Shown here piece after piece: positions 1 through 64,000 of a DNA stretch of 64,000 bases. Made by a program: the position numbers and the translations under genes. Positions within the stretch are counted from its first letter, which is position 1; the number at the start of each line of letters is the position of its first letter. The notes below the pieces were generated by a model, which did not search any database, was not told where the DNA came from, and saw nothing but the letters and a program-made list of their open reading frames with translations. Source of the stretch: Paramacrobiotus metropolitanus (lineage: Eukaryota > Tardigrada > Eutardigrada > Parachela > Macrobiotidae); contig NW_026570271.1 of the NCBI RefSeq assembly GCF_019649055.1, forward strand, positions 434,001 to 498,000. Reading direction: 5' to 3'.

Positions 1-551
1 TAACCACTAGTCAGCGCAAGTGGTGCCCGACGGTACTCCGCCTTGCTGAAAATCAGATCCACGCTCAATACAGATTCTGTTACTGGGGATCTGCTCTATG
101 ATTCCCTGTCCATCCATCGGACAAACACATTTGGGGATCGGTGTCTGCCAAGCGCAACAGGATGGCTTGCTATTTTAGGTTCCTCAACAAACAGACCGTT
201 CCGATCTGCTCTCGCCATCCCTTGTTAAAATTCCAGAATAAAAACGACAAGACAAGCGGTCAGTAGTTCACGCAGAAGAACATTTAATCCCCAACATAAC
301 AAGCACTTCAGATAGTCAATGGGTTGCATCCCAATTTTTTTTAAAATTTTAATGCGAAATAGCGCAAGCCAACGTTCAGGTGTTAATGCGCCATTTTTTA
401 ACTGCGAATTAAATTTGGTGCGAGTGAGTCGTTCTCTGACTCACGCTGACTGCCACCGAGAGCGGCCATTGACTCGACCATTAGCCTACTATTACAGTTA
501 TGATATGCTCTACTTTTTAATAATAATTTCATATTTTTAATTTCATAACTA
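1..551. other. No gene assigned
   Basis: I see no convincing coding region here. Short open stretches exist but break within about 60 codons and have no recognisable motif. Since the retrotransposon reading frame that follows opens at about 549 and begins in the middle of the reverse transcriptase domain, this stretch may hold scrambled upstream parts of that element, but I could not show it. Confidence 0.4.
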
Positions 552-1682
552 ATATACGCACGACAGAACAAAACTAACAACCCTCGTATGTGCAACGGTT
601 ATTACTATTTCGATATTGTCCTTCCTTTTGGTTCTCGCTCTTCACCGTTTCTATTCTGTCTAATTTCAGATGCAGTACATTGGATTTTTGTGAATGTCAG
701 TGGCCATATCTTTATGCTGCGCTATGTAGATGATTTCTTTTTTGCAACAGCACCTAATAAGCAACTCTGCTCCACGCTTATGATTAAATTTACCGAATTG
801 TGCACAGCGCTTGGTGTCCCTCTGGCTACTAAGAAAACTGAAGGCCCGTCTACCTCTTTGAAATTTCTTGGAATTGTACTTGATTCCGTTGCACAAACGT
901 TTAGTTTACCGCATGGAAAACTGAATGAAATCATTGCTCTTCTTAACACGTGGAAGTCTAAAACCGCATGCAACCGTACTGAACTGCAAAGCTTAATAGG
1001 CTCTCTTATGTTCGCCTCTAAATGCGTGCCTGTTGGTCGGCTGTTCACAAGACGGCTTATTTCGCAATTGTCACTGGTCAAGAGTGCAACTAAAAACGAA
1101 GTAAAGCTCGGTGAAGATTTCCAGAGAGATGTTGACTGGTGGCTTGAATTTCTCCCGAAATGGAACGGAACAGCTAAATTTCTTGAACCGGACTGGACTC
1201 GCTGTGATACGATTCAGTTATACACTGATGCGTCTGCTACCATCGGTTGCGCCGGATACTTCAGTGGAGCACGGTTTCAGATACGTTGGCCAGCCTTTAT
1301 ACTTAATGCACAGCTATCAATCGAGTGCCTTGAGATGATTCCCATACTTGTCGCTCTGACATTATGGGGACAACAGTTAAGCGGTCGGAAAGTAATTTTC
1401 CACTGTGATAATCTCGGCGCTTCGCAAGCTTGGGAACACTATAAATCTCGCTGCAAAGTTGTCCTTGAAATAATGCGGCGTATGGTGGCCATTGCAGCTC
1501 GGCTTAATTTCACAATCACAATTAAGCACATTTCCGGTATCAACAATAACATTGCTGATTCTCTATCCCGGTTTCAGATGAAGCGATTTACCAGCCTAGC
1601 GCCGAATGCAGATCTAAATCCGCTGTCTGTGCCGGAAAATGTGTTAATCGATCTTTACAATTATCATCTGCTTCGTCGTTAG
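552..1682 (+). CDS. DIRS-type reverse transcriptase/RNase H, 5' truncated
   Basis: This would copy the element RNA into DNA and degrade the RNA strand. Counting from the first ATG (588), the RT motif LPFGSRSSPF lies at residues 12-21 and the catalytic YVDD box at 46-49. RNase H follows with its acidic residues visible: D214 in LYTDAS, E249 in the LSIECLEM stretch, D274 in HCDN and D324 in NIADSLSR. The frame is open from 549, just after a TAA at 546-548. The upstream RT motifs (the first catalytic Asp and the fingers) are missing, so the protein is about half the usual RT-RNase H length. The ATG at 588 is probably not an authentic start. It overlaps the recombinase frame at its 3' end, as is usual in this class. 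Confidence 0.85.
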   Translation: MYARQNKTNNPRMCNGYYYFDIVLPFGSRSSPFLFCLISDAVHWIFVNVSGHIFMLRYVDDFFFATAPNKQLCSTLMIKFTELCTALGVPLATKKTEGPSTSLKFLGIVLDSVAQTFSLPHGKLNEIIALLNTWKSKTACNRTELQSLIGSLMFASKCVPVGRLFTRRLISQLSLVKSATKNEVKLGEDFQRDVDWWLEFLPKWNGTAKFLEPDWTRCDTIQLYTDASATIGCAGYFSGARFQIRWPAFILNAQLSIECLEMIPILVALTLWGQQLSGRKVIFHCDNLGASQAWEHYKSRCKVVLEIMRRMVAIAARLNFTITIKHISGINNNIADSLSRFQMKRFTSLAPNADLNPLSVPENVLIDLYNYHLLRR

Positions 1683-2527
1683 CTTGTCTTAACAAAACGG
1701 TTGAAAGTTTACGGTATCATCATATTGCACCTTCCTCTAGAAAAACTTATCGAAGTGGCATAAATAAATTTACTGAGTTTTGCCAGTTGTTTCGGTTATC
1801 TCCGCTGAGCATCACAGAGGACGTAGTAGTACGGTATATTGCATTCCTTTTTAACTGTGGTATTTTTTATTCGTCTGTTAAAGTTTATTTATCCGCTCTT
1901 CACAACTCACTGAAAGAAAATGGTACACCTATTGACTTCAGTACACCGAATATTTCACAATGCCTCACCGGTTTTAAGCGCTTACGAGGCACTAATGTTG
2001 ATAGCAGATTGCCAATCACCATCGATCACATGCGCATCATCAAGCTCAATATTGATCGGTCAGCTATTTTATCATCATTTGAAAAACAATTATACTGGTG
2101 TATGTATACCTTGTGTTTTTTCGGGTTTTTACGCATTGGTGAGGTTGTACCGTCACTTGGTGGTCATTCACTACGTTTAGCGGACATATCATATCAGAAA
2201 TCGAAGCTCATTATTAATCTTCGGTCATCTAAATCTGATCAGTTTCGTGACGGATGTCGGATTTATTTGTCGGCTACTAATCGGTCAGTCTGTCCTGTAC
2301 GGGCGATGCAAAATTACTTAAGACTGCGGAGAAGCCTAAGAATTTTGCACAAAGCCCTGTTTGTCACCTCCAACGGTTCACCTGTTACGAGATCTGCTTT
2401 TGCTCGCGTGTTAACTTTGGCAATGCACGGAATTCCCAATAGTCACCTTTATACTCCGTACAGTTTCAGAATAGGAGCTGCCTCTTGCGCTGCAGCCAAT
2501 GGATTTGAAATGGACCTTAAAATTTGA
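1679..2527 (+). pseudogene. DIRS-type tyrosine recombinase, C-terminally truncated
   Basis: The N-terminal SAM-like part begins around the SSRKTYRSGINKF motif (about 1733-1771), upstream of the first in-frame ATG, so the frame shared with the RT overlap is the likely start. The catalytic core shows the first Arg in FLRIGEV (about 2122-2142) and the second in YSFRIGAAS (about 2458-2484). In the family the latter box is normally H-x-x-R; here a Tyr stands in the His position. The frame then stops at 2525-2527, before the GRW-type segment and the nucleophilic Tyr normally found 20-40 residues later. I therefore expect it to be inactive. Confidence 0.75.
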
Positions 2528-5404
2528 AAGGATTCTGTTAACACAGTTTTCGACTCAATTTCGTTTTTAAAGTAACCAGGTAAAAAGCGCACAGTTTCTA
2601 TCGTCGGGTGTATCTGTGTCTCGTCCGGTGTTGGTGTATCTGTTGGTGTATCTGTATCTTCAAAACAGCTGCCATAGTATATACAGACAGTTGATTTTTC
2701 CCGCTTACACGGGTTCGGCATGTTTTGAAATGTCTCGTGCAGTACGGTGCCGGTTATTTTCGGAAGCGCCGCCCTTTCAACTTGTTACGTGGTGCACCTT
2801 GATCGACCGGGTGCGTCTAGTAATATTGTAGAATATTGATCCGTAATAATGGTATCGCTTTATCAAGTGCGAATTTACGATTGAATGTGTGATAACAGTA
2901 CGATGGAATTACCTATGCAGGTCTTTGCAAGCAGACACTGCTGTATTCAAACCTACAAAGATCATCAATGATGTGCCATGCAGGTGCAACCGTTGCAGAC
3001 TGTTTGTTTAGTACCAGTACTGTATTTTTGAACCGCGGTCGAATTCCCACTTTTTGTGCTGTAACTTCCGTAAGTACGAAGTTCTTCACACAGTAACGGT
3101 GCAGACTGCCAGAAGAGTAGAGACAGCAGTACTAATGTTACGTTTAACATACGTAGCGTATTAAACGGACTGCGTTAATGTTCATTCGTTTATTGTGTCT
3201 CAGTTTACTTTTCATGGGATTTTGTTTATGGAATTATGTGATTCCGTGTAACCGCTTGCTCTTCATGCTCGTTTAATTTTGAACGCGCTGCAAAAAAACG
3301 GACGAAGTCAACAGGTAGTAAAGATCTGTGCATGCAAATCATGGTTTCTCTGCATAAGCAGTTACTAAATAATTTAAGGATAACTGAAACTCTAAAATAT
3401 CGGTTTGCATAGGCTTCGTGTTTACGAACATTATGTAGTACATCGTTTATTATCACCTGCAATTGATCAATACATCATATTAATATATCTATGTTTATTA
3501 TTATGTTTGCTATTTATTACTATGTGATAAAATTGTTTTCAGTATCCTTGATTTGGATTATTTCTGTAAATCTAAGCATCGTGAAAGTATCTCTTGTCTT
3601 TGTAATGGTAATAATAAATGAACGCATAAACGGAATCCGATGGCTTTGTTAATTGTATACTTTGTAAGATCTTTGTTAAGTTAAAAAAAATGCTACAACT
3701 CTGGTTCGGTGCATAAAAATCTTCGTACTAATCTACGTTTATGTGTAATATCTGAAAAAAGAGCGTTACGCGGTGAGACCTTTATTACAGCGCACAAATT
3801 AATGCTTCTAAACTTTTTCGAATATTTTTACAGCAATAACTCCCCAACCGGATGTTGCGCGTACAAACTATTGTCACGCCATCGTCTACCAAACATTTGG
3901 CAACTGCAGAATGTCATAAAACAATGCTTTTCAAGTTTTGGTGCACGTACAGTACATTGTACCTGTAATTAGTACCTTTTACGGTGATTAAACCGAGGCG
4001 CTTCTCGTAAGATGCAGCGAATAAGAGGATTTTATGGTGTCCCCTGTCCAGTAAAACGCGATTTTAAAACATGCGCGCTGCAGTGTGATAATACGAACAA
4101 GACCTACGCTGTTATTTTCAACTGTTCAACTTGACACGAGTTATTAATATTGTCGAGATAACGAGTTAGAACGCAAGCCTGAAGCGTAATTAACCGGTTA
4201 CTTTCTATCAGAAAACATAAGTAACTCAAACGCAACTCAAATAAAATCTCTATAATATCTTTCATAATGTCTGTGATAAAATAACTTGTGGTATACCGGT
4301 AACCGCAGCAAGTCATAACATAACACTACGCACGAAAGAGATGCGTAAGTACATACATATTCTTCAAACTGTCTTCCTTATAATAATAGCATAGATATCA
4401 TGCAATTTAATCCGCATAATAAAATTTTTTTCCTTTCCAATAAACCTAATCTTAATTTGTTAAGCAAATTTACCGCGGTGATGCGCACATATGTAAATGC
4501 AGTACCGTATAGGTATCTGTGAATGTGCAATTGTACGTGATACGTAGTTTAACTGGTAGTGGGGTGTTTTTTTTTATGGATAACGTATTAAACTACAGAG
4601 TACTTGTACACTGCCTGTAACTCCTGACTCTACGGTGGGCTAATTTTCCCAAATGAATAGTTTCAAGTTATACCAGAGGGTAGCAGTACATGATTCTCTT
4701 ATTGTTTTGATGGCGTCAGCAATGCAACGGCTATCCTTTACTTCTATACTATACTTAACACTATGAAGTATATTGTACTTGTTGTAGGCCCGAATCACAA
4801 AATTCCCGTGTGGAGCCTTCTTCGTTAAAGCAACATCGAGAAACGGAAATCGCAGCGATTACTTGGAGTCCTATAGTGACAATATGCATTGTACTGGTAA
4901 GGGCGGAGATTCCCCTGCACAGCCGCCGTTCGTAAGCAGCCAAGCCGAAATCCGGGGAGCGCAAATTTTGAATGCAATCTTGTTACTGGCGAAGCAGCTC
5001 TCCCCCGTCCCGGAAAGAAGCCCAGAACAATGCAACATCGTGCTAGTGCCACACCAGCCAGTCGAGTTGCCATTGCATCCTGCCACGTTGATGTCCACGT
5101 TTTGTTATTTTTGCACTCGGATCTGTACTGATTGTGGAATTTTTCTCATCTTGTACTGATTGACTGGCACGGAACAGCACGTGTTAGCGCAAGCGGAGTG
5201 GAGAAGTGTCCGCATTTCGGAGGAATTCCAAAAGGTAAGTAAATGTGTATGTGTTAATTACTCTTTTCCGCACTTTCTCATAGTTTTCATCCCTGCATAC
5301 ATTTAGTTACACAAAGTTATACCTTCTTGGCACCGTGCACAAGTTGTTTCATAAGATCCCCCCTGTCTAATTTCTTTCTATCCTTCAACTTTGACGCGAC
5401 AATC
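2528..5404. other. Long stretch without recognisable genes
   Basis: AT-rich DNA with only short open frames. A more GC-rich patch at about 4800-5160 is open for about 100 codons on the plus strand and for 75-82 codons on the minus strand, but none resembles a known family. AAAAGGTAAGTAAATG at 5229-5244 looks like a good splice donor, so a non-coding or 5' exon may end there. No terminal repeat of the neighbouring Polinton was found here. Confidence 0.4.
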
Positions 5405-5775
5405 TCAAGATTCTTATTGTCCTACAAAGTGCATGGCGCCGCACCAGGTGCATTCTGACTTTCGCTTCTTTACTTTCCCACGTGCTCTGTATGACAATTT
5501 CAACATTCCAGCTGCCTAATTACTGTCTTTCTTGCAATTCTGACGCGACATTCTCAAGTTTCCTTCATGCTTGAGTCAACATTTTCAAGAATCTTATTGT
5601 CTTACCGTCTTGCTTGGCGCCACGCCAGGTGCATTCTCAAGATTCCAGCTGCCTAATTACTGTCTTTCTTGCAAGTATGACTCGACATTCTCATGTTGCT
5701 TTTATGCTTGACGCGACATTTTCAAGATTGTTATTGTCTTACCGTCTTGCTTGGCGCCACGCCAGGTGCATTTCT
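5405..5775. repeat. Minisatellite, period about 137 bp, about 2.5 copies
   Basis: The blocks GCTGCCTAATTACTGTCTTT (5511 and 5648) and GCTTGGCGCCACGCCAGGTG (5612 and 5749) both recur at 137 bases. A diverged third copy of the second block (GCATGGCGCCGCACCAGGTG) stands at 5431. The array lies just left of the Polinton genes and may belong to its terminal region. Confidence 0.75.
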
Positions 5776-5949
5776 ATAATCCTTACCACATGCTGCATAA
5801 CATTCCACCTGTCTGTCTCTTAACTGTTGCTTGATATTCCGAGATTTTCTAAACACGTGACACGATATTTTCAAGCTTTTTTCATGTTCGACACGAGATT
5901 CTCAACTTTCCTACATGTTTGACGTGAAAACCGAGTCGCTGCTGATTGT

Positions 5950-6195
5950 GCAATCGCAACTTTTTAGATGATAACACATGGTTCAACTTCATCGGGCGCA
6001 ACTTTTTTTTTTTTGCGGAAAGTGATATCAGATGGTACAACTTCATTGAGCACAACTTTTTAGATGATAACACATGGTTCAACTTCATCGGGCGCAACTT
6101 TTTTTTTTCGGAAAGTGATAACAGATGGTACAGCTTCATTGAGCACAACTTTTTAGATGATAAGACATGGTTCAACTTCATCGGGCGCGCCTTTT
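5950..6195. repeat. Tandem repeat, period 94-96 bp, 2.6 copies
   Basis: The unit begins with TTTTAGATGA at 5961, 6057 and 6151 and includes the phrase ACATGGTTCAACTTCATCGG followed by a T-run. It ends about 40 bases before the first Polinton ATG and could be part of the promoter or terminal region. The 99-codon open frame on the minus strand is a product of the repeat and is not a gene. Confidence 0.85.
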
Positions 6196-6237
6196 TTTTT
6201 CTTTTTTTTACATTGTGTTCTTTGACTGAAGGCCGCT

Positions 6238-7379
6238 ATGGGACGATGCAAGGAAGTTCCGGTACGAAACCGGAGTCGCAGAACAATCTTAATGGATAAA
6301 GAAAAGTCACCTGTCCTTTCAACACCAAGATCGTCTGCTTCATTTAGCGGACAATGTCCAAGATGCGGAACGATGGTTGTCAAGCCTTTAAGCGCACATA
6401 TCTTGCAACACTGCTCGTATCTTTCCAAGAGTTTTAAAGAATTCGCAAAGAAAGAATGTTCTGCGGCTAAACGGGCTGTGGATGCGCTAGAAACGCTGCA
6501 CTATCCTGGAAAGCGGTTTGTTAAGCAGTTGGATAAAGTTACCAGTGCTTTGGCTCATGGTTCAGGTGTTCGCGTGGCGAGAACATTCCATGCTGACCAA
6601 TACAATCGTTATGTAACGGACCGGGATTTTACCGACTCTTGGTCGCTCAGCAATCTTGCTGCATCGCTGAATTGTGTCAACTTGAAGAGTCTTCTTCAGA
6701 TGCTTGCAACGAGAGGCAGCTTCTTGATTCCTGTGTCAACAACAAACAAGCAAATGCACAAAGATCTCATTTTTCATGTGTCCGTGATGGTGCTAATCAA
6801 TAACGGTAGGGATTCGTGTTACGGTTGTAACGATGTCATGTCATGTCATGTCTTTCGTAGGCTCAGAAATAAAAATCATGTTCTTCAATCCAAGTGGCAA
6901 GAAGTGCTCGTCCAAATTCATTGGCCGCGCCTTCATCGAAGCTGTTCTGGATGAGTCTAAGCCGTACCCTGATTTGTACAACTTTTTCCATCAACAATGG
7001 CCGGAGATACCTAAAGACTTTCAGCACCTGCTGCCGGACAGCGTACAACATGGTGCAACATTGTTCAGTGAAGCATGCACGCACTTGTCTCGTTATTTTA
7101 TCAACACCACTTTGGAAAAGATAAGCATTGATATTTTCTTTCTTTATTCATTTTTGTATTATGATTTCTGTACAGGTTGTTTCTGGCCAAGATATACGAT
7201 TTGCCATGCGTGACACAGCTGTCGAAATCCAGCTGTTTGGTTGGCAAATGATTTACTCCCGTCATACAACGTTGGAAAAGAGCAATGCCCTGCGTAACAA
7301 GATCCAGAAGCAAATTGGCTGCCACTACATTCTAAATTTGGTCACAGATATTAGGTATGGCACAGAATTCTACGTGTAA
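6238..7379 (+). CDS. Polinton zinc-finger protein of unknown function, three exons
   Basis: I do not recognise the family. Exons 6238-6805, 6861-7120 and 7176-7379 join in frame into about 343 residues. Near the N-terminus CPRCGT...HILQHC (about residues 39-58) looks like a C2HC zinc finger. The middle is rich in alpha/beta-type sequence without a clear motif. Intron 1 (55 bases) has GT-AG ends. Intron 2 (also 55 bases) has a normal acceptor (CTGTACAG) but starts AAG/ATAAGC, an unusual AT-AG intron or a mutated donor; unspliced reading ends at 7213. An alternative GT-AG intron 7376-7414 would skip the stop and fuse this protein in frame to the polymerase that follows, so it may be the polymerase N-terminus. 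Conserved position directly before polymerase B is the only functional hint. Confidence 0.6.
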
Positions 7380-7463
7380 GCAGTACTCTAGCTAATCAAG
7401 GGCTTCTTTTGTAGTTCTGAGCCTTCAACATTGAATCAAGTGGATACTAACTACATTGCTGCC

Positions 7464-10400
7464 ATGGATCATGATCTCATGGATAACGACAACGACTTTG
7501 ACGACTACGGATATAATTTCGATGAATTCTACAATCCTTATTCACCGCCTGGTAGTCCATTCAACTGGTCGCAAGTCTACACACCACCTCAATCGCCAGC
7601 CACACAATCCGATGAAGCGCTTGAACGTATGGAGGTTTGTGTGGAAGACGTTTTGGATGCAGGCGAAAATATTCAGTCAGGTGGTGCGGAATCGATGGAC
7701 GTCGATACGCAGGATAACGACGACGATATGGAAGAAGCTATCGTGGCAAATCATGTTCCGTCCCAGGAATCACTCAGTCGACCCGTTCAGGAAGATCCTT
7801 CTGTTGACGTTACTGAATCAGGTCAATCCATACCTTCGGAATCGGACTGGTCTAAAGTTTTTACCCTCCAGAAGATAAGTCACAACCACAACAAGAAGTT
7901 CAATCACCATCAGTATTTCTACAGTTTGAAGATCAAGTCACTGCCGCAAGAATTTGATACAGTAACTTCCCCAGAAGCGCTGCCTGAAGTGTTTAAGGCA
8001 GTCTGGAAAGCTTGCTCAAAAGATTTGCTGCCGGACGATGCTGTTTGCTTAACATTGTTTACCCGGACTATGGAGAATCCAATGCACCTGAAAATGCAAT
8101 TCTTCAGCAACTTTAACCCGCGCGACCTGACAGAGATGGTAATGAAGATCAACTCGGGTGGACTTTTCTGCATTGATGATTCTCTGAGGCTTGTTATTCA
8201 ACGTACGGTCATCCCCGCCGGAGGTGCTGCTGTGCGTAAGCATATTCACTCGACACACGATAGGAAACGGTTTGCGCGCTCCATTGTGCAGGTTGATGTC
8301 GGCTATAATTTGTGTTTGCCTGCATGCCTTGTGCTCGGACGGTTTTTTCACGATCCTTCAAAAAATATACGAAACTGGAAGCAACTGACTGATAAAAGAG
8401 ATAAGAAACTGCAAGAACTCGCAGCGGAACTAGTGGAAGAAGCGGGACTTACTGTCGGAACAAAGTTTTCCTTAAACGACATTGAACGTTTCCAAACAAC
8501 TGTCCTTAAGGGGTTCCAGATCAAAGTTGTTGGAGCCGAGCAGGGGAACATCATAATTGCCAGGTGTCCCGAAAGGCAAGGGAAGCTGAAAACCATCTAT
8601 CTTCTGTACGAAAATGGCCATTTCGATCTGATAACCAGTCCATCCAGGTTTCATCGACGTGGGTATTATTGTGAGTTGTGTGACAAGGCATATGTTCAGA
8701 AAGAAAAGCATCGATGCCAAGGTAAATGCACCAAATGTTATCGCCCAAGAGAGGTATGCGTCGAGCCTGAAGAAACTAGCAGAATCTTGTGCACGGATTG
8801 CAATCGTGAATTCAATAACAACAAGTGCTATGATCTACATAAGAAAGCACGCAAAAACGGTCGGCCATACTGTACGGAATTGTTCATTTGCCCAGATTGT
8901 GGAGTTTTTGTAAGTCTACTCAATCGGAAATTCAAGAAGCACGAATGTGGTGAGATGTTTTGCCATCCATGCCAGGAGTGGGTAGATCAAGCCACGCACA
9001 AGTGCTATCTTAAACCGTTGGAGCCTCGTACCCATGGATCGAGTTCAAATTACATCTTTTTCGATTATGAAACTCACTTGGACGCGGAGGGGGTCCATCG
9101 GCCTTGTTACGTCGTGGCACAATACACAAGTGGAGAAGAGTTTCGCTTCCCTCCAGATAATGTGCCAATGGAAGGTTACGACGTTCAGAAAGAGTTTGAC
9201 CAATGGGTTTATTCAGAGCAACATCGTGGATACACCTTGATTGCGCACAACTTTCGCGGTTACGACGGACACTTTTTACTTTTTTACCTTTTGGAAAACA
9301 ACCTCAAAGGAGTTGAAGTCATACGACGCGGGAGTCAGCTTCTTGATCTCCGTTACCCGGCTTTGAAAATCAGGGCGCGCGACACTCTTAACTTTGTCAT
9401 GACGAAATTATCCAATTTTCCGAAGGCTGTTGGTCTGACCGATTGCGAATCCAAAGGCGATTTTCCTCATCGCTTTAACAAGCCGGGAAACTGGGACAAA
9501 GTGCTTCCGTTTCCCGCTGTCGATGATTACATGGTAGGCGGCTTGAAGCGAGCGGATCGCAGAAAGTTTGAACAGTGGCATGCAGAAGAGAAGGAAAAGA
9601 AAGGTAGGTTTTTTTTTTTAATATCTCATGTTTTAAAGGGGTTTTCGATTTTCGACTGGAAATGTCCGACTACTGTGCAAGGGACGTTACTTTACTGCGG
9701 AAATGTGCTCTCCAGTTCCGTGAAAATTTCATCAAGATGACCAACGTCGACCCGTTTCAAAACGTTACCATAGCTTCCGCCTGTCAAACGTATTACAAGA
9801 CCAAACTGCGGAAGGCTAAAGAAATTGCCGTGATATCTGCAAACGGTTATCAGCCGAATCGAAAGACAAGCGCCGAAGCAACGCAGTGGCTTGAATGGAC
9901 CAGCATGAGTCATCCAAACATCGAGCACGGTAGGAATGGTAAAGAGCGGAAAATCAATCGCTACTTCGTAGATGGATTCGATCCGGACACAGACAGTGTA
10001 CGAGTATAACGGCTGCGTACATCATGGGCACCCGGAATGCACCAATGAAGATGACCGGGCACCGTTCTCTTTGAAGAAAATGTCAGAAGTGTACGAGCAG
10101 TGGATACGTAAGAAACTCTTTTTGGAAGGAATGGGTTATAATGTGGAAGAGAAGTGGTCTTGCGAGTGGTTACGTGAAAGAAAGGATCCGGATATACAGC
10201 AATTCCTCCTAAACCAGAATCTACGTGATCCATTGCAACCGCGCGATGCATTCAAAGGTGGCCGTACCAACGCTTCGTGTTTGTTCAGAGAAGTCCAAGA
10301 TGATGAGCAGATTTTGCATTACGACATCGTGTCCTTGTACCCGTTCGTCAACAAGAAAGCTGAGTATCCAATTGGACATCCGAAGATCATCGTGTCCAAC

Positions 10401-11778
10401 TTCAAACCTGTGACGGAATATTTTGGCTTGGTCAAATGCAAAGTTCTTCCACCTGCAAGAATTCGATATCCTGTGTTGCCTGCCACCTTCAACGGTAAGC
10501 TTGTGTTCACTTTGTGCCGGACTTGTGCTGAAAACGGAATAAACGACTACTGTTCGCATTCCGATGAGGAAAGAAGTTTTGAAGGAGTATTTTGCACTTC
10601 GGAATTGCACATGGCGCTGCGACAGGGTTATCAAGTGCAGGAAATTTACGAAGTTTGGCATTGGAACGAAAAGCGTGCGGGTCTATTTCAAGAATATGTG
10701 GACAAATTCTTGAAGGAGAAGTTGGAAGCAAGTGGATTCCCCGCCGGCTGTACAACGCAACGTCAAAAAGAGTTGTATGTTCAAGAAGTTGCCTTGCGCG
10801 ATGGAATTCTGCTAGACATTGATCGCATTGAAGATAATCCCGCAAGACGTGCAGTTGCCAAGTTGATGTTAAATTCATTTTGGGGCAAGTTTGGCCAAAG
10901 AGACAACTTACAGCAGACGGTGTTCATCTACTCCGTGAAGCAGTATCTGGATTTAGTCAGATCCAAATCTGTTGATATACAGAGCGCTCACGCCGTGACT
11001 CCAGAGTGCATGATGGTTACTTACTCGCAGAAAGATGACTACAACGAAGGCAGTAACTGTGCGAATCTTGCCATTGCCGCTTTCACTGCCAGCCATGCCC
11101 GCATTCAGCTTTTCAGAACCATGGCCAAGCTTGGACCGCGCCTTTTGTATTTTGACACAGACTCTGTCATCTTTGTTCACAAAGAAGGCAAATGGCTTCC
11201 AGAAGTCGGTAATGGACTTGGTCAATGGAGCAGCGAGTTGAAACCAGATGAATATATTGTACGCTTTGTCTCCTGTGGTCCCAAAGTCTACAGTTATGAA
11301 ACAAACACCGGCCGGATTCAGCTGAAAGTTAAAGGCATGACTCAGAACGGGTACACGGAAGATGTCTTGAACGATGATCTGCAGCGCACTGGAGAGAACC
11401 TTGACTTTGACAAGTTGACCGAAATCCTGAAAGGCGCTACAATGCCGGTACGTATCAGTTATGTTATTAAATTTCTTTTAGTTTCTTATTGATTCCAGTG
11501 GTTTAACACAGGTTGTGTACCCTGAGTACATTAAGCGGAACTTTAAAGCTCAAGAGATTTCCACTGTCCGCTTGAAGAAGCATCTGCGCATGGTGTACGA
11601 CAAACGGGTTTTGTTGGAAGATTTCACCACAGTTCCGTACGGTTTCAAGAAGCCGGTAAGGAAGACACTGCTTGAGCAGACTATAGTTCAGATGTCTATG
11701 GAAGTTAAATGCTGTGCGACACTCAGGATATCACACTTGTAATTCATTATATGTACACAGGACCCGCAGCCGGCGTGA
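7464..11778 (+). CDS. Protein-primed type DNA polymerase B (four exons, one frameshift)
   Basis: Replicates the element; Polinton polymerases belong to the protein-primed B family. The proposed start is the ATG at 7464, though the frame is open from 7415. An acidic N-terminus is followed by a cysteine-rich zinc-binding region (about 8660-9010). Exonuclease motifs are FFDYETH (9057-9077), HNFRGYDGHF (9247-9276) and YCARDV (9668-9685). Polymerase motif A is HYDIVSLYP (10318-10344), motif B LMLNSFWGKFGQ (10862-10897) and motif C YFDTDSVIF (11149-11175). Introns fitting GT-AG and frame are 9604-9638 (35 bases), 11448-11511 and 11656-11760. With the last one the protein ends at TGA 11776-11778, overlapping the next ATG. 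A frameshift lies at about 9995 inside a run of AC/AG dinucleotides: the GFDPDTD side and the VYEYNGC side are in different frames. Without repair of that lesion no full polymerase is made. Confidence 0.93.
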
Positions 11779-12185
11779 TGGATTTGTATCTGGAGGATGC
11801 CACAACCATGTGGTACGAGAACAAGCGTGACTCGTACATGGGATTCCATAAGAAGTCCAAAGCCATTACCTTCTGCAAGACGTTTTCGACCGAAGGAGAC
11901 CAGCGCTTTGTGTATACTGCCATGGAATTATCTGCACCGATCGTCTCGCGTATACTGGAATGCATTTCTGACGACACTGTTCAAGAGTTACTGGACTCTT
12001 CTGTTTTGAAACGTAAGCCGATGGATCTTTTCTTGCATGGTGACGGGACTGATAACTTGAACATAACATTCAAAACTGGGAGATTCTTCTGTATTTACTT
12101 CTCCCAAACCAAGAACAAGCATGTGGTTAAGTTTGCGCATGATAAGTTCTGCACTATCTTTTCAACCATCCGTTCGCTCTACTGA
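11778..12185 (+). CDS. PC4-like two-module protein, paralogue 1
   Basis: A 135-residue protein starting at an ATG that overlaps the polymerase stop (TGATG). It has two similar parts of about 60 residues, each a set of alternating hydrophobic strands closed by a short helix-like segment (APIVSRILECI near residues 57-67; the second near the C-terminus at TIFSTIRSLY). Four further genes of this element (13091, 22024, 22631 and 23237) share that plan. The best of them match the spacing of the PC4/p15 transcription-coactivator domain, a single-stranded-DNA binder. For this member the match is weak and rests mostly on its architecture and context. Confidence 0.45.
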   Translation: MDLYLEDATTMWYENKRDSYMGFHKKSKAITFCKTFSTEGDQRFVYTAMELSAPIVSRILECISDDTVQELLDSSVLKRKPMDLFLHGDGTDNLNITFKTGRFFCIYFSQTKNKHVVKFAHDKFCTIFSTIRSLY

Positions 12186-12418
12186 AAAAAAACCTCATCT
12201 GTTTCTGTGTTAGGTTGATCTGGCACAGACAATCTGACACGGTTGTAGTTGAGGTATCACAGACCGATGACAGATATCTACATGCCAGTGTTCACTGTTC
12301 TGAACTGTCAGAAGCATATGATGAATGCTATGACTTACAGTATGCGGGTACTGACCTATCGGGTAAAAAGGCATCCTTACTTACTCTAATGTTTTTTTTC
12401 TCCACACATTCTGCTAAA

Positions 12419-12949
12419 ATGGTTGTCCCTGAGGATCTTAAGCCTACGTTTACTCACGTTCGTCGTGACTATCAGGACGACGTGGTGATTTATAACTCGA
12501 ACATGGCCGATGTGAATAAGCGCATTGAAACTTTCTTCGGGAATCTTAACCATTTTCCTGGTTTGGACATCTATTACATGGCTGACGCCGGCTTCTACCA
12601 TATTGGTGAAGGCCGCCTGCATTGTTTCACATGTGGCGTAGGACTTGAAGGCTTGTTCGAAGATATTAACGTACACCACGCTAGATACAGCTGGTCATGC
12701 GAGCACTTGAACTATCTTGCCAGTAAAAAGTTTATCAGAAATGTGTTGGACGTCGATGAACAGTTGAGTGTATGGGCTAAAACTCAATGGAATCGAAAAG
12801 CGTTGATATTCCGTTGTGGGTGTGATACCGATGCAGAAGATCATTCTGATGGATCGCACACTAATTCCGATATGGAACTGGACAATCTGCCGGATGATGC
12901 AGTAGTTGTGGCTGTTGGTGGAGTAGATATCTGTCCTCCATATCCTTAA
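12419..12949 (+). CDS. BIR-domain protein, single BIR (IAP-like)
   Basis: A 176-residue protein with one baculovirus-IAP repeat. The core MADAGFYHIGEGRLHCFTCG lies at about residues 56-75, followed by the zinc ligands His (HHARYSW) and Cys (SWSCEHL). BIR domains bind zinc and can inhibit caspases or their activators; virus-type elements may use them to keep the host cell alive. The C-terminal third is acidic (DTDAEDHSDGSH and following) with no RING finger. The frame is open back to 12215, but ATG 12419 gives a compact BIR protein and is preferred. The variable first half of the BIR (no clear WP motif) makes caspase binding uncertain. Confidence 0.75.
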   Translation: MVVPEDLKPTFTHVRRDYQDDVVIYNSNMADVNKRIETFFGNLNHFPGLDIYYMADAGFYHIGEGRLHCFTCGVGLEGLFEDINVHHARYSWSCEHLNYLASKKFIRNVLDVDEQLSVWAKTQWNRKALIFRCGCDTDAEDHSDGSHTNSDMELDNLPDDAVVVAVGGVDICPPYP

Positions 12950-13090
12950 TTATGCTATTCCTATAAGCAGAAGTAAATATGACGGATGCATGTTAAGCAT
13001 TATCTTGCACGGTATTTTAGTCGATGAAAGTTCACACTTGCTTCATTTTTGCACTGCTAGCAGTTAACAATACTGAATTCTCCGTTTACA

Positions 13091-13523
13091 ATGGATTTCC
13101 CCGAGCTCAAGTATCAGTTTCAGGACGGAAACGTCAAGTGTTACGAGATCACCAGCAAATCTTCACTGTGGTACGATACTATCGGCAACACTGTCCTTCT
13201 GGCCCGCAGCCCTGCCTCTGATGGACTCATGACTGCCAGACAGAAGGGCATCATACTGGACTTACCCGCTATCAACAATCTTCTCCTATTGCTGAAAGAA
13301 GGAAAAATCCGACATGGTTTGGATGCAGCATGCATTGGACAATCCCCCGAAGTATACACATGTTAAGGATGCTGACGATGCTGTCATCGACATCAAGTTG
13401 GCTTACCATACCGCTTTTGGACGCACGATTTCCATCTCCCTTGAAGGGGCCTCAATCATGCTGGGCTACCGGAATTTCCGAAGTGTGTGCAAGTTACTCA
13501 CTCAACTCGTTCCTAAAGCTTAA
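13091..13523 (+). pseudogene. PC4-like two-module protein, paralogue 2 (frameshifted)
   Basis: The first module (residues 1-75 from ATG 13091) has strands ending in RQKGIILDLPAINNLLLLL, which matches the Arg-Lys-Gly-Ile-x-Leu plus helix end of PC4/p15 domains. After about 13335 the similarity continues in the next frame (PPKYTHVKDADDAVIDIKLA, then a GRTISISLEG segment) and ends at TAA 13521-13523. The break falls at GCAGCATGCATTGG, which looks like a short GCAT duplication. As it stands the first frame ends at 13366. The TBP-like gene follows 305 bases downstream. Confidence 0.55.
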
Positions 13524-13551
13524 ATAGTTCATGTGCTGCTGAATTAAATTA

Positions 13552-13633
13552 GAAAAAAAAAAAAGGGCGTTGCCCCAAATCTGCGTTATTTTTAGCTTGT
13601 CTACGGCCAGGCTGAAAGTAACGTGGTTTTGGG
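13552..13633 (+). promoter_or_regulatory. Shared intergenic block, copy A (upstream of TBP-like gene)
   Basis: An A-run is followed by a hairpin GGGC-GTT-GCCC (13565-13575), then CAAAT, TTAGCTTGTC (13592-13601), CGGCCAGG, and TTTTGGG (13627-13633). Copies B (15006-15078) and C (23108-23184) keep the same order and nearly the same spacing. The block stands between the stop of one gene and the start of the next, 195 bases before the TBP-like ATG. It could be a promoter element, a 3'-end signal of the gene before it, or both. Confidence 0.7.
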
Positions 13634-13754
13634 TAGCACTCTGAAAACGGGAAAATTCCGGAATTCTCAAATAGGCGTAGTCTGCTTTTGGATTGGTTAA
13701 CTGCGAACGGAAATTCCAACTATCGTTCAGTGGTAGGAACGATCGGGTAAAACG

Positions 13755-13793
13755 TATAAAATGACCATGAAGCAGGGCATCAGACATCAGTTT
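13755..13793 (+). promoter_or_regulatory. TATA box and initiator of the TBP-like gene
   Basis: TATAAA at 13755-13760 is followed 33 bases later by TCAGTT (13788-13793), a match to the arthropod-type initiator TCAGT, at the spacing typical of animal core promoters. The ATG of the TBP-like gene is at 13828, so the predicted leader is about 39 bases. This suggests that the gene for a TATA-binding protein is itself driven by a TATA promoter. Confidence 0.55.
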
Positions 13794-13827
13794 TAGTCCA
13801 TTGTCGGTTTTCCTGCTTTGCATAAAA

Positions 13828-14797
13828 ATGATTCACCACTTCATAACCGTTGTTGTCTTTGACTGCAAGTTTGATCTGCAGAAAATTGCATCGTCCACCA
13901 AGTGTACATCTGTGAAGGATTTTAAGGCGCTTAATCTGACATCCTATGATGGTAGCTATTGTCAAGTTTTCAGTTCAGGCAAAGCAATCATCAATGGCGG
14001 CACTTCAGAGAAAGAAGTACGCACATTGTTGAAGCGATACCGGTTCCGTTTAACACATCTTGGCTATACTGCCAATGTCGTTAGCAAGCGCACTGCGAAT
14101 ATTATGGCTACGTACGACCATCAGCATCCGATCAACTTGTATAAGTTCGCGAAAGCACAGAAGTTGTATTATGAACCGGAGTTGTTTGACGCGGCAAAAT
14201 GCGATACGCCGATTTGGGTATAACCGTGAAAGTTTTGGTTCCGGAAAATGTACGATCCTAGGCGCCAAGAGTGTGAAAGCAGTGGATATTTGCATTGACC
14301 GTCTTCGAGCCACACTGCCATCCAATCCACCGCCGTCTCCTGACTTCGATGTAAGTGCCGTGCGCAAGAAGCGCAAATCCATCAATTCTGACATTGATGA
14401 ATTCGTGCGAGTCTTGGAAGCAGAGATGATGCGTGAATCAGAGGGCCGCACAACAGTTAGTCAAGGCACACAGACCACACCCCGAAAGCGAAAACGAACC
14501 ATTCCCCAAAAGATTGATGTAAGCCAAACAGTACAGCAGGAGAAGTGCAACGACATGGAAGAATGGCTGCATGCAATTGAGAAGTGCGGAAAAGAGGAGC
14601 CAGCCCTTACGCTGACACAGTGCGATAAATTGGTTGCGCAGTGGGGAAAGGATTCCAAAGAAACTGGCAAAGTCGCCATGGAGCACGAGGAGAAGTTGGA
14701 AGAACCCGTATTCACTCTAACACAGTGCGAGAAATTAGTTGCACATTGTCCAAACAGATCAAGTGATGCCTTTACTTGGCCAGAAGACATCTTCTAA
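13828..14797 (+). CDS. TATA-box-binding-protein homologue (one frameshift) with repeat-bearing tail
   Basis: TBP binds the TATA minor groove and nucleates the transcription pre-initiation complex. Both halves of its saddle are visible. Half 1 has CKFDLQKIA, VKDFKALNL and CQVFSSGKAI, then LGYTANVVSKRTANIM. Half 2 has HPINLYKFAKAQ and YYEPELF, then, in the next reading frame, ESFGSGKCTILGAK and a closing helix. Phe residues fill all four positions that kink DNA in TBP (KDFKA, QVFSS, ELFDA, ESFGS). The frames switch at about 14205-14222; unrepaired, the first frame ends at 14223 and loses most of half 2. The tail (about 14330-14797) has basic patches (RKKRKS, PRKRKRT) and two copies of TLTQCxKLVA (about 14611 and 14719). 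An upstream A-T-rich start at 13801 lacks an ATG, so 13828 is chosen. The TBP assignment is firm from sequence; the role in element transcription is inferred. Confidence 0.85.
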
Positions 14798-15005
14798 ATG
14801 TACGGATTCGATGTGCACTGTTCATATTTTTGCGTACTTTTTATGTCGCAAACTTGTAGTTTTTCGATTTGTTTTTTCCATAGACTTTGCATGTAATAAT
14901 GTGACTTTCCTTGCACTTTTCCGATTGCAATTTTGGTAGTTTATTGAACACAATTTTCTAATACGAAAAACTACCGTTTTTATTCTGAAAAAATGTTAAA
15001 AAAAA
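14798..15005. other. AT-rich intergenic spacer
   Basis: No gene. T-rich DNA after the TBP-like stop leads into an A-run (14992-15005) that opens the shared intergenic block B. Confidence 0.6.
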
Positions 15006-15078
15006 GAGAGCTGAATGCTCCAAATCGGTGGTAGTTTTAACTTGTCTGCGGCCAGGTTGAATCTACTGCTGTTTTGGG
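15006..15078 (+). promoter_or_regulatory. Shared intergenic block, copy B (upstream of ATPase gene)
   Basis: Same order as copy A: A-run, hairpin GAGC-TGAAT-GCTC, CAAAT, TTAACTTGTC (15037-15046), GCGGCCAGG, TTTTGGG (15072-15078). The hairpin stem differs in sequence from copies A and C (GAGC/GCTC against GGGC/GCCC) yet still pairs. The ATPase ATG lies 38 bases further on. Confidence 0.7.
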
Positions 15079-15115
15079 AATTTGCTCATTAAGCCATTCT
15101 ACAAATCTGAATCAC

Positions 15116-15775
15116 ATGCAACCATCAAAATACTGTTTTTGGGAAATGGAACGTGTAAATTTTGATTTTCGCTTCAAAACACCATGCTCGGTGTATGTGT
15201 GCGGCCCAACAATGTCTGGTAAATCCACTTTGATAATGGAGTTACTTAAAGCACCGCATGCACACTTTTACCCGTGTCCGAAACGTATAGTATACGCGTA
15301 CGGAACTTGGCAGAATTCGTTCAAAGAATTTCCTTCGTCAATTGAATTAGTCTCTGACTATAACAAACTGTTCGATGATGGATTTTTCAACCCAAATGTC
15401 CCAACGTTACTAATACTTGACGATCTAATGGAAGAATTAGCCAACAATGTAAAAGCCTCAACACTTTTCACGCGAGATGTGCACCATAAGAATGTCACTG
15501 CTGTATTTATATCGCAGAACTTGTTCAAACAAGGGAAAAGCATGCGCGACATTGCTTTGAATGCCCAGTACTTGATTTTGTTCAAAAGTGTGAGAGACAT
15601 CCAGCAAATTCGTGTGCTGAGTCGACAACTAGGAATGAAACATTTGGAAAATGCGTACAAAAAGGCCATTAAGAAACAGTACGGCTATTTGATTGTAAAT
15701 TTACGACTTGAAACTCCGGACAACTTGCGACTTCAATCACATATTTTTGCTCATCGACGCATTTATACAGAATGA
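15116..15775 (+). CDS. FtsK/HerA-type DNA-packaging ATPase
   Basis: Drives DNA into capsids in viruses with double jelly-roll shells; it is one of the core Polinton genes. The 219-residue protein has a Walker A motif CGPTMSGKST (about residues 27-36) and a Walker B motif TLLILDDLM (about 96-104). ISQNLF (about 134-139) sits where a sensor/arginine-finger region is expected. The start is the first ATG of the frame; upstream codons to 15074 are open but lie within the promoter-like block. The stop overlaps the next ATG (ATGA). The gene is intact. Confidence 0.92.
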   Translation: MQPSKYCFWEMERVNFDFRFKTPCSVYVCGPTMSGKSTLIMELLKAPHAHFYPCPKRIVYAYGTWQNSFKEFPSSIELVSDYNKLFDDGFFNPNVPTLLILDDLMEELANNVKASTLFTRDVHHKNVTAVFISQNLFKQGKSMRDIALNAQYLILFKSVRDIQQIRVLSRQLGMKHLENAYKKAIKKQYGYLIVNLRLETPDNLRLQSHIFAHRRIYTE

Positions 15776-16092
15776 ATCCGAGTGAAATCTTTGACATAGT
15801 GCGAGCGCTGCAAGCTATGTCACCCATTCAGCGTAGAGGCCTTTTTGCACATTGCACAAAGAAACAAGTCAATGCCATGGAAGAGGCATGTTTGAATCTG
15901 TTGAAGAATCCAAGTGGTCTAAGCAAATCACAACTCCAGCAAGCGAGAAAGTATGCAGCAAGCATTAAGCGACTGGCCAGCCGTGATACGCCGCGAAAAC
16001 GAAAACAGGAGATTTTACAGCAAAGAGGTGGATTTCTCGGTGCTTTATTGCCAATTTTAGGAACGCTATTATCTACATTCATAGCAAAATGA
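15772..16092 (+). CDS. Small basic protein with hydrophobic C-terminus, virion-type
   Basis: 106 residues, intact, overlapping the ATPase stop and the next start by ATGA. The N-terminal two thirds is helical and basic (RKYAASIKRL, RKRKQEI). The C-terminus GGFLGALLPILGTLLSTFIA is a single hydrophobic or amphipathic segment preceded by QQRGG. Polintons and adintoviruses commonly encode a small protein of this form between the ATPase and the integrase or capsid genes. It is thought of as a minor virion protein comparable to small adenovirus core or membrane-active peptides. That assignment is by form and position only. Confidence 0.6.
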   Translation: MNPSEIFDIVRALQAMSPIQRRGLFAHCTKKQVNAMEEACLNLLKNPSGLSKSQLQQARKYAASIKRLASRDTPRKRKQEILQQRGGFLGALLPILGTLLSTFIAK

Positions 16093-17250
16093 AGACATTC
16101 GTGCTCGTTACCGGAGAGCGAATACAATACGGTGATGAAACCGTGTCCAACACCATGGACAAAGGCCTATCAAATTAGCAGTGAGATTGAGAGGCATTTA
16201 ACACAAGGTCCAAAGACCAGTGCCGAACACAAACTTGTTGATTCATCAAATCCAATGCCGCAGACATTTGTACAAACCCCAAACCATGCAGATATTCCGC
16301 CTGTGCCAGCTAGTTCACGTGTTACTTATGATCACGCAGCACAAGTGGATACCGCACCGCTATTTGAATATGTTGCTGCGCCCAAACCTTTCATGGCAGA
16401 CAGTCAAACACAATCGGACCCTATACAGCCAACAGTTCATTACATCGAAAAGGATCCTGTTTATTATCCTGTTCCAGTCCCGCAGTATATCAGTGCACCG
16501 GGCAAGTCTGTTGTGCGGCATGTTTATAAACCTCAACCTAAAAATAAGCGGATATCTAAGCAGAACCGTGCGAGAAATGCAGCCAGTACAATGCGTCATC
16601 CAAATGTGTCTACGATTACCAAAGGACCTGCATTGCCTGCCATCACATACGGCAATCAAAATCCGCAGCTGGTGTATCAGAATCCTCCATTGCTTCCAGC
16701 TGGCAATCCGTACTGGGAAATACGCAGTCCTTCGCCTACATTGGCTTTGGCTGACAACACGTCTGTACCAAATGTAGAATGGCCGGACAGCGATGATGAT
16801 TTATCATCTTCGTATGCATTAGCTCCCGCAGCCGCAGTACCGTCTTTAACGCACGAGCAGCCGCAGTTGCCCAGCAGTGCAAGTCGAAAAGCAATCACAT
16901 ATGCGCAGCCACAATTGCCGGCGTCTCACCAACTGGAGGCTTTGACTTATGTGCAGCCTAGAATTGCAGCACCTGCTGCCAGAAAAGCACTTACATATGA
17001 GCAAGCCCGTTTGCCAGCACCTGCGGCCAGAAAAGCACTTACATATGAGCAAGCCAGTTTGCCAGCACCAGCTACCAAGCCAGCATTGACATATAGGGCG
17101 CCAAATAAAATTTCGGTCCCGGCAATCTTATACAAGCCCGATGAAATGTTTACAGCACGCAGCAAGAAAGCAAGAAACGATAATCAGCCTCCAACAAAGA
17201 AACATAAAACACAGCATCAGACAGGTAGTGGTTGGATCTCTTATGCATAA
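16089..17250 (+). CDS. Polinton small virion-type protein with 16-residue repeats (frameshifted start)
   Basis: The expected start is ATG 16089, overlapping the previous stop. That frame reads about 22 residues (MKTFVLVTGERIQ...) and then needs a frame change at about 16155-16165 to continue as KAYQISSEIERHL, a segment typical of a short Polinton protein. Without it, translation could only begin at 16132. The body is rich in Pro, Gln and Ala and low in complexity. Its C-terminal half has five or six tandem units beginning LTYEQ or similar followed by LPAPAARKA (16849-17090), then a basic tail (RSKKARN, PTKKHKTQ). A structural or DNA-binding role in the particle is possible; no enzyme motif is visible. 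The stop overlaps the integrase ATG (TAATG). Confidence 0.55.
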
Positions 17251-18316
17251 TGGTTTCACTGGATGATCTATATTTGGATCCCTCCAATCCGGGCAGTTTG
17301 GGAGGAGTGGAACGTCTTTACACGGAAGCCAGTAAACACGGCTTTACAAAGATCAAGTTGAACGATACTTGCAGTCAAAAGACACCTATACCGAGCATCG
17401 ACCGTACCGCTCAAAATTCAAACGGAGAAAAATTATCTGTGTCGGTGTAAACGATCAACATCAAATTGATCTTGCCGATATGCAGAAATTTCACAAAGAG
17501 AACGACGGAGTAAAGTATCTGTTAACATGCATTGACTGTTTTTCGCGATATGCATGGGCCATTCCTGTGAAATCAAAGAAACCAAGTGAGATTGTTCGAG
17601 CGTTGGAAGAAATCTACAGAGACTTACGTACACCACCGCTGCGGTGTCAGAGCGATAATGGAAAGGAATTTACAGCCAAGGTAGTGAGAGATTTTCTTCG
17701 CGACTGTGGAGTTACTTTCTTTACCACAAAGAACGATGACATAAAGTGTGCAATGGTGGAGCGCTTCAACAGAACACTCAAGGACAGACTTTACGTTTAC
17801 ATGACAGAGAAACAGACATACCGATACCTGGACGTGCTGGACGATGTGGTCACAGCATATAATAATAGCGTGCACTCTGCTACCGGTTTTGCGCCAAGTG
17901 AAGTGGACGTGCAAGAAGCTCGCGTGATACGGGGTAAAATGCTTGAGGAAGATGAAATGGATACAATTAAACCTCCTGGTTTTGCTGTTGGAGATTATGT
18001 GCGACTTGCCAAAAAGAAGCTTACGTTTGAGAAAGGATATGAAACAAACTACACGGAGGAGCTTTTCAAAGTGATAAAAGTTATTAAGAAAGGGAAGCAG
18101 TGGTTGTATGCAGTTGAAGATTTGTCAGGTGAAGAGGTTGACGGCTTGTTCTATGGTCAAGAGCTGTCGAAATTTATTCTGACTGAACGAACAGGTCATA
18201 AAATATCACGCATATTAAGGACGAGAAAGCATAAGGGAAAGGAACAATATCTCGTGCGATGGTATGGTTACGGACCAGCTTATGATTCCTGGGAGGACAA
18301 AGATAATCTAAAATGA
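17250..18316 (+). CDS. Retroviral-type integrase with C-terminal chromodomain (one frameshift)
   Basis: Inserts the element into host DNA. The N-terminus starts MVSLDDLYLDPSNPGSLGGV, as Polinton integrases do. After a single-base loss at about 17353 the frame continues from QSKDTYTEHRPYRSKF. The catalytic triad is D in HQIDLADM (about 17459-17482), D in CQSDNGKEF (about 17644-17670) and E in AMVERFNR (about 17752-17775). The D-E spacing is 34 residues. The C-terminus (about 18202-18313) is a chromodomain: ISRILRTRKHKG, QYLVRWYGYG, DSWED. Chromodomains can steer integration to particular histone marks. The stop overlaps the penton-like ATG. The frameshift would prevent production of the full protein. 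Confidence 0.92.
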
Positions 18317-19290
18317 GTTTTTACATGTCATTACCAAGTTCTGCATCCAAGACAATATTCCCGGATAATCGTCCTGGCTGCTATACGACACAACTTATCC
18401 GTTCAATTGACTTGGACGGAGAATGGGAGGTTGGACTTTCTGAACTAATTCTCCCGCCGATGGAAATGCGTTTTCAGTCAGATCTAGAGGTTGGAATAAG
18501 CAAACCATATATGCCGACTTTTGAAGTGCGTACGCTCCCAAAGAAATTATTCTATAGAGATGAATATGATTTAATCAGTAGCGTAAACGAAATGCTCACA
18601 TACAATCCGCGTTTCGCTCGCAATTTGGACTTTCGCTACAGCCACCACGACTTGATTAACAGAGAGCCTAAAGACTTACCCCAAACAACGGAAGACGAAA
18701 AAAAGCAGTATGAAAAACTCCCTTTTGCAGCCATCAAAATTCAAGGAGATCATGGACAGCTTTTCGTGCGCGGTGACAGTCAAGTTATATTTGAAGGAGC
18801 GGAGTATACACGTGCCCTAGGATTACACAATAATTATCCTTATATGGGGATTGAGAAAGAACCTTTCGTGCTACGTCCACCCAAACATTGCCGCATTGTG
18901 AACATCTACTGTGATTTAGTGGAATATCAACTCGTAGGGAATGCAATGGTCCCTGTTCTGCGCACATTGTGTACCGAAGCCAGTTCGTACGATGGTACCG
19001 TTCTGCGTTTCGAGAATCCGCATTACTTGCCTGTTCAAAAACAGACATTTAGCACAGTGGAGATTGAAGTGACTGACGACAGAGGAGAAGAAATACGATT
19101 TCATAGCGGAGTGGTGATTAAATTACATTTCAGACCAAAAGATATTAACCATGGTACTGAAAGAGCACCATTTCAGCGAATCTCGCTACACAGATTTATT
19201 TGCCAAACAGCATGGCTTTGGTATGCCAAAATACCGAGGCGCCCCAGTTATTGGTGGCAGCTTTTGGGGACGGGTGATTGGATTTGCTAA
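18313..19290 (+). CDS. Penton-like minor capsid protein
   Basis: Single jelly-roll vertex protein of Polinton-type particles. The frame is intact from an ATG overlapping the integrase stop. The N-terminus (YMSLPSSASKTIFPDNRPGC) and the segment WEVGLSELILPP at about residues 38-49 are characteristic of the family. A VVIKLHFRP strand near residues 271-279 normally closes the domain. The last 45 or so residues run in a different frame across the start of the next gene (19151) and look unlike capsid sequence, so the natural C-terminus may have been shorter. Confidence 0.85.
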   Translation: MSFYMSLPSSASKTIFPDNRPGCYTTQLIRSIDLDGEWEVGLSELILPPMEMRFQSDLEVGISKPYMPTFEVRTLPKKLFYRDEYDLISSVNEMLTYNPRFARNLDFRYSHHDLINREPKDLPQTTEDEKKQYEKLPFAAIKIQGDHGQLFVRGDSQVIFEGAEYTRALGLHNNYPYMGIEKEPFVLRPPKHCRIVNIYCDLVEYQLVGNAMVPVLRTLCTEASSYDGTVLRFENPHYLPVQKQTFSTVEIEVTDDRGEEIRFHSGVVIKLHFRPKDINHGTERAPFQRISLHRFICQTAWLWYAKIPRRPSYWWQLLGTGDWIC

Positions 19291-19603
19291 AGGTCTATTT
19301 AGCAAAGCTGCACCTTACATTTCAAGCCTTGTAACCAAAGCACAACCTCATATGAAGACAGTTGCTTCTAAAGCAGTGGAGTCAGTCATAGACACAGCCG
19401 TGGAGAAAGTTAACAAAAAGCTTAAAGAGTCCGCAGGCGAAGAAATGGGCATTAAGGGAGGACGCAAACGACGACGACGACAACGAGTGCAAGGACACAA
19501 GGTCAAAACTCGCAGACAAGCAAAACGCGTGACTAAACGTAAAGGGACAAGAAAACGAACCAAGCGACAGTTAGCCATCGACGCAATCGCCAACAGATTT
19601 TGA
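19151..19603 (+). CDS. Minor capsid/core protein with protease-type site and basic tail
   Basis: 150 residues, intact. The N-terminal part (RYTDLFAKQHGFG, then GAPVIGGSFWGRVIGFAKGL) is the Gly-rich segment followed by an amphipathic helix seen in Polinton minor proteins, often compared with adenovirus membrane-lytic protein VI. The C-terminal third is very basic (KRRRRQRVQGHKVKTRRQAK) and would bind DNA. Between the two halves stands IKGG followed by R (about residues 101-105), which fits the adenain consensus (M/I/L)xGG-x. The element protease could therefore separate the membrane-active and DNA-binding halves. The start overlaps the penton-like frame by 140 bases. Confidence 0.65.
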   Translation: MVLKEHHFSESRYTDLFAKQHGFGMPKYRGAPVIGGSFWGRVIGFAKGLFSKAAPYISSLVTKAQPHMKTVASKAVESVIDTAVEKVNKKLKESAGEEMGIKGGRKRRRRQRVQGHKVKTRRQAKRVTKRKGTRKRTKRQLAIDAIANRF

Positions 19604-19611
19604 CGACAATA

Positions 19612-20957
19612 ATGGCGATGATTGAAGCAAATTCGGAGCCTTCGATGCTTCTGGAAAACCATCTCTTTTACTTACCGGCAACACTGACAGAGAGATGGAA
19701 CACAAAGGATTACGATATTGGACCCGCTCAAGCGACATTTGACTCAGCAAACGATATTGTTTTTACTATTGCTCCCTCTCTGAGCGAATTAGTGAGTTTG
19801 GCGGATATTAGATTTAAATGCGACTTGCACGTTACGAATAAAGACGGCGCAGAATTGAAAGATTCGGACTGCTTGGCACCAATTAACAACATTCTGCACA
19901 GCCTGTTTCAGTCGGTTACTGTTACCATCGGTGGTCGGAATGTCACGGATACAAGCACGCTGTATCACTATCGTGCATACCTAGAATCATTGCTCGGTTT
20001 TACGGATCAAGCTCAAAAATCACAACTTACCCTATCGGGATTTGTATTGGATAATAACTGGGAGAAAAAGCCTGGTCATGTTACAGATGCAACAACAAAA
20101 GTGAATCGTTTCTGTAGCGATGGGTCAAACAACGGGATTGGCTACAGAATATGAAACCGTTGCAGTTGTCAGGCAAACTTCACTGTGACCTGTTTCAACA
20201 AGATAAGCCACTCTTGCCCGGAGTCGAGCTCACAATTAAAATGGTGCGGAACAAGAACGAAGTGGTTTTTGTTGCTGACAGTGATAGCAACGCCCCGAAA
20301 CTGGTGGCTATCAGAAATCCGCGCTTGCAAGTAAGAAAATATGAACCTTCTCCGGATTATTTTACAGCCTTGAGCAAAGAACTACTCAGCACCACTTCAA
20401 AATATCACATTGAGCGTGTGGTAATGCGTGAACATACATTGATTCTTGGTCAGCAACAAGCTGTTTGGTCCAATATTGTTATGGGTCAGCTGCCGAAAAT
20501 AATGATTTTTGGCATTGTACCAAGCCGATCGTTTGCTGGTGAATACGGATCATCCCCATTTAACTTTACACATTTCAACTTGACCAACATCGTGGCCGAG
20601 ATTGACGGTCAGCTGTTTCCCACACAAGGCTACAATCTAAATTACGAGAAGGGCAGTTCGATACAAGGCTATGAAGGTCTGTTGGATACACTTGAACGTC
20701 TCAACGAGGGAGCGGGTGAATTGCCAATAGACCGTGAACAGTACAACAAGGGTGGATTCTGCCTGTACGGATTTGATTTTACGCGTGGACACACAGGACG
20801 AGGGGCAATGTCCCTGTCCCGCCATGGGAATTTGAATATACATATGAAATTCGCCAAAGGTTTAGAAGAAAATGCGGTGTGTGTAGCCATGTTGGTGTTC
20901 GATAACGTGATCGAAATTAACAACAACCGTCAGGTTATCTTTGATTTTGCACCATGA
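19612..20957 (+). CDS. Hexon-like major capsid protein, double jelly roll (one frameshift)
   Basis: Forms the shell of Polinton-type particles. The proposed start is ATG 19612 (MAMIEANSEPSML), nine bases after the previous stop. Jelly roll 1 lies in the first frame, including LHSLFQSVTVTIGGRNVTD (about residues 93-111). That frame ends at TGA 20152-20154. The second frame picks up at 20151 with LQLSGKLHCDLFQQDKPLLP and runs through jelly roll 2 to 20957. The join lies inside a conserved part of the family, so a one-base deletion at about 20145-20150 is more likely than two separate genes, although the ATGA overlap could allow re-initiation. The stop overlaps the protease ATG (ATGA). Confidence 0.88.
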
Positions 20958-21451
20958 ACAACCTGCGAATCCAAGCCGCATTACAGAAGGACCCAAAAAT
21001 CCGAGATATTTTTGTGGGAGTGTATTCTGCAAACACACTACCGGACAAAGAATTTCCTGGTGGTTACATTGTCAACACAGAGGTAGACGGCAATCGCGGC
21101 GAGCACTGGGTGGCATTTTACTGTGTATCACCAGGCATACTAGAAGCCTTCGATTCTTATGGTAAAAATCCGGCCGTATACTCACAGCACATCAAGAATT
21201 GGATGGGTGACGACTTTCTCATTGTATCTAACACGGAGCGGCAAAGTGTAGACAGCACAGTCTGCGGTCAGTACTGCATGTTCTTTGTTACGCTACGTTG
21301 CTACGGATACTCATACAAGGATGTCATGTCAGCACTAACCAAGCATAAAGGAGTGAACGATGTGTTCGTATGCAAGTTCATCAACAAGTTTTTCAGTATG
21401 CGAACACGAGTAAAAGACCGCAACTTTATAAATGGACTTATCGCAAATTAA
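20954..21451 (+). CDS. Adenain/Ulp1-like cysteine protease
   Basis: Virion maturation protease. 165 residues, intact. The catalytic His is in RGEHWVAFYC (about residues 48-57), the Asp in EAFDSYG (about 66-72), and the Gln/Cys part in DSTVCGQYCMFFVTLRCYGY (about 100-119). Its length is normal for Polinton proteases. The start overlaps the capsid stop (ATGA) and the 3' end overlaps the next gene by 20 bases. Confidence 0.9.
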   Translation: MNNLRIQAALQKDPKIRDIFVGVYSANTLPDKEFPGGYIVNTEVDGNRGEHWVAFYCVSPGILEAFDSYGKNPAVYSQHIKNWMGDDFLIVSNTERQSVDSTVCGQYCMFFVTLRCYGYSYKDVMSALTKHKGVNDVFVCKFINKFFSMRTRVKDRNFINGLIAN

Positions 21452-21656
21452 CAAAAAGCAGGTCGTGGCCACCTTGTTCTGGGTGGTCATGTTTGGCCTT
21501 CTCATCAGTTTCTATTCCCTGCAAATCTATCAATCCATTAAGGGAAACAGAAACATTACGGAAATTGATATTAAAGCGTCAAAAGACGTGACAGAAGCGT
21601 TCCTGAACACTATGATGCTAACGGATACCAATAAATCAACAAGCTATAATGGATAA
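21432..21656 (+). CDS. Small single-pass membrane protein 1
   Basis: 74 residues with one hydrophobic segment, ATLFWVVMFGLLISFYSL (about 13-30), after a short positively charged start (MDLSQINKKQ). This predicts a type II or type III single-span protein with a soluble C-terminal tail. No family recognised. It overlaps the protease by 20 bases and the next gene by 8, and it sits with the virion genes, so a particle or membrane role is possible. Confidence 0.55.
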   Translation: MDLSQINKKQVVATLFWVVMFGLLISFYSLQIYQSIKGNRNITEIDIKASKDVTEAFLNTMMLTDTNKSTSYNG

Positions 21657-21870
21657 AAAGGATTTCATCTTCTACTGTATTATTTCCACATTGTGTCTCA
21701 TTTTGTGGACACTGGAAGTGTACGTTCAAATTAAGATGACATCACAGCTGCCCAGCGATCCCATCATGATTCCCGAGGCCATGTTCAACAAAATCTTCCA
21801 TAACGTGACTAGCATGCTGGGTGGAAAACAAATATACAGAATAACTGGTTACGGACCACTGACTGTTTAG
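21649..21870 (+). CDS. Small single-pass membrane protein 2
   Basis: 73 residues with a hydrophobic segment FIFYCIISTLCLILWTLEVY (about 6-25) after MDKKD, and a C-terminal tail ending in ITGYGPLTV. Size, layout and spacing match the preceding gene, suggesting an old duplication, but similarity outside the membrane segment is not clear by eye. Unknown function. Confidence 0.5.
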   Translation: MDKKDFIFYCIISTLCLILWTLEVYVQIKMTSQLPSDPIMIPEAMFNKIFHNVTSMLGGKQIYRITGYGPLTV

Positions 21871-22023
21871 ACAAGTGGCAGAAGTAAAGCTGATGAGACT
21901 GTGCAAATCCACGAAGGTAAGAAGGTCAGAAGTCAAACTGTAAACTGCCTTGTACATTACAACGGCTGCATTCTGTCTTTTTTTTTGAACAGCCTGTTCC
22001 TTTTCCATTCTAGAACACTGAGA
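21871..22023 (+). other. Spacer with a possible 5'-leader intron
   Basis: GAAG/GTAAGAAGG at 21917 and a T-rich stretch ending in TTCTAG at 22013 would make a 97-base GT-AG intron in the leader of the following gene, whose ATG is 10 bases beyond the acceptor. Confidence 0.4.
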
Positions 22024-22484
22024 ATGCCTGTAGACGCCATGTCTGTTCGCAAAGAGGAGAACGGCGTAAAGTATTTTCGCTTCAGCGACACTCTTCGTAT
22101 GGAATGGCGTGTAGCTAGCAAGTCGTTTATACTTGTGCGTGTCAGTCCTGGCGGTCCTGCAGATGATGAGACTAGTGCTGGGTGTGAGCAGTGTATAGAG
22201 AGCATGGAGGAATATGACGTTCGTGTGGCTCGTAAATTCATCAGAATGGAGTTAAGCGGTGAAATGATCCAGGCGTTGAGAAAGTCATTCTTAAATGGCA
22301 GCCTGTGGTTCGCGTGATCGTGGATGGCGTGCGCAAAGAAATTTTCATCAAAGTGAATGGACGTGCGGTGAAAGAGCAAGCACAGATCTGCGTTATACGC
22401 CCAACCGATGGTGGACCTTTGGAACTTTCTGTGTTGGAGTTTCGAATCCTTTGCGCAACTCTAATGACTCTGGTTGATCAGTAA
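22024..22484 (+). pseudogene. PC4-like two-module protein, paralogue 3 (frameshifted)
   Basis: Module 1 (ATG 22024 to about 22280) has strands GVKYFRFSDTLRMEWR and KSFILVRVS, closing with RKFIRMELSGEMIQALRKS, the strand-plus-helix end seen in PC4/p15-like domains. Module 2 continues in another frame from about 22280 (VVRVIVDGVRKEIFIKVNG) and closes with PLELSVLEFRILCATLMTLV before TAA 22482-22484. That last segment closely matches the end of the next paralogue, showing the two are duplicates. A one-base deletion at about 22280 separates the modules. Confidence 0.55.
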
Positions 22485-22630
22485 TGGTAAGCACGCCTGT
22501 CAGAACTTAATGGGAGAAAGCATATAAGTTTTCAATGTCAGATGTATAGCTGTTTTTGCGTACGCGTCGATATCAAGGAAGACTAGCAAAAAATAGTCAT
22601 TTACAACATTTTCTGTCTTCAGCAGTAATC

Positions 22631-23077
22631 ATGGAGTCTGATGGGAATGACGATTCTTCTTTGCCGTTTTGCTGCAGCGCTGACGATGTATTATGGTTTT
22701 GGTTAAGCGACAGTATACGTGTCGGTTTCAGACCATTAGATCAGCATCTTATTATCGCTTCACTGGTTACACACATATCCAGTTAGAGTCTTGTACGAAC
22801 CATCGGCGAGTATGATGATACCGTTGTTACACGCATGATAGAAATGCATGAAGACGACTCATTTCTTCGACTGTGGAATCGTGCCATCACCACACGAAAA
22901 ACTCAGTGTTATCGGATCAGGGATGCCACAGAAAAATCTGTTCGGATCCGCTTTAGACCACGCTGTTCGCAGACAGACTGCGTGCGCATCAGTAGCGCTG
23001 GGAATGTGCCTTTGGATCTAACTCTTGTTCAGTTTCGTGGACTATGTGCCACATTAGCCGATATTGTTACTTTGTAA
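22631..23077 (+). pseudogene. PC4-like two-module protein, paralogue 4 (in-frame stop)
   Basis: Starts at ATG 22631. One frame runs to TAA 23075-23077 except for an in-frame TAG at 22784-22786, after which the same frame stays open (TIGEYDDTVVTRMIEMHEDD and onward). The end PLDLTLVQFRGLCATLADIV matches paralogue 3. CATATAAG (22518-22525) and a TCAG 16 bases on may be its promoter. The module 1 helix end is poorly preserved. It is possible that the downstream half is translated from ATG 22835. An A-run of over 30 bases starts directly after the stop. Confidence 0.5.
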
Positions 23078-23107
23078 AAAAAAAAAAAAAAAAACAAAAA
23101 AAAAAAA

Positions 23108-23184
23108 GGGCGCTGCCCAAATTAGTGACGGTCTTAGCTTGTCAGAATAATTGACGGACAAGCTGACATCATTGCTATTTTGGG
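23108..23184 (+). promoter_or_regulatory. Shared intergenic block, copy C (upstream of PC4-like paralogue 5)
   Basis: A-run, hairpin GGGC-GCT-GCCC, CAAAT, TTAGCTTGTC (23134-23143), TTTTGGG (23178-23184). In this copy AGCTTGTC is followed by its exact reverse complement GACAAGCT after a 13-base loop, giving an 8-bp inverted repeat. The next ATG is 52 bases downstream; CATTAAG follows the TTTTGGG box here and in copy B. Confidence 0.7.
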
Positions 23185-23236
23185 AACCTTCTTTGCATTA
23201 AGGAGACACACACATTGCAAAACTACTACTGCTAAT

Positions 23237-23641
23237 ATGGAGTCGAATTTGGTAGAAATTAGCTACCCCGGTTATGAGGGGATCAGGACTTATCGCTTTG
23301 GAAATGGCAAAACATTTGTTTTTTGGCATTATACCGCAGGCAAAATGGTTTTGGCAAAAGATGTGCCATCGGTGGATGAGCACGGTTACTCGGAAGCTAA
23401 ACGAACCGGAATAACTTTGACCAAGCGTGACTTGGAATTCTTAGAGTGGATGGTGCGAACAGAATGGTATACTCCGGATCTAGAAGAATCTGATTACACC
23501 TACAGACTGAATAAAAATTTGGAGATCAAGTTGAATCCTGTAGCTTCCATGTATACTCCGTCAGTTGAGTTCAGACAACAAGATCGCCAAATCAAGTTGT
23601 CTGTATTCACAATCATACAGATCGTGGAAGCGGCCAGTTAA
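23237..23641 (+). CDS. PC4-like two-module protein, paralogue 5 (intact)
   Basis: 134 residues, uninterrupted, and the clearest member of the family. Module 1 shows YRFGNGKTFVFWHYTAGKMV, then a loop, then KRTGITLTKRDLEFLEWM. The spacing of the Phe-x-x-Gly start, Gly-Lys turn, Lys-Arg-x-Gly-Ile-x-Leu strand and closing helix follows that of PC4/p15 (transcription coactivator, single-stranded-DNA binding). Module 2 (about residues 85-134) is shorter: YRLNKNLEIKLNPVAS, then RQIKLSVFTIIQIVEAA. I infer a DNA-binding or transcription role. Remote homology needs profile or structure comparison; a different beta-rich fold is possible. Confidence 0.55.
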   Translation: MESNLVEISYPGYEGIRTYRFGNGKTFVFWHYTAGKMVLAKDVPSVDEHGYSEAKRTGITLTKRDLEFLEWMVRTEWYTPDLEESDYTYRLNKNLEIKLNPVASMYTPSVEFRQQDRQIKLSVFTIIQIVEAAS

Positions 23642-23728
23642 ACAAGATGACAGATGTCTGCCTGCATTTGCTTCCTCTATCCATCTAGGAACGGCTATGG
23701 CAGATAACCGGTAAAACACTTCTTGAAA

Positions 23729-24319
23729 ATGGATATGTCAGACGTAGATAACCGCTGCAACAGCTTTGTCAACTGGCCATGTACTGAGTATTCCATAGCA
23801 CGACTGGCGTTTGATGGATTCTTTTACAAGGGCGTGTACGACGAAATTCACTGTGTGTATTGCGGCCATGTTATGGGCGATTGGCCCAATTCTCGGTATA
23901 AGCCTTTCTATCGGCATCTGTTTGAGCGTCCGGATTGTCCTAATTCACAGGCAATGGCTGCTGGTGAGGATGACTTCGGTTCGCAGCATGATTTGCTTTT
24001 CGCTGCGCCAGAAATGCAAGATTACAAGACGCGTTTTGCCAGTTATGCCGAATGGCCTGTAAGCAAGCAGCAACATCCACAAGACATGGCACACGCTGGA
24101 TTCTATTACAAAGGAAATGGTGATTGCGTTCGTTGTTTTCACTGCGGCGGCCGAATTCACAACTGGGAAGCAACTGATGTACCTTGGGAAGAACATGCTC
24201 GTTGGTATCCAAAATGCCCGTACCTTACGGAGACGAAAGGAGCGGCATTCATTGAAGAAACTCAAAAGAAATACGAAAAATCTGTTGTGTCTTGTTGTCT
24301 GTGTAGCACTGATGTTTAG
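23729..24319 (+). CDS. IAP-like protein with two BIR domains, RING lost or truncated
   Basis: 196 residues from ATG 23729. BIR 1: CNSFVNWP, LAFDGFFYKG, CVYCGHVMGDW, then His (YRHLFERPDC). BIR 2: FASYAEWPVS, MAHAGFYYKG, CVRCFHCGGRIHNWE, EEHARWYPKCPYL. All zinc ligands are present in both, and the second is close to caspase-binding cellular BIRs. After BIR 2 a short linker (QKKYEKS) leads to CCLC and a stop at 24319; in cellular IAPs a RING ubiquitin-ligase domain starts just there. I see no RING core downstream, so the RING seems lost. Likely anti-apoptotic. AATAAA at 24395 may be its polyadenylation signal. Confidence 0.88.
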   Translation: MDMSDVDNRCNSFVNWPCTEYSIARLAFDGFFYKGVYDEIHCVYCGHVMGDWPNSRYKPFYRHLFERPDCPNSQAMAAGEDDFGSQHDLLFAAPEMQDYKTRFASYAEWPVSKQQHPQDMAHAGFYYKGNGDCVRCFHCGGRIHNWEATDVPWEEHARWYPKCPYLTETKGAAFIEETQKKYEKSVVSCCLCSTDV

Positions 24320-24466
24320 TACTGACTTCTGCTATTTCGATTTACTATATTGACTATCCAGATCAGTGGATGCTGTTTTGCTGATCTCTGATTGAATAAA
24401 ACAAAAAAAGAGGGTGGGGAAAATCAAACAAAAGAAAGGGGCTAATCTTAGACGGTGTACATGGCC

Positions 24467-24574
24467 TGTACGCTATTCGTACACAGTATATTATAGGCGG
24501 CATACAGGTTAAACCGATCTGTACGCCATTCGTACACACTATCAGACCAAACTGATCTGTACGCTATTCGTACA
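24467..24574. repeat. Three palindromic iterated sites TGTACG-N5-CGTACA
   Basis: TGTACGCTATTCGTACA at 24467-24483 and 24558-24574, and TGTACGCCATTCGTACA at 24520-24536: a 6-bp inverted repeat with a 5-base spacer, repeated at 53- and 38-base intervals with ATCAGACCA-type sequence between. They lie in the right flank of the Polinton, where terminal or origin sequences would be expected. Confidence 0.7.
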
Positions 24575-24720
24575 CACCATCAGACCAGACTGATTTGTAT
24601 ATACAGTACAGTGTACAGACCATAATCCGCTATCCGTATACCCTAGAATATATGGGGCGGTACTGAGGCCAAACCGACCAATAGGAGAGCCCGCTATTTG
24701 TACTACCATCAACCGCTATA

Positions 24721-25575
24721 TTTACTACTTCTCTTCTCACAGGTAATACAAGCAAACAGAAAGGCGGGTTGGCGTGCCCGAAATGACGCAGGTGTTATGT
24801 TAAACTTTGTAAAGAGCGCTTCGTGCAGCACCATATGACTGTAATAATCTATATTTTATCAGTACAGTAGTAATGGTCAAAATGCATGAAAATGATTTTT
24901 GGGTCATTTTTAATTTATTGTTGACCAGTGGTCAATTTGTTGACCAATTCTATACTTCTGTTTTAAAGCACTTCTTTTGGGCTATTTAATGAACTTGTTG
25001 CTTTTGTGTAATTATTTTTCGACTAGTTATTACAGAATTAAACGTTTATATGCTGTAGACTGTCCATGGGCATTGGCGTCAGGCGACAACATAGTCACCA
25101 CGATTGACCTATGGTCAGCACAAACTCACAAAAAATTCCCTTTCTTAATTGAATTTTTTCATCGGGAAATCCCGATTTTCATAAGGAAACTCGCACTCCT
25201 TCGGGTACCTCCCGCTGGAGGGTTAAATAAATGTCTCTTTCTTATAATAAAGTTTTATCCGATATGTGTAATCCACACTGCAGCTTTTCGCTGAAATCAG
25301 CATGCATAACGCATGATCTCATGGGTCTCCTCGCCAAAAAGTTCGTTGAAAACTTTGAAAAAAGTTATCTGAATTCCTAATATTGTGTAAACGTTGACCA
25401 GGTACAATTGAAACGACTTCTAACACTGCCTCAATAAATAAAAAATGCATTATACGTAAAAGCGGGTGGCTCATTTACCGGTAACCGCAGTGAACGCTGT
25501 CGCGGTTCGACAAAACATTACCAGAAATACTGTACACGAAAAACTTAACAATGATTACTGGAAGGTACTGATTCC
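24721..25575. other. Stretch without recognisable genes
   Basis: AT-rich, no coding signal. Repeated TTGACCA/TGGTCAA words occur at 24915-24945. The zinc-finger exon expected downstream of the first helix-turn-helix gene copy is not present here. Confidence 0.5.
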
Positions 25576-25658
25576 TCAGACTAGCATTTTCGGGAAAGTA
25601 TTTTCGACTTTTGACGTACATAAATAAATAAAGAAAATTTTTGACTTTCTGGACGTAC

Positions 25659-26473
25659 CACTCCGGTGTTTAGCAGCTCCGGTTTTTTCCGCGAAACGCT
25701 CCATATCCTCTGTAGTGAACTCACACTGCTCGTCATCCGACAAAATGCTGATACCAACGCCAGCATCAGGTAATTCATCTCCGGAATCGGACCGACGCAC
25801 ACCTTCTGCGGCTTGAGCCGGCTGGCGTCCAATCCATGGATCCCGTCCTTTTCGGCGCGACCTTTTCGCTGCAGTCTTCTGCTTTTCATTATATTTGTTC
25901 TGGATTGCACAATGTGACAAGCATATTCTCACAGGTGGTGTTTTTGAAGGTAAACCGGCATCAAGGATTGCAGGTCGTGTTTTTGAAGTTAAACTGACCT
26001 CCTGGATTGTGTTTTCCACCCTAAAAGTCGTAGTTTCAAGCTTAACAAACCGTGTTTCTCTCGACAGGACCAGTCGGCTCGAGTAACTTGAGAACAGCAG
26101 GTCGCAACGCGTCGTACCTCTTTTGATCCCGGTTCCTAAAAGATGCTGTTCTCCCGGCTGCGCACAGCAACTGTTTAACATGGTAAATGGATAAATTGGT
26201 CCTCCGCAAAATGTGAGAGCAAGTGTGACCGTTGTCGTATAAGTCCAATATTTCTTGTCGTTCTGCCGGGGTGAGATTGTACATATTCCATGCATGAGGC
26301 GGTTGAGGCCCAACAGTTTTCTTCGCTGATACGCTCTCGTATCTCTTGTGACCGGCCGAGGAGTGCGCTTTACCGGACGGCCGCTGGACTGCTGCAGAGC
26401 GGCTGTCGGCGTTCAATTGATCGTCCCGTTCTGGCTCCGCCTTTTTTGGAATAGTATCAAGAACGGGCGGCAT
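25659..26473 (-). pseudogene. HTH/zinc-finger family gene, copy A (decayed, HTH exon only)
   Basis: First member of a four-copy family. The exon encodes NLTPAERQEILDLYDNG, then NLSIYHVKQLLCAAGR (helix-turn-helix 1) and RNRDQKRYDALRPAVL. The second HTH of the other copies is missing: after about 26090 the frame changes and a short duplicated segment (LTSKTRP, LPSKTPP) replaces it. The acidic tail with DPWIGRQPAQAAEGV is kept. The exon ends at the conserved donor AGTG/GTACGT (exon end 25659). No matching zinc-finger exon was found to the left. Function unknown, presumably DNA-binding. Confidence 0.65.
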
Positions 26474-27180
26474 GATTGTGTACAGGGTTGCACGGATTTA
26501 TTTACGAAGCGGAAAATGGATATAACATAGGCAGCAGGACCTTATTCAGATATGGCGCCCCTCGAAGCTTTTCAGTTCGTTGTGGCTGTTTAGGAGATGC
26601 TATGGTTGCAGTAAATCCCGCCCTTCTCAGCACAACGCGTGCTGAACACGCGTCATGCGCAATTTAACACCGTAAGAGGGTGTCCAAGTAATGAAAAGTG
26701 CTTTTTCTGTTCCATTCTGCAGGGTTAATATCAAAGAGAGGAAGGTAGGAGGCGGCCGCGGATCAAAAACAAATTCACTTAATTGCACTCAGTTACGTCA
26801 CCACTCAAGCCTGCAAGGAAGAAATGCTGCATAATAATGAGCAAATTAACGGAAGGTATAACGGATAGTTACAATACTTGACCGAAAATACGGTATTTTG
26901 CAAGTCATCCAATATCTTTCTAATAATTATTACGAACCAGAAACAGCCATGCTCCTTAATGTAAATGGCTTTCCTTTTGTTTTCTTAATACTGTACGCGT
27001 ATCTGACGGCTGACTTTACCTCTCTCTGGGTCTCGTAGAATTAAAGGAACTGGGAAGCGTGGCGTAGAGAATTTGAGCAATCCATTCTGCAAATTTTAAA
27101 ACATACGGATGTTCTGGGTCGCTGTATACAGTAATAAAACGATCGTTATATTTCTCTGTGTTTTTCAGCAAGGTTTGACT
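26474..27180. other. Spacer without recognisable genes
   Basis: No coding signal seen. It probably contains the promoter of copy A of the HTH family, which reads leftward from about 26473. Confidence 0.5.
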
Positions 27181-28002
27181 TAGAGCCCTGCACGAGCCGA
27201 GCCGAGCGGCTCGGCTCACGAGCACTTCGAGCGAGCAGGCGTCGTTTTGCGAATTTGCGAACGAGCCGAGCAACAGAAAAAAATTGCGAGCAAGCCGAGC
27301 GAACGGGATGGTCGGGTGCGAGCGATCGCGAGCCTACTGGCCAACATTGTGCGAACTGGAGAAGTTTCTGGTACAAAATTACATTGACCGACCTGAAAAC
27401 GGTCTTAAACCACCGTCACCTTCGCGCGAAGTGATTTACTAACTTTACTAGACCGGTTGGGACTCAGGACTAACTTTTGATATTTTGTACTCGTAGCGAA
27501 CAAAAACATTATTTGACGGTTTGTGAATCAGTTGAATGCTTCCTAAGAAAGGTGCATCTTAATTTTTGAGCATTCTACTGTATGTATTTATTTCAGACCA
27601 AATTAAGAAAATTACATCAAGTTGGAAATTAGAGAAATGTATTAGCGAAAAAATGAAAAATTGTAATGAAACGGACCACCAGTATGGAGATACATACAAG
27701 TGATTGTCTCTGAACATCCGAATCATCCGATTACACTTACTGAGTTTTTGTGTTGGTGAAAAGTTTGGTATAATTAAATCGTGCAATAAACTGATACGTA
27801 AATTTTTGCCGATCTCACGAGGGAGCCGATTTGCCAAAATAAAATTACGAGCGAGTTGAGCGAGCGCAAGCAAAGAAAAATTGGAAAACGAGCGAGTCGA
27901 GCGAGCGGCGGTTGGGGCGCGAGCGAGCTGAGCGAGCAGGAAGTTTCAGAAATTTAAAACGAGCGAGTTGAGCAGCACTTTTGCTGCTCGTGCAGGGCTC
28001 TA
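27181..28002. mobile_element. hAT-like non-autonomous element (MITE)
   Basis: Terminal inverted repeats of 17 exact bases: TAGAGCCCTGCACGAGC at 27181-27197 and its complement ending at 28002. Flanks GTTTGACT (27173-27180) and GTTTGAAC (28003-28010) make an imperfect 8-bp target-site duplication, as in hAT transposons. The 822-bp body has no transposase. Both subterminal zones are dense in CGAGCGAG/GAGCCGAGC words, a possible transposase-binding array. Confidence 0.8.
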
Positions 28003-30005
28003 GTTTGAACTTTGAACAAGGCAAGATCGGTTCATAACGAAAGACTCGGTATGTATACCTGTTTTTGCGTACAAAATTTTTAGAATTATATTTCAACCAT
28101 ATCTCCCCGACCGGAAATTGGCCACGCAAACTATATTCATACCAATGTGGTCGTACTCGTATAACAAATCAAGCGTCTGCAGACTGACGTCATAAAACAA
28201 TGCAAAAACGTTTTTAGGTGTGAGGAAATCCAAAATTGCCACGAATAAACACGAACCCGGTCACATCCGTTACATAAGTATGCGAGATTGACAAAGGAAT
28301 CCCTGCATTTGCTACAGTCAGCCGGTTGGAGTATGGCATAGCGGCAGCCCATATGGCTACATCCGGCACAGTGCATAGGCACCATGCACTCTAAGCTTTG
28401 TCGTCATTCTTCTACCGCAGCAGTTTCAGACTTCCAGGGAGTGAATACTCAATAAACGCCAGCCCGCTGATATTATCCCCTTACTCGTTTGTATTCTCAG
28501 ATATCTGGGAAGACAGAAGGGATCGATTCTGGGCAGTCGACTGTGCAGTATCCGTTCGATTACACAATGAAGAGCATCAGGTTTCATTAATTTTACTTCT
28601 ACTTGCCATTACAAAACCCATCATTCACAAAATGTTCATCAGTTCCGTTTTCAGATCTAGGGAAATACTATTCTCAATTGTTTATGCAAAGCGCCTTTTT
28701 TTTAATCAGAAGCCAATAATCGATATCTGCTCCATCAAAAACTCAAACAACATCGGGCAGTAATTAAATCATTCATTTGAGGAAGAGAATCCTCAGATAT
28801 ACAGAGCCGGAACTGAGCCTGTTGTCTTCCAATATTTTGGCGGCACATCCAAATCAAAACGTGTCGTTTTACGCATGCATTTACCAGCGCTAGCTTAGAC
28901 TCATAAAAACGCCATAAACAGAAAATCATGAACAGCTGAGCAAAGGGAGAGATATAAACGGTTACAGTCCGATTAATTTCAATCAGTCTCAAAGCCTTGG
29001 AAGACCAGCACAGTATTTATTGACTGCAGTCAGCTCACAATAATCGCTCTTCGTAAATCATTGTAGCGAAGTACCGGTATAGGTAGTGTTACAGAGGACA
29101 TTCCGGGAACAAGTTTCCCTATTTTGCCGCTTTGCCATTTGGAGAAATAAAAGTGCTACATTTTTTATTGCACGACCTATTAAGAAATACATATGTCCAG
29201 GGAAACACACGAGTCAACTGATTCGATGAAGTGAGAATAAATGAAAAGCAAAATATAGCTTCTGCACCTTTTCATTGTCATTTTTGACAGTTACATTTTT
29301 TACTGTTTTAACTATTGAAATTAAAGTGTCAACTTCAAACCTTGTGCGCAATACTGTGTGTTACTGTATTATCATGGCAGAACATTTTAGAAAGCTCAGG
29401 AATTTAAATAAGATATTTTCAAATCACAGGCCACCAAATCTTTTTTTTAGAATTCTCGCAATTACAAATCCAGATTTTTTCATCGACTGAAAAAATATTT
29501 TATTATCAAACCAGCGCGCTAAGCATACCAATGAACTTTGTGTTGCCGGCAAAAATAACTTTTTTCGTGAAAATTGTAATTTTTCACTTACGGTTTGTAG
29601 ATGTTGCAGGGATGTGGTTTTGAGCAGCTAGTTACCACTTAGTTATGTAACATACGGTACTAATTTTCCTAGGAAAGCTACATAAATGAATAAGTTATAA
29701 GTTACATATTTTATTTTTTGACTGGCACTGGAAAAGGGAAAAATTTTAGCCTGATGGCAAAATTTTAGTGAATCAAAAGAAAGGAACGGACGGTGCTCCA
29801 GTCTATGTGTACGGAAAAAGTCACACGTTTTGATTTCGTCATAAATATAATTATTTTATATGACTGCATTAACTGATGCACTTTTCACTTTTCAGTGATG
29901 CTTTCCCTTAGCGATGCTACTAACATGTATAAAGGCGAGCGATATTGAACCGCATATTTCGATAAAGTTCGTAACAGTGGATTCGTCGTCTCTTCCTTGT
30001 GAATG

Positions 30006-30070
30006 TATTGATTTTTCTAATTTCTTGGTACATACTCAGAGTATCTACCAAGAAATTAGAAAGATCAATA
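30006..30070. repeat. Near-perfect 65-base palindrome
   Basis: Arms of 25 bases (30006-30030 and 30046-30070) match with one mismatch. The 15-base centre contains a further ATACTC-A-GAGTAT pairing, so almost the whole 65 bases can fold as one hairpin. It could be a small hairpin-RNA gene or the relic of a foldback insertion. Confidence 0.8.
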
Positions 30071-32090
30071 CGGAGTATGGTACACTGTAGTATTGAATGC
30101 AAAAGCCTGTAATCGTTGAGTTTAATGATTAATGATCGTTACTGTTTATACAGAATTTTTATTAATCAGTTAGAAGATGCTCCTCGTGATTTTCTTCCCG
30201 GCCGTGTACAGTTTAAATAAGTTTAAATTTTATTTTCTGGCTTATAAAAGCTACTGTAGAATTATCAGTAGCACTCCAGACTCCAGTTAACAAAGAGATT
30301 AATTTCCGCTTTTCTGATAAACTGAACCTTCCAGCCAATTACTCCTTTCGTAATCTTCTAGACAGACAGCTGCCAAAAATACAGAAAGTATGTATAGTAT
30401 TTGTACTAAACAAATCAGCACTGCCTGTAATCGACGGGCGCGGGAAAGATGATTTGTTCGTTGCTTGCAGTTGCAGTGATACGGTACAAATTAAAAATGC
30501 AGAAATAACAATCGTACTACCGATTGCCTAATACGCGCCTTCTAGTCTGCATTATTTTGTACATAATAGGCAGAAAGAAACAGAAAGCATCGTGTTCCAT
30601 TCACTTACTACAATATTCCAAGTGTTTGGGTGTGGCTCTCAATCCGGAGGATAATTAAATTAATTCTAGAAGTATAAAAAAAATTTTCGTACTATCCGAG
30701 TCCTTATATTTTTCGTGCAATCGTTTAGCTCGTAATCGCTCGGAAGTCCATAAATCCATTTCTATCGCTCTGGCATAGAGTAATATTTGTTTATCTCTTC
30801 TTCTCCTGGAAAAAGATAATTCACATGCACTGTCAAGTAGTGCTCATAGACTTGGGGTTATGTGGTAGTACACTTAACATATCAAAATTATGCAGAGCAA
30901 GTTATCACGGACGCCTACATTCAGCGTGTCGGCCTGGAGTTGGCGGCATAACATTATGTCATACAGATATATATTCTGCATACGACCGTTGAAAGCTGAA
31001 GCAATTGTGGTTACCGGCGACTAATACCGCTATGTTTAAAGTTGAGCATGTTGACTGTTGATAGCGGTCTGCGCTACACATACTGTACGGCGTGTACGCT
31101 TTGGTAATTTACACGTGTCCCACGTTCGCAGCCGGCAAAACGATCTTCGCAGCCGCATGAAAATGTTTCGCGGTTTGATATGCATCTAGCTGTACTCTGT
31201 ACCCGTTCGGCTAACTTAACCCTAGAATAATTCAGCTTATGGAAAAAAGTCCCACCGGAAGTGCACATATACATAGTGCTTAACTCTGGAAATACCGTAG
31301 AATGTATGCGATATGTTGGAAAGGGACAGTCAGCAGCGATCGAGCACGCTTTTAGCGCATTTTGGTGGTACACGCGTTGTGTTTATTGTGTCAGACCATT
31401 ACCGCATATATCGCCAGTCAATGACCACTCTACACTTCCGTAAGGGTTTTGGAGGAGGTATTTTTTCGAAGAAAATGATTTTTCCAAAAGGGAGGAAACT
31501 GCAAAAGCGACCTTTCAAGGAGGTCTCCATTTTGAGGAGGAATTCTAAACTGGACAGGGCCATTAGTTGACATAGCGGCAAAGAATATTCCACCGTTTAA
31601 ATTCATAATGTTGTAAATACTGCAGAAGTTGTGTTTTCGTCAAGGTGTGTTCAATTCTGGTAAAACCTGCTGAAAGTTGGACGAACGCAACTCCCTTTTA
31701 CTATTATCAACTCAACACGCTGTCGAGAAAAAGTGCAGAGCTATTCTTTTGTTTTATTGTAGGCTTGTACGTAATCAAGTTTTTATATCTGTGTATAATC
31801 TTCCGGGTTTTTAATAATTCAAGAAAATATAGATTTTATTAAGTTTTGTGGCAAATTTAACGCCAAAGAACACAAGTTTTAACGCTCCCGAGTCCCGAAA
31901 TTCATCAGAAACAGTAGAATTGGAAACAGTACATATGTACATGATATGTGATATGTACATTAACGCCAAAGTTTTTTACCTGGTACTCTCCACTGAGCAA
32001 GTCGCCAGAGGAAGGATACTACGGTTTTGCGTACTTACTCAATAGCTAAAATTTACTCCGCTGAAATTTACTCCTACATATAGTATACGT

Positions 32091-32110
32091 AATAATAATA
32101 ATAATAATAA
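32091..32110. repeat. AAT microsatellite
   Basis: About seven AAT/TAA units in a row. Confidence 0.9.
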
Positions 32111-32453
32111 ATACATAATTTTAAACAACTGAAAACGCCTTAATTAGAAGAAGCCTCGCCCTGGTGTGAGCGCGTGCGTAATAATGTTTGCCTATTTTGT
32201 AAAACATTTTTAAATGCACACGTTTCATGTAACAATTTCTACAGGGAACCCTTGGGTACGTTGACCTTTCGCTAGGTGACACTGACCGCTGCCGGATGGC
32301 CCATCTTAGAAAGCTCCAAGGTGTTTGTTTTTGACTTCTCTGAGACTCAGACTGACCCGTTTCTTAAAATTCCGTCCGGCTTGATTCAGAGATGTGGTGG
32401 AGCTCTAAATTCTGTCCCCCTGCCTTTCTTCTCATTGCATTTCCCGCCCAGCG

Positions 32454-32481
32454 TGGTCAGCCTGTTGCAACAGGCTGACCA
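32454..32481. repeat. Exact 28-bp palindrome
   Basis: TGGTCAGCCTGTTG followed directly by its reverse complement, with no loop. It could be a dimeric protein-binding site; nothing nearby identifies it. Confidence 0.85.
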
Positions 32482-33154
32482 TCTATTTCCGCAGCTCGAT
32501 CGTCACGAGAACTGTGGCACCGTATATCGCGTTTTCGCTGTCCGGATGTCGGGGAGTGTCACCGCCAAAATAATACAGATATGCGGGAGAGAAATTGGTT
32601 GGTTTCTGTGCGTATACAACCGAGAGAAGCAAGCCAAGATTCTTTCAGTTAGATATGCTGCTATTTTATTTTGGGTATTTGACGGAATAGAATGGGTCTT
32701 TGACGGACTTCGATCCATCATAGAAGCAACTAGCTGTACTGCGTTAGTATAACACTAAATGATTAAATATTTATCTTAAGAGCTTGGCTAATCAAACTTG
32801 AAGTGTTAAAAGGCGTAACTAAAACGATGTGTCCCTTGAAACGAAAGTCCCTTTGTAACCTACAAGTACATTATTTCGACTACTACATCTGTACATCTGC
32901 TCCTCTTGTCAAACTTAAAAAACCGAAAAACCATTCCATTTAACTAGGACAAGAGATACATAAATGTTTCCGCAGCACGCAGTAGCAGACTTTCTCATTG
33001 CTTAAGATATTCTTCACAAAGAGCACTGTAGTCCAGCAGGCTAATCCTGGTCTTACAGCAATTAAGCGGAAAATAATGGCATGCAAGTTTCTCATGAGAG
33101 CTACTACGGAAACAATTAGGCCGAATTCAGCAGTAATAATTATAACACCATAAC

Positions 33155-35158
33155 TCAGTGAACAGTTTTGACAGAGTGAATGTTACACTTTAGCTGTGTG
33201 TTTTGCGATTGGTACTTAATAATATGTCTACCCATCTTTGCTGGTTTTCGGGTTTTGAATTTACATCCAGTACAATATAGAAAAGTCCCGTTTGCATACA
33301 ACAGCTCATGCTCTGCGCTGGAAAAATGTGTGAGAAATGCTTCCCCTTCGTCCCAGGAACGGCACATCTGGCACTCATATCGTCTAGTACGGCCGCTCAT
33401 GCTCTCATGTTCTGACCAAAGCGACGGTATTTCAGAAGCTACTTCCATGCATCTGTCCGGCGATGTACTGGAATACTCAGTGATTTCGTCCCGTCCACTC
33501 CTGCGACAGGAAGACAATTTTTCTCCGGCAACATCTGTTTCGATGCCGTCTTCCGCAATGTCCATCTTTGCATGATATCTCGTCGCTGAATTTGAAATCA
33601 AATTTGTGGTACGGATGAAAAAAGTGGCATTAAAACTTGACTTAGTATCATAACCCGAAATAGGAAATCTTCCAACACCCCTGCTACAAAAGTAGTGACC
33701 CTGGGGCATTACCTGGAGCAAGGCAAAAAACGGTAATTTATGGCACCCGTAAACGTTACTAAAATTAGGACATAAAACATAGTTTTCTCGTACACGGTGC
33801 TTCTTTTAGCCAATATATGTAATAACCTAACGGTCATTTATCAGAAATTCTTAGATTTTTGGGAAAAAAGTAGTATTAAGCTGATATACCGTAATGGTTG
33901 CACTTTTCCTTCCTATTAAAGAAATTTTTCACTATCGGATTTAAGTTACTCGCAATAATTAAGAAGTACATACGTACTGCAGTTCGGACTTTACCGTAGG
34001 TGTTTTGCCTGTTTGACAAACCAGCGCACGGTATAGCGTTACCTCTGTAAGTACTGTACAATACATAGTTCTGTGACCTTAAACTTAATATACACTGATT
34101 AATACTCGACTCCAAGACTATCATCAAAATAATTTTATAATCAGGTTAAATGCGTTCGGCAGCCCTTTAATAAAAATGGAAAATGCAGTTTGTTACGTGC
34201 AAGTTTTTCATTAAATTATATTACAGTGTTTTCGTTCATGGTATTTGCACGCGTTTAGGTGCATTGTAATATATTTAATTTATTTTGTGTAATTTCATTA
34301 ATTAATTGACCTAGTGCTGTATGTCATTTTGTCATCGTACAGGTACATACCACTATCCTTTTTGGCGATGCCATTTTCTTGATGAGGGAATTCTGCATTC
34401 TCTGTTGTGGCGCATGTATATCTGCGGTGTCGGTCATCCAGCAAGATACTGCAGCAAGCATCGAATCCGCTTGTGGAGCTGGAGACAGGCAAACCTGCGG
34501 ATGCTGGAGCGTGGTCGTATCCTATCCATGAATCTCTTCTTTCTGGGTGACGCAAAATGCGCACAACGGGATTCTTTCTAAATCGTAACGACTCGGATGG
34601 TGCTCTTGGAGCTAAATTGGCTTCCCGTATTATCTGTTTTACCCATAACATCGAAGTTTCAGCTTGACGCGTTATCGCTAGATAAGACCAGCCCCGCTTG
34701 AAGAGCTCCAGAACCATCGGTCGCAACGTTTCATACCTCTTTCGATCTTGTTTTCGAAAGGTTACGGTTCTTCCAGCTGCGGCCAGTACCCGCTTAATGC
34801 AGTGGCGCGACAGATTGGCCTTCCGCATAATTTCGAAGCAAGGACGGCCGTTGTCGAATAAATTCAGGATTTCTTGTTTCTCCGTTGGGGTAAGATCGTA
34901 CATCTCCTGCGCAGTCTCTTCCTTTCCGGTTTGCACATTTGATTGGGGTTCCGCAAAGGGAAGTTGTACCGTTTTGCAATGAATTACTCTTGGTGGCGGA
35001 TCCGGCACGGTGAATGAACATCTTATCTGCAGTGGAACGTCATTCAGAAACATCCTGGGAATCAGCCTACATGTGTTTTTGTTGTCTAGGAAAGCCTGCT
35101 GTGCCAGGTAATATCCACCATTCTCTGCACAGTGCATACTGATATTATAAATGCGCAA
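33155..35158 (-). CDS. HTH/zinc-finger family gene, copy B (two exons)
   Basis: Exon 1 (35158-34351) has two helix-turn-helix motifs: LTPTEKQEILNLFDNG...NLSRHCIKRVLAAAGR, then RYETLRPMVLELFKRGWSYL...MLWVKQIIREANL, followed by a Ser/Asp-rich tail with DSWIGYDHAPASAGL. It ends in SG at the donor AGTG/GTATGT. Exon 2 (from 33585 or 33564 to 33155) encodes ECQMC...HFSSAEHE (C2H2-like finger) and YCTGCKFKTRKPAKMGRHII. The donor leaves one base of a codon and both acceptor choices supply two, so the exons join in frame. I join them because all copies have the same order, spacing (0.6-0.8 kb) and matching phase. No known family recognised; probably a nuclear DNA-binding protein. Confidence 0.65.
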
Positions 35159-36676
35159 CCGTTGTTACGAGGAAATCCAGTTTTCGCTCGAATTTTTTTT
35201 TCCGTCACTCAGCATTACTGATTAAAGCAGGCGCCGCTCAGGAACTTCGGGATTAAGGGACTACAAAAAAGAATAGTATTGTGGCCGCAATACCAGTTGA
35301 CCATGGCAGATGAATGCATTTTATAAGCATACAAAGCTAGGATAGTGTTGCATACATAGATACTGTTCTGCCTTTCCTGCAAAAATTCTGAAGCTGTTCT
35401 GAATTTTGACCCGGCAATTGTGCCCAGACTAAAACAGGATTGTTAATAAACCGGTGGTACTGATGTTTCGAAAATAACCTAAACTACACTACCCATACGT
35501 TTAAATAGGAAAAAATGCTTTTCACGCGACTGTTTGGTACATTTATCCTATATAGTCCATCAATAACCTTCCATCGTGGGGCGACAATAAATTATAATTT
35601 GTTAAATTTTAGATAATCGAGCATTTACATGAACAGAAGGCGCCCTACCTGAATAGACTTTGCACACTCAAGATAACGTGGAACACGTTACTTTACGAAA
35701 ACCAGCACAAGCATGAAGTAAGTAAAAATAATTAACACTAAGACAAAGCCATAAAAAGCTGGTGATGCGGGACGATTGAAAACTGCTACAAGTCGACTGA
35801 TGGCCGTTGCTTTTACAATGTAATGCTGTACAAGCTAAAACATTATCAATATACTGCACTTGAATATCGTCAAATTCCAAATTTCATTTGAACACCTCAC
35901 GCAGACTGTACTATACCAGAAACCCATAGCAGTGAGCATATCGTCCCAAAGCTGACAAACAAATTTATTCTTAAATAAAAGCTGTGGGCGGCTACATTAA
36001 TGCGTGGTTTGGTTTAAGAACTTTGTCTGACAACTCGAGAAAACAGGAGAAAGTGCAGAAACATTTCAGCAGAGTTGACTGTCTGTTGACGGACAAGATA
36101 CCCATCTGGGTGTGTCTACTTCTTCGGTTCACTGTATGCAAATACCTAAAGTTACGAATCAGATCACATTTAGATGTTTTTTTCGCCTAAAGCTTTTGTA
36201 TAGAGGTATGGCGTGCCGGCTTCCCACGGCTTCGCTTACAAGCTTGTGTGATTTTTCACGGATGAAATTTAACCATACAATCACAAGACAGGATTGTAGC
36301 GCTGACAAAGGAACTGCACAGTGTGCATACGTGTGCACTATGCATTCTTGCACGTCAATATCAATGGAGTGCCTACCCTTCTTGGCATCGAAGAGTGAAT
36401 TCCAAAAACAAGTTAAATTTATCAGAATAGGGGACTTTAAGCCGCATCAATTCCACTAGCCGCCGAGTTAGGTCTTTCTTCCACAAGAAATACTGCCGGC
36501 GTTTTGACCATACGAACACTGAACGGGACGAAACTCCGGTCACGGTAATGTCATCAGAAAAAATCAATGTGGCGATATCTTGTATTAACGTAATGGTTTT
36601 GGCGAATGTAATCGTGGTTTTTTGAATAGCCGATCCAACGGTCCCCACCACGGGCAGCACGACGAGCGGTTGGGTT
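35159..36676. other. Stretch without recognisable genes
   Basis: No coding signal apart from the ambiguous minus-strand frame at 36373-36813, which overlaps the signal-peptide frame that follows. The promoter of copy B should lie near 35160-35300. Confidence 0.45.
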
Positions 36677-36823
36677 TCAAATTGCCGGAGCCAAGGTGGA
36701 AACGCCATACGAGTATGCACCATAAGCGCACGAACCTTCTGCGACTTCTGCTTTCGCTGGGAAGACGAGCAAGAATGCGAGAACAGACAGCAAAACCCAG
36801 GACAGCCATGCAAGCATGTTCAT
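36677..36823 (-). CDS. Possible secreted peptide or first exon with signal peptide
   Basis: A 48-codon frame starting MNMLAWLSWVLLSVLAFLLV, then FPAKAEVAEG: a textbook signal peptide with a likely cleavage after PAKA. The mature part would be only about 20 residues (SCAYGAYSYGVSTLAPAI). At the stop, the overlapping frame to 36373 continues with hydrophobic sequence (QPLVVLPVVGTVGSAIQKTT), so a frameshift or a small intron may hide a longer secreted protein of about 140 residues. No family recognised; may be chance. Confidence 0.35.
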   Translation of the reverse strand: MNMLAWLSWVLLSVLAFLLVFPAKAEVAEGSCAYGAYSYGVSTLAPAI

Positions 36824-37665
36824 AGGTTTTTCTTAACAGCCAGTCACCGTTACTTTATATTTTAAATAACTGGTCTCCTGCTGCTTCTGTTTTCCTAAGT
36901 AGCTGCACACTTAAGTATAACCGAAGAGCCGGCTTGGGTGAAAAAATCAGAATTTTCTGCATGCCCAGTTATGACTGTGAACTGCAGTTCTCCATGTAAC
37001 ACGTCAAACTTAGGTAAGTGTGATCTAACGAAAGCTGCTAACACTAAAATTTTATTTAGCAATCAGCCATGACAGCGCCGCATCAGTCTTCGTTAACAGC
37101 AGCACAATGTTTACAGTAGAAACTGAAAGCCCATGTTGTCATCTCAAACGCACTCGCGCAACATGCATTCGATCCGTACGATTTATGCAGTTCCAACATT
37201 CAACTAACTTATGTAAACACCCGGTAACAAGATTAGGCTAATAATACTGTATTTTATCATTGAAAGGCCAAGCTTTGCTATTTTTTTGCGACGAATTTCG
37301 TTGGAATCGTTAGTTCGGAAATGCCTATCCTTTTGGGCGCAATTAAGTGAACGGCCACGGTGCAGTATCTGCACCTATGTACATGCTGCTGGAGCTACGT
37401 TTCTGTATTTTATACTTGTATTCTAGTGCCGGTACCGTGGTGCTTCGTGTGCCTAATTTTTATTATTAAGCGACCGTAGAATACAAATCAAGAAGAGCTA
37501 CTAAAGCAGTTAGGAATTTTTTATTCGAAAGTGCTATCCGCCCAAAAATTTCCGGTAAATAATTATTTTATTTCGATAGTTGCGTTTTCTGTAGATTTCT
37601 TACGAGTAGAAAATTAATTCTGCCATCGCACTATATTTTTGGAATCATCTTCATTTTTTCAGTTG
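36824..37665. other. Spacer without recognisable genes
   Basis: No coding signal. The last 27 bases before the LTR element (about 37643-37669) recur to the right of the element at about 46900-46926. Confidence 0.5.
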
Positions 37666-37669
37666 GTAG

Positions 37670-38573
37670 TGTCGTGAAAGAAAGTCCTACCAGTAGAATT
37701 GGGGTACAATCTCCACTTGTCCGACCACGACACAATCGGAATAGAGCTACTCTTATCTCAAACTGGTAGGAAAGTAGAAGATGGTAGAAGAAGAAGAAGA
37801 TCTGGAACAAGTCAGGAACTGCTGGAACTCAGGAATCCTGCAAAACACCAGTAACACAATGATACGAGTAATACTTACCTGACCTCACGCTAGATGTTAG
37901 CAGAAGCGGTAAAAGCAATGTCCATCAACCTGGCGCTACAGGGCATGAAGATCGAAGGGACCGAAAGGTCAAGGCAAACAAGTGGGATCAAGTGGGTGAC
38001 CTATTACGTCACGAGACTATCCGAAGATGATAATGCACGTCGACGAGATAGAGGAATGACCCCTGACGATAAGTGAAAGGTCACTCAGAGGTCAGTTTGA
38101 ACAGCCTCACTTGGAAAGAGAAGACCAGAGCAAAAGCCTGAAGTTAATCAGATCGAGTAACAAGACTCTACTTTTGTTGGGATTACAACTCTTGACATTT
38201 CTGTGGGCGACGAGCGCCTTATATAGCCCTGGGCACTCGCAGGTGCTGGCTCTTCGTACGCGCAGGTACGGATCTGAGAACAATAGGGATTTAGAAACTA
38301 GCCAATAAAAGACATCTGATGACACGTGGACCAATAAGAACAAGAGGTCAGCTCGTACAGAAGAACAAAAGGTTTAGCTACGTCAGTGACTCGCGGTCAC
38401 GTCGAAATGGCAAGTCGCGGTCAAAGTTCTCTGCTGGAGGTTTCTCAGAAGTCGAAACTGAGACTCGGGGTCATGACTCAAGAAAAAGCTGTAGTAAAGC
38501 CTAAGCCGTATCGTCAAGGGTAGAAGTAGTAGAAGTAGTACCGATGTGTACTAAGGCACGCCAGTACACGTCA
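37670..38573 (-). repeat. LTR, 3' copy (minus-strand element)
   Basis: 904 bp, from TGTCG to CGTCA on the plus strand. Carries CCTTATATA at 38217-38225, which reads TATATAAGG on the minus strand and is the likely promoter TATA box. Differs from the other LTR by a 3-base deletion near 37846 (ATCCTGCAAAAC against ATCCCTGCTGAAAAC). Confidence 0.95.
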
Positions 38574-38584
38574 CCCCCGCAAAC
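38574..38584 (-). promoter_or_regulatory. Polypurine tract
   Basis: On the minus strand GTTTGCGGGGG abuts the LTR start TGACG, the position where plus-strand DNA synthesis is primed. The same motif is repeated five times in the coding region. Confidence 0.7.
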
Positions 38585-39184
38585 GAGATTTCACTGCATC
38601 GTAGTGGAACAAAAGTGGAACATCGTGGAACGACGTGGAACGAAGAGGAAGGAACATAGGGACATAGGAAAAAGTATCAGCTCCATCCACAATCAAAGTG
38701 CGACGCTCCATCCAGCACTATGAGTGCAACTTCCGCGTGTCCTCCGGTGCCGTAGAAAAAGTGAAACGCTGATCCATAAGTCACTGTGTGAGATCCTTGA
38801 GCGTTAACTGGCAATCCGGAGTCCACGGGAATGGATGGCGGAAAGCGAGAACGTCCCAAGTTGAAAAGAAAAACATACGATGCGCAATGCATACGCCCAA
38901 ATTAAAAACACACTTTATCAAAATCGATACTTCTACACTTTTCACAAGTAACTTACACTGACTCATTCAGTTTTCCCTATTTAATTACGAATTACTTAAA
39001 CTACAGATTTTTTCACCAAACATTACATTACGAAAAGATACTCGTATTATCAAATTACTGTTAAAATGACTGGAATGAGCCACTACACTACGATTTTGGA
39101 TTTACACGGTGCATAAACCTGAAACACTAAACAACGAAATTAAAACGAAAACTCAACTTTTCATAACTTTGAACATACCGCAAG
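38585..39184 (-). other. 3' non-coding region of the LTR element
   Basis: No open frame. Includes repeated GTGGAAC words (38600-38645) that partly echo coding sequence near 39885. Confidence 0.6.
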
Positions 39185-42100
39185 TTAACCTTCTTCAACT
39201 TCGGAACATGTCTCCTGATTCCTGTGCCAATGACGCATTCGACACATTACACAATCATCTTCAGCGCCCTTAATGTCATTTTCCATGTCCGGCCAATAGA
39301 ACTTTTGCTCATCATTAAGGTATTCGATCATTGAAATACACAAATCGTTTCTGTGATGCACAAGGCGGTCATGCGCTAATTTCAACAGTACTGGACGCCA
39401 CTGGTATGGAACGAATATTCGCTTCTCATTTCCATCGGGCGGTTTATGGTACAACACATCAGAACTGGAGGTGGTCAAGCAATTGACTTCAGCACGCACA
39501 AACTTTGTAGAAGTACTCGCATATTGCGGATTCTTGCAAAATCTTAGCCATTTCTGCGTATCGGAACACTGAGACTGCTGAACTCCCCAGAACTCAGGAC
39601 TTTCCATTTCATCATACGACGGACTGAAAGTTGGGTCATCTTCGACATTCGAAGTCGGTCTCGTCCAACTAGGCTTATCAAAATTTCTGGCTGCTTCTAA
39701 CAAACGAGTTTCTCTATTACGAGCAATTTCATCTAAAATCGTCTGGTACTCTTCTGCACCGATACAAATGTTAGTCTTGGCTCCATTGTCACCAGAGTCA
39801 CTGTCGCTCTCATCGTTACTGCTATCTTCACTGACACCCTCGATGCACTGTACCTGAGCACTTACTGTACCTTCCACAATATCGTAGTGGACTGGCTCAC
39901 CCCCGCAAACTTGCTGTTCTTCCGTATCCGAAACATTGCTTACCGGTTCTTCTTCCTCTTCAGAACTTGACACATCATTTTCACCCAGGCATTCATCTTG
40001 CTGCCGTAAACTTGCAACATACCGTATATCATTTAAAAACTGTTCTTCTATACTTTCCAGTCTTTTCAACTTTTCACGAATTTCAACTAATACCTGATCT
40101 AACGTACTGGAATTGACCGACATCACATTTTGCGGTGCAAATGCGTTATTTACACCCCCGCAAACTTGACTACTACCGACACTCTCACGTACACTTTCCG
40201 TTTGTACCTCCATGTGCATCATCGTCGCCGATTGGGAATACCCCCGCAAACTTGACTCAGAACCGGGTTCCCTTACTGAATGACTTACCGTATGAGTACA
40301 TACTTCTGCTGGCATAACGTTCTTCATCTGCTTGGCTGGCCACTGTTTGACTGCAGAGCGAAGTTGCATAGCGAAAACTTCAGGCGCGTCTTGTGCCAAT
40401 GCACAGTGTACCATTTTGTACGGCACCAATTCCGCTTCTTCACAAATTCCAATACGTTCAGTGCGCATCAGCGCTGGCAAAGAAGGACCGATTCTTGCAC
40501 GTGGATGAAGGAAAGGATCAAACTTATGTGCACGAATGATGTCAGACATTTTATGCGTAGTACGATAAAACATGTTCGTTCTTACCGTAGGATCTCTGCG
40601 TGAAGGACGCAACGACATAGTGTTAAAATCAAAAATTAGCGATTTAGTAGTCAAAAAGTCCATACCGAGAACAATGTGGTCTCGATTAAGGGCGGGACTG
40701 ACTAAGCAAGCGTGTTCATAACCATTACCGAAAAGTGAAATGTTAAGAAGCGCGCAAAGTGGATCGACCACTTGCGAGCCGTACGCGCCTTCCACCAGTA
40801 AACCTTTCATGTGATCAGGGCATTGGAAAATGTATAAATCCATTTCCTTTGCAAGTTTGTAAGGAATGACAGAGATACTGGAACCAGTATCAATCATTAC
40901 TTTAACTTTTTTACCAAAAAATGTTAACGTCGTATAAAGTGCTTGTGCGTCCAGAGTGGGCAACAGACAAACCTCATTTGTTACAGGATATTCACTGATG
41001 TCGACTTCTGAGCTCTTACTCATTTCGTAATGTTCAAAATATGGCTTAAATTCAAGAAAGTTAACCTGCGCACTAAACCGTCTTAACATATCATGCGTAG
41101 GTTCGACCAACCGGGGATACGCTAACGGTTGTTGACATCCTAAAGACGGATGTAAACTGTGACACTTGTAACAGATTTCTCTACCGTTAGGTAATCGCCA
41201 TTTCTCTCTCTGAATCTGATTCTCATCAAACTGCTGAGCATTTTGCTGACCAATCTGATTATTACCGAAATTACCATTAAATCGCTGTTGGTTATTAAAT
41301 CCACTGTTATTACCAAAATTTCCATTACGATTAAAGTTATTACCACGATTAAAATTTTGACCATTGTTACCAAAATTACTGTTCGGTTGACCGTTACCAT
41401 TTTGTGGCATGCCAACATTCACATTAACAGGAACCGGCGCTGGCGGTACGCCTGCTAAAATCTGGGACTGCTGATCGTAGTACATGGGCACACCGTGCGG
41501 CATTTGCACTGACTGCCCATTACTCCAATTTCCTGAGTTATTATTAAAAGACTTTTGAAAGTTTGACCGATTGTTATTGTTAAAATTTCCGCGAGTATTC
41601 GAATTTCGAAATTCAAAACTTTTTTGTGGAAGAGAATTAACACTGTTACTTCCGAGAGACGCCTGCATTTTTTCCAGTTTCTGCAACCGCTCAACCATAT
41701 CATCGACTGTCTTAATGTTTTGCGGGTACAACTGAGTGTACCAGCTTTCTCGATTCGATCTCAAACCATCCAAAAGGATACCTACGCGCTCATCTTCGGG
41801 TAATCTCAGTTCTTCAAACCAGCGACAAAAACTATCAGTATAAGTATCTACTGTATCATCATCACGAAAGATACGAGAATTCATTTCACGACGCATTTCT
41901 GCTGTGGTTACGGCCACATTAAAATGTTTCAATAATTTTGGGCGGAAAAAATCTTCCCAACTTTCATTCGGATTTTCATCGAAAAGTTTTTTAAACCAGG
42001 ATGCAGCATTACTACGAAGTGATGCTGCCACTGCTCTACAAGTTCTCTCGTCATCCCAATTGTTAGACAATATGCACATGTCAACACTGGTAAGCCAATT

Positions 42101-43396
42101 ATCGATGGAACCAGACTTTTTCGTGCCTTCATACGGCTGCAAACGCATAAAAGTATCGCTTCTACTAGTCCTATCACTTCTATCATTTTTTACTGCAAAC
42201 GCTTTGGCCATCTCAACCAACGCTTTGTTTTGAGATTCCATTATAAAACGAATGTTAGGGTCAATTGCCGGTGTTGCCGGTGCATCACCATGCACCGATG
42301 GCGCGGGACTGCCAACATTGCCATCATGCAGAAACATATCGTCTGGCGGGGGAGGTAAAAAGTCATCGTTTATGTTACCGTTAACATACTGCTGTTGCTG
42401 TGCGTACACACCTGGTTGGTGGTACTGTACTACGTTTTGCGGCGGCACTGGTAGGTACATATTTTGATTGTACACCGGCTGCCTAACTTCCTGAGGGACT
42501 ACATTTTCAACAAATGGACCGGGATTCAAAACACCCCCGCAAACTTGATGTGGCACAGTATTCACGTTAATCTGAACATGTCCAGAAAGTGTGCCAGCTG
42601 CAGTGCCACTGTTATTTGGCATACTGCTGCCTTGCCTAATATCGTAGTGCGATGGCTCTGCATGCACTGCATTATGCGCGGGCGGCTGCGCTGAGCGAGG
42701 CTCACGCACCACAGTTTCACAAACACGACTGACTGATCCTGCTACACCCCCGCAAACTTGAGTACTTCCACTATTTTCATTAACACGACTCAAAATAGAT
42801 GCCGAATGGTCACCTGAATTTACTGGCACAAAGCCTTGCGACTGACTCGACATATGCGAAAAACTATCTTGGGCCGGCGGCCGACTGAAAACCGCATTAC
42901 CTGAACCTACTGGTATTTCCGAATCAAAACATAAATCTTTTTCGAAATTTTGTTCTCTGTAACAGGCTTTGGCTTCTTTAAGCTCCTGTTTCAACTGTTC
43001 ATTACGCTGCATTAAATCTCGAATTTCTGAATCCTTACCGTCAATCCTAAGTCCGGTTGATTTGACCAGCTTATCTTTTTCTTGACACGTCGCATTTAGC
43101 TGACGCTCCCTGGCTAAAGCTGCTTTTAAATCTATCTCCGCGACAATTTTCGCACTTTTCTCTGCCTGACAATTAACTTTTAACTGCTCAATTTCCAAAG
43201 ACAACTTTTTCTCCGCTTCTTTGTGCGCTGCATACGAAGCTACCTGTTTGGACTGTACCAAATTACCATGAACTTGCTTCAAATTTTCAAACTGTGAATT
43301 CGCCTGATTTAAAGCGATTTCCAGTTCCTGATTTTTCTGCATCGTTTTTGCGTAATCAACATTATCGGCTTCAAGTTCCTTAACCTGTTTTCTCAA
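39185..43396 (-). CDS. Gag C-terminal part, aspartic protease and integrase zinc-finger remnant
   Basis: About 1,403 codons, in the same frame as the upstream Gag frame and separated from it only by a TGA. Residues 1-130: coiled coil. About 140-380: Pro/Asn-rich spacer with QVCGGV repeats. About 415-565: retrotransposon capsid domain (SIDNWLTSVDM, NAASWFKKLF). About 600-735: Asn/Gly-rich (FNNNNRSNF, NFNRGNNFNRNGNFGNN). About 740-752: CYKCHSLHPSLGC, a short zinc knuckle-like motif. About 835: protease motif VMIDTGSSISVIP with a later IVLGMDFL. About 1040-1200: acidic spacer. About 1345-1390: HDRLVHHR...CVMC, the HHCC zinc domain of an integrase, after which the protein ends. Between protease and HHCC no RT or RNase H motif exists. 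The start used here is arbitrary; the part is probably expressed by passing the TGA. Confidence 0.88.
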   Translation of the reverse strand: MRKQVKELEADNVDYAKTMQKNQELEIALNQANSQFENLKQVHGNLVQSKQVASYAAHKEAEKKLSLEIEQLKVNCQAEKSAKIVAEIDLKAALARERQLNATCQEKDKLVKSTGLRIDGKDSEIRDLMQRNEQLKQELKEAKACYREQNFEKDLCFDSEIPVGSGNAVFSRPPAQDSFSHMSSQSQGFVPVNSGDHSASILSRVNENSGSTQVCGGVAGSVSRVCETVVREPRSAQPPAHNAVHAEPSHYDIRQGSSMPNNSGTAAGTLSGHVQINVNTVPHQVCGGVLNPGPFVENVVPQEVRQPVYNQNMYLPVPPQNVVQYHQPGVYAQQQQYVNGNINDDFLPPPPDDMFLHDGNVGSPAPSVHGDAPATPAIDPNIRFIMESQNKALVEMAKAFAVKNDRSDRTSRSDTFMRLQPYEGTKKSGSIDNWLTSVDMCILSNNWDDERTCRAVAASLRSNAASWFKKLFDENPNESWEDFFRPKLLKHFNVAVTTAEMRREMNSRIFRDDDTVDTYTDSFCRWFEELRLPEDERVGILLDGLRSNRESWYTQLYPQNIKTVDDMVERLQKLEKMQASLGSNSVNSLPQKSFEFRNSNTRGNFNNNNRSNFQKSFNNNSGNWSNGQSVQMPHGVPMYYDQQSQILAGVPPAPVPVNVNVGMPQNGNGQPNSNFGNNGQNFNRGNNFNRNGNFGNNSGFNNQQRFNGNFGNNQIGQQNAQQFDENQIQREKWRLPNGREICYKCHSLHPSLGCQQPLAYPRLVEPTHDMLRRFSAQVNFLEFKPYFEHYEMSKSSEVDISEYPVTNEVCLLPTLDAQALYTTLTFFGKKVKVMIDTGSSISVIPYKLAKEMDLYIFQCPDHMKGLLVEGAYGSQVVDPLCALLNISLFGNGYEHACLVSPALNRDHIVLGMDFLTTKSLIFDFNTMSLRPSRRDPTVRTNMFYRTTHKMSDIIRAHKFDPFLHPRARIGPSLPALMRTERIGICEEAELVPYKMVHCALAQDAPEVFAMQLRSAVKQWPAKQMKNVMPAEVCTHTVSHSVREPGSESSLRGYSQSATMMHMEVQTESVRESVGSSQVCGGVNNAFAPQNVMSVNSSTLDQVLVEIREKLKRLESIEEQFLNDIRYVASLRQQDECLGENDVSSSEEEEEPVSNVSDTEEQQVCGGEPVHYDIVEGTVSAQVQCIEGVSEDSSNDESDSDSGDNGAKTNICIGAEEYQTILDEIARNRETRLLEAARNFDKPSWTRPTSNVEDDPTFSPSYDEMESPEFWGVQQSQCSDTQKWLRFCKNPQYASTSTKFVRAEVNCLTTSSSDVLYHKPPDGNEKRIFVPYQWRPVLLKLAHDRLVHHRNDLCISMIEYLNDEQKFYWPDMENDIKGAEDDCVMCRMRHWHRNQETCSEVEEG
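39898..42760 (-). repeat. Five internal copies of a polypurine-tract-like 16-mer
   Basis: Plus-strand (C/T)ACCCCCGCAAACTTG at 39898-39913, 40152-40168, 40239-40254, 42532-42547 and 42745-42760; on the minus strand CAAGTTTGCGGGGGT. The polypurine tract at 38572-38587 reads CACCCCCGCAAACGAG. In the protein most copies give QVCGG(V/E). Confidence 0.85.
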
Positions 43397-43402
43397 CTTG
43401 TT

Positions 43403-44629
43403 TCACTCATACTGCAACTGCCTCAACTCGGCCTGATAATTGTCCCTATACTGCCTGACATTATTTAAATCATTTTTTACATTATCGACTTCATTCTGCA
43501 TGTTTTCTTTACTCACTTGCTCTCTTTCGATAATCTGATTTAACCTGACAATTTCATCCCTTGATTTAACCTGCTGTAAGCACAAGGCGATATAGCCTTT
43601 TGTGCACCGAATCAACGTACCAATCGATTCTCTCGTAACTGTTCTGACTTCCTGTTCTGACTGCGAAGCTCGGAGCCTTTCATCGACGATTTTCACCTCT
43701 TCTACAAACTCAAGCCGCATTGGCTCAAAATCTTTTTCCTGAACGAACTGTCTCAATTCAGGCTGCAGCGGGTGCCACAAACCCAAAATATCATTACCAC
43801 CTTCAGGTAGATCATCATCCAATAAAGACCGATTACCATGATTAAAAGCATTATCATTTAAACTCGATTCTGATGATGGCGATTCATTACGCCGGGTTAC
43901 ATTATTGAAATCAAAAAGAATACCAGAATTAGTGGGCGCATTGCCACTTACACCTGTACTCGTATCATGTGCCACTGCACTACGATCGAGCGATTTTTCC
44001 GCTAACACCGCATTATTATCACTACCTGCATTTACCGTTACCGCGACTGAATCTGACACTGCCTGAATACTCGGAGGGGACGGGGTCGTTTTTTCTACAC
44101 CTTCAGAAGCACTGTTCACCAGGTCAACCAATGGCGAATTATTTTTTCCAGAACTTTCAACAATTACCGAAGCATTTAACTGCCTATCTGACGCAACTGC
44201 TGTATTTCGGGTACGCACGTTCTTATTCTGATTCATTTCTTTTCTGACCCTGACTTCCTCTTTGTACGCATCAATGTTCTGATCAGCCCAATCTTTTGCG
44301 AACTGAAATTCTTCTTCAGACATATCAATGTATTGGGACGGAATGGACCGCTCGTTATCGAGCCATGCCCCATAATAACTGGGTGCTCGTACTAACGAGG
44401 TGTTCCTGTCTTCCCAGTCAACCCATTGTTGACTACAGTAAGCACTTCTAACATCCGGGGGTTCGATACCAACCGCCCTGTACATTAAACCCAAAGGAAT
44501 ACGACGCGAGAATTTATACTGCGTGTCGTATTGACCTTCACTTGCTGAATACTGCAACCTATCTGCCTCAATTTTCCTGACTGGCCAAAAGCCATCACGT
44601 TTTACTGTACGATCGGTTAAATCCGACAT
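43403..44629 (-). CDS. Gag N-terminal part ending in a coiled coil at an in-frame TGA
   Basis: 408 residues. Residues 1-150 contain MSDLTDRTVKRDGFWPVRK and a Trp-rich stretch (QQWVDWEDR). The middle is Ser/Asn-rich and looks disordered. From about residue 290 it is helical, ending in a strong coiled coil (NQIIEREQVSKENMQNEVDN, then RQYRDNYQAELRQL). The stop is TGA at 43403-43405, and the heptad pattern resumes two codons later in the same frame. So the TGA is either a read-through stop regulating Gag against Gag-protease, or a recent nonsense mutation. Confidence 0.8.
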   Translation of the reverse strand: MSDLTDRTVKRDGFWPVRKIEADRLQYSASEGQYDTQYKFSRRIPLGLMYRAVGIEPPDVRSAYCSQQWVDWEDRNTSLVRAPSYYGAWLDNERSIPSQYIDMSEEEFQFAKDWADQNIDAYKEEVRVRKEMNQNKNVRTRNTAVASDRQLNASVIVESSGKNNSPLVDLVNSASEGVEKTTPSPPSIQAVSDSVAVTVNAGSDNNAVLAEKSLDRSAVAHDTSTGVSGNAPTNSGILFDFNNVTRRNESPSSESSLNDNAFNHGNRSLLDDDLPEGGNDILGLWHPLQPELRQFVQEKDFEPMRLEFVEEVKIVDERLRASQSEQEVRTVTRESIGTLIRCTKGYIALCLQQVKSRDEIVRLNQIIEREQVSKENMQNEVDNVKNDLNNVRQYRDNYQAELRQLQYE

Positions 44630-45054
44630 TTTGCTGAATTTCAGTGCAACCGCGGCAAAACCGTACCACTCAGGTGGATTAAGTTAAGCGAAAGTTGTAC
44701 TGTACCCACTGGTTGTAAACAACCAGCTCGTATTTCCCTAAAATTACTGACTGACACACGTGCAAGACGCAATGCTTGCCGCTCCTGACTGAAAAATTAC
44801 ACGTGTGCAAGACGCAGTGCTTGCCTCTCCTGACTGAAAGATTTCCCTACCGACGGATACAAAAGACAGGTCCGACAATTGCGGATACTGCTTTTACTTC
44901 GAATACAGTACTACAAAATGGTTAATCCGGTATGCGGACGTCACCACTTGTATACAAGTACAAAATATCTGATCACAGGTGCCTTGCCCGTTGATACAGA
45001 TACTGTACCAAACTGCTGAATTCAAATAGAATTCCTTTGCTGAAATTACCGAAC

Positions 45055-45159
45055 GTTCTCAGTATTAGAGAACACAACGATTTGATTGAATGGAAAAAGT
45101 TTTCAGTATTAGAAAACTACCACAATTTTTATGAATTTTTGACTCTCAGCATTAGAGAG
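45055..45159 (-). promoter_or_regulatory. Three hairpins with constant loop and covarying stems
   Basis: Plus strand: GTTCTC-AGTATTA-GAGAAC (45055-45073), AGTTTTC-AGTATTA-GAAAACT (45098-45118), CTCTC-AGCATTA-GAGAG (45143-45159). Spacing is 43-45 bases. Stems differ in sequence but pair perfectly, while the 7-base loop is constant (AGYATTA; TAATRCT in the element RNA). This is the pattern of selected RNA structure, probably a packaging or dimerisation signal. Confidence 0.75.
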
Positions 45160-45872
45160 CGAAACTTTTGAAAGATTGACTGCCACTACACTACGATTAT
45201 CCAAGCATTATGGATACACACCACTGTTTGATACACATGCAGCTGACCTTTAAGGTTTCAACCGCTTCACCGCAATTACCGTACAGCTATCCCGTTTATA
45301 TGAGATACTGTAATTTTACACAAACAATAGCTGACCTTTAAGGTTTCAACTATGTTGCTGAATACTACAGTACACTGTAGCCGATTAAGAGCTCACAGTG
45401 ACACTGCGTTATTTCAAATAAAATGAACGGCTATAAATTCTGCGAATTTTCTCGCGAATTTTCACTCACCGATTCCTTGCTGCCGCTGCCGTTCACTTCG
45501 TCTTTCTGGCTTGCCCGGTTCAGAAAAGAAAATAAAATGAAAGGAAATTTTGACCTCGAATGGTCTTACGGTGCTTTTTCAATCATAGACACGTAAAGTG
45601 CCGCATACACGAACAGTTTTCAAGTGCCTATACTGTTCTCAGTCCGTATTGTCACCCAAAATATATATCGCTAAGTGCGAATCAATCTATACATAAAATA
45701 AACCGGGGGACTCGGTTACCCTAGGTCAGTACAGGAACGCAGACCTCCTGCACCACACTAGTGGCTCCTAACGGACTCAATTAATGTGGGCTCTCTCGAG
45801 TTGACCACCAACCATCCTGCACCATCAAATTAATAAATCTACCATCTACAGACTTTCCGTACCATCGGGAAA

Positions 45873-45895
45873 GTTCGAACCTGAGGTGGGCGCCA
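45873..45895 (-). promoter_or_regulatory. Primer-binding site
   Basis: On the minus strand TGGCGCCCACCTCAGG starts right after the LTR end CGACA. The plus strand reads like a tRNA 3' end (GTTCGAACCTGAGG...GCGCCA). The start TGGCGCCC is shared with lysine-tRNA-primed elements, but the tRNA is not certain. Confidence 0.65.
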
Positions 45896-46802
45896 TGTCG
45901 TGAAAGAAAGTCCTACCAGTAGAATTGGGGTACAATCTCCACTTGTCCGACCACGACACAATCGGAATAGAGCTACTCTTATCTCAAACTGGTAGGAAAG
46001 TAGAAGATGGTAGAAGAAGAAGAAGATCTGGAACAAGTCAGGAACTGCTGGAACTCAGGAATCCCTGCTGAAAACACCAGTAACACAATGATACGAGTAA
46101 TACTTACCTGACCTCACGCTAGATGTTAGCAGAAGCGGTAAAAGCAATGTCCATCAACCTGGCGCTACAGGGCATGAAGATCGAAGGGACCGAAAGGTCA
46201 AGGCAAACAAGTGGGATCAAGTGGGTGACCTATTACGTCACGAGACTATCCGAAGATGATAATGCACGTCGACGAGATAGAGGAATGACCCCTGACGATA
46301 AGTGAAAGGTCACTCAGAGGTCAGTTTGAACAGCCTCACTTGGAAAGAGAAGACCAGAGCAAAAGCCTGAAGTTAATCAGATCGAGTAACAAGACTCTAC
46401 TTTTGTTGGGATTACAACTCTTGACATTTCTGTGGGCGACGAGCGCCTTATATAGCCCTGGGCACTCGCAGGTGCTGGCTCTTCGTACGCGCAGGTACGG
46501 ATCTGAGAACAATAGGGATTTAGAAACTAGCCAATAAAAGACATCTGATGACACGTGGACCAATAAGAACAAGAGGTCAGCTCGTACAGAAGAACAAAAG
46601 GTTTAGCTACGTCAGTGACTCGCGGTCACGTCGAAATGGCAAGTCGCGGTCAAAGTTCTCTGCTGGAGGTTTCTCAGAAGTCGAAACTGAGACTCGGGGT
46701 CATGACTCAAGAAAAAGCTGTAGTAAAGCCTAAGCCGTATCGTCAAGGGTAGAAGTAGTAGAAGTAGTACCGATGTGTACTAAGGCACGCCAGTACACGT
46801 CA
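45896..46802 (-). repeat. LTR, 5' copy (minus-strand element)
   Basis: 907 bp, near-identical to 37670-38573 including the TATA box (plus strand CCTTATATA at 46446-46454). Short open frames inside the LTRs occur identically in both copies and are not thought to be genes. Confidence 0.95.
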
Positions 46803-46990
46803 GTAGAATTATTACAGAAATTCTATCATCACACAGAATTATTACAGAAACAGAATTATTACAGAAATTCTATACAGAATTATTACAGAAATTCTATTCT
46901 ATCATCTTCATTTTTTCAGTTGGTAGAATTATTACAGATTCAGAATTACATCAGAAACCAAAATTGGATTAGAAACCGATACCTTTCGCT
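46803..46990. repeat. Minisatellite AGAATTATTACAGAAATTCT
   Basis: Four or more units of about 20-35 bases following the LTR element. CATCTTCATTTTTTCAGTTG at about 46901 duplicates the left flank of the element (about 37648). The element therefore went into, or next to, a repeat array. Confidence 0.75.
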
Positions 46991-47495
46991 TCATGCAATT
47001 AACGGCACGCCGTCCACCTCGTCCAACCGCATTTTCACGGTACATTTCGTTTCCGGCGTATGGCCGCGTATCTTATCTATTTCTACTGCGGTAACTGTTA
47101 TTGATGGCTTTTGGGGATCAGTCTTTTCATGGTTATTAGGGCCGCGCTTTCGAGGTGGCTTCCGTAAGTCTTCCGCGTTAATAATCTCCCTGAGCCACTG
47201 CCTCAACTGGTCTTCATCAGTATAGTTGGCAGTCTCTACGTTCGGTTTCTTGGACAGGACGTGATCAGTGCAGAAGGCGGCTGCATGAACTCCGCAGTTG
47301 TTGGAGCCGGATGCCTGGCGCGGGACTAAGGGCAGATCAATGCGTAGTTCCTCGCCTTGACTGCATAAAGTCCACACTTGAAGCTTCACTCAGTCCGTCG
47401 GCTCCCATCTAAGAGCACACAGCACGCTGACCTTTAGTTCGGGTGCCCATGTTGCTCTTAGAGTGACGAAGTGTCTACCCATTGGGTCGTATAGT
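46991..47495 (-). pseudogene. Ulp1-like (C48) cysteine-protease fragment
   Basis: The best-preserved part, VPRQASGSNNCGVHAAAFC, followed by a helix-rich tail (DEDQLRQWLREIINAEDL), matches the Gln/Cys end of Ulp1/SENP-type proteases often carried by DNA transposons. Upstream, in another frame, DPMGRHFVTLRATW (about 47430-47490) could be the His region. Frames are broken by a stop (TGA, about 47391-47393) and at least one shift. Probably a transposon relic. Confidence 0.5.
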
Positions 47496-48554
47496 GGCTG
47501 GATCAACGTGCCCTTTTTTCAAATCATCGCGGACTTGTTGAGCTACTGTATACGGGCGGTGACATTTCATCACCTACCCAGGGCCGGCATTCCTGTAAGG
47601 CTGTTACTTCTTAACAGATTGCGGCGGAGGAAGCAAACGACATCCAGTACTCGAGCGTCCAATAGGTATCCGACCTTGCTGAGATAATGGGTGTCGATTT
47701 AACATATCGCCCACTTTCCACCTACTCGCTTAGCTGCTTTTAGTTGATCTTCTCCAATCAACGAAATAGTCTTCCGGTTCTTCTACAAGGTCGACCATGG
47801 TTCCGCGTATAAGTACCACAAATAAAGATTTGAATTTGTCTCAGTAATCCCGGAAAATACAAGTTTCTCACATTATTTCAGATTAATCAAGCACTACTAC
47901 AGCAATTTTCTTTGGATTAAAAACTGATGCTGCCCAGTTCATTAACACTACTTAATATACGATAATGTTAATACAGTACAACGTGTAACAAAACATTTGT
48001 TTTGGTTTTGTAGTAGGGGTTCGGTCTGCATCATGTTTACAACTATATTTGGATTTGTTGCTACGATGCTTCCACGTAATATAACACAAGCCCAGCACGG
48101 ATGAATAATGTCTTAGGATTTCGAGCATGTAAAAGGGTTAAGTGCATATGTATTAAATAATGGCACGATGTTTATTACATTAAGGAGGCACGAACAAAAT
48201 AAACAGGCGTGAGCAGAACCTGTTATTTTTGCTAATGCACAGTTCGCTAATTTCAATGACAATTCGATGTAATAACACAGAGTAACAATCTGGGGATTTA
48301 CAAACAGCCCATGTTAAGCTAATGGCCACCATGGTAACAAGCTTTTGAGTGACCACTGGATTGTGGGTAATGGGCATTCCAGAAAATTAATGATGCAGGA
48401 ACACTCTCGACACTGAGAGGATTCTGTTGCACTTTAGAGCGTCCAGATTGGATGGGTGGAACGGTAGAACATTCGAGACAACGACAAAGTGTCGAGGACC
48501 CTTGTTACTTAGTTAGTATTCATATAACCAGTTTACGGGATCTACATCCGTACG

Positions 48555-48660
48555 TAACCCAAGAAAACCCAAGAAAAGCGAAGAAAGCAACCCAAGAAAA
48601 GCTAAGAAATTTACGAAACCTAAGACACCTACGAAATCTAATGAAACCTAAGAAACAAAG
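48555..48660. repeat. A-rich simple array (CCTAAGAAA-type)
   Basis: About ten degenerate units such as CCCAAGAAAA, CTAAGAAAT and CCTAAGAAA. Confidence 0.7.
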
Positions 48661-49054
48661 CAAAAAATACAGATTGCGCTAATCACTAGCTTGATTACTA
48701 TTATTATTTTGGCCTGGGTTTGCGATTTTTTACTTTGTTTGCCAAAGCGATGCCGAAGGCCGCGGGCTGCCTCTGTCGCTGCGACTGTATAAATGAATAT
48801 CCCACGTCCGTCTATGGGGGCCCATGGCAACAATTTCCTTTTGGGGGCCTCTGTTTACCCGTTGGGGCGCATCGATTAAGCAATAGCGTAACATTACCGG
48901 CGTCGTTGCGACGATTCTAACGCACTTTTCTGCGTGAAAATCGGCCCAGCCGTTCGGCCAATCATTCGGAACAACGCATACTCGTGTATAAGATGTTACG
49001 GATGTAGATAACTATAAAGGCGTATTGATATTTTTTTAGACCGGAAATTTTGGG

Positions 49055-49140
49055 GCGCATAGCAAATTATCTACGCGCCTTAAATTTTTTAGGCGCATAG
49101 CAAAATAACTATACGCCCTAAAATTTTGGGGCGCATAGAA
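49055..49140. repeat. Alternating inverted GGCGCATAG words
   Basis: GGGGCGCATAG, CTACGCGCC, AGGCGCATAG, CTATACGCCC and GGGGCGCATAG follow each other at 16-24-base intervals with AAATTTT between, able to form successive hairpins. Confidence 0.7.
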
Positions 49141-50395
49141 GTGACCTTTTTTATTTCACAACACAAAGAGCTCATTTAACTTTTCGACTCCCTCCATGTT
49201 TCCATTAGTGATGCCGCATTCCACGGTGTATCTCTAAAGGCAACCGCTGCTGCAAAAATTCGTGTGAGCGAGTATCTCCGAAGTGTTTCCGCATGGGTTT
49301 TCGCCCGTTTTCCTATTTCCTTGATGGTAGCAATGGCTTTGTGTTGGACGTTTGCAAGTTATTTGGTTAACACTCGCCCTCGTCCATGTGCCTGAGAGGC
49401 ACATTTAATCATTCAGAAATTCAGGGAACGTTACACTGGCAGTTGACTTCTTCCTACCTAGCTTGAATTCCTCAGAAAACTGGTTTGCATTTTACTTATT
49501 CAAACATTTAGTAAAAATAAATGACCTGAAAACTTTAAAACTACGAATTCCAACCGCTTCCTGTTGGTGAACAAATGGTAGCCTCCCGTGATTTGGCTTT
49601 GCTGCCAATTTTTCTTGCGAAGTCCTCCCTTCTTTCAAATTCAGTTTACCGAATTAAAAGTAACTCTTTCTACTTGCGTGCTTAATAAAAACGAAGAACA
49701 AAGTGTAGAAAACATTTTGGATGAATATCAGACCGTTCTACACCATATTAGGACAAATCCATGGGCTGCGCCTGCGCGGCACACAACAAAACTCCGTGTA
49801 ATTAAACCATAGACGAGTGCGAGTGTTAACGTTAAAAAAGACTGTTGACCGTGTATTGCACAACTGCCGGGAACGATCGCGTTTTATTTGCCGCAACCAC
49901 GCAAATTTTTTTTGCCGCAACCACGGCAAAAGAATCTAAATTTCTTGAAGTGATTTATCAACGAGTATTCCAGGTGCCTGGTAAAACGCCTCTAGTGCAA
50001 TGGAGGCTGACTACGGTAGGTGTATAGTTATGCACAATAATGGTGTCGGTAACGATAGTAAGCGCTAACTGAGCGCTAAGGACATTTTTCCAGACGACTG
50101 TTAAACAACTCTGATTAAACCTGTTGAATCGGTAAGTGGGTTCTGCTTACAGCAAAAGGCACACGGTATCCGCAATCATTATTCTACACCTGTCAGCTAG
50201 GAAGGCGCTTATGAAAGGCTGCGAGCAGTTAAAAGTGCTCAATTTTCCCCAAGGACAATCCAGCACTTATGATAAAGCTGTTTTTTTTCCAGCCAGCATT
50301 GGCTTGTTGTTGGATACTGTCAAAGAATTCCGCCCGACGTGGATGCAGTAACAATCTGAAAAAAGTCTATTTTAATTTTCCTTGCACAAGAGAAA

Positions 50396-51651
50396 ATGGC
50401 AGCTTTGCCGCTATTTCTAGTGATATTTGGAATGGGTGAGTGTTCTTTATGTTTGCAGGCCTACACATTCTTTTCTTCAAGCCAGTAAATGTATGGCCGG
50501 AAAAGATAATGGCGTCTGAAATTGCTTTTTTTTATCGAAAGTCACAAAAATATAACCACCTAATGCATTCCAGTTTTAGACTTTTAAATTGTAAGCCCAA
50601 TAAAATTTTTTTAAACTGAAAATTTAGATAAATTTGACCTAAACGCTAAGAACGGATCATTTTTTGTCAAGCCACAAAAATATAACCACCCAATATGTTG
50701 CAGTTTTAGACTTTTATTGTAGGCCCAATAAAATTTAAAAAACAACTATTTGAATATTATTTTTAATGACTTATTATATTCGTAATTACGGGCAAAAATA
50801 CATGGTGCCGGCCAAAGTTGAACTGGAACACCACCTTAGTGTGCTTTGTGGAAAATTAAAATACCAGTAGGCTTTTGAATCCTACTGTTACCTTTCGACA
50901 TCAGTGACTGAGACGCCACAATTAGTCCAGCCAGTTGCTAGAAGCCTTCGGTGGTTACATACGAGTATCTATGGCTGGTCGAATAGGCGGAAAGGCCTAT
51001 ACGCATCCAACAGAACTCCGTGAGATGGTAATAAAATTTGCCTTTGCAGGCTGGGTGACACAAATTGCAACAGTAGTTACCGAGGAGATTTTTGGAATAG
51101 AATATGTGTGCATGTACTACAGTGACATACACGCTGAATGCCGCAACCACTGCTCCAAGATTAACGACGAGACAGTAGTGAACAAGATTCGCCGCCGTCG
51201 CGTATCAAAGGACATCATTCCTGACTGGGAACTGGTTAATTCAACGGTTGACCCACTATATTTTGTCAACTGTTCTGGCATACCAACTAGCAGCCAGTGG
51301 AAAAATCGTACGTAATGTTTCACATCTTACTTTTGCCGTTTTGCGTAATAATAGCTGGAGCTCCCTATTGTAGCCCATTTTGCTTTTGTGGCCAAACTCG
51401 CTCCACCCAATAAAATCTCATACCTGGGAACCTGCCTCTTTTACAACAATATCAGAAGAACTTACACGTGTGGTGCCGTTTCCTTCGATAATAAAGCCGG
51501 AGTGATTAACGCATTTGGTTCGGGTCGGTGGACTGAGACTTCCAACAAAAAGAATCCTTATTGGTCTAAGGTCGGAAATGGTGAGTTTACCGTCCGATCA
51601 GTATTAGATTATTCAAATACAAAGTATTATCAAGAAACCTACCTCTTGTAA
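50396..51651 (+). CDS. Small secreted protein of unknown family, three exons
   Basis: Exons 50396-50435, 50942-51307 and 51374-51651 join with matching phases (1/1 and 1/1) into 227 residues. Exon 1 is a signal peptide start (MAALPLFLVIFGM) ending at GG/GTGAGT. Exon 2 starts after TTGCTAG; exon 3 after ATTGTAG, with a 66-base intron opening GTACGT. The mature protein has several cysteines (YVCMYY, AECRNHC, VNCSG, GTCLFY, YTCGAV) and ends in KYYQETYLL. Together these suggest a disulphide-bonded extracellular protein. N-glycosylation sites are possible (NST, NCS). I do not recognise the family; a lipocalin-like beta protein is one possibility. It appears to be an ordinary host gene. Confidence 0.6.
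50545..50742 (+). repeat. Duplicated segment in intron 1
   Basis: CACAAAAATATAACCACC followed by CAGTTTTAGACTTTTA and CCCAATAAAATTT occurs twice at a spacing of about 122 bases. Confidence 0.75.
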
Positions 51652-52371
51652 TGCTGTTGATCAACTTCCAAGAAAATTTTTTATTGCCGAACCTCGAATT
51701 TTTGTTTTTGTTGAATTACAGGCATTCAGTTCCTCGACGAAGACTGAAAGAGTTTTGCGCCAACACGACGCCGTTTTCCGGTTGTGAGAAGTGAACAATG
51801 CCGAGAATTATGCTTCGGTTTTGCTCCATCAGTGGAATTAAAATCTACTTGTTTTATTTTATCAAGTTCCCGTAGTGTGCGCGCGGATACCATAATGGTA
51901 TATCATTTAATGTAATACTCTATCAAGTACTTGCAGTAAACTTTGCATATAATGTACTCGCTCTTGGTGACCAACGGTCTGCACTTGCGTCAATTTTAGA
52001 CAGTCAGGCATTTACGGTGAAAAATACAGCATATCGGTCAACTAAGAGTTAAGGGAAGTGACCCGGTACATGGTACCAAATTCGTATACAAGCACGAAAA
52101 CTTTCACTTTTGCGCACTGCAAAAGGCTTTTTTGCTTTGTATTAAGGCAATCGGTAGCCCGATGAGTTGTATGCTTAGGCGTGAAAATCATTTGTGCGCG
52201 CTGCTTCCGGTTTGGTATTTATGGCTATAAGAAAATTTCAAGAAGGCTAAATGTATTCAGGTGTACCAAGAGCATCATTATAAACCAATCTCCTTTAAAT
52301 TTCGCATGTAAACGCACTCAAGCCAGAAGATCGTTTTTACTGTTTTACACCAAACTTTAGTGCTTTTTTCT
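51652..52371. other. Spacer without recognisable genes
   Basis: No coding signal. Forms the gap between the tail of the secreted-protein gene and the tail of HTH family copy C (convergent). Confidence 0.5.
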
Positions 52372-54423
52372 TTAGCGGATAGCAATAACCGAATGCATGA
52401 TGCAGTTTTCTAGTAAACTTTGCGACTGGTACTTAATAATATGTTTGCCCATCGTCTCCGGCTTTCGAGATCTGAATCTGCACCCTGTACAATGCAAGAA
52501 AATCCCGTTTGCAGAAAGTTGTTCGTGCTCTCTGTCTGCCAGATGTGACAGGAATGCTTCGTCTTCGCCCCATGATAAACAGCAAATCTGGCACTGATAT
52601 CGTCCTCTACGACCGCTTGTGCTATTTTGGGGATGTAGCAACGGCATTTCGGAGACATTTTCCAGGTAAGCGTCCGGTAAAGTATTGTATTCTTCCTGTC
52701 GTATTTTGCAGCCGGGTAAGAATTGTTCAGCCGACTCGATTAATTCAACACTGACTTCAGGAATATCCAGTTCCATGTGATTACTGGGCGCTAAAATGTT
52801 TTGAAAAATTTTGGTTATTCGGATGCGCAAACAACTTGGCACAAGAACATGAATTACTGTAATATCCTATTTTCGTCTGGGTAGCGCCTGTACCGCTGTA
52901 CGTGGTTAGCAGGACGCTATTATTAATAATTTTATTAATTTGTTTTGGTAGGTTCATCGTAAGATATTCAAAACGAACGGCCAGCCTTGAAAAATATTCC
53001 TTAGATTTTTAAAATGCAGTTTAAGCACCAAGATTTACTTTAAAATAACAAAATGGCAGTGCGCCTCGACAAACCAGGCGCACAGAATGGCATGCATGTA
53101 TTACAAAACCTGCGTACAGAATTTAGCTCTGCGCCCCGAATGTTCGGGCGCAGAAATGTCAAAATTTTTATGTTTTTCCGGCGGTTGATTGTTTTTACTT
53201 AATTGCTTTAGTCTGGTAATCCTCAGTTAACAGAGAACTGCAAAATCTGAGAACCCTTGATAGCTAAATTTTTGTTTTGTTTATCCCCTTTTTATCGCCT
53301 GGTTTACTGATAAGGTTGTTCAACACATCACGGATCAGTCTGTCGGACCTTGATTTTCAGCAAAGCCTTGACCTTTACAGCAAGCTAACAACGCTGGTTT
53401 ATTAAGTTCTGAGTAACAATTGTTATAGGTCATCTACTGCGGCCCGGAAGTCCACTCCATGCATAAAACTGTAGCAGAATAGAATTACAGTAGCAATGCT
53501 CTGGTATTGTACTGCATTTCGCAGTAGAAACTCAAAATATACTGCACTGTTTTTCCTCATTTCATTGCAATTACGGTACATCGTACATACATACCATTCC
53601 GGTCTTCGGTGGTGCTTTCGGCGATGCCGTTGTTTTCTTGACCAGACTCCGCATTCTCTGGGGTGTCGGACAGATATCCGCGCTGCCGGTCATCCGGAAA
53701 GACACTGTTGCTAGCAAATAATTCGCTTGCGGAGTGAGACACTGTCGCGACTGGATCATGCTGACTTTGGAGAGATAAATCTTTTTGTTTTGGGTATTCC
53801 GATATGGCCCATATGGACACTGCAGTATCCTGCTCCATAGTCGTGATGCTGACATGATTATTCTGGTCAGCACATTCCTGCGGGGAGCTGGTTGCCGCAG
53901 CAACATAATTCATAAAAAGCGGCCGGTGGCCAGGAAGTGTTTTAGGAGGAGGCGTGAAACCGGCATCCTTGATTATTTTTTCCACCCATACCATGGAAGT
54001 TTTGGCCTGCTGCTGTATTGCTCGTAAAGACCAGTTTTGTTTGAACAACTCCAGAACAACCGGCCGCAGAGCGCCATAACGCTTCTGATCTGATTCGCGA
54101 AAGATTACGGTTTTTCCAGCTGCACACAAAACCCGCTTGATGTAGTAGGGTGAAACATTGGCCTTCCGTACAATGTAGGTCCAATTGTAGCCCGGTCGAA
54201 TAAATGCAAAATTATTTGCTGTTGCCATTTGTCGGATAGTACGGGTCCACGTCCCTCTCACTAGCTGTTCCAGTGTTTTCTTCTGGCATGCCTTGAGATA
54301 TCTGCTGACTGCTAAATGTAAAGCATGGGTGGTTAAATAAATGCATAAATCCTCCGGAGAAACCTCCTGCGTTCCATCCCGGCTGTGCACTGGGCGTGCC
54401 CTGTGTCTGATGGTGTTGTGCAA
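52372..54423 (-). CDS. HTH/zinc-finger family gene, copy C (two exons)
   Basis: Exon 1 (54423-53595) has a diverged first HTH (WTYIVRKANVSPYYIKRVLC) and a good second one (KRYGALRPVVLELFKQNWSL, then SMVWVEKIIKDAGF). A long Ser/Gln/Asp-rich region follows, ending RNG at the donor AATG/GTATGT. Exon 2 (52790-52372) starts after TTTTAG and encodes YQCQICCLSWGEDEAFLSHL...EHE and HCTGCRFRSRKPETMGKHII. Both splice ends are phase 1. The start is uncertain because the region before the first HTH is open but unlike the other copies. Presumed DNA-binding protein of unknown role. Confidence 0.65.
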
Positions 54424-56529
54424 TTGTGCATTGGTCTGCGCTTGTTTGGGGAGCGATATATGGATATTCCGCCTGCGGCCGGATTATATTCATAATTGGC
54501 GATGGGAAGCTTGATTGGAACAGACTGCTTTTATCCGGTTATCTGTTATCCGGTGCCGGTTATCTTGTTCACTAAAACAAATTGCTGCGATGAGAAAACA
54601 CCGGAGATTTTTTTTCTACTGACAATGACCATTGCGAAGGCACTACATAGCTTACAGCCAGCTTCTAATGAGCTAGAAATGTGCCCAAAAAAACACAAAT
54701 AGAAAGCGAGCTGCACTCAGTAAATTGGCGTTAACAGAAAACTTGTAATTTGACCGGGTGCAGAAAAGATTCCCAATAATACAGAAGCATTGAAGGTGCG
54801 GTTAGGTGCCTATAGTACCATAAAAAAACTAAAAACGCCGGTTGAATTATCATATCTTTGAGGGGTAGGTACACCCAAAACAACGGTAACCATAGAGTTC
54901 CAACTTACTAACTACTTCTGCTACTCAATAATAACACTCTCCGTTACCAGGGTAGGTGTTACCGTGTTGGACGTTGAAGTTAGTCCGATTTAGAATATAA
55001 AAAATGAAAATTCTTTGTCACCCGGCTCCATATAATAATCACGATCGACTCCATTATCGCTGTAAGGTCCATCGGTAATTCCGGCAGCTATAGGTAATAA
55101 ATTTATCTTCCAAATCAGAATAACGATCACTCACATGAACAGATTCAGCACCACTTGAAGACTTCTGAATTTTTGACACCATACGGAAGTAAAAACAGAA
55201 TAAGTATCCGTACGTATCCGTATCCGTTTTCAGGTACCGTCAGCTTGTGGAGTCATGAGAGGCCATAAATAAAAAGTCATGAAAAGATTACCGAGAAGTG
55301 ATGTAGTGCAATGGTGAATTTATTGTCTTCGTGCAACGGAGAAACGCTTGTTTTACAGCAGTTGACAGCAATCAAAAATTGGACGGTGATGGGCATGATG
55401 GGATACAAAGACAGTTTTTGCAATTTGATAACACCAACATGAGAGCTACTAGAAAACAGATACCGGAATTAATGAAAATCAAGATGGAAGTTCGACTATA
55501 AAGAAATTTATTCGAAAACTGAAGTCGCAAGTGCGTACATTAACGCACAAAAAACCAGAGGCAAAAGGCTGATCTTCAGCGCACACGGACGGATGGATGT
55601 CCATTTTATAAAACTTATTTATTTGCCTCTACGTTGCAAGGTCAACACAGCCACTAAAAAAGCAACTGGTTTATCCAGATTCTGTTACCTTCAAACCCGA
55701 CCCGATTCTGTTACCTTCTGATCCCGATTCTGTTACCTTTTGTTACCTTTACTGTTATCTGGTTTATCCCGATTCTGTTACTGTCCCGTACTACGGCGAA
55801 TGCACCTTGCATGTTCGGGCTGCAACTTCGTTACTATCTGATTTGCGAGAAGCAGCCGGACTATAGCATATATGCACAAACTGCTAGCACAAACCACAGA
55901 AAGTAATTAAAATGCAATTAAAACTGTACTACCCTATCTAGGAAAGGCAGGTTCACCACAGGCTGAGCAAGTATCTGTCATCCAACGCCACATACCCTGC
56001 CAACTTTTGATTCTCCGCGGCTCTCGCTATGCAAGGTGAGCATTGCTAGAGTCACTTCCGGGTACATTACGGAATGTACGGTACAAGACTACAAGCGTAT
56101 GTTATCGAAATTCCCGGGTCAGCATGTATTCGTTGCCGTTTTAAAAGTAAACGCAGAAAAAGACATATGGTATCCTCCTGCGAGGAGCGGCATTGGTAAG
56201 GTCTGCGGTAACGCCGGTAAGGTCAGGGTTTTTCCAGTTTGATGATGCCGAAGGTGCTCGCTCCCTCGGTGTAACTTTCCATGGAAAAGTCAGGTGAATG
56301 AATAAAATCCTCCGCCGTCAATTTTTGTTGGTACTGCTGGACCGAAAACTTGTGCGCGTCGCACAGTGTCCTCAGCCAGACCGACTAACATTCCTTAGAT
56401 GTCATTTTCCGCCGCAAAAGTCATCTATGTATCTGTGCACTCGGTACGGGCGGCGGCCTGACCAGATAGTTATCAGTGTTTCTGACTGTCATGTTTCTTT
56501 TTGCCTGTAATAAATTCTGTCATAGCCAG
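54424..56529. other. Stretch without recognisable genes
   Basis: No coding signal, only a CCCGATTCTGTTACC-type simple repeat (55672-55790). The promoter of copy C should lie near 54430-54600. Confidence 0.5.
55672..55790. repeat. CCCGATTCTGTTACCTT minisatellite
   Basis: Four copies of GATTCTGTTAC at irregular spacing with TTACCTTT fragments between. Confidence 0.8.
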
Positions 56530-56537
56530 AATGAAAC

Positions 56538-57498
56538 GGGTCGGCCAACTTCGCCTTTGCCGTCCATTTGCCTTTGCCGTTTCAGTTTGCCGTTTTCAAC
56601 TTTACCTTTGCCTTTGCCGTCGGAAAAGCCGTTAGCATTCCAGTTTGCCGTTTCAGAACGCCGTCTGTAAATGCCTTTGCCGTTTGAAAAACGAATTACC
56701 GTTAGCACACTGCCATTTCTAAATTTTTTTTGCGGGTTTCCGGTTTCCGGTTTTTCACATTATTCTGCATACGTTATGTACACTTCGCTAAAGTTTAAAC
56801 TCCTGATATTTTTGTTTCTGTGTACACCGCCATAATTAAGTTTCAGAATGTGCAACAATGGATATAACGTGATACTGCAACAGTATACACATAACAGCAT
56901 AATCATTACCTGGAACAGCATAATCATTACCTGAGTACAGAAAATGATTACGTTAAAGTTACCGGCACACTTTGAGTTTCCAATGTTAGATGGTAGAACA
57001 ATATATTTTGGTTCTATGCTTCGACCCCAGCGTGCGCTTTATGCATGTCTTTAATCTAATGTTACGGCTTTCTGCCGACCATTTTACACTTCAAATTACC
57101 ATTGTTGTTTTTGCGCTTAAGTTTCCTGATATGTTTTATCTCATTATGTTGTTTGACTTCTGCGTCTGAAGCCTAGAGGGAGCAACTGCTCTGTGCAAAG
57201 GATAATAAGGTTCCATTATTATTATCATTATTTTTAAAACTTTTGCGGAATGTGCATATACCGTATGCAGAATATAGTGAAAAACCGTGAACCCGGAAAC
57301 CGGCAAAAAAAGTTCTGAAATGGCAGTGTGCTAACGGTAATTCGGTTTTTAAACGGCAAAGGCTTTTACAGACGGCGTTCTGAAACGGCAAACTGGAATG
57401 CTAACGGCTTTTCCAACGGCAAAGGCAAAGGTAAAGTTGAAAACGGCAAACTGAAACGGCAAAGGCAAATGGACGGCAAAGGCGAAGTTGGCCGACCC
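56538..57498. mobile_element. Foldback element with exact 8-bp target duplication (hAT-like)
   Basis: Two inverted arms of about 220 bases (56538-56760 and 57280-57498) beginning GGGTCGGCCAACTTCGCC and made largely of CCTTTGCCGTTT-type short repeats, around a 0.5-kb AT-rich centre. AATGAAAC flanks both sides exactly (56530-56537 and 57499-57506), an 8-bp duplication as made by hAT transposases. No transposase; non-autonomous. The similar open frames on opposite strands in the two arms are by-products of the repeat. Confidence 0.88.
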
Positions 57499-57506
57499 AA
57501 TGAAAC

Positions 57507-58855
57507 CGCCGGCCGAAAAAATTAAATTTTCGAAGTCGGCCGCTTACTAGTAAATTCGTACAGAAATTCATTCCCTCGTGGCCTGTGGCCATTATAGCCA
57601 TCATAAACAAACATGTGATACCTTTAACGTGCACTGATACGGGTCATAACCGTGGGATGAAAAGCTGTACAAACGCGCTATGCTAAAGACGGTGGAAATG
57701 AAAGGGTAGGCCTACTTTAACACCTGTGCCGCCCCTCTGCCGTTTCAGTTTGCCTTTTTCAACTTTACCTATGCCTTTGACTTTGCCGCCGTCAAAACAT
57801 TTACCTTTTATAATTTATCGTCGAAAAATACCGTTCCGAAAGCCTTTGCCGTTGATTAAGGCCGTTAGGAAATGAATTAACGTTGAAATTTTACCGTTCT
57901 TCTGTATATTTACTTGTTACACGTTTTAAGTAAACAAAACTTTACTTACACATACAAACGTACAGTACATCGATAAATGTGACACATTATAAATTATTCT
58001 TATTGTTAAATATATTGTACGTACACATGCAAAATAATGCGAAATTTTACGCAGTTTCACTATTGAGTTCCCTGCAGATGGAGTTTCGCATTACATGTAT
58101 AGCGAGAATTTCTTTGTACGCAAACCAAGATACAGCACGTCCGCGTTGCACCACGCTGTTACAGTGAAGTGAATGAACCAGTAAATTTTGGTGAACGCTT
58201 AGAGTTCTTTTTGCATGTATTTTTGATCATCACATATACCGGTGCATATATTTAAGTTTCTTTACTTCAATTATATAACAAGTCAATAAACAGAAACACC
58301 GTAAATTTCGCATATGTACGAGTAAGTACAATTATATACTACAACAATAATAATAATCTTTTGTAATATGAAACATTTATAAAATTAATATGGCACATTA
58401 GAAAAGATTACAAGAGACATTACAGAACTTAACGTACACGTACAGTACATCGACAATTATCGATGTACTGTACATGTACGTTAAGATTTGTATATTTAAA
58501 ACGTATAACAAATAAATATACAAAGAAGCATTTGGGATTATTTTAGTACTCGTATTAATTTTATGAGCAAGTTTATGTGAACTATTTGGGAAATTCAATA
58601 GAATGCTCATGCAAAAATATCAGAGAATGTTTTCCTTGCCAGATTTTATAACCGAATGTTTTCATCAATAAATTTTGTTGTTCGAGTTTTCAAAACTAAT
58701 CCCACCGGTATTCGACAGCGATACAAACAAAAGCAATCACGTCTTCAATCGTGTACTCGTATCTGTATCTGTAGATCAGTTTTCGAATAGCTTTTGATCT
58801 TACACTACTTGTACTGCATCCGGATGTTCACAAATTTCATTACACATATGACATA
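57507..58855. other. Spacer with a degenerate foldback arm and a palindrome
   Basis: No gene. 57722-57830 (CTGCCGTTTCAGTTTGCC, CAACTTTACC, GACTTTGCCGCCGTC) is a diverged third copy of the foldback arm in the left-arm orientation. A strong palindrome follows at 58428-58485. Confidence 0.6.
58428..58485. repeat. 26-bp-arm palindrome, one mismatch
   Basis: Arms 58428-58453 and 58460-58485 (CTTAACGTACAYGTACAGTA and the rest of the arm) pair with a single C/T difference around a 6-base loop CAATTA. Confidence 0.85.
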
Positions 58856-60163
58856 CGAGGGTCACTCAGAAAGTAATGATAATCGGTATCAGCAAATAAT
58901 CATATAATTATGAACTAATTTTTTAAAAACTGTAGCATTCATAACTAGATCATAGGGCAATGGCCGTGGCCATACCGCCTACGGCTGGCGACTGGCATGC
59001 ATCTATGCGCAGTCGAGTCGAGCTGTTCACTGCACTAGTCATTAAACATGGCTAATTTAACGAAGCGCGACTTTCGTGCTATCATCTTAGAAAAATTTTT
59101 AGAAAAGAAAAGCGCGCGCAGTTGTCATGCTGAGTTGAAAAGTTTGCACCCTGATTCTTCTCCTTCTTATCCTACTGTTGCGCGTTGGTTCCAGCGATTT
59201 CGCACTGAGCATTTTGACCTCGACGATGGTGCCAGAACTGGAAGACCTCCTACAGCGACCACGGCGAAGAACTCGGACGCAGTGAGAGAGCTGATCGAAC
59301 ACGATCCCCATATTACCGTCAGACAGATAGCAGAAGAACTGCAGATATCGGAGGGAACGGTTTGTGGGATAGTCCGCAGTGAGCTTGGTCTGCGCAAGGT
59401 TTGTCAGCGATGGGTCCTCATTTATTAACTCCTGCCCAGATGGAAGTCCGCGTCGAATTGGCCCAGAACATCTTTGACGTTATTTCGACCGAACGCAAAT
59501 ATGACGTGTACACAGAGGATGAATCCTGGTTTTCATACTATGATCCCCTAACGAAGCAGCAGAATCAAGTTTGGATCGGAAACGACGACCCCACCCCCAC
59601 TAGTGTCAAGCGTTCCAGGAGTACCCGTAAGCTGATGTACGCTTTTATTTCCAGCAGGCGTGGCGTTTTTCTGAAATCGGCTCTACGGCGTGGCACAACA
59701 TTGAATTCACAGTGGTACTGCGCAAATGTTCTTCAGCCTTTCTTTGATAAGTTCAGAAAAAAGAGACCCCAAAGCCGCGTAAGGAAGATCATTTATCACC
59801 ATGATAATGCACGTCCCCATACATCGAATGCCACAATGAATTTTATCTCGGCATCGCGAATGAAAATCCTCCCACATCCACCATACTCGCCTGACCTGGC
59901 ACCTCACGACTTCAAGATTTTCCCAACGTTGAAGAAATTGTTACGTGGTAAAAGTTTGAAAATGATGAAGAACTGGAAGAAAATATCAATACAGCGATCT
60001 CTAATTTACCACCTAATTTCTTTTCGAAAATGTTTGATGAGTGGCAGACTAGATGTTTGCGTTGCATAGAGATGAAGGGGCAGTATTTTGAGAAAATACG
60101 AGGAAAGCGCTGATGCAATAAAAAATCGTGCGATAGTTATCATTACTTTCTGAGTGACCCTCG
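58856..60163 (+). mobile_element. Mariner-type DNA transposon, inactive
   Basis: 1,308 bp, flanked by TA (58854-58855 and 60164-60165). Terminal inverted repeats of 26 exact bases start CGAGGGTCACTCAGAAAGTA at the left and are mirrored at the right end. One transposase gene inside, broken by two frameshifts. Confidence 0.95.
59048..60113 (+). pseudogene. Mariner transposase, two frameshifts
   Basis: The N-terminal paired HTH region (TKRDFRAIILEKFLEKKSAR; ITVRQIAEELQISEGTVCGI) is in frame 1. A one-base loss at about 59420 (KVCQRWV side against GPHLLTPAQM side) moves the catalytic part to another frame: Asp in YTEDESWF, Asp in HHDNARPH and the final Asp in YSPDLAPHDFKIFP, a DD34D layout. A second shift at about 59955 displaces the C-terminus, whose expected frame (NDEELEENINTAISNLPPNF) runs to TGA 60111-60113. 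Inactive. Confidence 0.9.
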
Positions 60164-60247
60164 TAATATATAGAAAAACAAACGGAAAAATGAACAATCC
60201 CATATTTTCCAAAACAAAAAAAAACAGCAGTAAATATTCTGATTCCG

Positions 60248-62297
60248 CTAATCGAGACCTTTAATAGAGTGCAATTCACAGTTCTGCGACGCAGCTTGCG
60301 TTTGGTATTTAATAACATGTCTGCCAACCTTCGCCGGCTTTCGGCTTTTAAATTTACATCCAGTACAATATAGAAAACTCCCGGTGGCATGGAGCTGTTC
60401 GTGCATTGTGTCGGCCAAATGTAACAGGAATGCTTCGTCATCGTCCCAGGACAAACGGCAAACCTGGCATTGGTATCGGCCGCTCGTGGTCGCATTTTCT
60501 TCAGGAGACGGAAGTATTCCGGAAGGAGTTTCCGCGCAGATGTCCGGTAAAACAATGGAAGATTCTATAATTTTTTCCACCTGGTTTACTTGACCAGGAG
60601 GAATTTGTGGGGGTTCAACTGCTATGGCGACACCAGCTGCTTGATTTTCCCTCTGTTTACGACCATCGGACTCTAAATTTCCAAAACAATTATTATGCTT
60701 TGATTGTACAACTTACAATTTCTAGTCGAAGGCGATCCAGTCTTCCTATGGAATTTCTGTACGAGGCTTGCATGATAGTTTTTCCCCATATTATTAGGGA
60801 AAATGTTTAGTAAAAAACTTCGTTTAAAAAACTTTAAATCATTTCAAACAGAAACTAGCCCAATATTTTAGATTTTGTAGAGGAAAATCTTACAGTGCAA
60901 CCAGCTGCTGTACGTTTCCCGCACAGATTCAATTTTGTTCCCTTCCGGCTTAACTCGGTACGGAAATGAGTAGTTTGAGGATTAAGTATAATTTGCAAGT
61001 AAGAATTAATTCGATAACTAATTGTGACGAACGTAGATCACTTCTCTAGAAACAGCAGATGGCTTAAACTGAAAGGTCGTAACAACATCTTAAGAACCTA
61101 ACGGGAAGTGAAGAAGCGTCATGAAATAAATTGTCGGTTTGCAGATATACCATGGCAGTTGTTACTGTTTTTCCTATCGAAAATTTGAACTTTTTTGACA
61201 AATACCTACTCGACCGAAATAATAATATTTCAATTTCACTGAAAATTTCATTGATAGTGCCATTTCATTGATTTTCATAGGCTTTAAATATTGACATTTA
61301 GTTCTTAAACTGTCTAGTAGAATAAAATAGCGGCTTAAAACCGACATACCGCTTCCGGCTGCAGCGATACTGTTGTCTTCCTGGCTAAGCCGTACATCTT
61401 TGGTGGGGTCGAATACGTCTTCCCCTGCAGATCATCCAATGCAATACTCATAATAGAACGCGCTTCACTTCCAGAGCTGGAGGTATCATTACGGACATCT
61501 TCGGCCGCCGTCCAATCAAGCTGGCTTCCGATCCATGGTTCTTTTCGTTTTTGACCACGTGACACGCGCCATACACCATCCTGCTTCTTAATCATGACGA
61601 TCACATTTTTATCAACGCCTGCGGATTTTAACGGAGACGGTTGCACACGGGGAGGTTTTTCCCGGGGAGAGCGCGTTTTTAGCATTAGACCCGCGTCCTT
61701 GATTATTTTTCCCACCCAGAACATTTTGGCTTTAACGTGTTTCTTTATCGCGTGGTGGGACCAGCCTTGCTTAAACAGATCCAGAACAACCGGGCGCAAT
61801 GCGTCGTACCTCATTTGATTCCGTTCGCGAAAGTTTCTCCCCGCTGCGCACAATAACTGCTTAATGTAGTAGCGGGACACATTGGTTCTCCGTATAATGT
61901 GAGAGCAAGAGTGACCTTGGTCGAATAGATCAAGGATTTCTTGAATAACGTCGGGAGTAATGTTGTACATGTCCCGTGTCTTGACAGTTTCTGATTCTTT
62001 CCCTGGTGCGCCTTGGGATGTTTCAATGCTAGATAAAGGATTAAGCAAGTGCTGATTGGCATCCGAACGGCACTTTGCATTCACCTGTGGGTGGGTGCAG
62101 TAGTCTACACTGTTGTCCCGCTCCCTGAACATTCCCGTTCTCCCAGCTGCGCACAACACTTGCTTAATGCTGTAGCGGGACAAGTTGGCCTTGCGCATAA
62201 TGTAAGAGCCAGGATAACCTTTATCGAATAAATCCACGATTTCTTGCTTTTCTTTCGCCGCCAGCTCCCATATTTCCCGTTCTTTGACGCTCACCAT
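60248..62297 (-). CDS. HTH/zinc-finger family gene, copy D (two exons, three HTH)
   Basis: Exon 1 (62297-61350) carries a duplicated first HTH: AKEKQEIVDLFDKG...NLSRYSIKQVLCAAGR and ITPDVIQEILDLFDQG...NVSRYYIKQLLCAAGR. These are followed by the usual RYDALRPVVLDLFKQGWSHH...MFWVGKIIKDAGL and the EPWIGSQLDW acidic tail. It ends at donor AGCG/GTATGT, phase 0. Exon 2 (60580-60248) starts after AAACCAG in phase 0 and encodes YQCQVCRLSWDDDEAFLLHL...MHE and YCTGCKFKSRKPAKVGRHVI. The mariner element ends 83 bases downstream of exon 2. The most complete copy; function unknown, presumably DNA binding. Confidence 0.7.
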
Positions 62298-64000
62298 TTC
62301 TTCCGCTGGCTCGCCCTGAAATTTTTGAATCCTAATCGTCGATTGTCATTGACCAAATGAGCGCCGCATTGTTGCGGGGAGATTCTCGGCAACTGAATGG
62401 GTGTAATATTATTCCTTCAATCGATCGCTGCCAGTTGCGTCGGTTCACCCGGAAGAGAAAATGAAAATTCACCAGCGGGACCGTTTTATTCGCCGATCAA
62501 CACAATGGATATTGACCGGGATGCAGGCTTTTGTGAACCGATATGGAAAAGCCTATGCCACATCAGTGTTTCGTGAGTTACTCAGCCGGTGCGTATCACT
62601 ATGTCTGATATCTGGGAACATTCTTATAAGGTACACAATGTCATATAAACATGCGATGCTGTGCCCAACTACCCATGGCTGGGCATGCGGCAACTGTTGT
62701 CTATAATATACAATCGCGAGTAGTTCCAAAGTGCTAGCAGTACTTATCTCCGCTGCTGCTCAGCATTCTTTCCTTCCTTTATTTTGCGCAAAAACTTCGT
62801 GATGCAGTCCTAAGCGGAGGAGATGCGATTTATTAACGGTATGTATGTTTAAAGCAAATTAGCTGTACAGAAAGCGGCGTAAGTATGTTACTGTACTGTG
62901 TATTCTTAAAATAATTTAGCGCCGCTGAAACGAGGCAGATACAATCCCAGAGCGCAGTGTTCACGTTAATGTATCTTCAAGGCTTTCACAACGCAGTTAT
63001 CTAATCCACACCAGCCGGCGGTATAGGTTAGATTATAAAGTGAAAGTTCTCGTGCATGTACAAGGATATGGCGCCATGTACTTGTACCCGGTTAATTCCC
63101 TTAAATACCAGACTTGACACAGCAAATACACACAGTGACTCACGACTTCACCTTTTTGGGATAAGCGTACCGGTGCAATGTGAACGCGATCCGATATTAC
63201 GTTACATTCACAATTAGTAATATTAATATAAAACTCAGAAATGGATCTTTAATAATTTGATAACATTATAAAAAATTTCTAAAAATTCTTGCAATAATAA
63301 AGCGAAGTTGGAGTTCATTGTTAACTACATGCATTGTGCAAAAATTCGCCTGTTAACCATGCCTGAAATATTAAGCTACGAGTAGCTGTATTAAGCTAGA
63401 TCCCGGGTGGCCCAAAAAAATGGCGGTCTCAGTTTTTGTTTTGCTGTGCGCGAACGAACCACTTGTCGTACGAGAAAGTTTTTGGATTTAATAAATTACA
63501 AATTTTATTAGCTACTGAACGTGAAAGAACTTATTTTGAAAAGTTGTGACACGATCGCGAAAAACCAAGCCAACTGAAATCGTGCGGAAGCATATCCTGA
63601 TCCAGCTATTGAACTCTAAAATTTGGTGTCATTTGTTATGCATGCTAAACATTTCATTTTTTTCAATTGTTTCATCTAGAGAAGGTCGTTTTTTATCAGC
63701 ATAATAAAAGCGGTTTCCATAGTGCACGCAATGGGGGAGCAATCATGCAATGCACTCAACTCACTTTTTGAAAGAATGCCGATTTTTTGATTAATTTTTG
63801 ATCCATTTTATTGTAGTTTTTTATGCATGACAGGCTGCAACAAAACGGGTCAATTTAGCTGTTATGTATAGTTAAGGTATTGCTCTTATAGAAGCAAGTT
63901 TGATTGAGATTCGCTCTTGCAGGTTGATGAGAAATCTATTTTTGAAAATGCTGATGTAGGATTTCACGAAAGTTAAATGTGCGGCGCTCCAGCTTCCCAG
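62298..64000. other. Stretch without recognisable genes
   Basis: AT-rich, no coding signal that I can support. The first few hundred bases should contain the promoter of copy D. Confidence 0.5.

Follow-up and report, generated by a model that had tools for sequence, protein, structure and literature searches.

Polintons of the tardigrade Paramacrobiotus metropolitanus carry a TATA-box-binding protein (TBP) of their own. The gene described here lies in a window of 64,000 nucleotides (contig NW_026570271.1, positions 434,001 to 498,000); it is a TBP gene that belongs to a Polinton, a near-constant neighbour of the capsid gene, and is not the host's. The TBP of tardigrade Polintons, widespread and under selection, is real; its function we infer. 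Polintons are thought to rely on the host for transcription, and the presence of a TBP as a standard part of the element, with altered DNA-contact residues, suggests that the tardigrade members bring part of the start machinery with them.

In the window the gene is split into two pieces in different frames (Table 1), in agreement with the frameshift described in the first-pass annotation, which had been made from the sequence alone. Its identification of a TBP homologue was also borne out: piece A matches the TBP profile PF00352 at 47.1 bits (cut-off 22.9), and open relatives of the gene reach 70.8 to 133.8 bits, with piece B alone staying under the cut-off (14.4 bits, E 0.035). Both half-repeats are present as claimed, and the element TBP has the two direct repeats that form one saddle. 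The open frame holding piece B spans 14054-14797; its tail, which contains basic stretches and a motif around TLTQC-x-KLVA present twice, is seen again in the open relative L109. In single-sequence protein searches piece A retrieved nothing at E 1e-3 (2 candidates), and the open copy L006 retrieved 32 proteins. Contrary to a first supposition, the break is not confined to the window copy: the TBP frame is lost at about the same place in C4:72951, C49:115032, C187:4110 and the window gene itself (C51:447828). The C4 copy shares the broken layout of the window gene, with 96.4% identity over 4 kb; since the two differ by 3.6% over that distance, broken copies may have multiplied by duplication or been helped in trans.

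Table 1. Features of the Polinton around the TBP gene (positions in the window)
Feature	Position	Strand	Remarks
DNA polymerase B, protein-primed type, first frame	7431..9740	+	PF03175, E 8.2e-8
DNA polymerase B, second frame	9972..11492	+	PF03175, E 1.8e-28
BIR-domain protein	12215..12949	+	PF00653, E 2.3e-5
Small element gene ahead of TBP	13091..13366	+	First part, frame lost; relatives in L130, L131 and L028
TATAAAA box	13755..13761	+	Lies 73 nt upstream of the TBP start
TCAGTT	13787..13792	+	32 nt after the TATA box
TBP, piece A	13828..14220	+	First repeat and most of the second (to PELF); out-of-frame stop at its end
TBP, piece B	14234..14797	+	Different frame; end of second repeat (FGSGKCTILGAK...) and C-terminal tail
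Packaging-type ATPase	15074..15775	+	FtsK/HerA-like by position and P-loop; Pfam AAA matches under cut-off
Retroviral-type integrase with chromodomain	17369..18316	+	PF00665, E 1.7e-14; PF00385, E 2.1e-9
Conserved virion-module gene, minor capsid by position	18313..19290	+	Homologues beside TBP in many elements
Major capsid protein candidate	19600..20957	+	Two overlapping frames (19600-20154, 20151-20957); identity by position
Adenain-like cysteine protease	20954..21451	+	Homologous to L025 protein

Judged by its genes the element around the TBP is a Polinton, present as a decayed copy, with polymerase B, integrase and protease, a putative packaging ATPase and a candidate capsid module. These genes and that of the BIR protein surround the TBP on the same strand, so the original placement of the TBP among element genes was correct. 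No convincing terminal inverted repeats were seen in the window copy by a search that would miss repeats with indels. The ATPase also adjoins the TBP in L023, L028, L129, L130 and L131. Pfam gave no match above cut-off for the virion-module gene at 18313..19290; the capsid candidate, a single frame in L025, is conserved and sits at the right place. Pfam has no match to it, and its sequence matches in the PDB are not meaningful. For the protease, the L025 protein scores 22.2 bits (E 1.3e-4) against PF00770, above the cut-off of 21.3, and its matches in the PDB are weak (S273R of ASFV, E 0.009; adenain, E 0.33). In the virion module (18313-21451) the stop of one gene overlaps the start of the next by a few bases, like a coupled cassette, and the open reading frame between ATPase and integrase contains 48-nt direct repeats (16945-17088).

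The same gene was found in many other Polinton copies when the genome (169.8 Mb, 533 contigs) was searched. Of 493 candidates, 150 were scored by the Pfam TBP search; among these matched stretches 138 are free of stops and two are the host gene. Together with a search using one element TBP it gave 151 distinct loci, counting the host's, on 103 contigs. A third search, whose query was an open relative of the window gene, added 58, for at least 208 loci on 126 contigs with the host gene excluded; these counts are lower bounds, because only the best candidates are scored. The last search also recovered the window gene (C51:447828-448749), nine close relatives that are open through both repeats and 83-100% identical to the query (on C201, C44, C17, C133, C29, C74, C62, C82 and C147) and three more open relatives at 48-51% identity (on C19, C27 and C10). 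The host's own TBP lies at C4:406165-406662, with a core frame of 161 residues that is 85-89% identical to the best 120 relatives listed, many of them from named animals.

Polinton genes lie beside the TBP in every one of twenty 9.9-kb regions hand-picked from 121 element TBP loci, with the ATPase alone in L023. They follow at least three layouts. In one the TBP sits between the protease and a convergent polymerase gene, in another the TBP and the ATPase are divergent, and in the window type the TBP precedes the ATPase. In three further lineages (L129, L130 and L131) the TBP likewise stands just before the ATPase, with an integrase in two of these stretches and a polymerase end in one. Because the 20 regions were picked by their TBP, the fair test is the reverse, starting from the capsid genes. 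With the L025 capsid protein as query, 89 capsid-gene loci were found, and at 83 of them a TBP lies no more than 10 kb away (median distance 3.4 kb), against about 1.6 by chance; among the six missed, one (on C49) has a TBP 6.8 kb away by the later search and five remain without. The TBP is thus an element gene on both counts, and neither absence from related Polintons nor a stray host fragment can describe it.

Purifying selection keeps the element TBP. Of 122 pairs of open TBP domains, 42 have a dS from 0.05 to 1.5, and in none of these does dN/dS reach 0.5 (median 0.15); for the two window-lineage copies L109 and L116 it is 0.059. The close pair L016-L017, which lies outside the dS limits (dS 0.04), gives 0.70.

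The tree places the element TBPs apart from the cellular ones. It comprises 87 rows and 165 columns, with 36 element TBPs and 28 of the 32 proteins found with L006 (four partial or host-named ones dropped); eleven partial open frames were left out, as were protist TBPs, TBPL1 and the TBPs of mirusviruses and giant viruses. With a bootstrap that had not settled, the 36 element TBPs and the 28 from the L006 search form one clade (100/99), the 13 animal TBPs a second that contains the host's (100/98), and the archaeal TBPs a third (97/95); the grouping is the same with the longest element branch removed and the rows thinned to 65 (100/99, 99/96 and 94/97). Element TBPs share about 26-30% identity with cellular TBPs. 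Their deep clade of their own gives no support to capture from the present host, which the first-pass annotation had considered; if the gene derives from a cell, it was acquired long ago. The phylogeny that it called for separates element from cellular TBPs as a group. An AU test does not reject the joining of the window lineage to cellular TBPs (p 0.096), so this lineage may have a separate origin, with two captures. The Asn and Leu changes (below) common to the window lineage and the other elements favour one origin. No close relative of the element TBP was seen among IMG/VR viral contigs (scanned with P0001, alignment A1 and cellular alignment A3) or in phage records.

Comparison of the residues that contact DNA, with site roles from work on yeast TBP, shows both conservation and consistent change. 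The four sites of the phenylalanines that intercalate into DNA keep an aromatic residue throughout the readable rows: Phe99 is F in 35 of 36 element rows and Y in one, Phe116 is Y in 32 and F in 4, Phe190 is F in 36/36 and Phe207 in 35/35 readable rows. The claim that the window gene has Phe at all four sites holds for most of its lineage, where three of the four open copies (L109, L116 and L124) have all four and L110 has Tyr at the second. TRF2/TBPL1 has lost the DNA-intercalating Phe; compared with TBPL1 by description only, the element TBPs differ, with an aromatic residue at all four sites in all readable rows.

Against the cellular TBPs of eukaryotes and archaea (PF00352), to which identity is about 30%, the element protein is encoded by a mobile element and differs, beyond the frequent Tyr at 116, at four further sites. 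Thr124 is replaced by Asn in 35 of 36 rows (Ile in one), Thr215 by Leu in all 34 readable rows, Val122 by Thr in 31 and Ile in 5 of 36, and Val213 by Asn in 30 of 35. All four are intact in the 13 animal rows, and the 10 archaeal rows show neither Asn at site 124 nor Leu at site 215, so that these two substitutions are absent from all 23 cellular TBPs sampled. The central minor-groove contacts of TBP are a pair of Asn and a pair of Thr; of these, Asn159 is retained in 35/36 and Asn69 in 32/35 (His in the window copy, L109 and L116), and both Thr are exchanged in all readable element rows. Glu188, which contacts TFIIB, is retained in 33/36, and Glu186, also a stirrup residue, in only 12/36. This pattern indicates a protein that should still wedge into DNA and bend it, but read the minor groove differently, and that probably faces TFIIB. 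Since Asn124 and Leu215 occur in none of the 23 cellular TBPs, the element TBP probably prefers a core promoter unlike that of the host TBP.

A second gene of apparent transcriptional character accompanies many of these TBPs. It encodes a two-part protein with a PC4 domain (PF02229), which in L008 scores 34.1 bits (E 2e-8; cut-off 25) and in L017 22.3 bits (E 9e-5), under the cut-off; PC4 is the sole match of the alignment in the PDB. Relatives lie close to the TBP in 12 of the 20 regions, and that profile finds none in the other eight or in the window element. Genome-wide, Pfam gives ten PC4 matches, nine of them within 2 kb of a TBP; the strongest, on C41, is presumably the host gene. For two window candidates a likeness to PC4 found no support, namely the open reading frame at 23180 and the small gene ahead of the TBP, which bears a weak resemblance; hhalign probabilities are 1-3% for both. 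In many elements a different conserved gene, for the DADWF protein, stands directly ahead of the TBP in an overlapping frame; for its product Pfam gives nothing above cut-off, and the PDB offers no meaningful match.

Upstream of the window TBP a TATA box is followed by TCAGTT, which we take to be an arthropod-type initiator. A TATA box also precedes the TBP in the window-type loci L109, L116, L110, L124/L129 and L131; L130, of the same type, has none within 130 nt. In 46 de-duplicated upstream regions of 160 nt, derived from 85 starts set by script, TATAWAW occurs in 8 (2.2 expected; never more than 7 in any of 500 shuffles). In 6 a TATA box is followed, 24-36 nt further on, by an initiator (0.05 expected; shuffle maximum 1). 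The six are those of the window TBP, of the PC4 genes in L014 and L020 and of the DADWF genes in L020, L021 and L025; as they include related elements, they are not six independent events. Among the eight TBP starts, the window's included, the seven of other lineages have no TATA box directly ahead. TATAWAW is absent from all 24 regions upstream of virion, ATPase, ORF16132 and polymerase genes, which says little because many of them overlap the preceding gene, and k-mer counts run without a control found no late-gene motif common to 23 upstream regions.

Two copies of the 20-mer TTGTCTRCGGCCAGGYTGAA are present in the window, one ahead of the TBP and one ahead of the ATPase (0.02 expected). 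As an element-wide promoter it was rejected: no other element locus compared has it with up to five mismatches, so it is not a general promoter, and the remaining matches at that level lie only in the host TBP coding region. Ahead of the same two genes, similar stretches (13566-13616 and 15010-15061) show, by eye, a short hairpin after an A-run and then TTTTARCTTGTCTRCGGCCAGGYTGAA; this stretch is absent from the other element loci compared.

From these features we consider it fairly likely that the Polinton TBP is expressed early and recruits host machinery to element promoters with an altered site preference. Early expression would come from a TATA and initiator promoter that host machinery can read, placed directly on the TBP in the window lineage and, in other lineages, acting through the gene that precedes it. 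The protein would then settle on element promoters, bend the DNA as TBP does and bring in host TFIIB and RNA polymerase II, helped by the PC4-like coactivator that many elements encode within 2 kb. Element genes poorly served by the host TBP, perhaps those of the virion, would thereby be switched on. That the element directs its own transcription initiation, as the first-pass annotation proposed, we still only infer; the idea is strengthened by the PC4-like neighbour, the selection on the gene and the promoter layout of some genes. More tentatively, and with rather more doubt than belief, one lineage of animal Polintons may possess a partial pre-initiation complex, made of a TBP with re-tuned DNA contacts and a PC4-type coactivator. 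Both would be expressed early from TATA/initiator promoters that the host can read, and the element TBP would afterwards open a second class for the virion genes. In integrating elements of only some 20 kb, this would be a temporal transcription switch with an origin independent of the herpesvirus one.

Other roles would fit part of the evidence. Viruses often block host transcription, and the element TBP could be a decoy on TFIIB, TFIIA or host TATA boxes that lowers host transcription, in keeping with the retained TBP fold and the mostly kept Glu188; a decoy, however, needs neither so constant a change of minor-groove residues nor pairing with a PC4 coactivator, and we regard it as unlikely. 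TBP is also a DNA-bending protein, and its gene adjoins that of the polymerase in many elements, as might be expected if it bent DNA during replication, integration or packaging with no part in starting transcription; the conservation of Glu188 in the TFIIB-facing stirrup and the PC4 neighbour point instead to transcription, and make a purely architectural role quite improbable.

Different origins for the gene are harder still to reconcile with the data. Recent or repeated capture of the host TBP, or a host paralogue that merely lies beside Polintons, draws on the AU result for the window lineage (p 0.096), but the host TBP groups with the animal sequences (100/98) and the element and L006-search proteins with each other (100/99); identity is 85-89% between the host core and the best 120 relatives listed, against some 26-30% between element and cellular TBPs, and the window lineage has the Asn and Leu substitutions of the other elements. 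We therefore think such an origin very unlikely. A stray host pseudogene fragment or a chance similarity is hardly credible: the window copy is broken, but it is one of at least 208 loci, 138 of 150 matched stretches are stop-free, and the gene is linked to the capsid gene and under selection.

The shared gene set (polymerase B, integrase and adenain-like protease, with the putative ATPase and the candidate capsid module) aligns the tardigrade elements with known Polintons/Mavericks and adintoviruses, and the TBP sets them apart, as far as the literature searched extends. The first-pass annotation knew of no Polinton with a TBP, and we likewise found no report of one in a Polinton/Maverick in that literature, which took in little of the subscription journals; a word search of the main texts of PMC11071296, PMC11071308 and PMC10120064 found no TBP, TATA or PC4. 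Mirusviruses are large plankton viruses with a capsid type unlike that of Polintons. Divergent TBP-like factors are also encoded by herpesviruses (BcRF1 of EBV, ORF24 of KSHV and UL87 of HCMV). The TBP-like late factor of beta- and gammaherpesviruses is reported to work with host RNA polymerase II, and to act at TATT promoters together with five further viral proteins (PMC4922670, PMC7498053, PMC8360532). The Polinton TBP resembles this factor as a virus-encoded TBP-like protein and differs in that the TATT rule was not seen for it. PMC10132985 gives a TBP in 59% of mirusvirus genomes against 0% of Nucleocytoviricota; compared by that description, the likeness is the frequency of TBP in a eukaryotic DNA virus. 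In the Cymbomonas paper (PMC10675990), TATA-binding proteins are noted sporadically in elements that lack polymerase and double jelly-roll capsid genes and that the paper links to mirusviruses.

With a TBP selected across several gene arrangements and carrying fixed DNA-contact changes, a possible reprogramming of core promoter choice by a small integrating virus-like element becomes directly testable. The roughly 200 natural variants in one animal genome form a large set on how TBP reads DNA, and the Polinton TBP is a possible stepping stone to the acquisition of TBP by DNA viruses.

Several smaller observations concern the surroundings of the gene. Retroelement frames flank the Polinton, with reverse transcriptase and gag/protease/integrase-type genes at 588-1682 and 39185-44629 of the window. 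Besides the BIR (inhibitor-of-apoptosis) gene near the TBP, a second window frame, at 23723-24319, looks BIR-like, and BIR-like frames recur in L003, L028, L130 and L131. In the public gene model P0032 (and in L003) a BIR protein follows on from the start of a TBP, under an XIAP-like name; the public annotation of this genome appears to count element TBP and BIR genes among those of the host.
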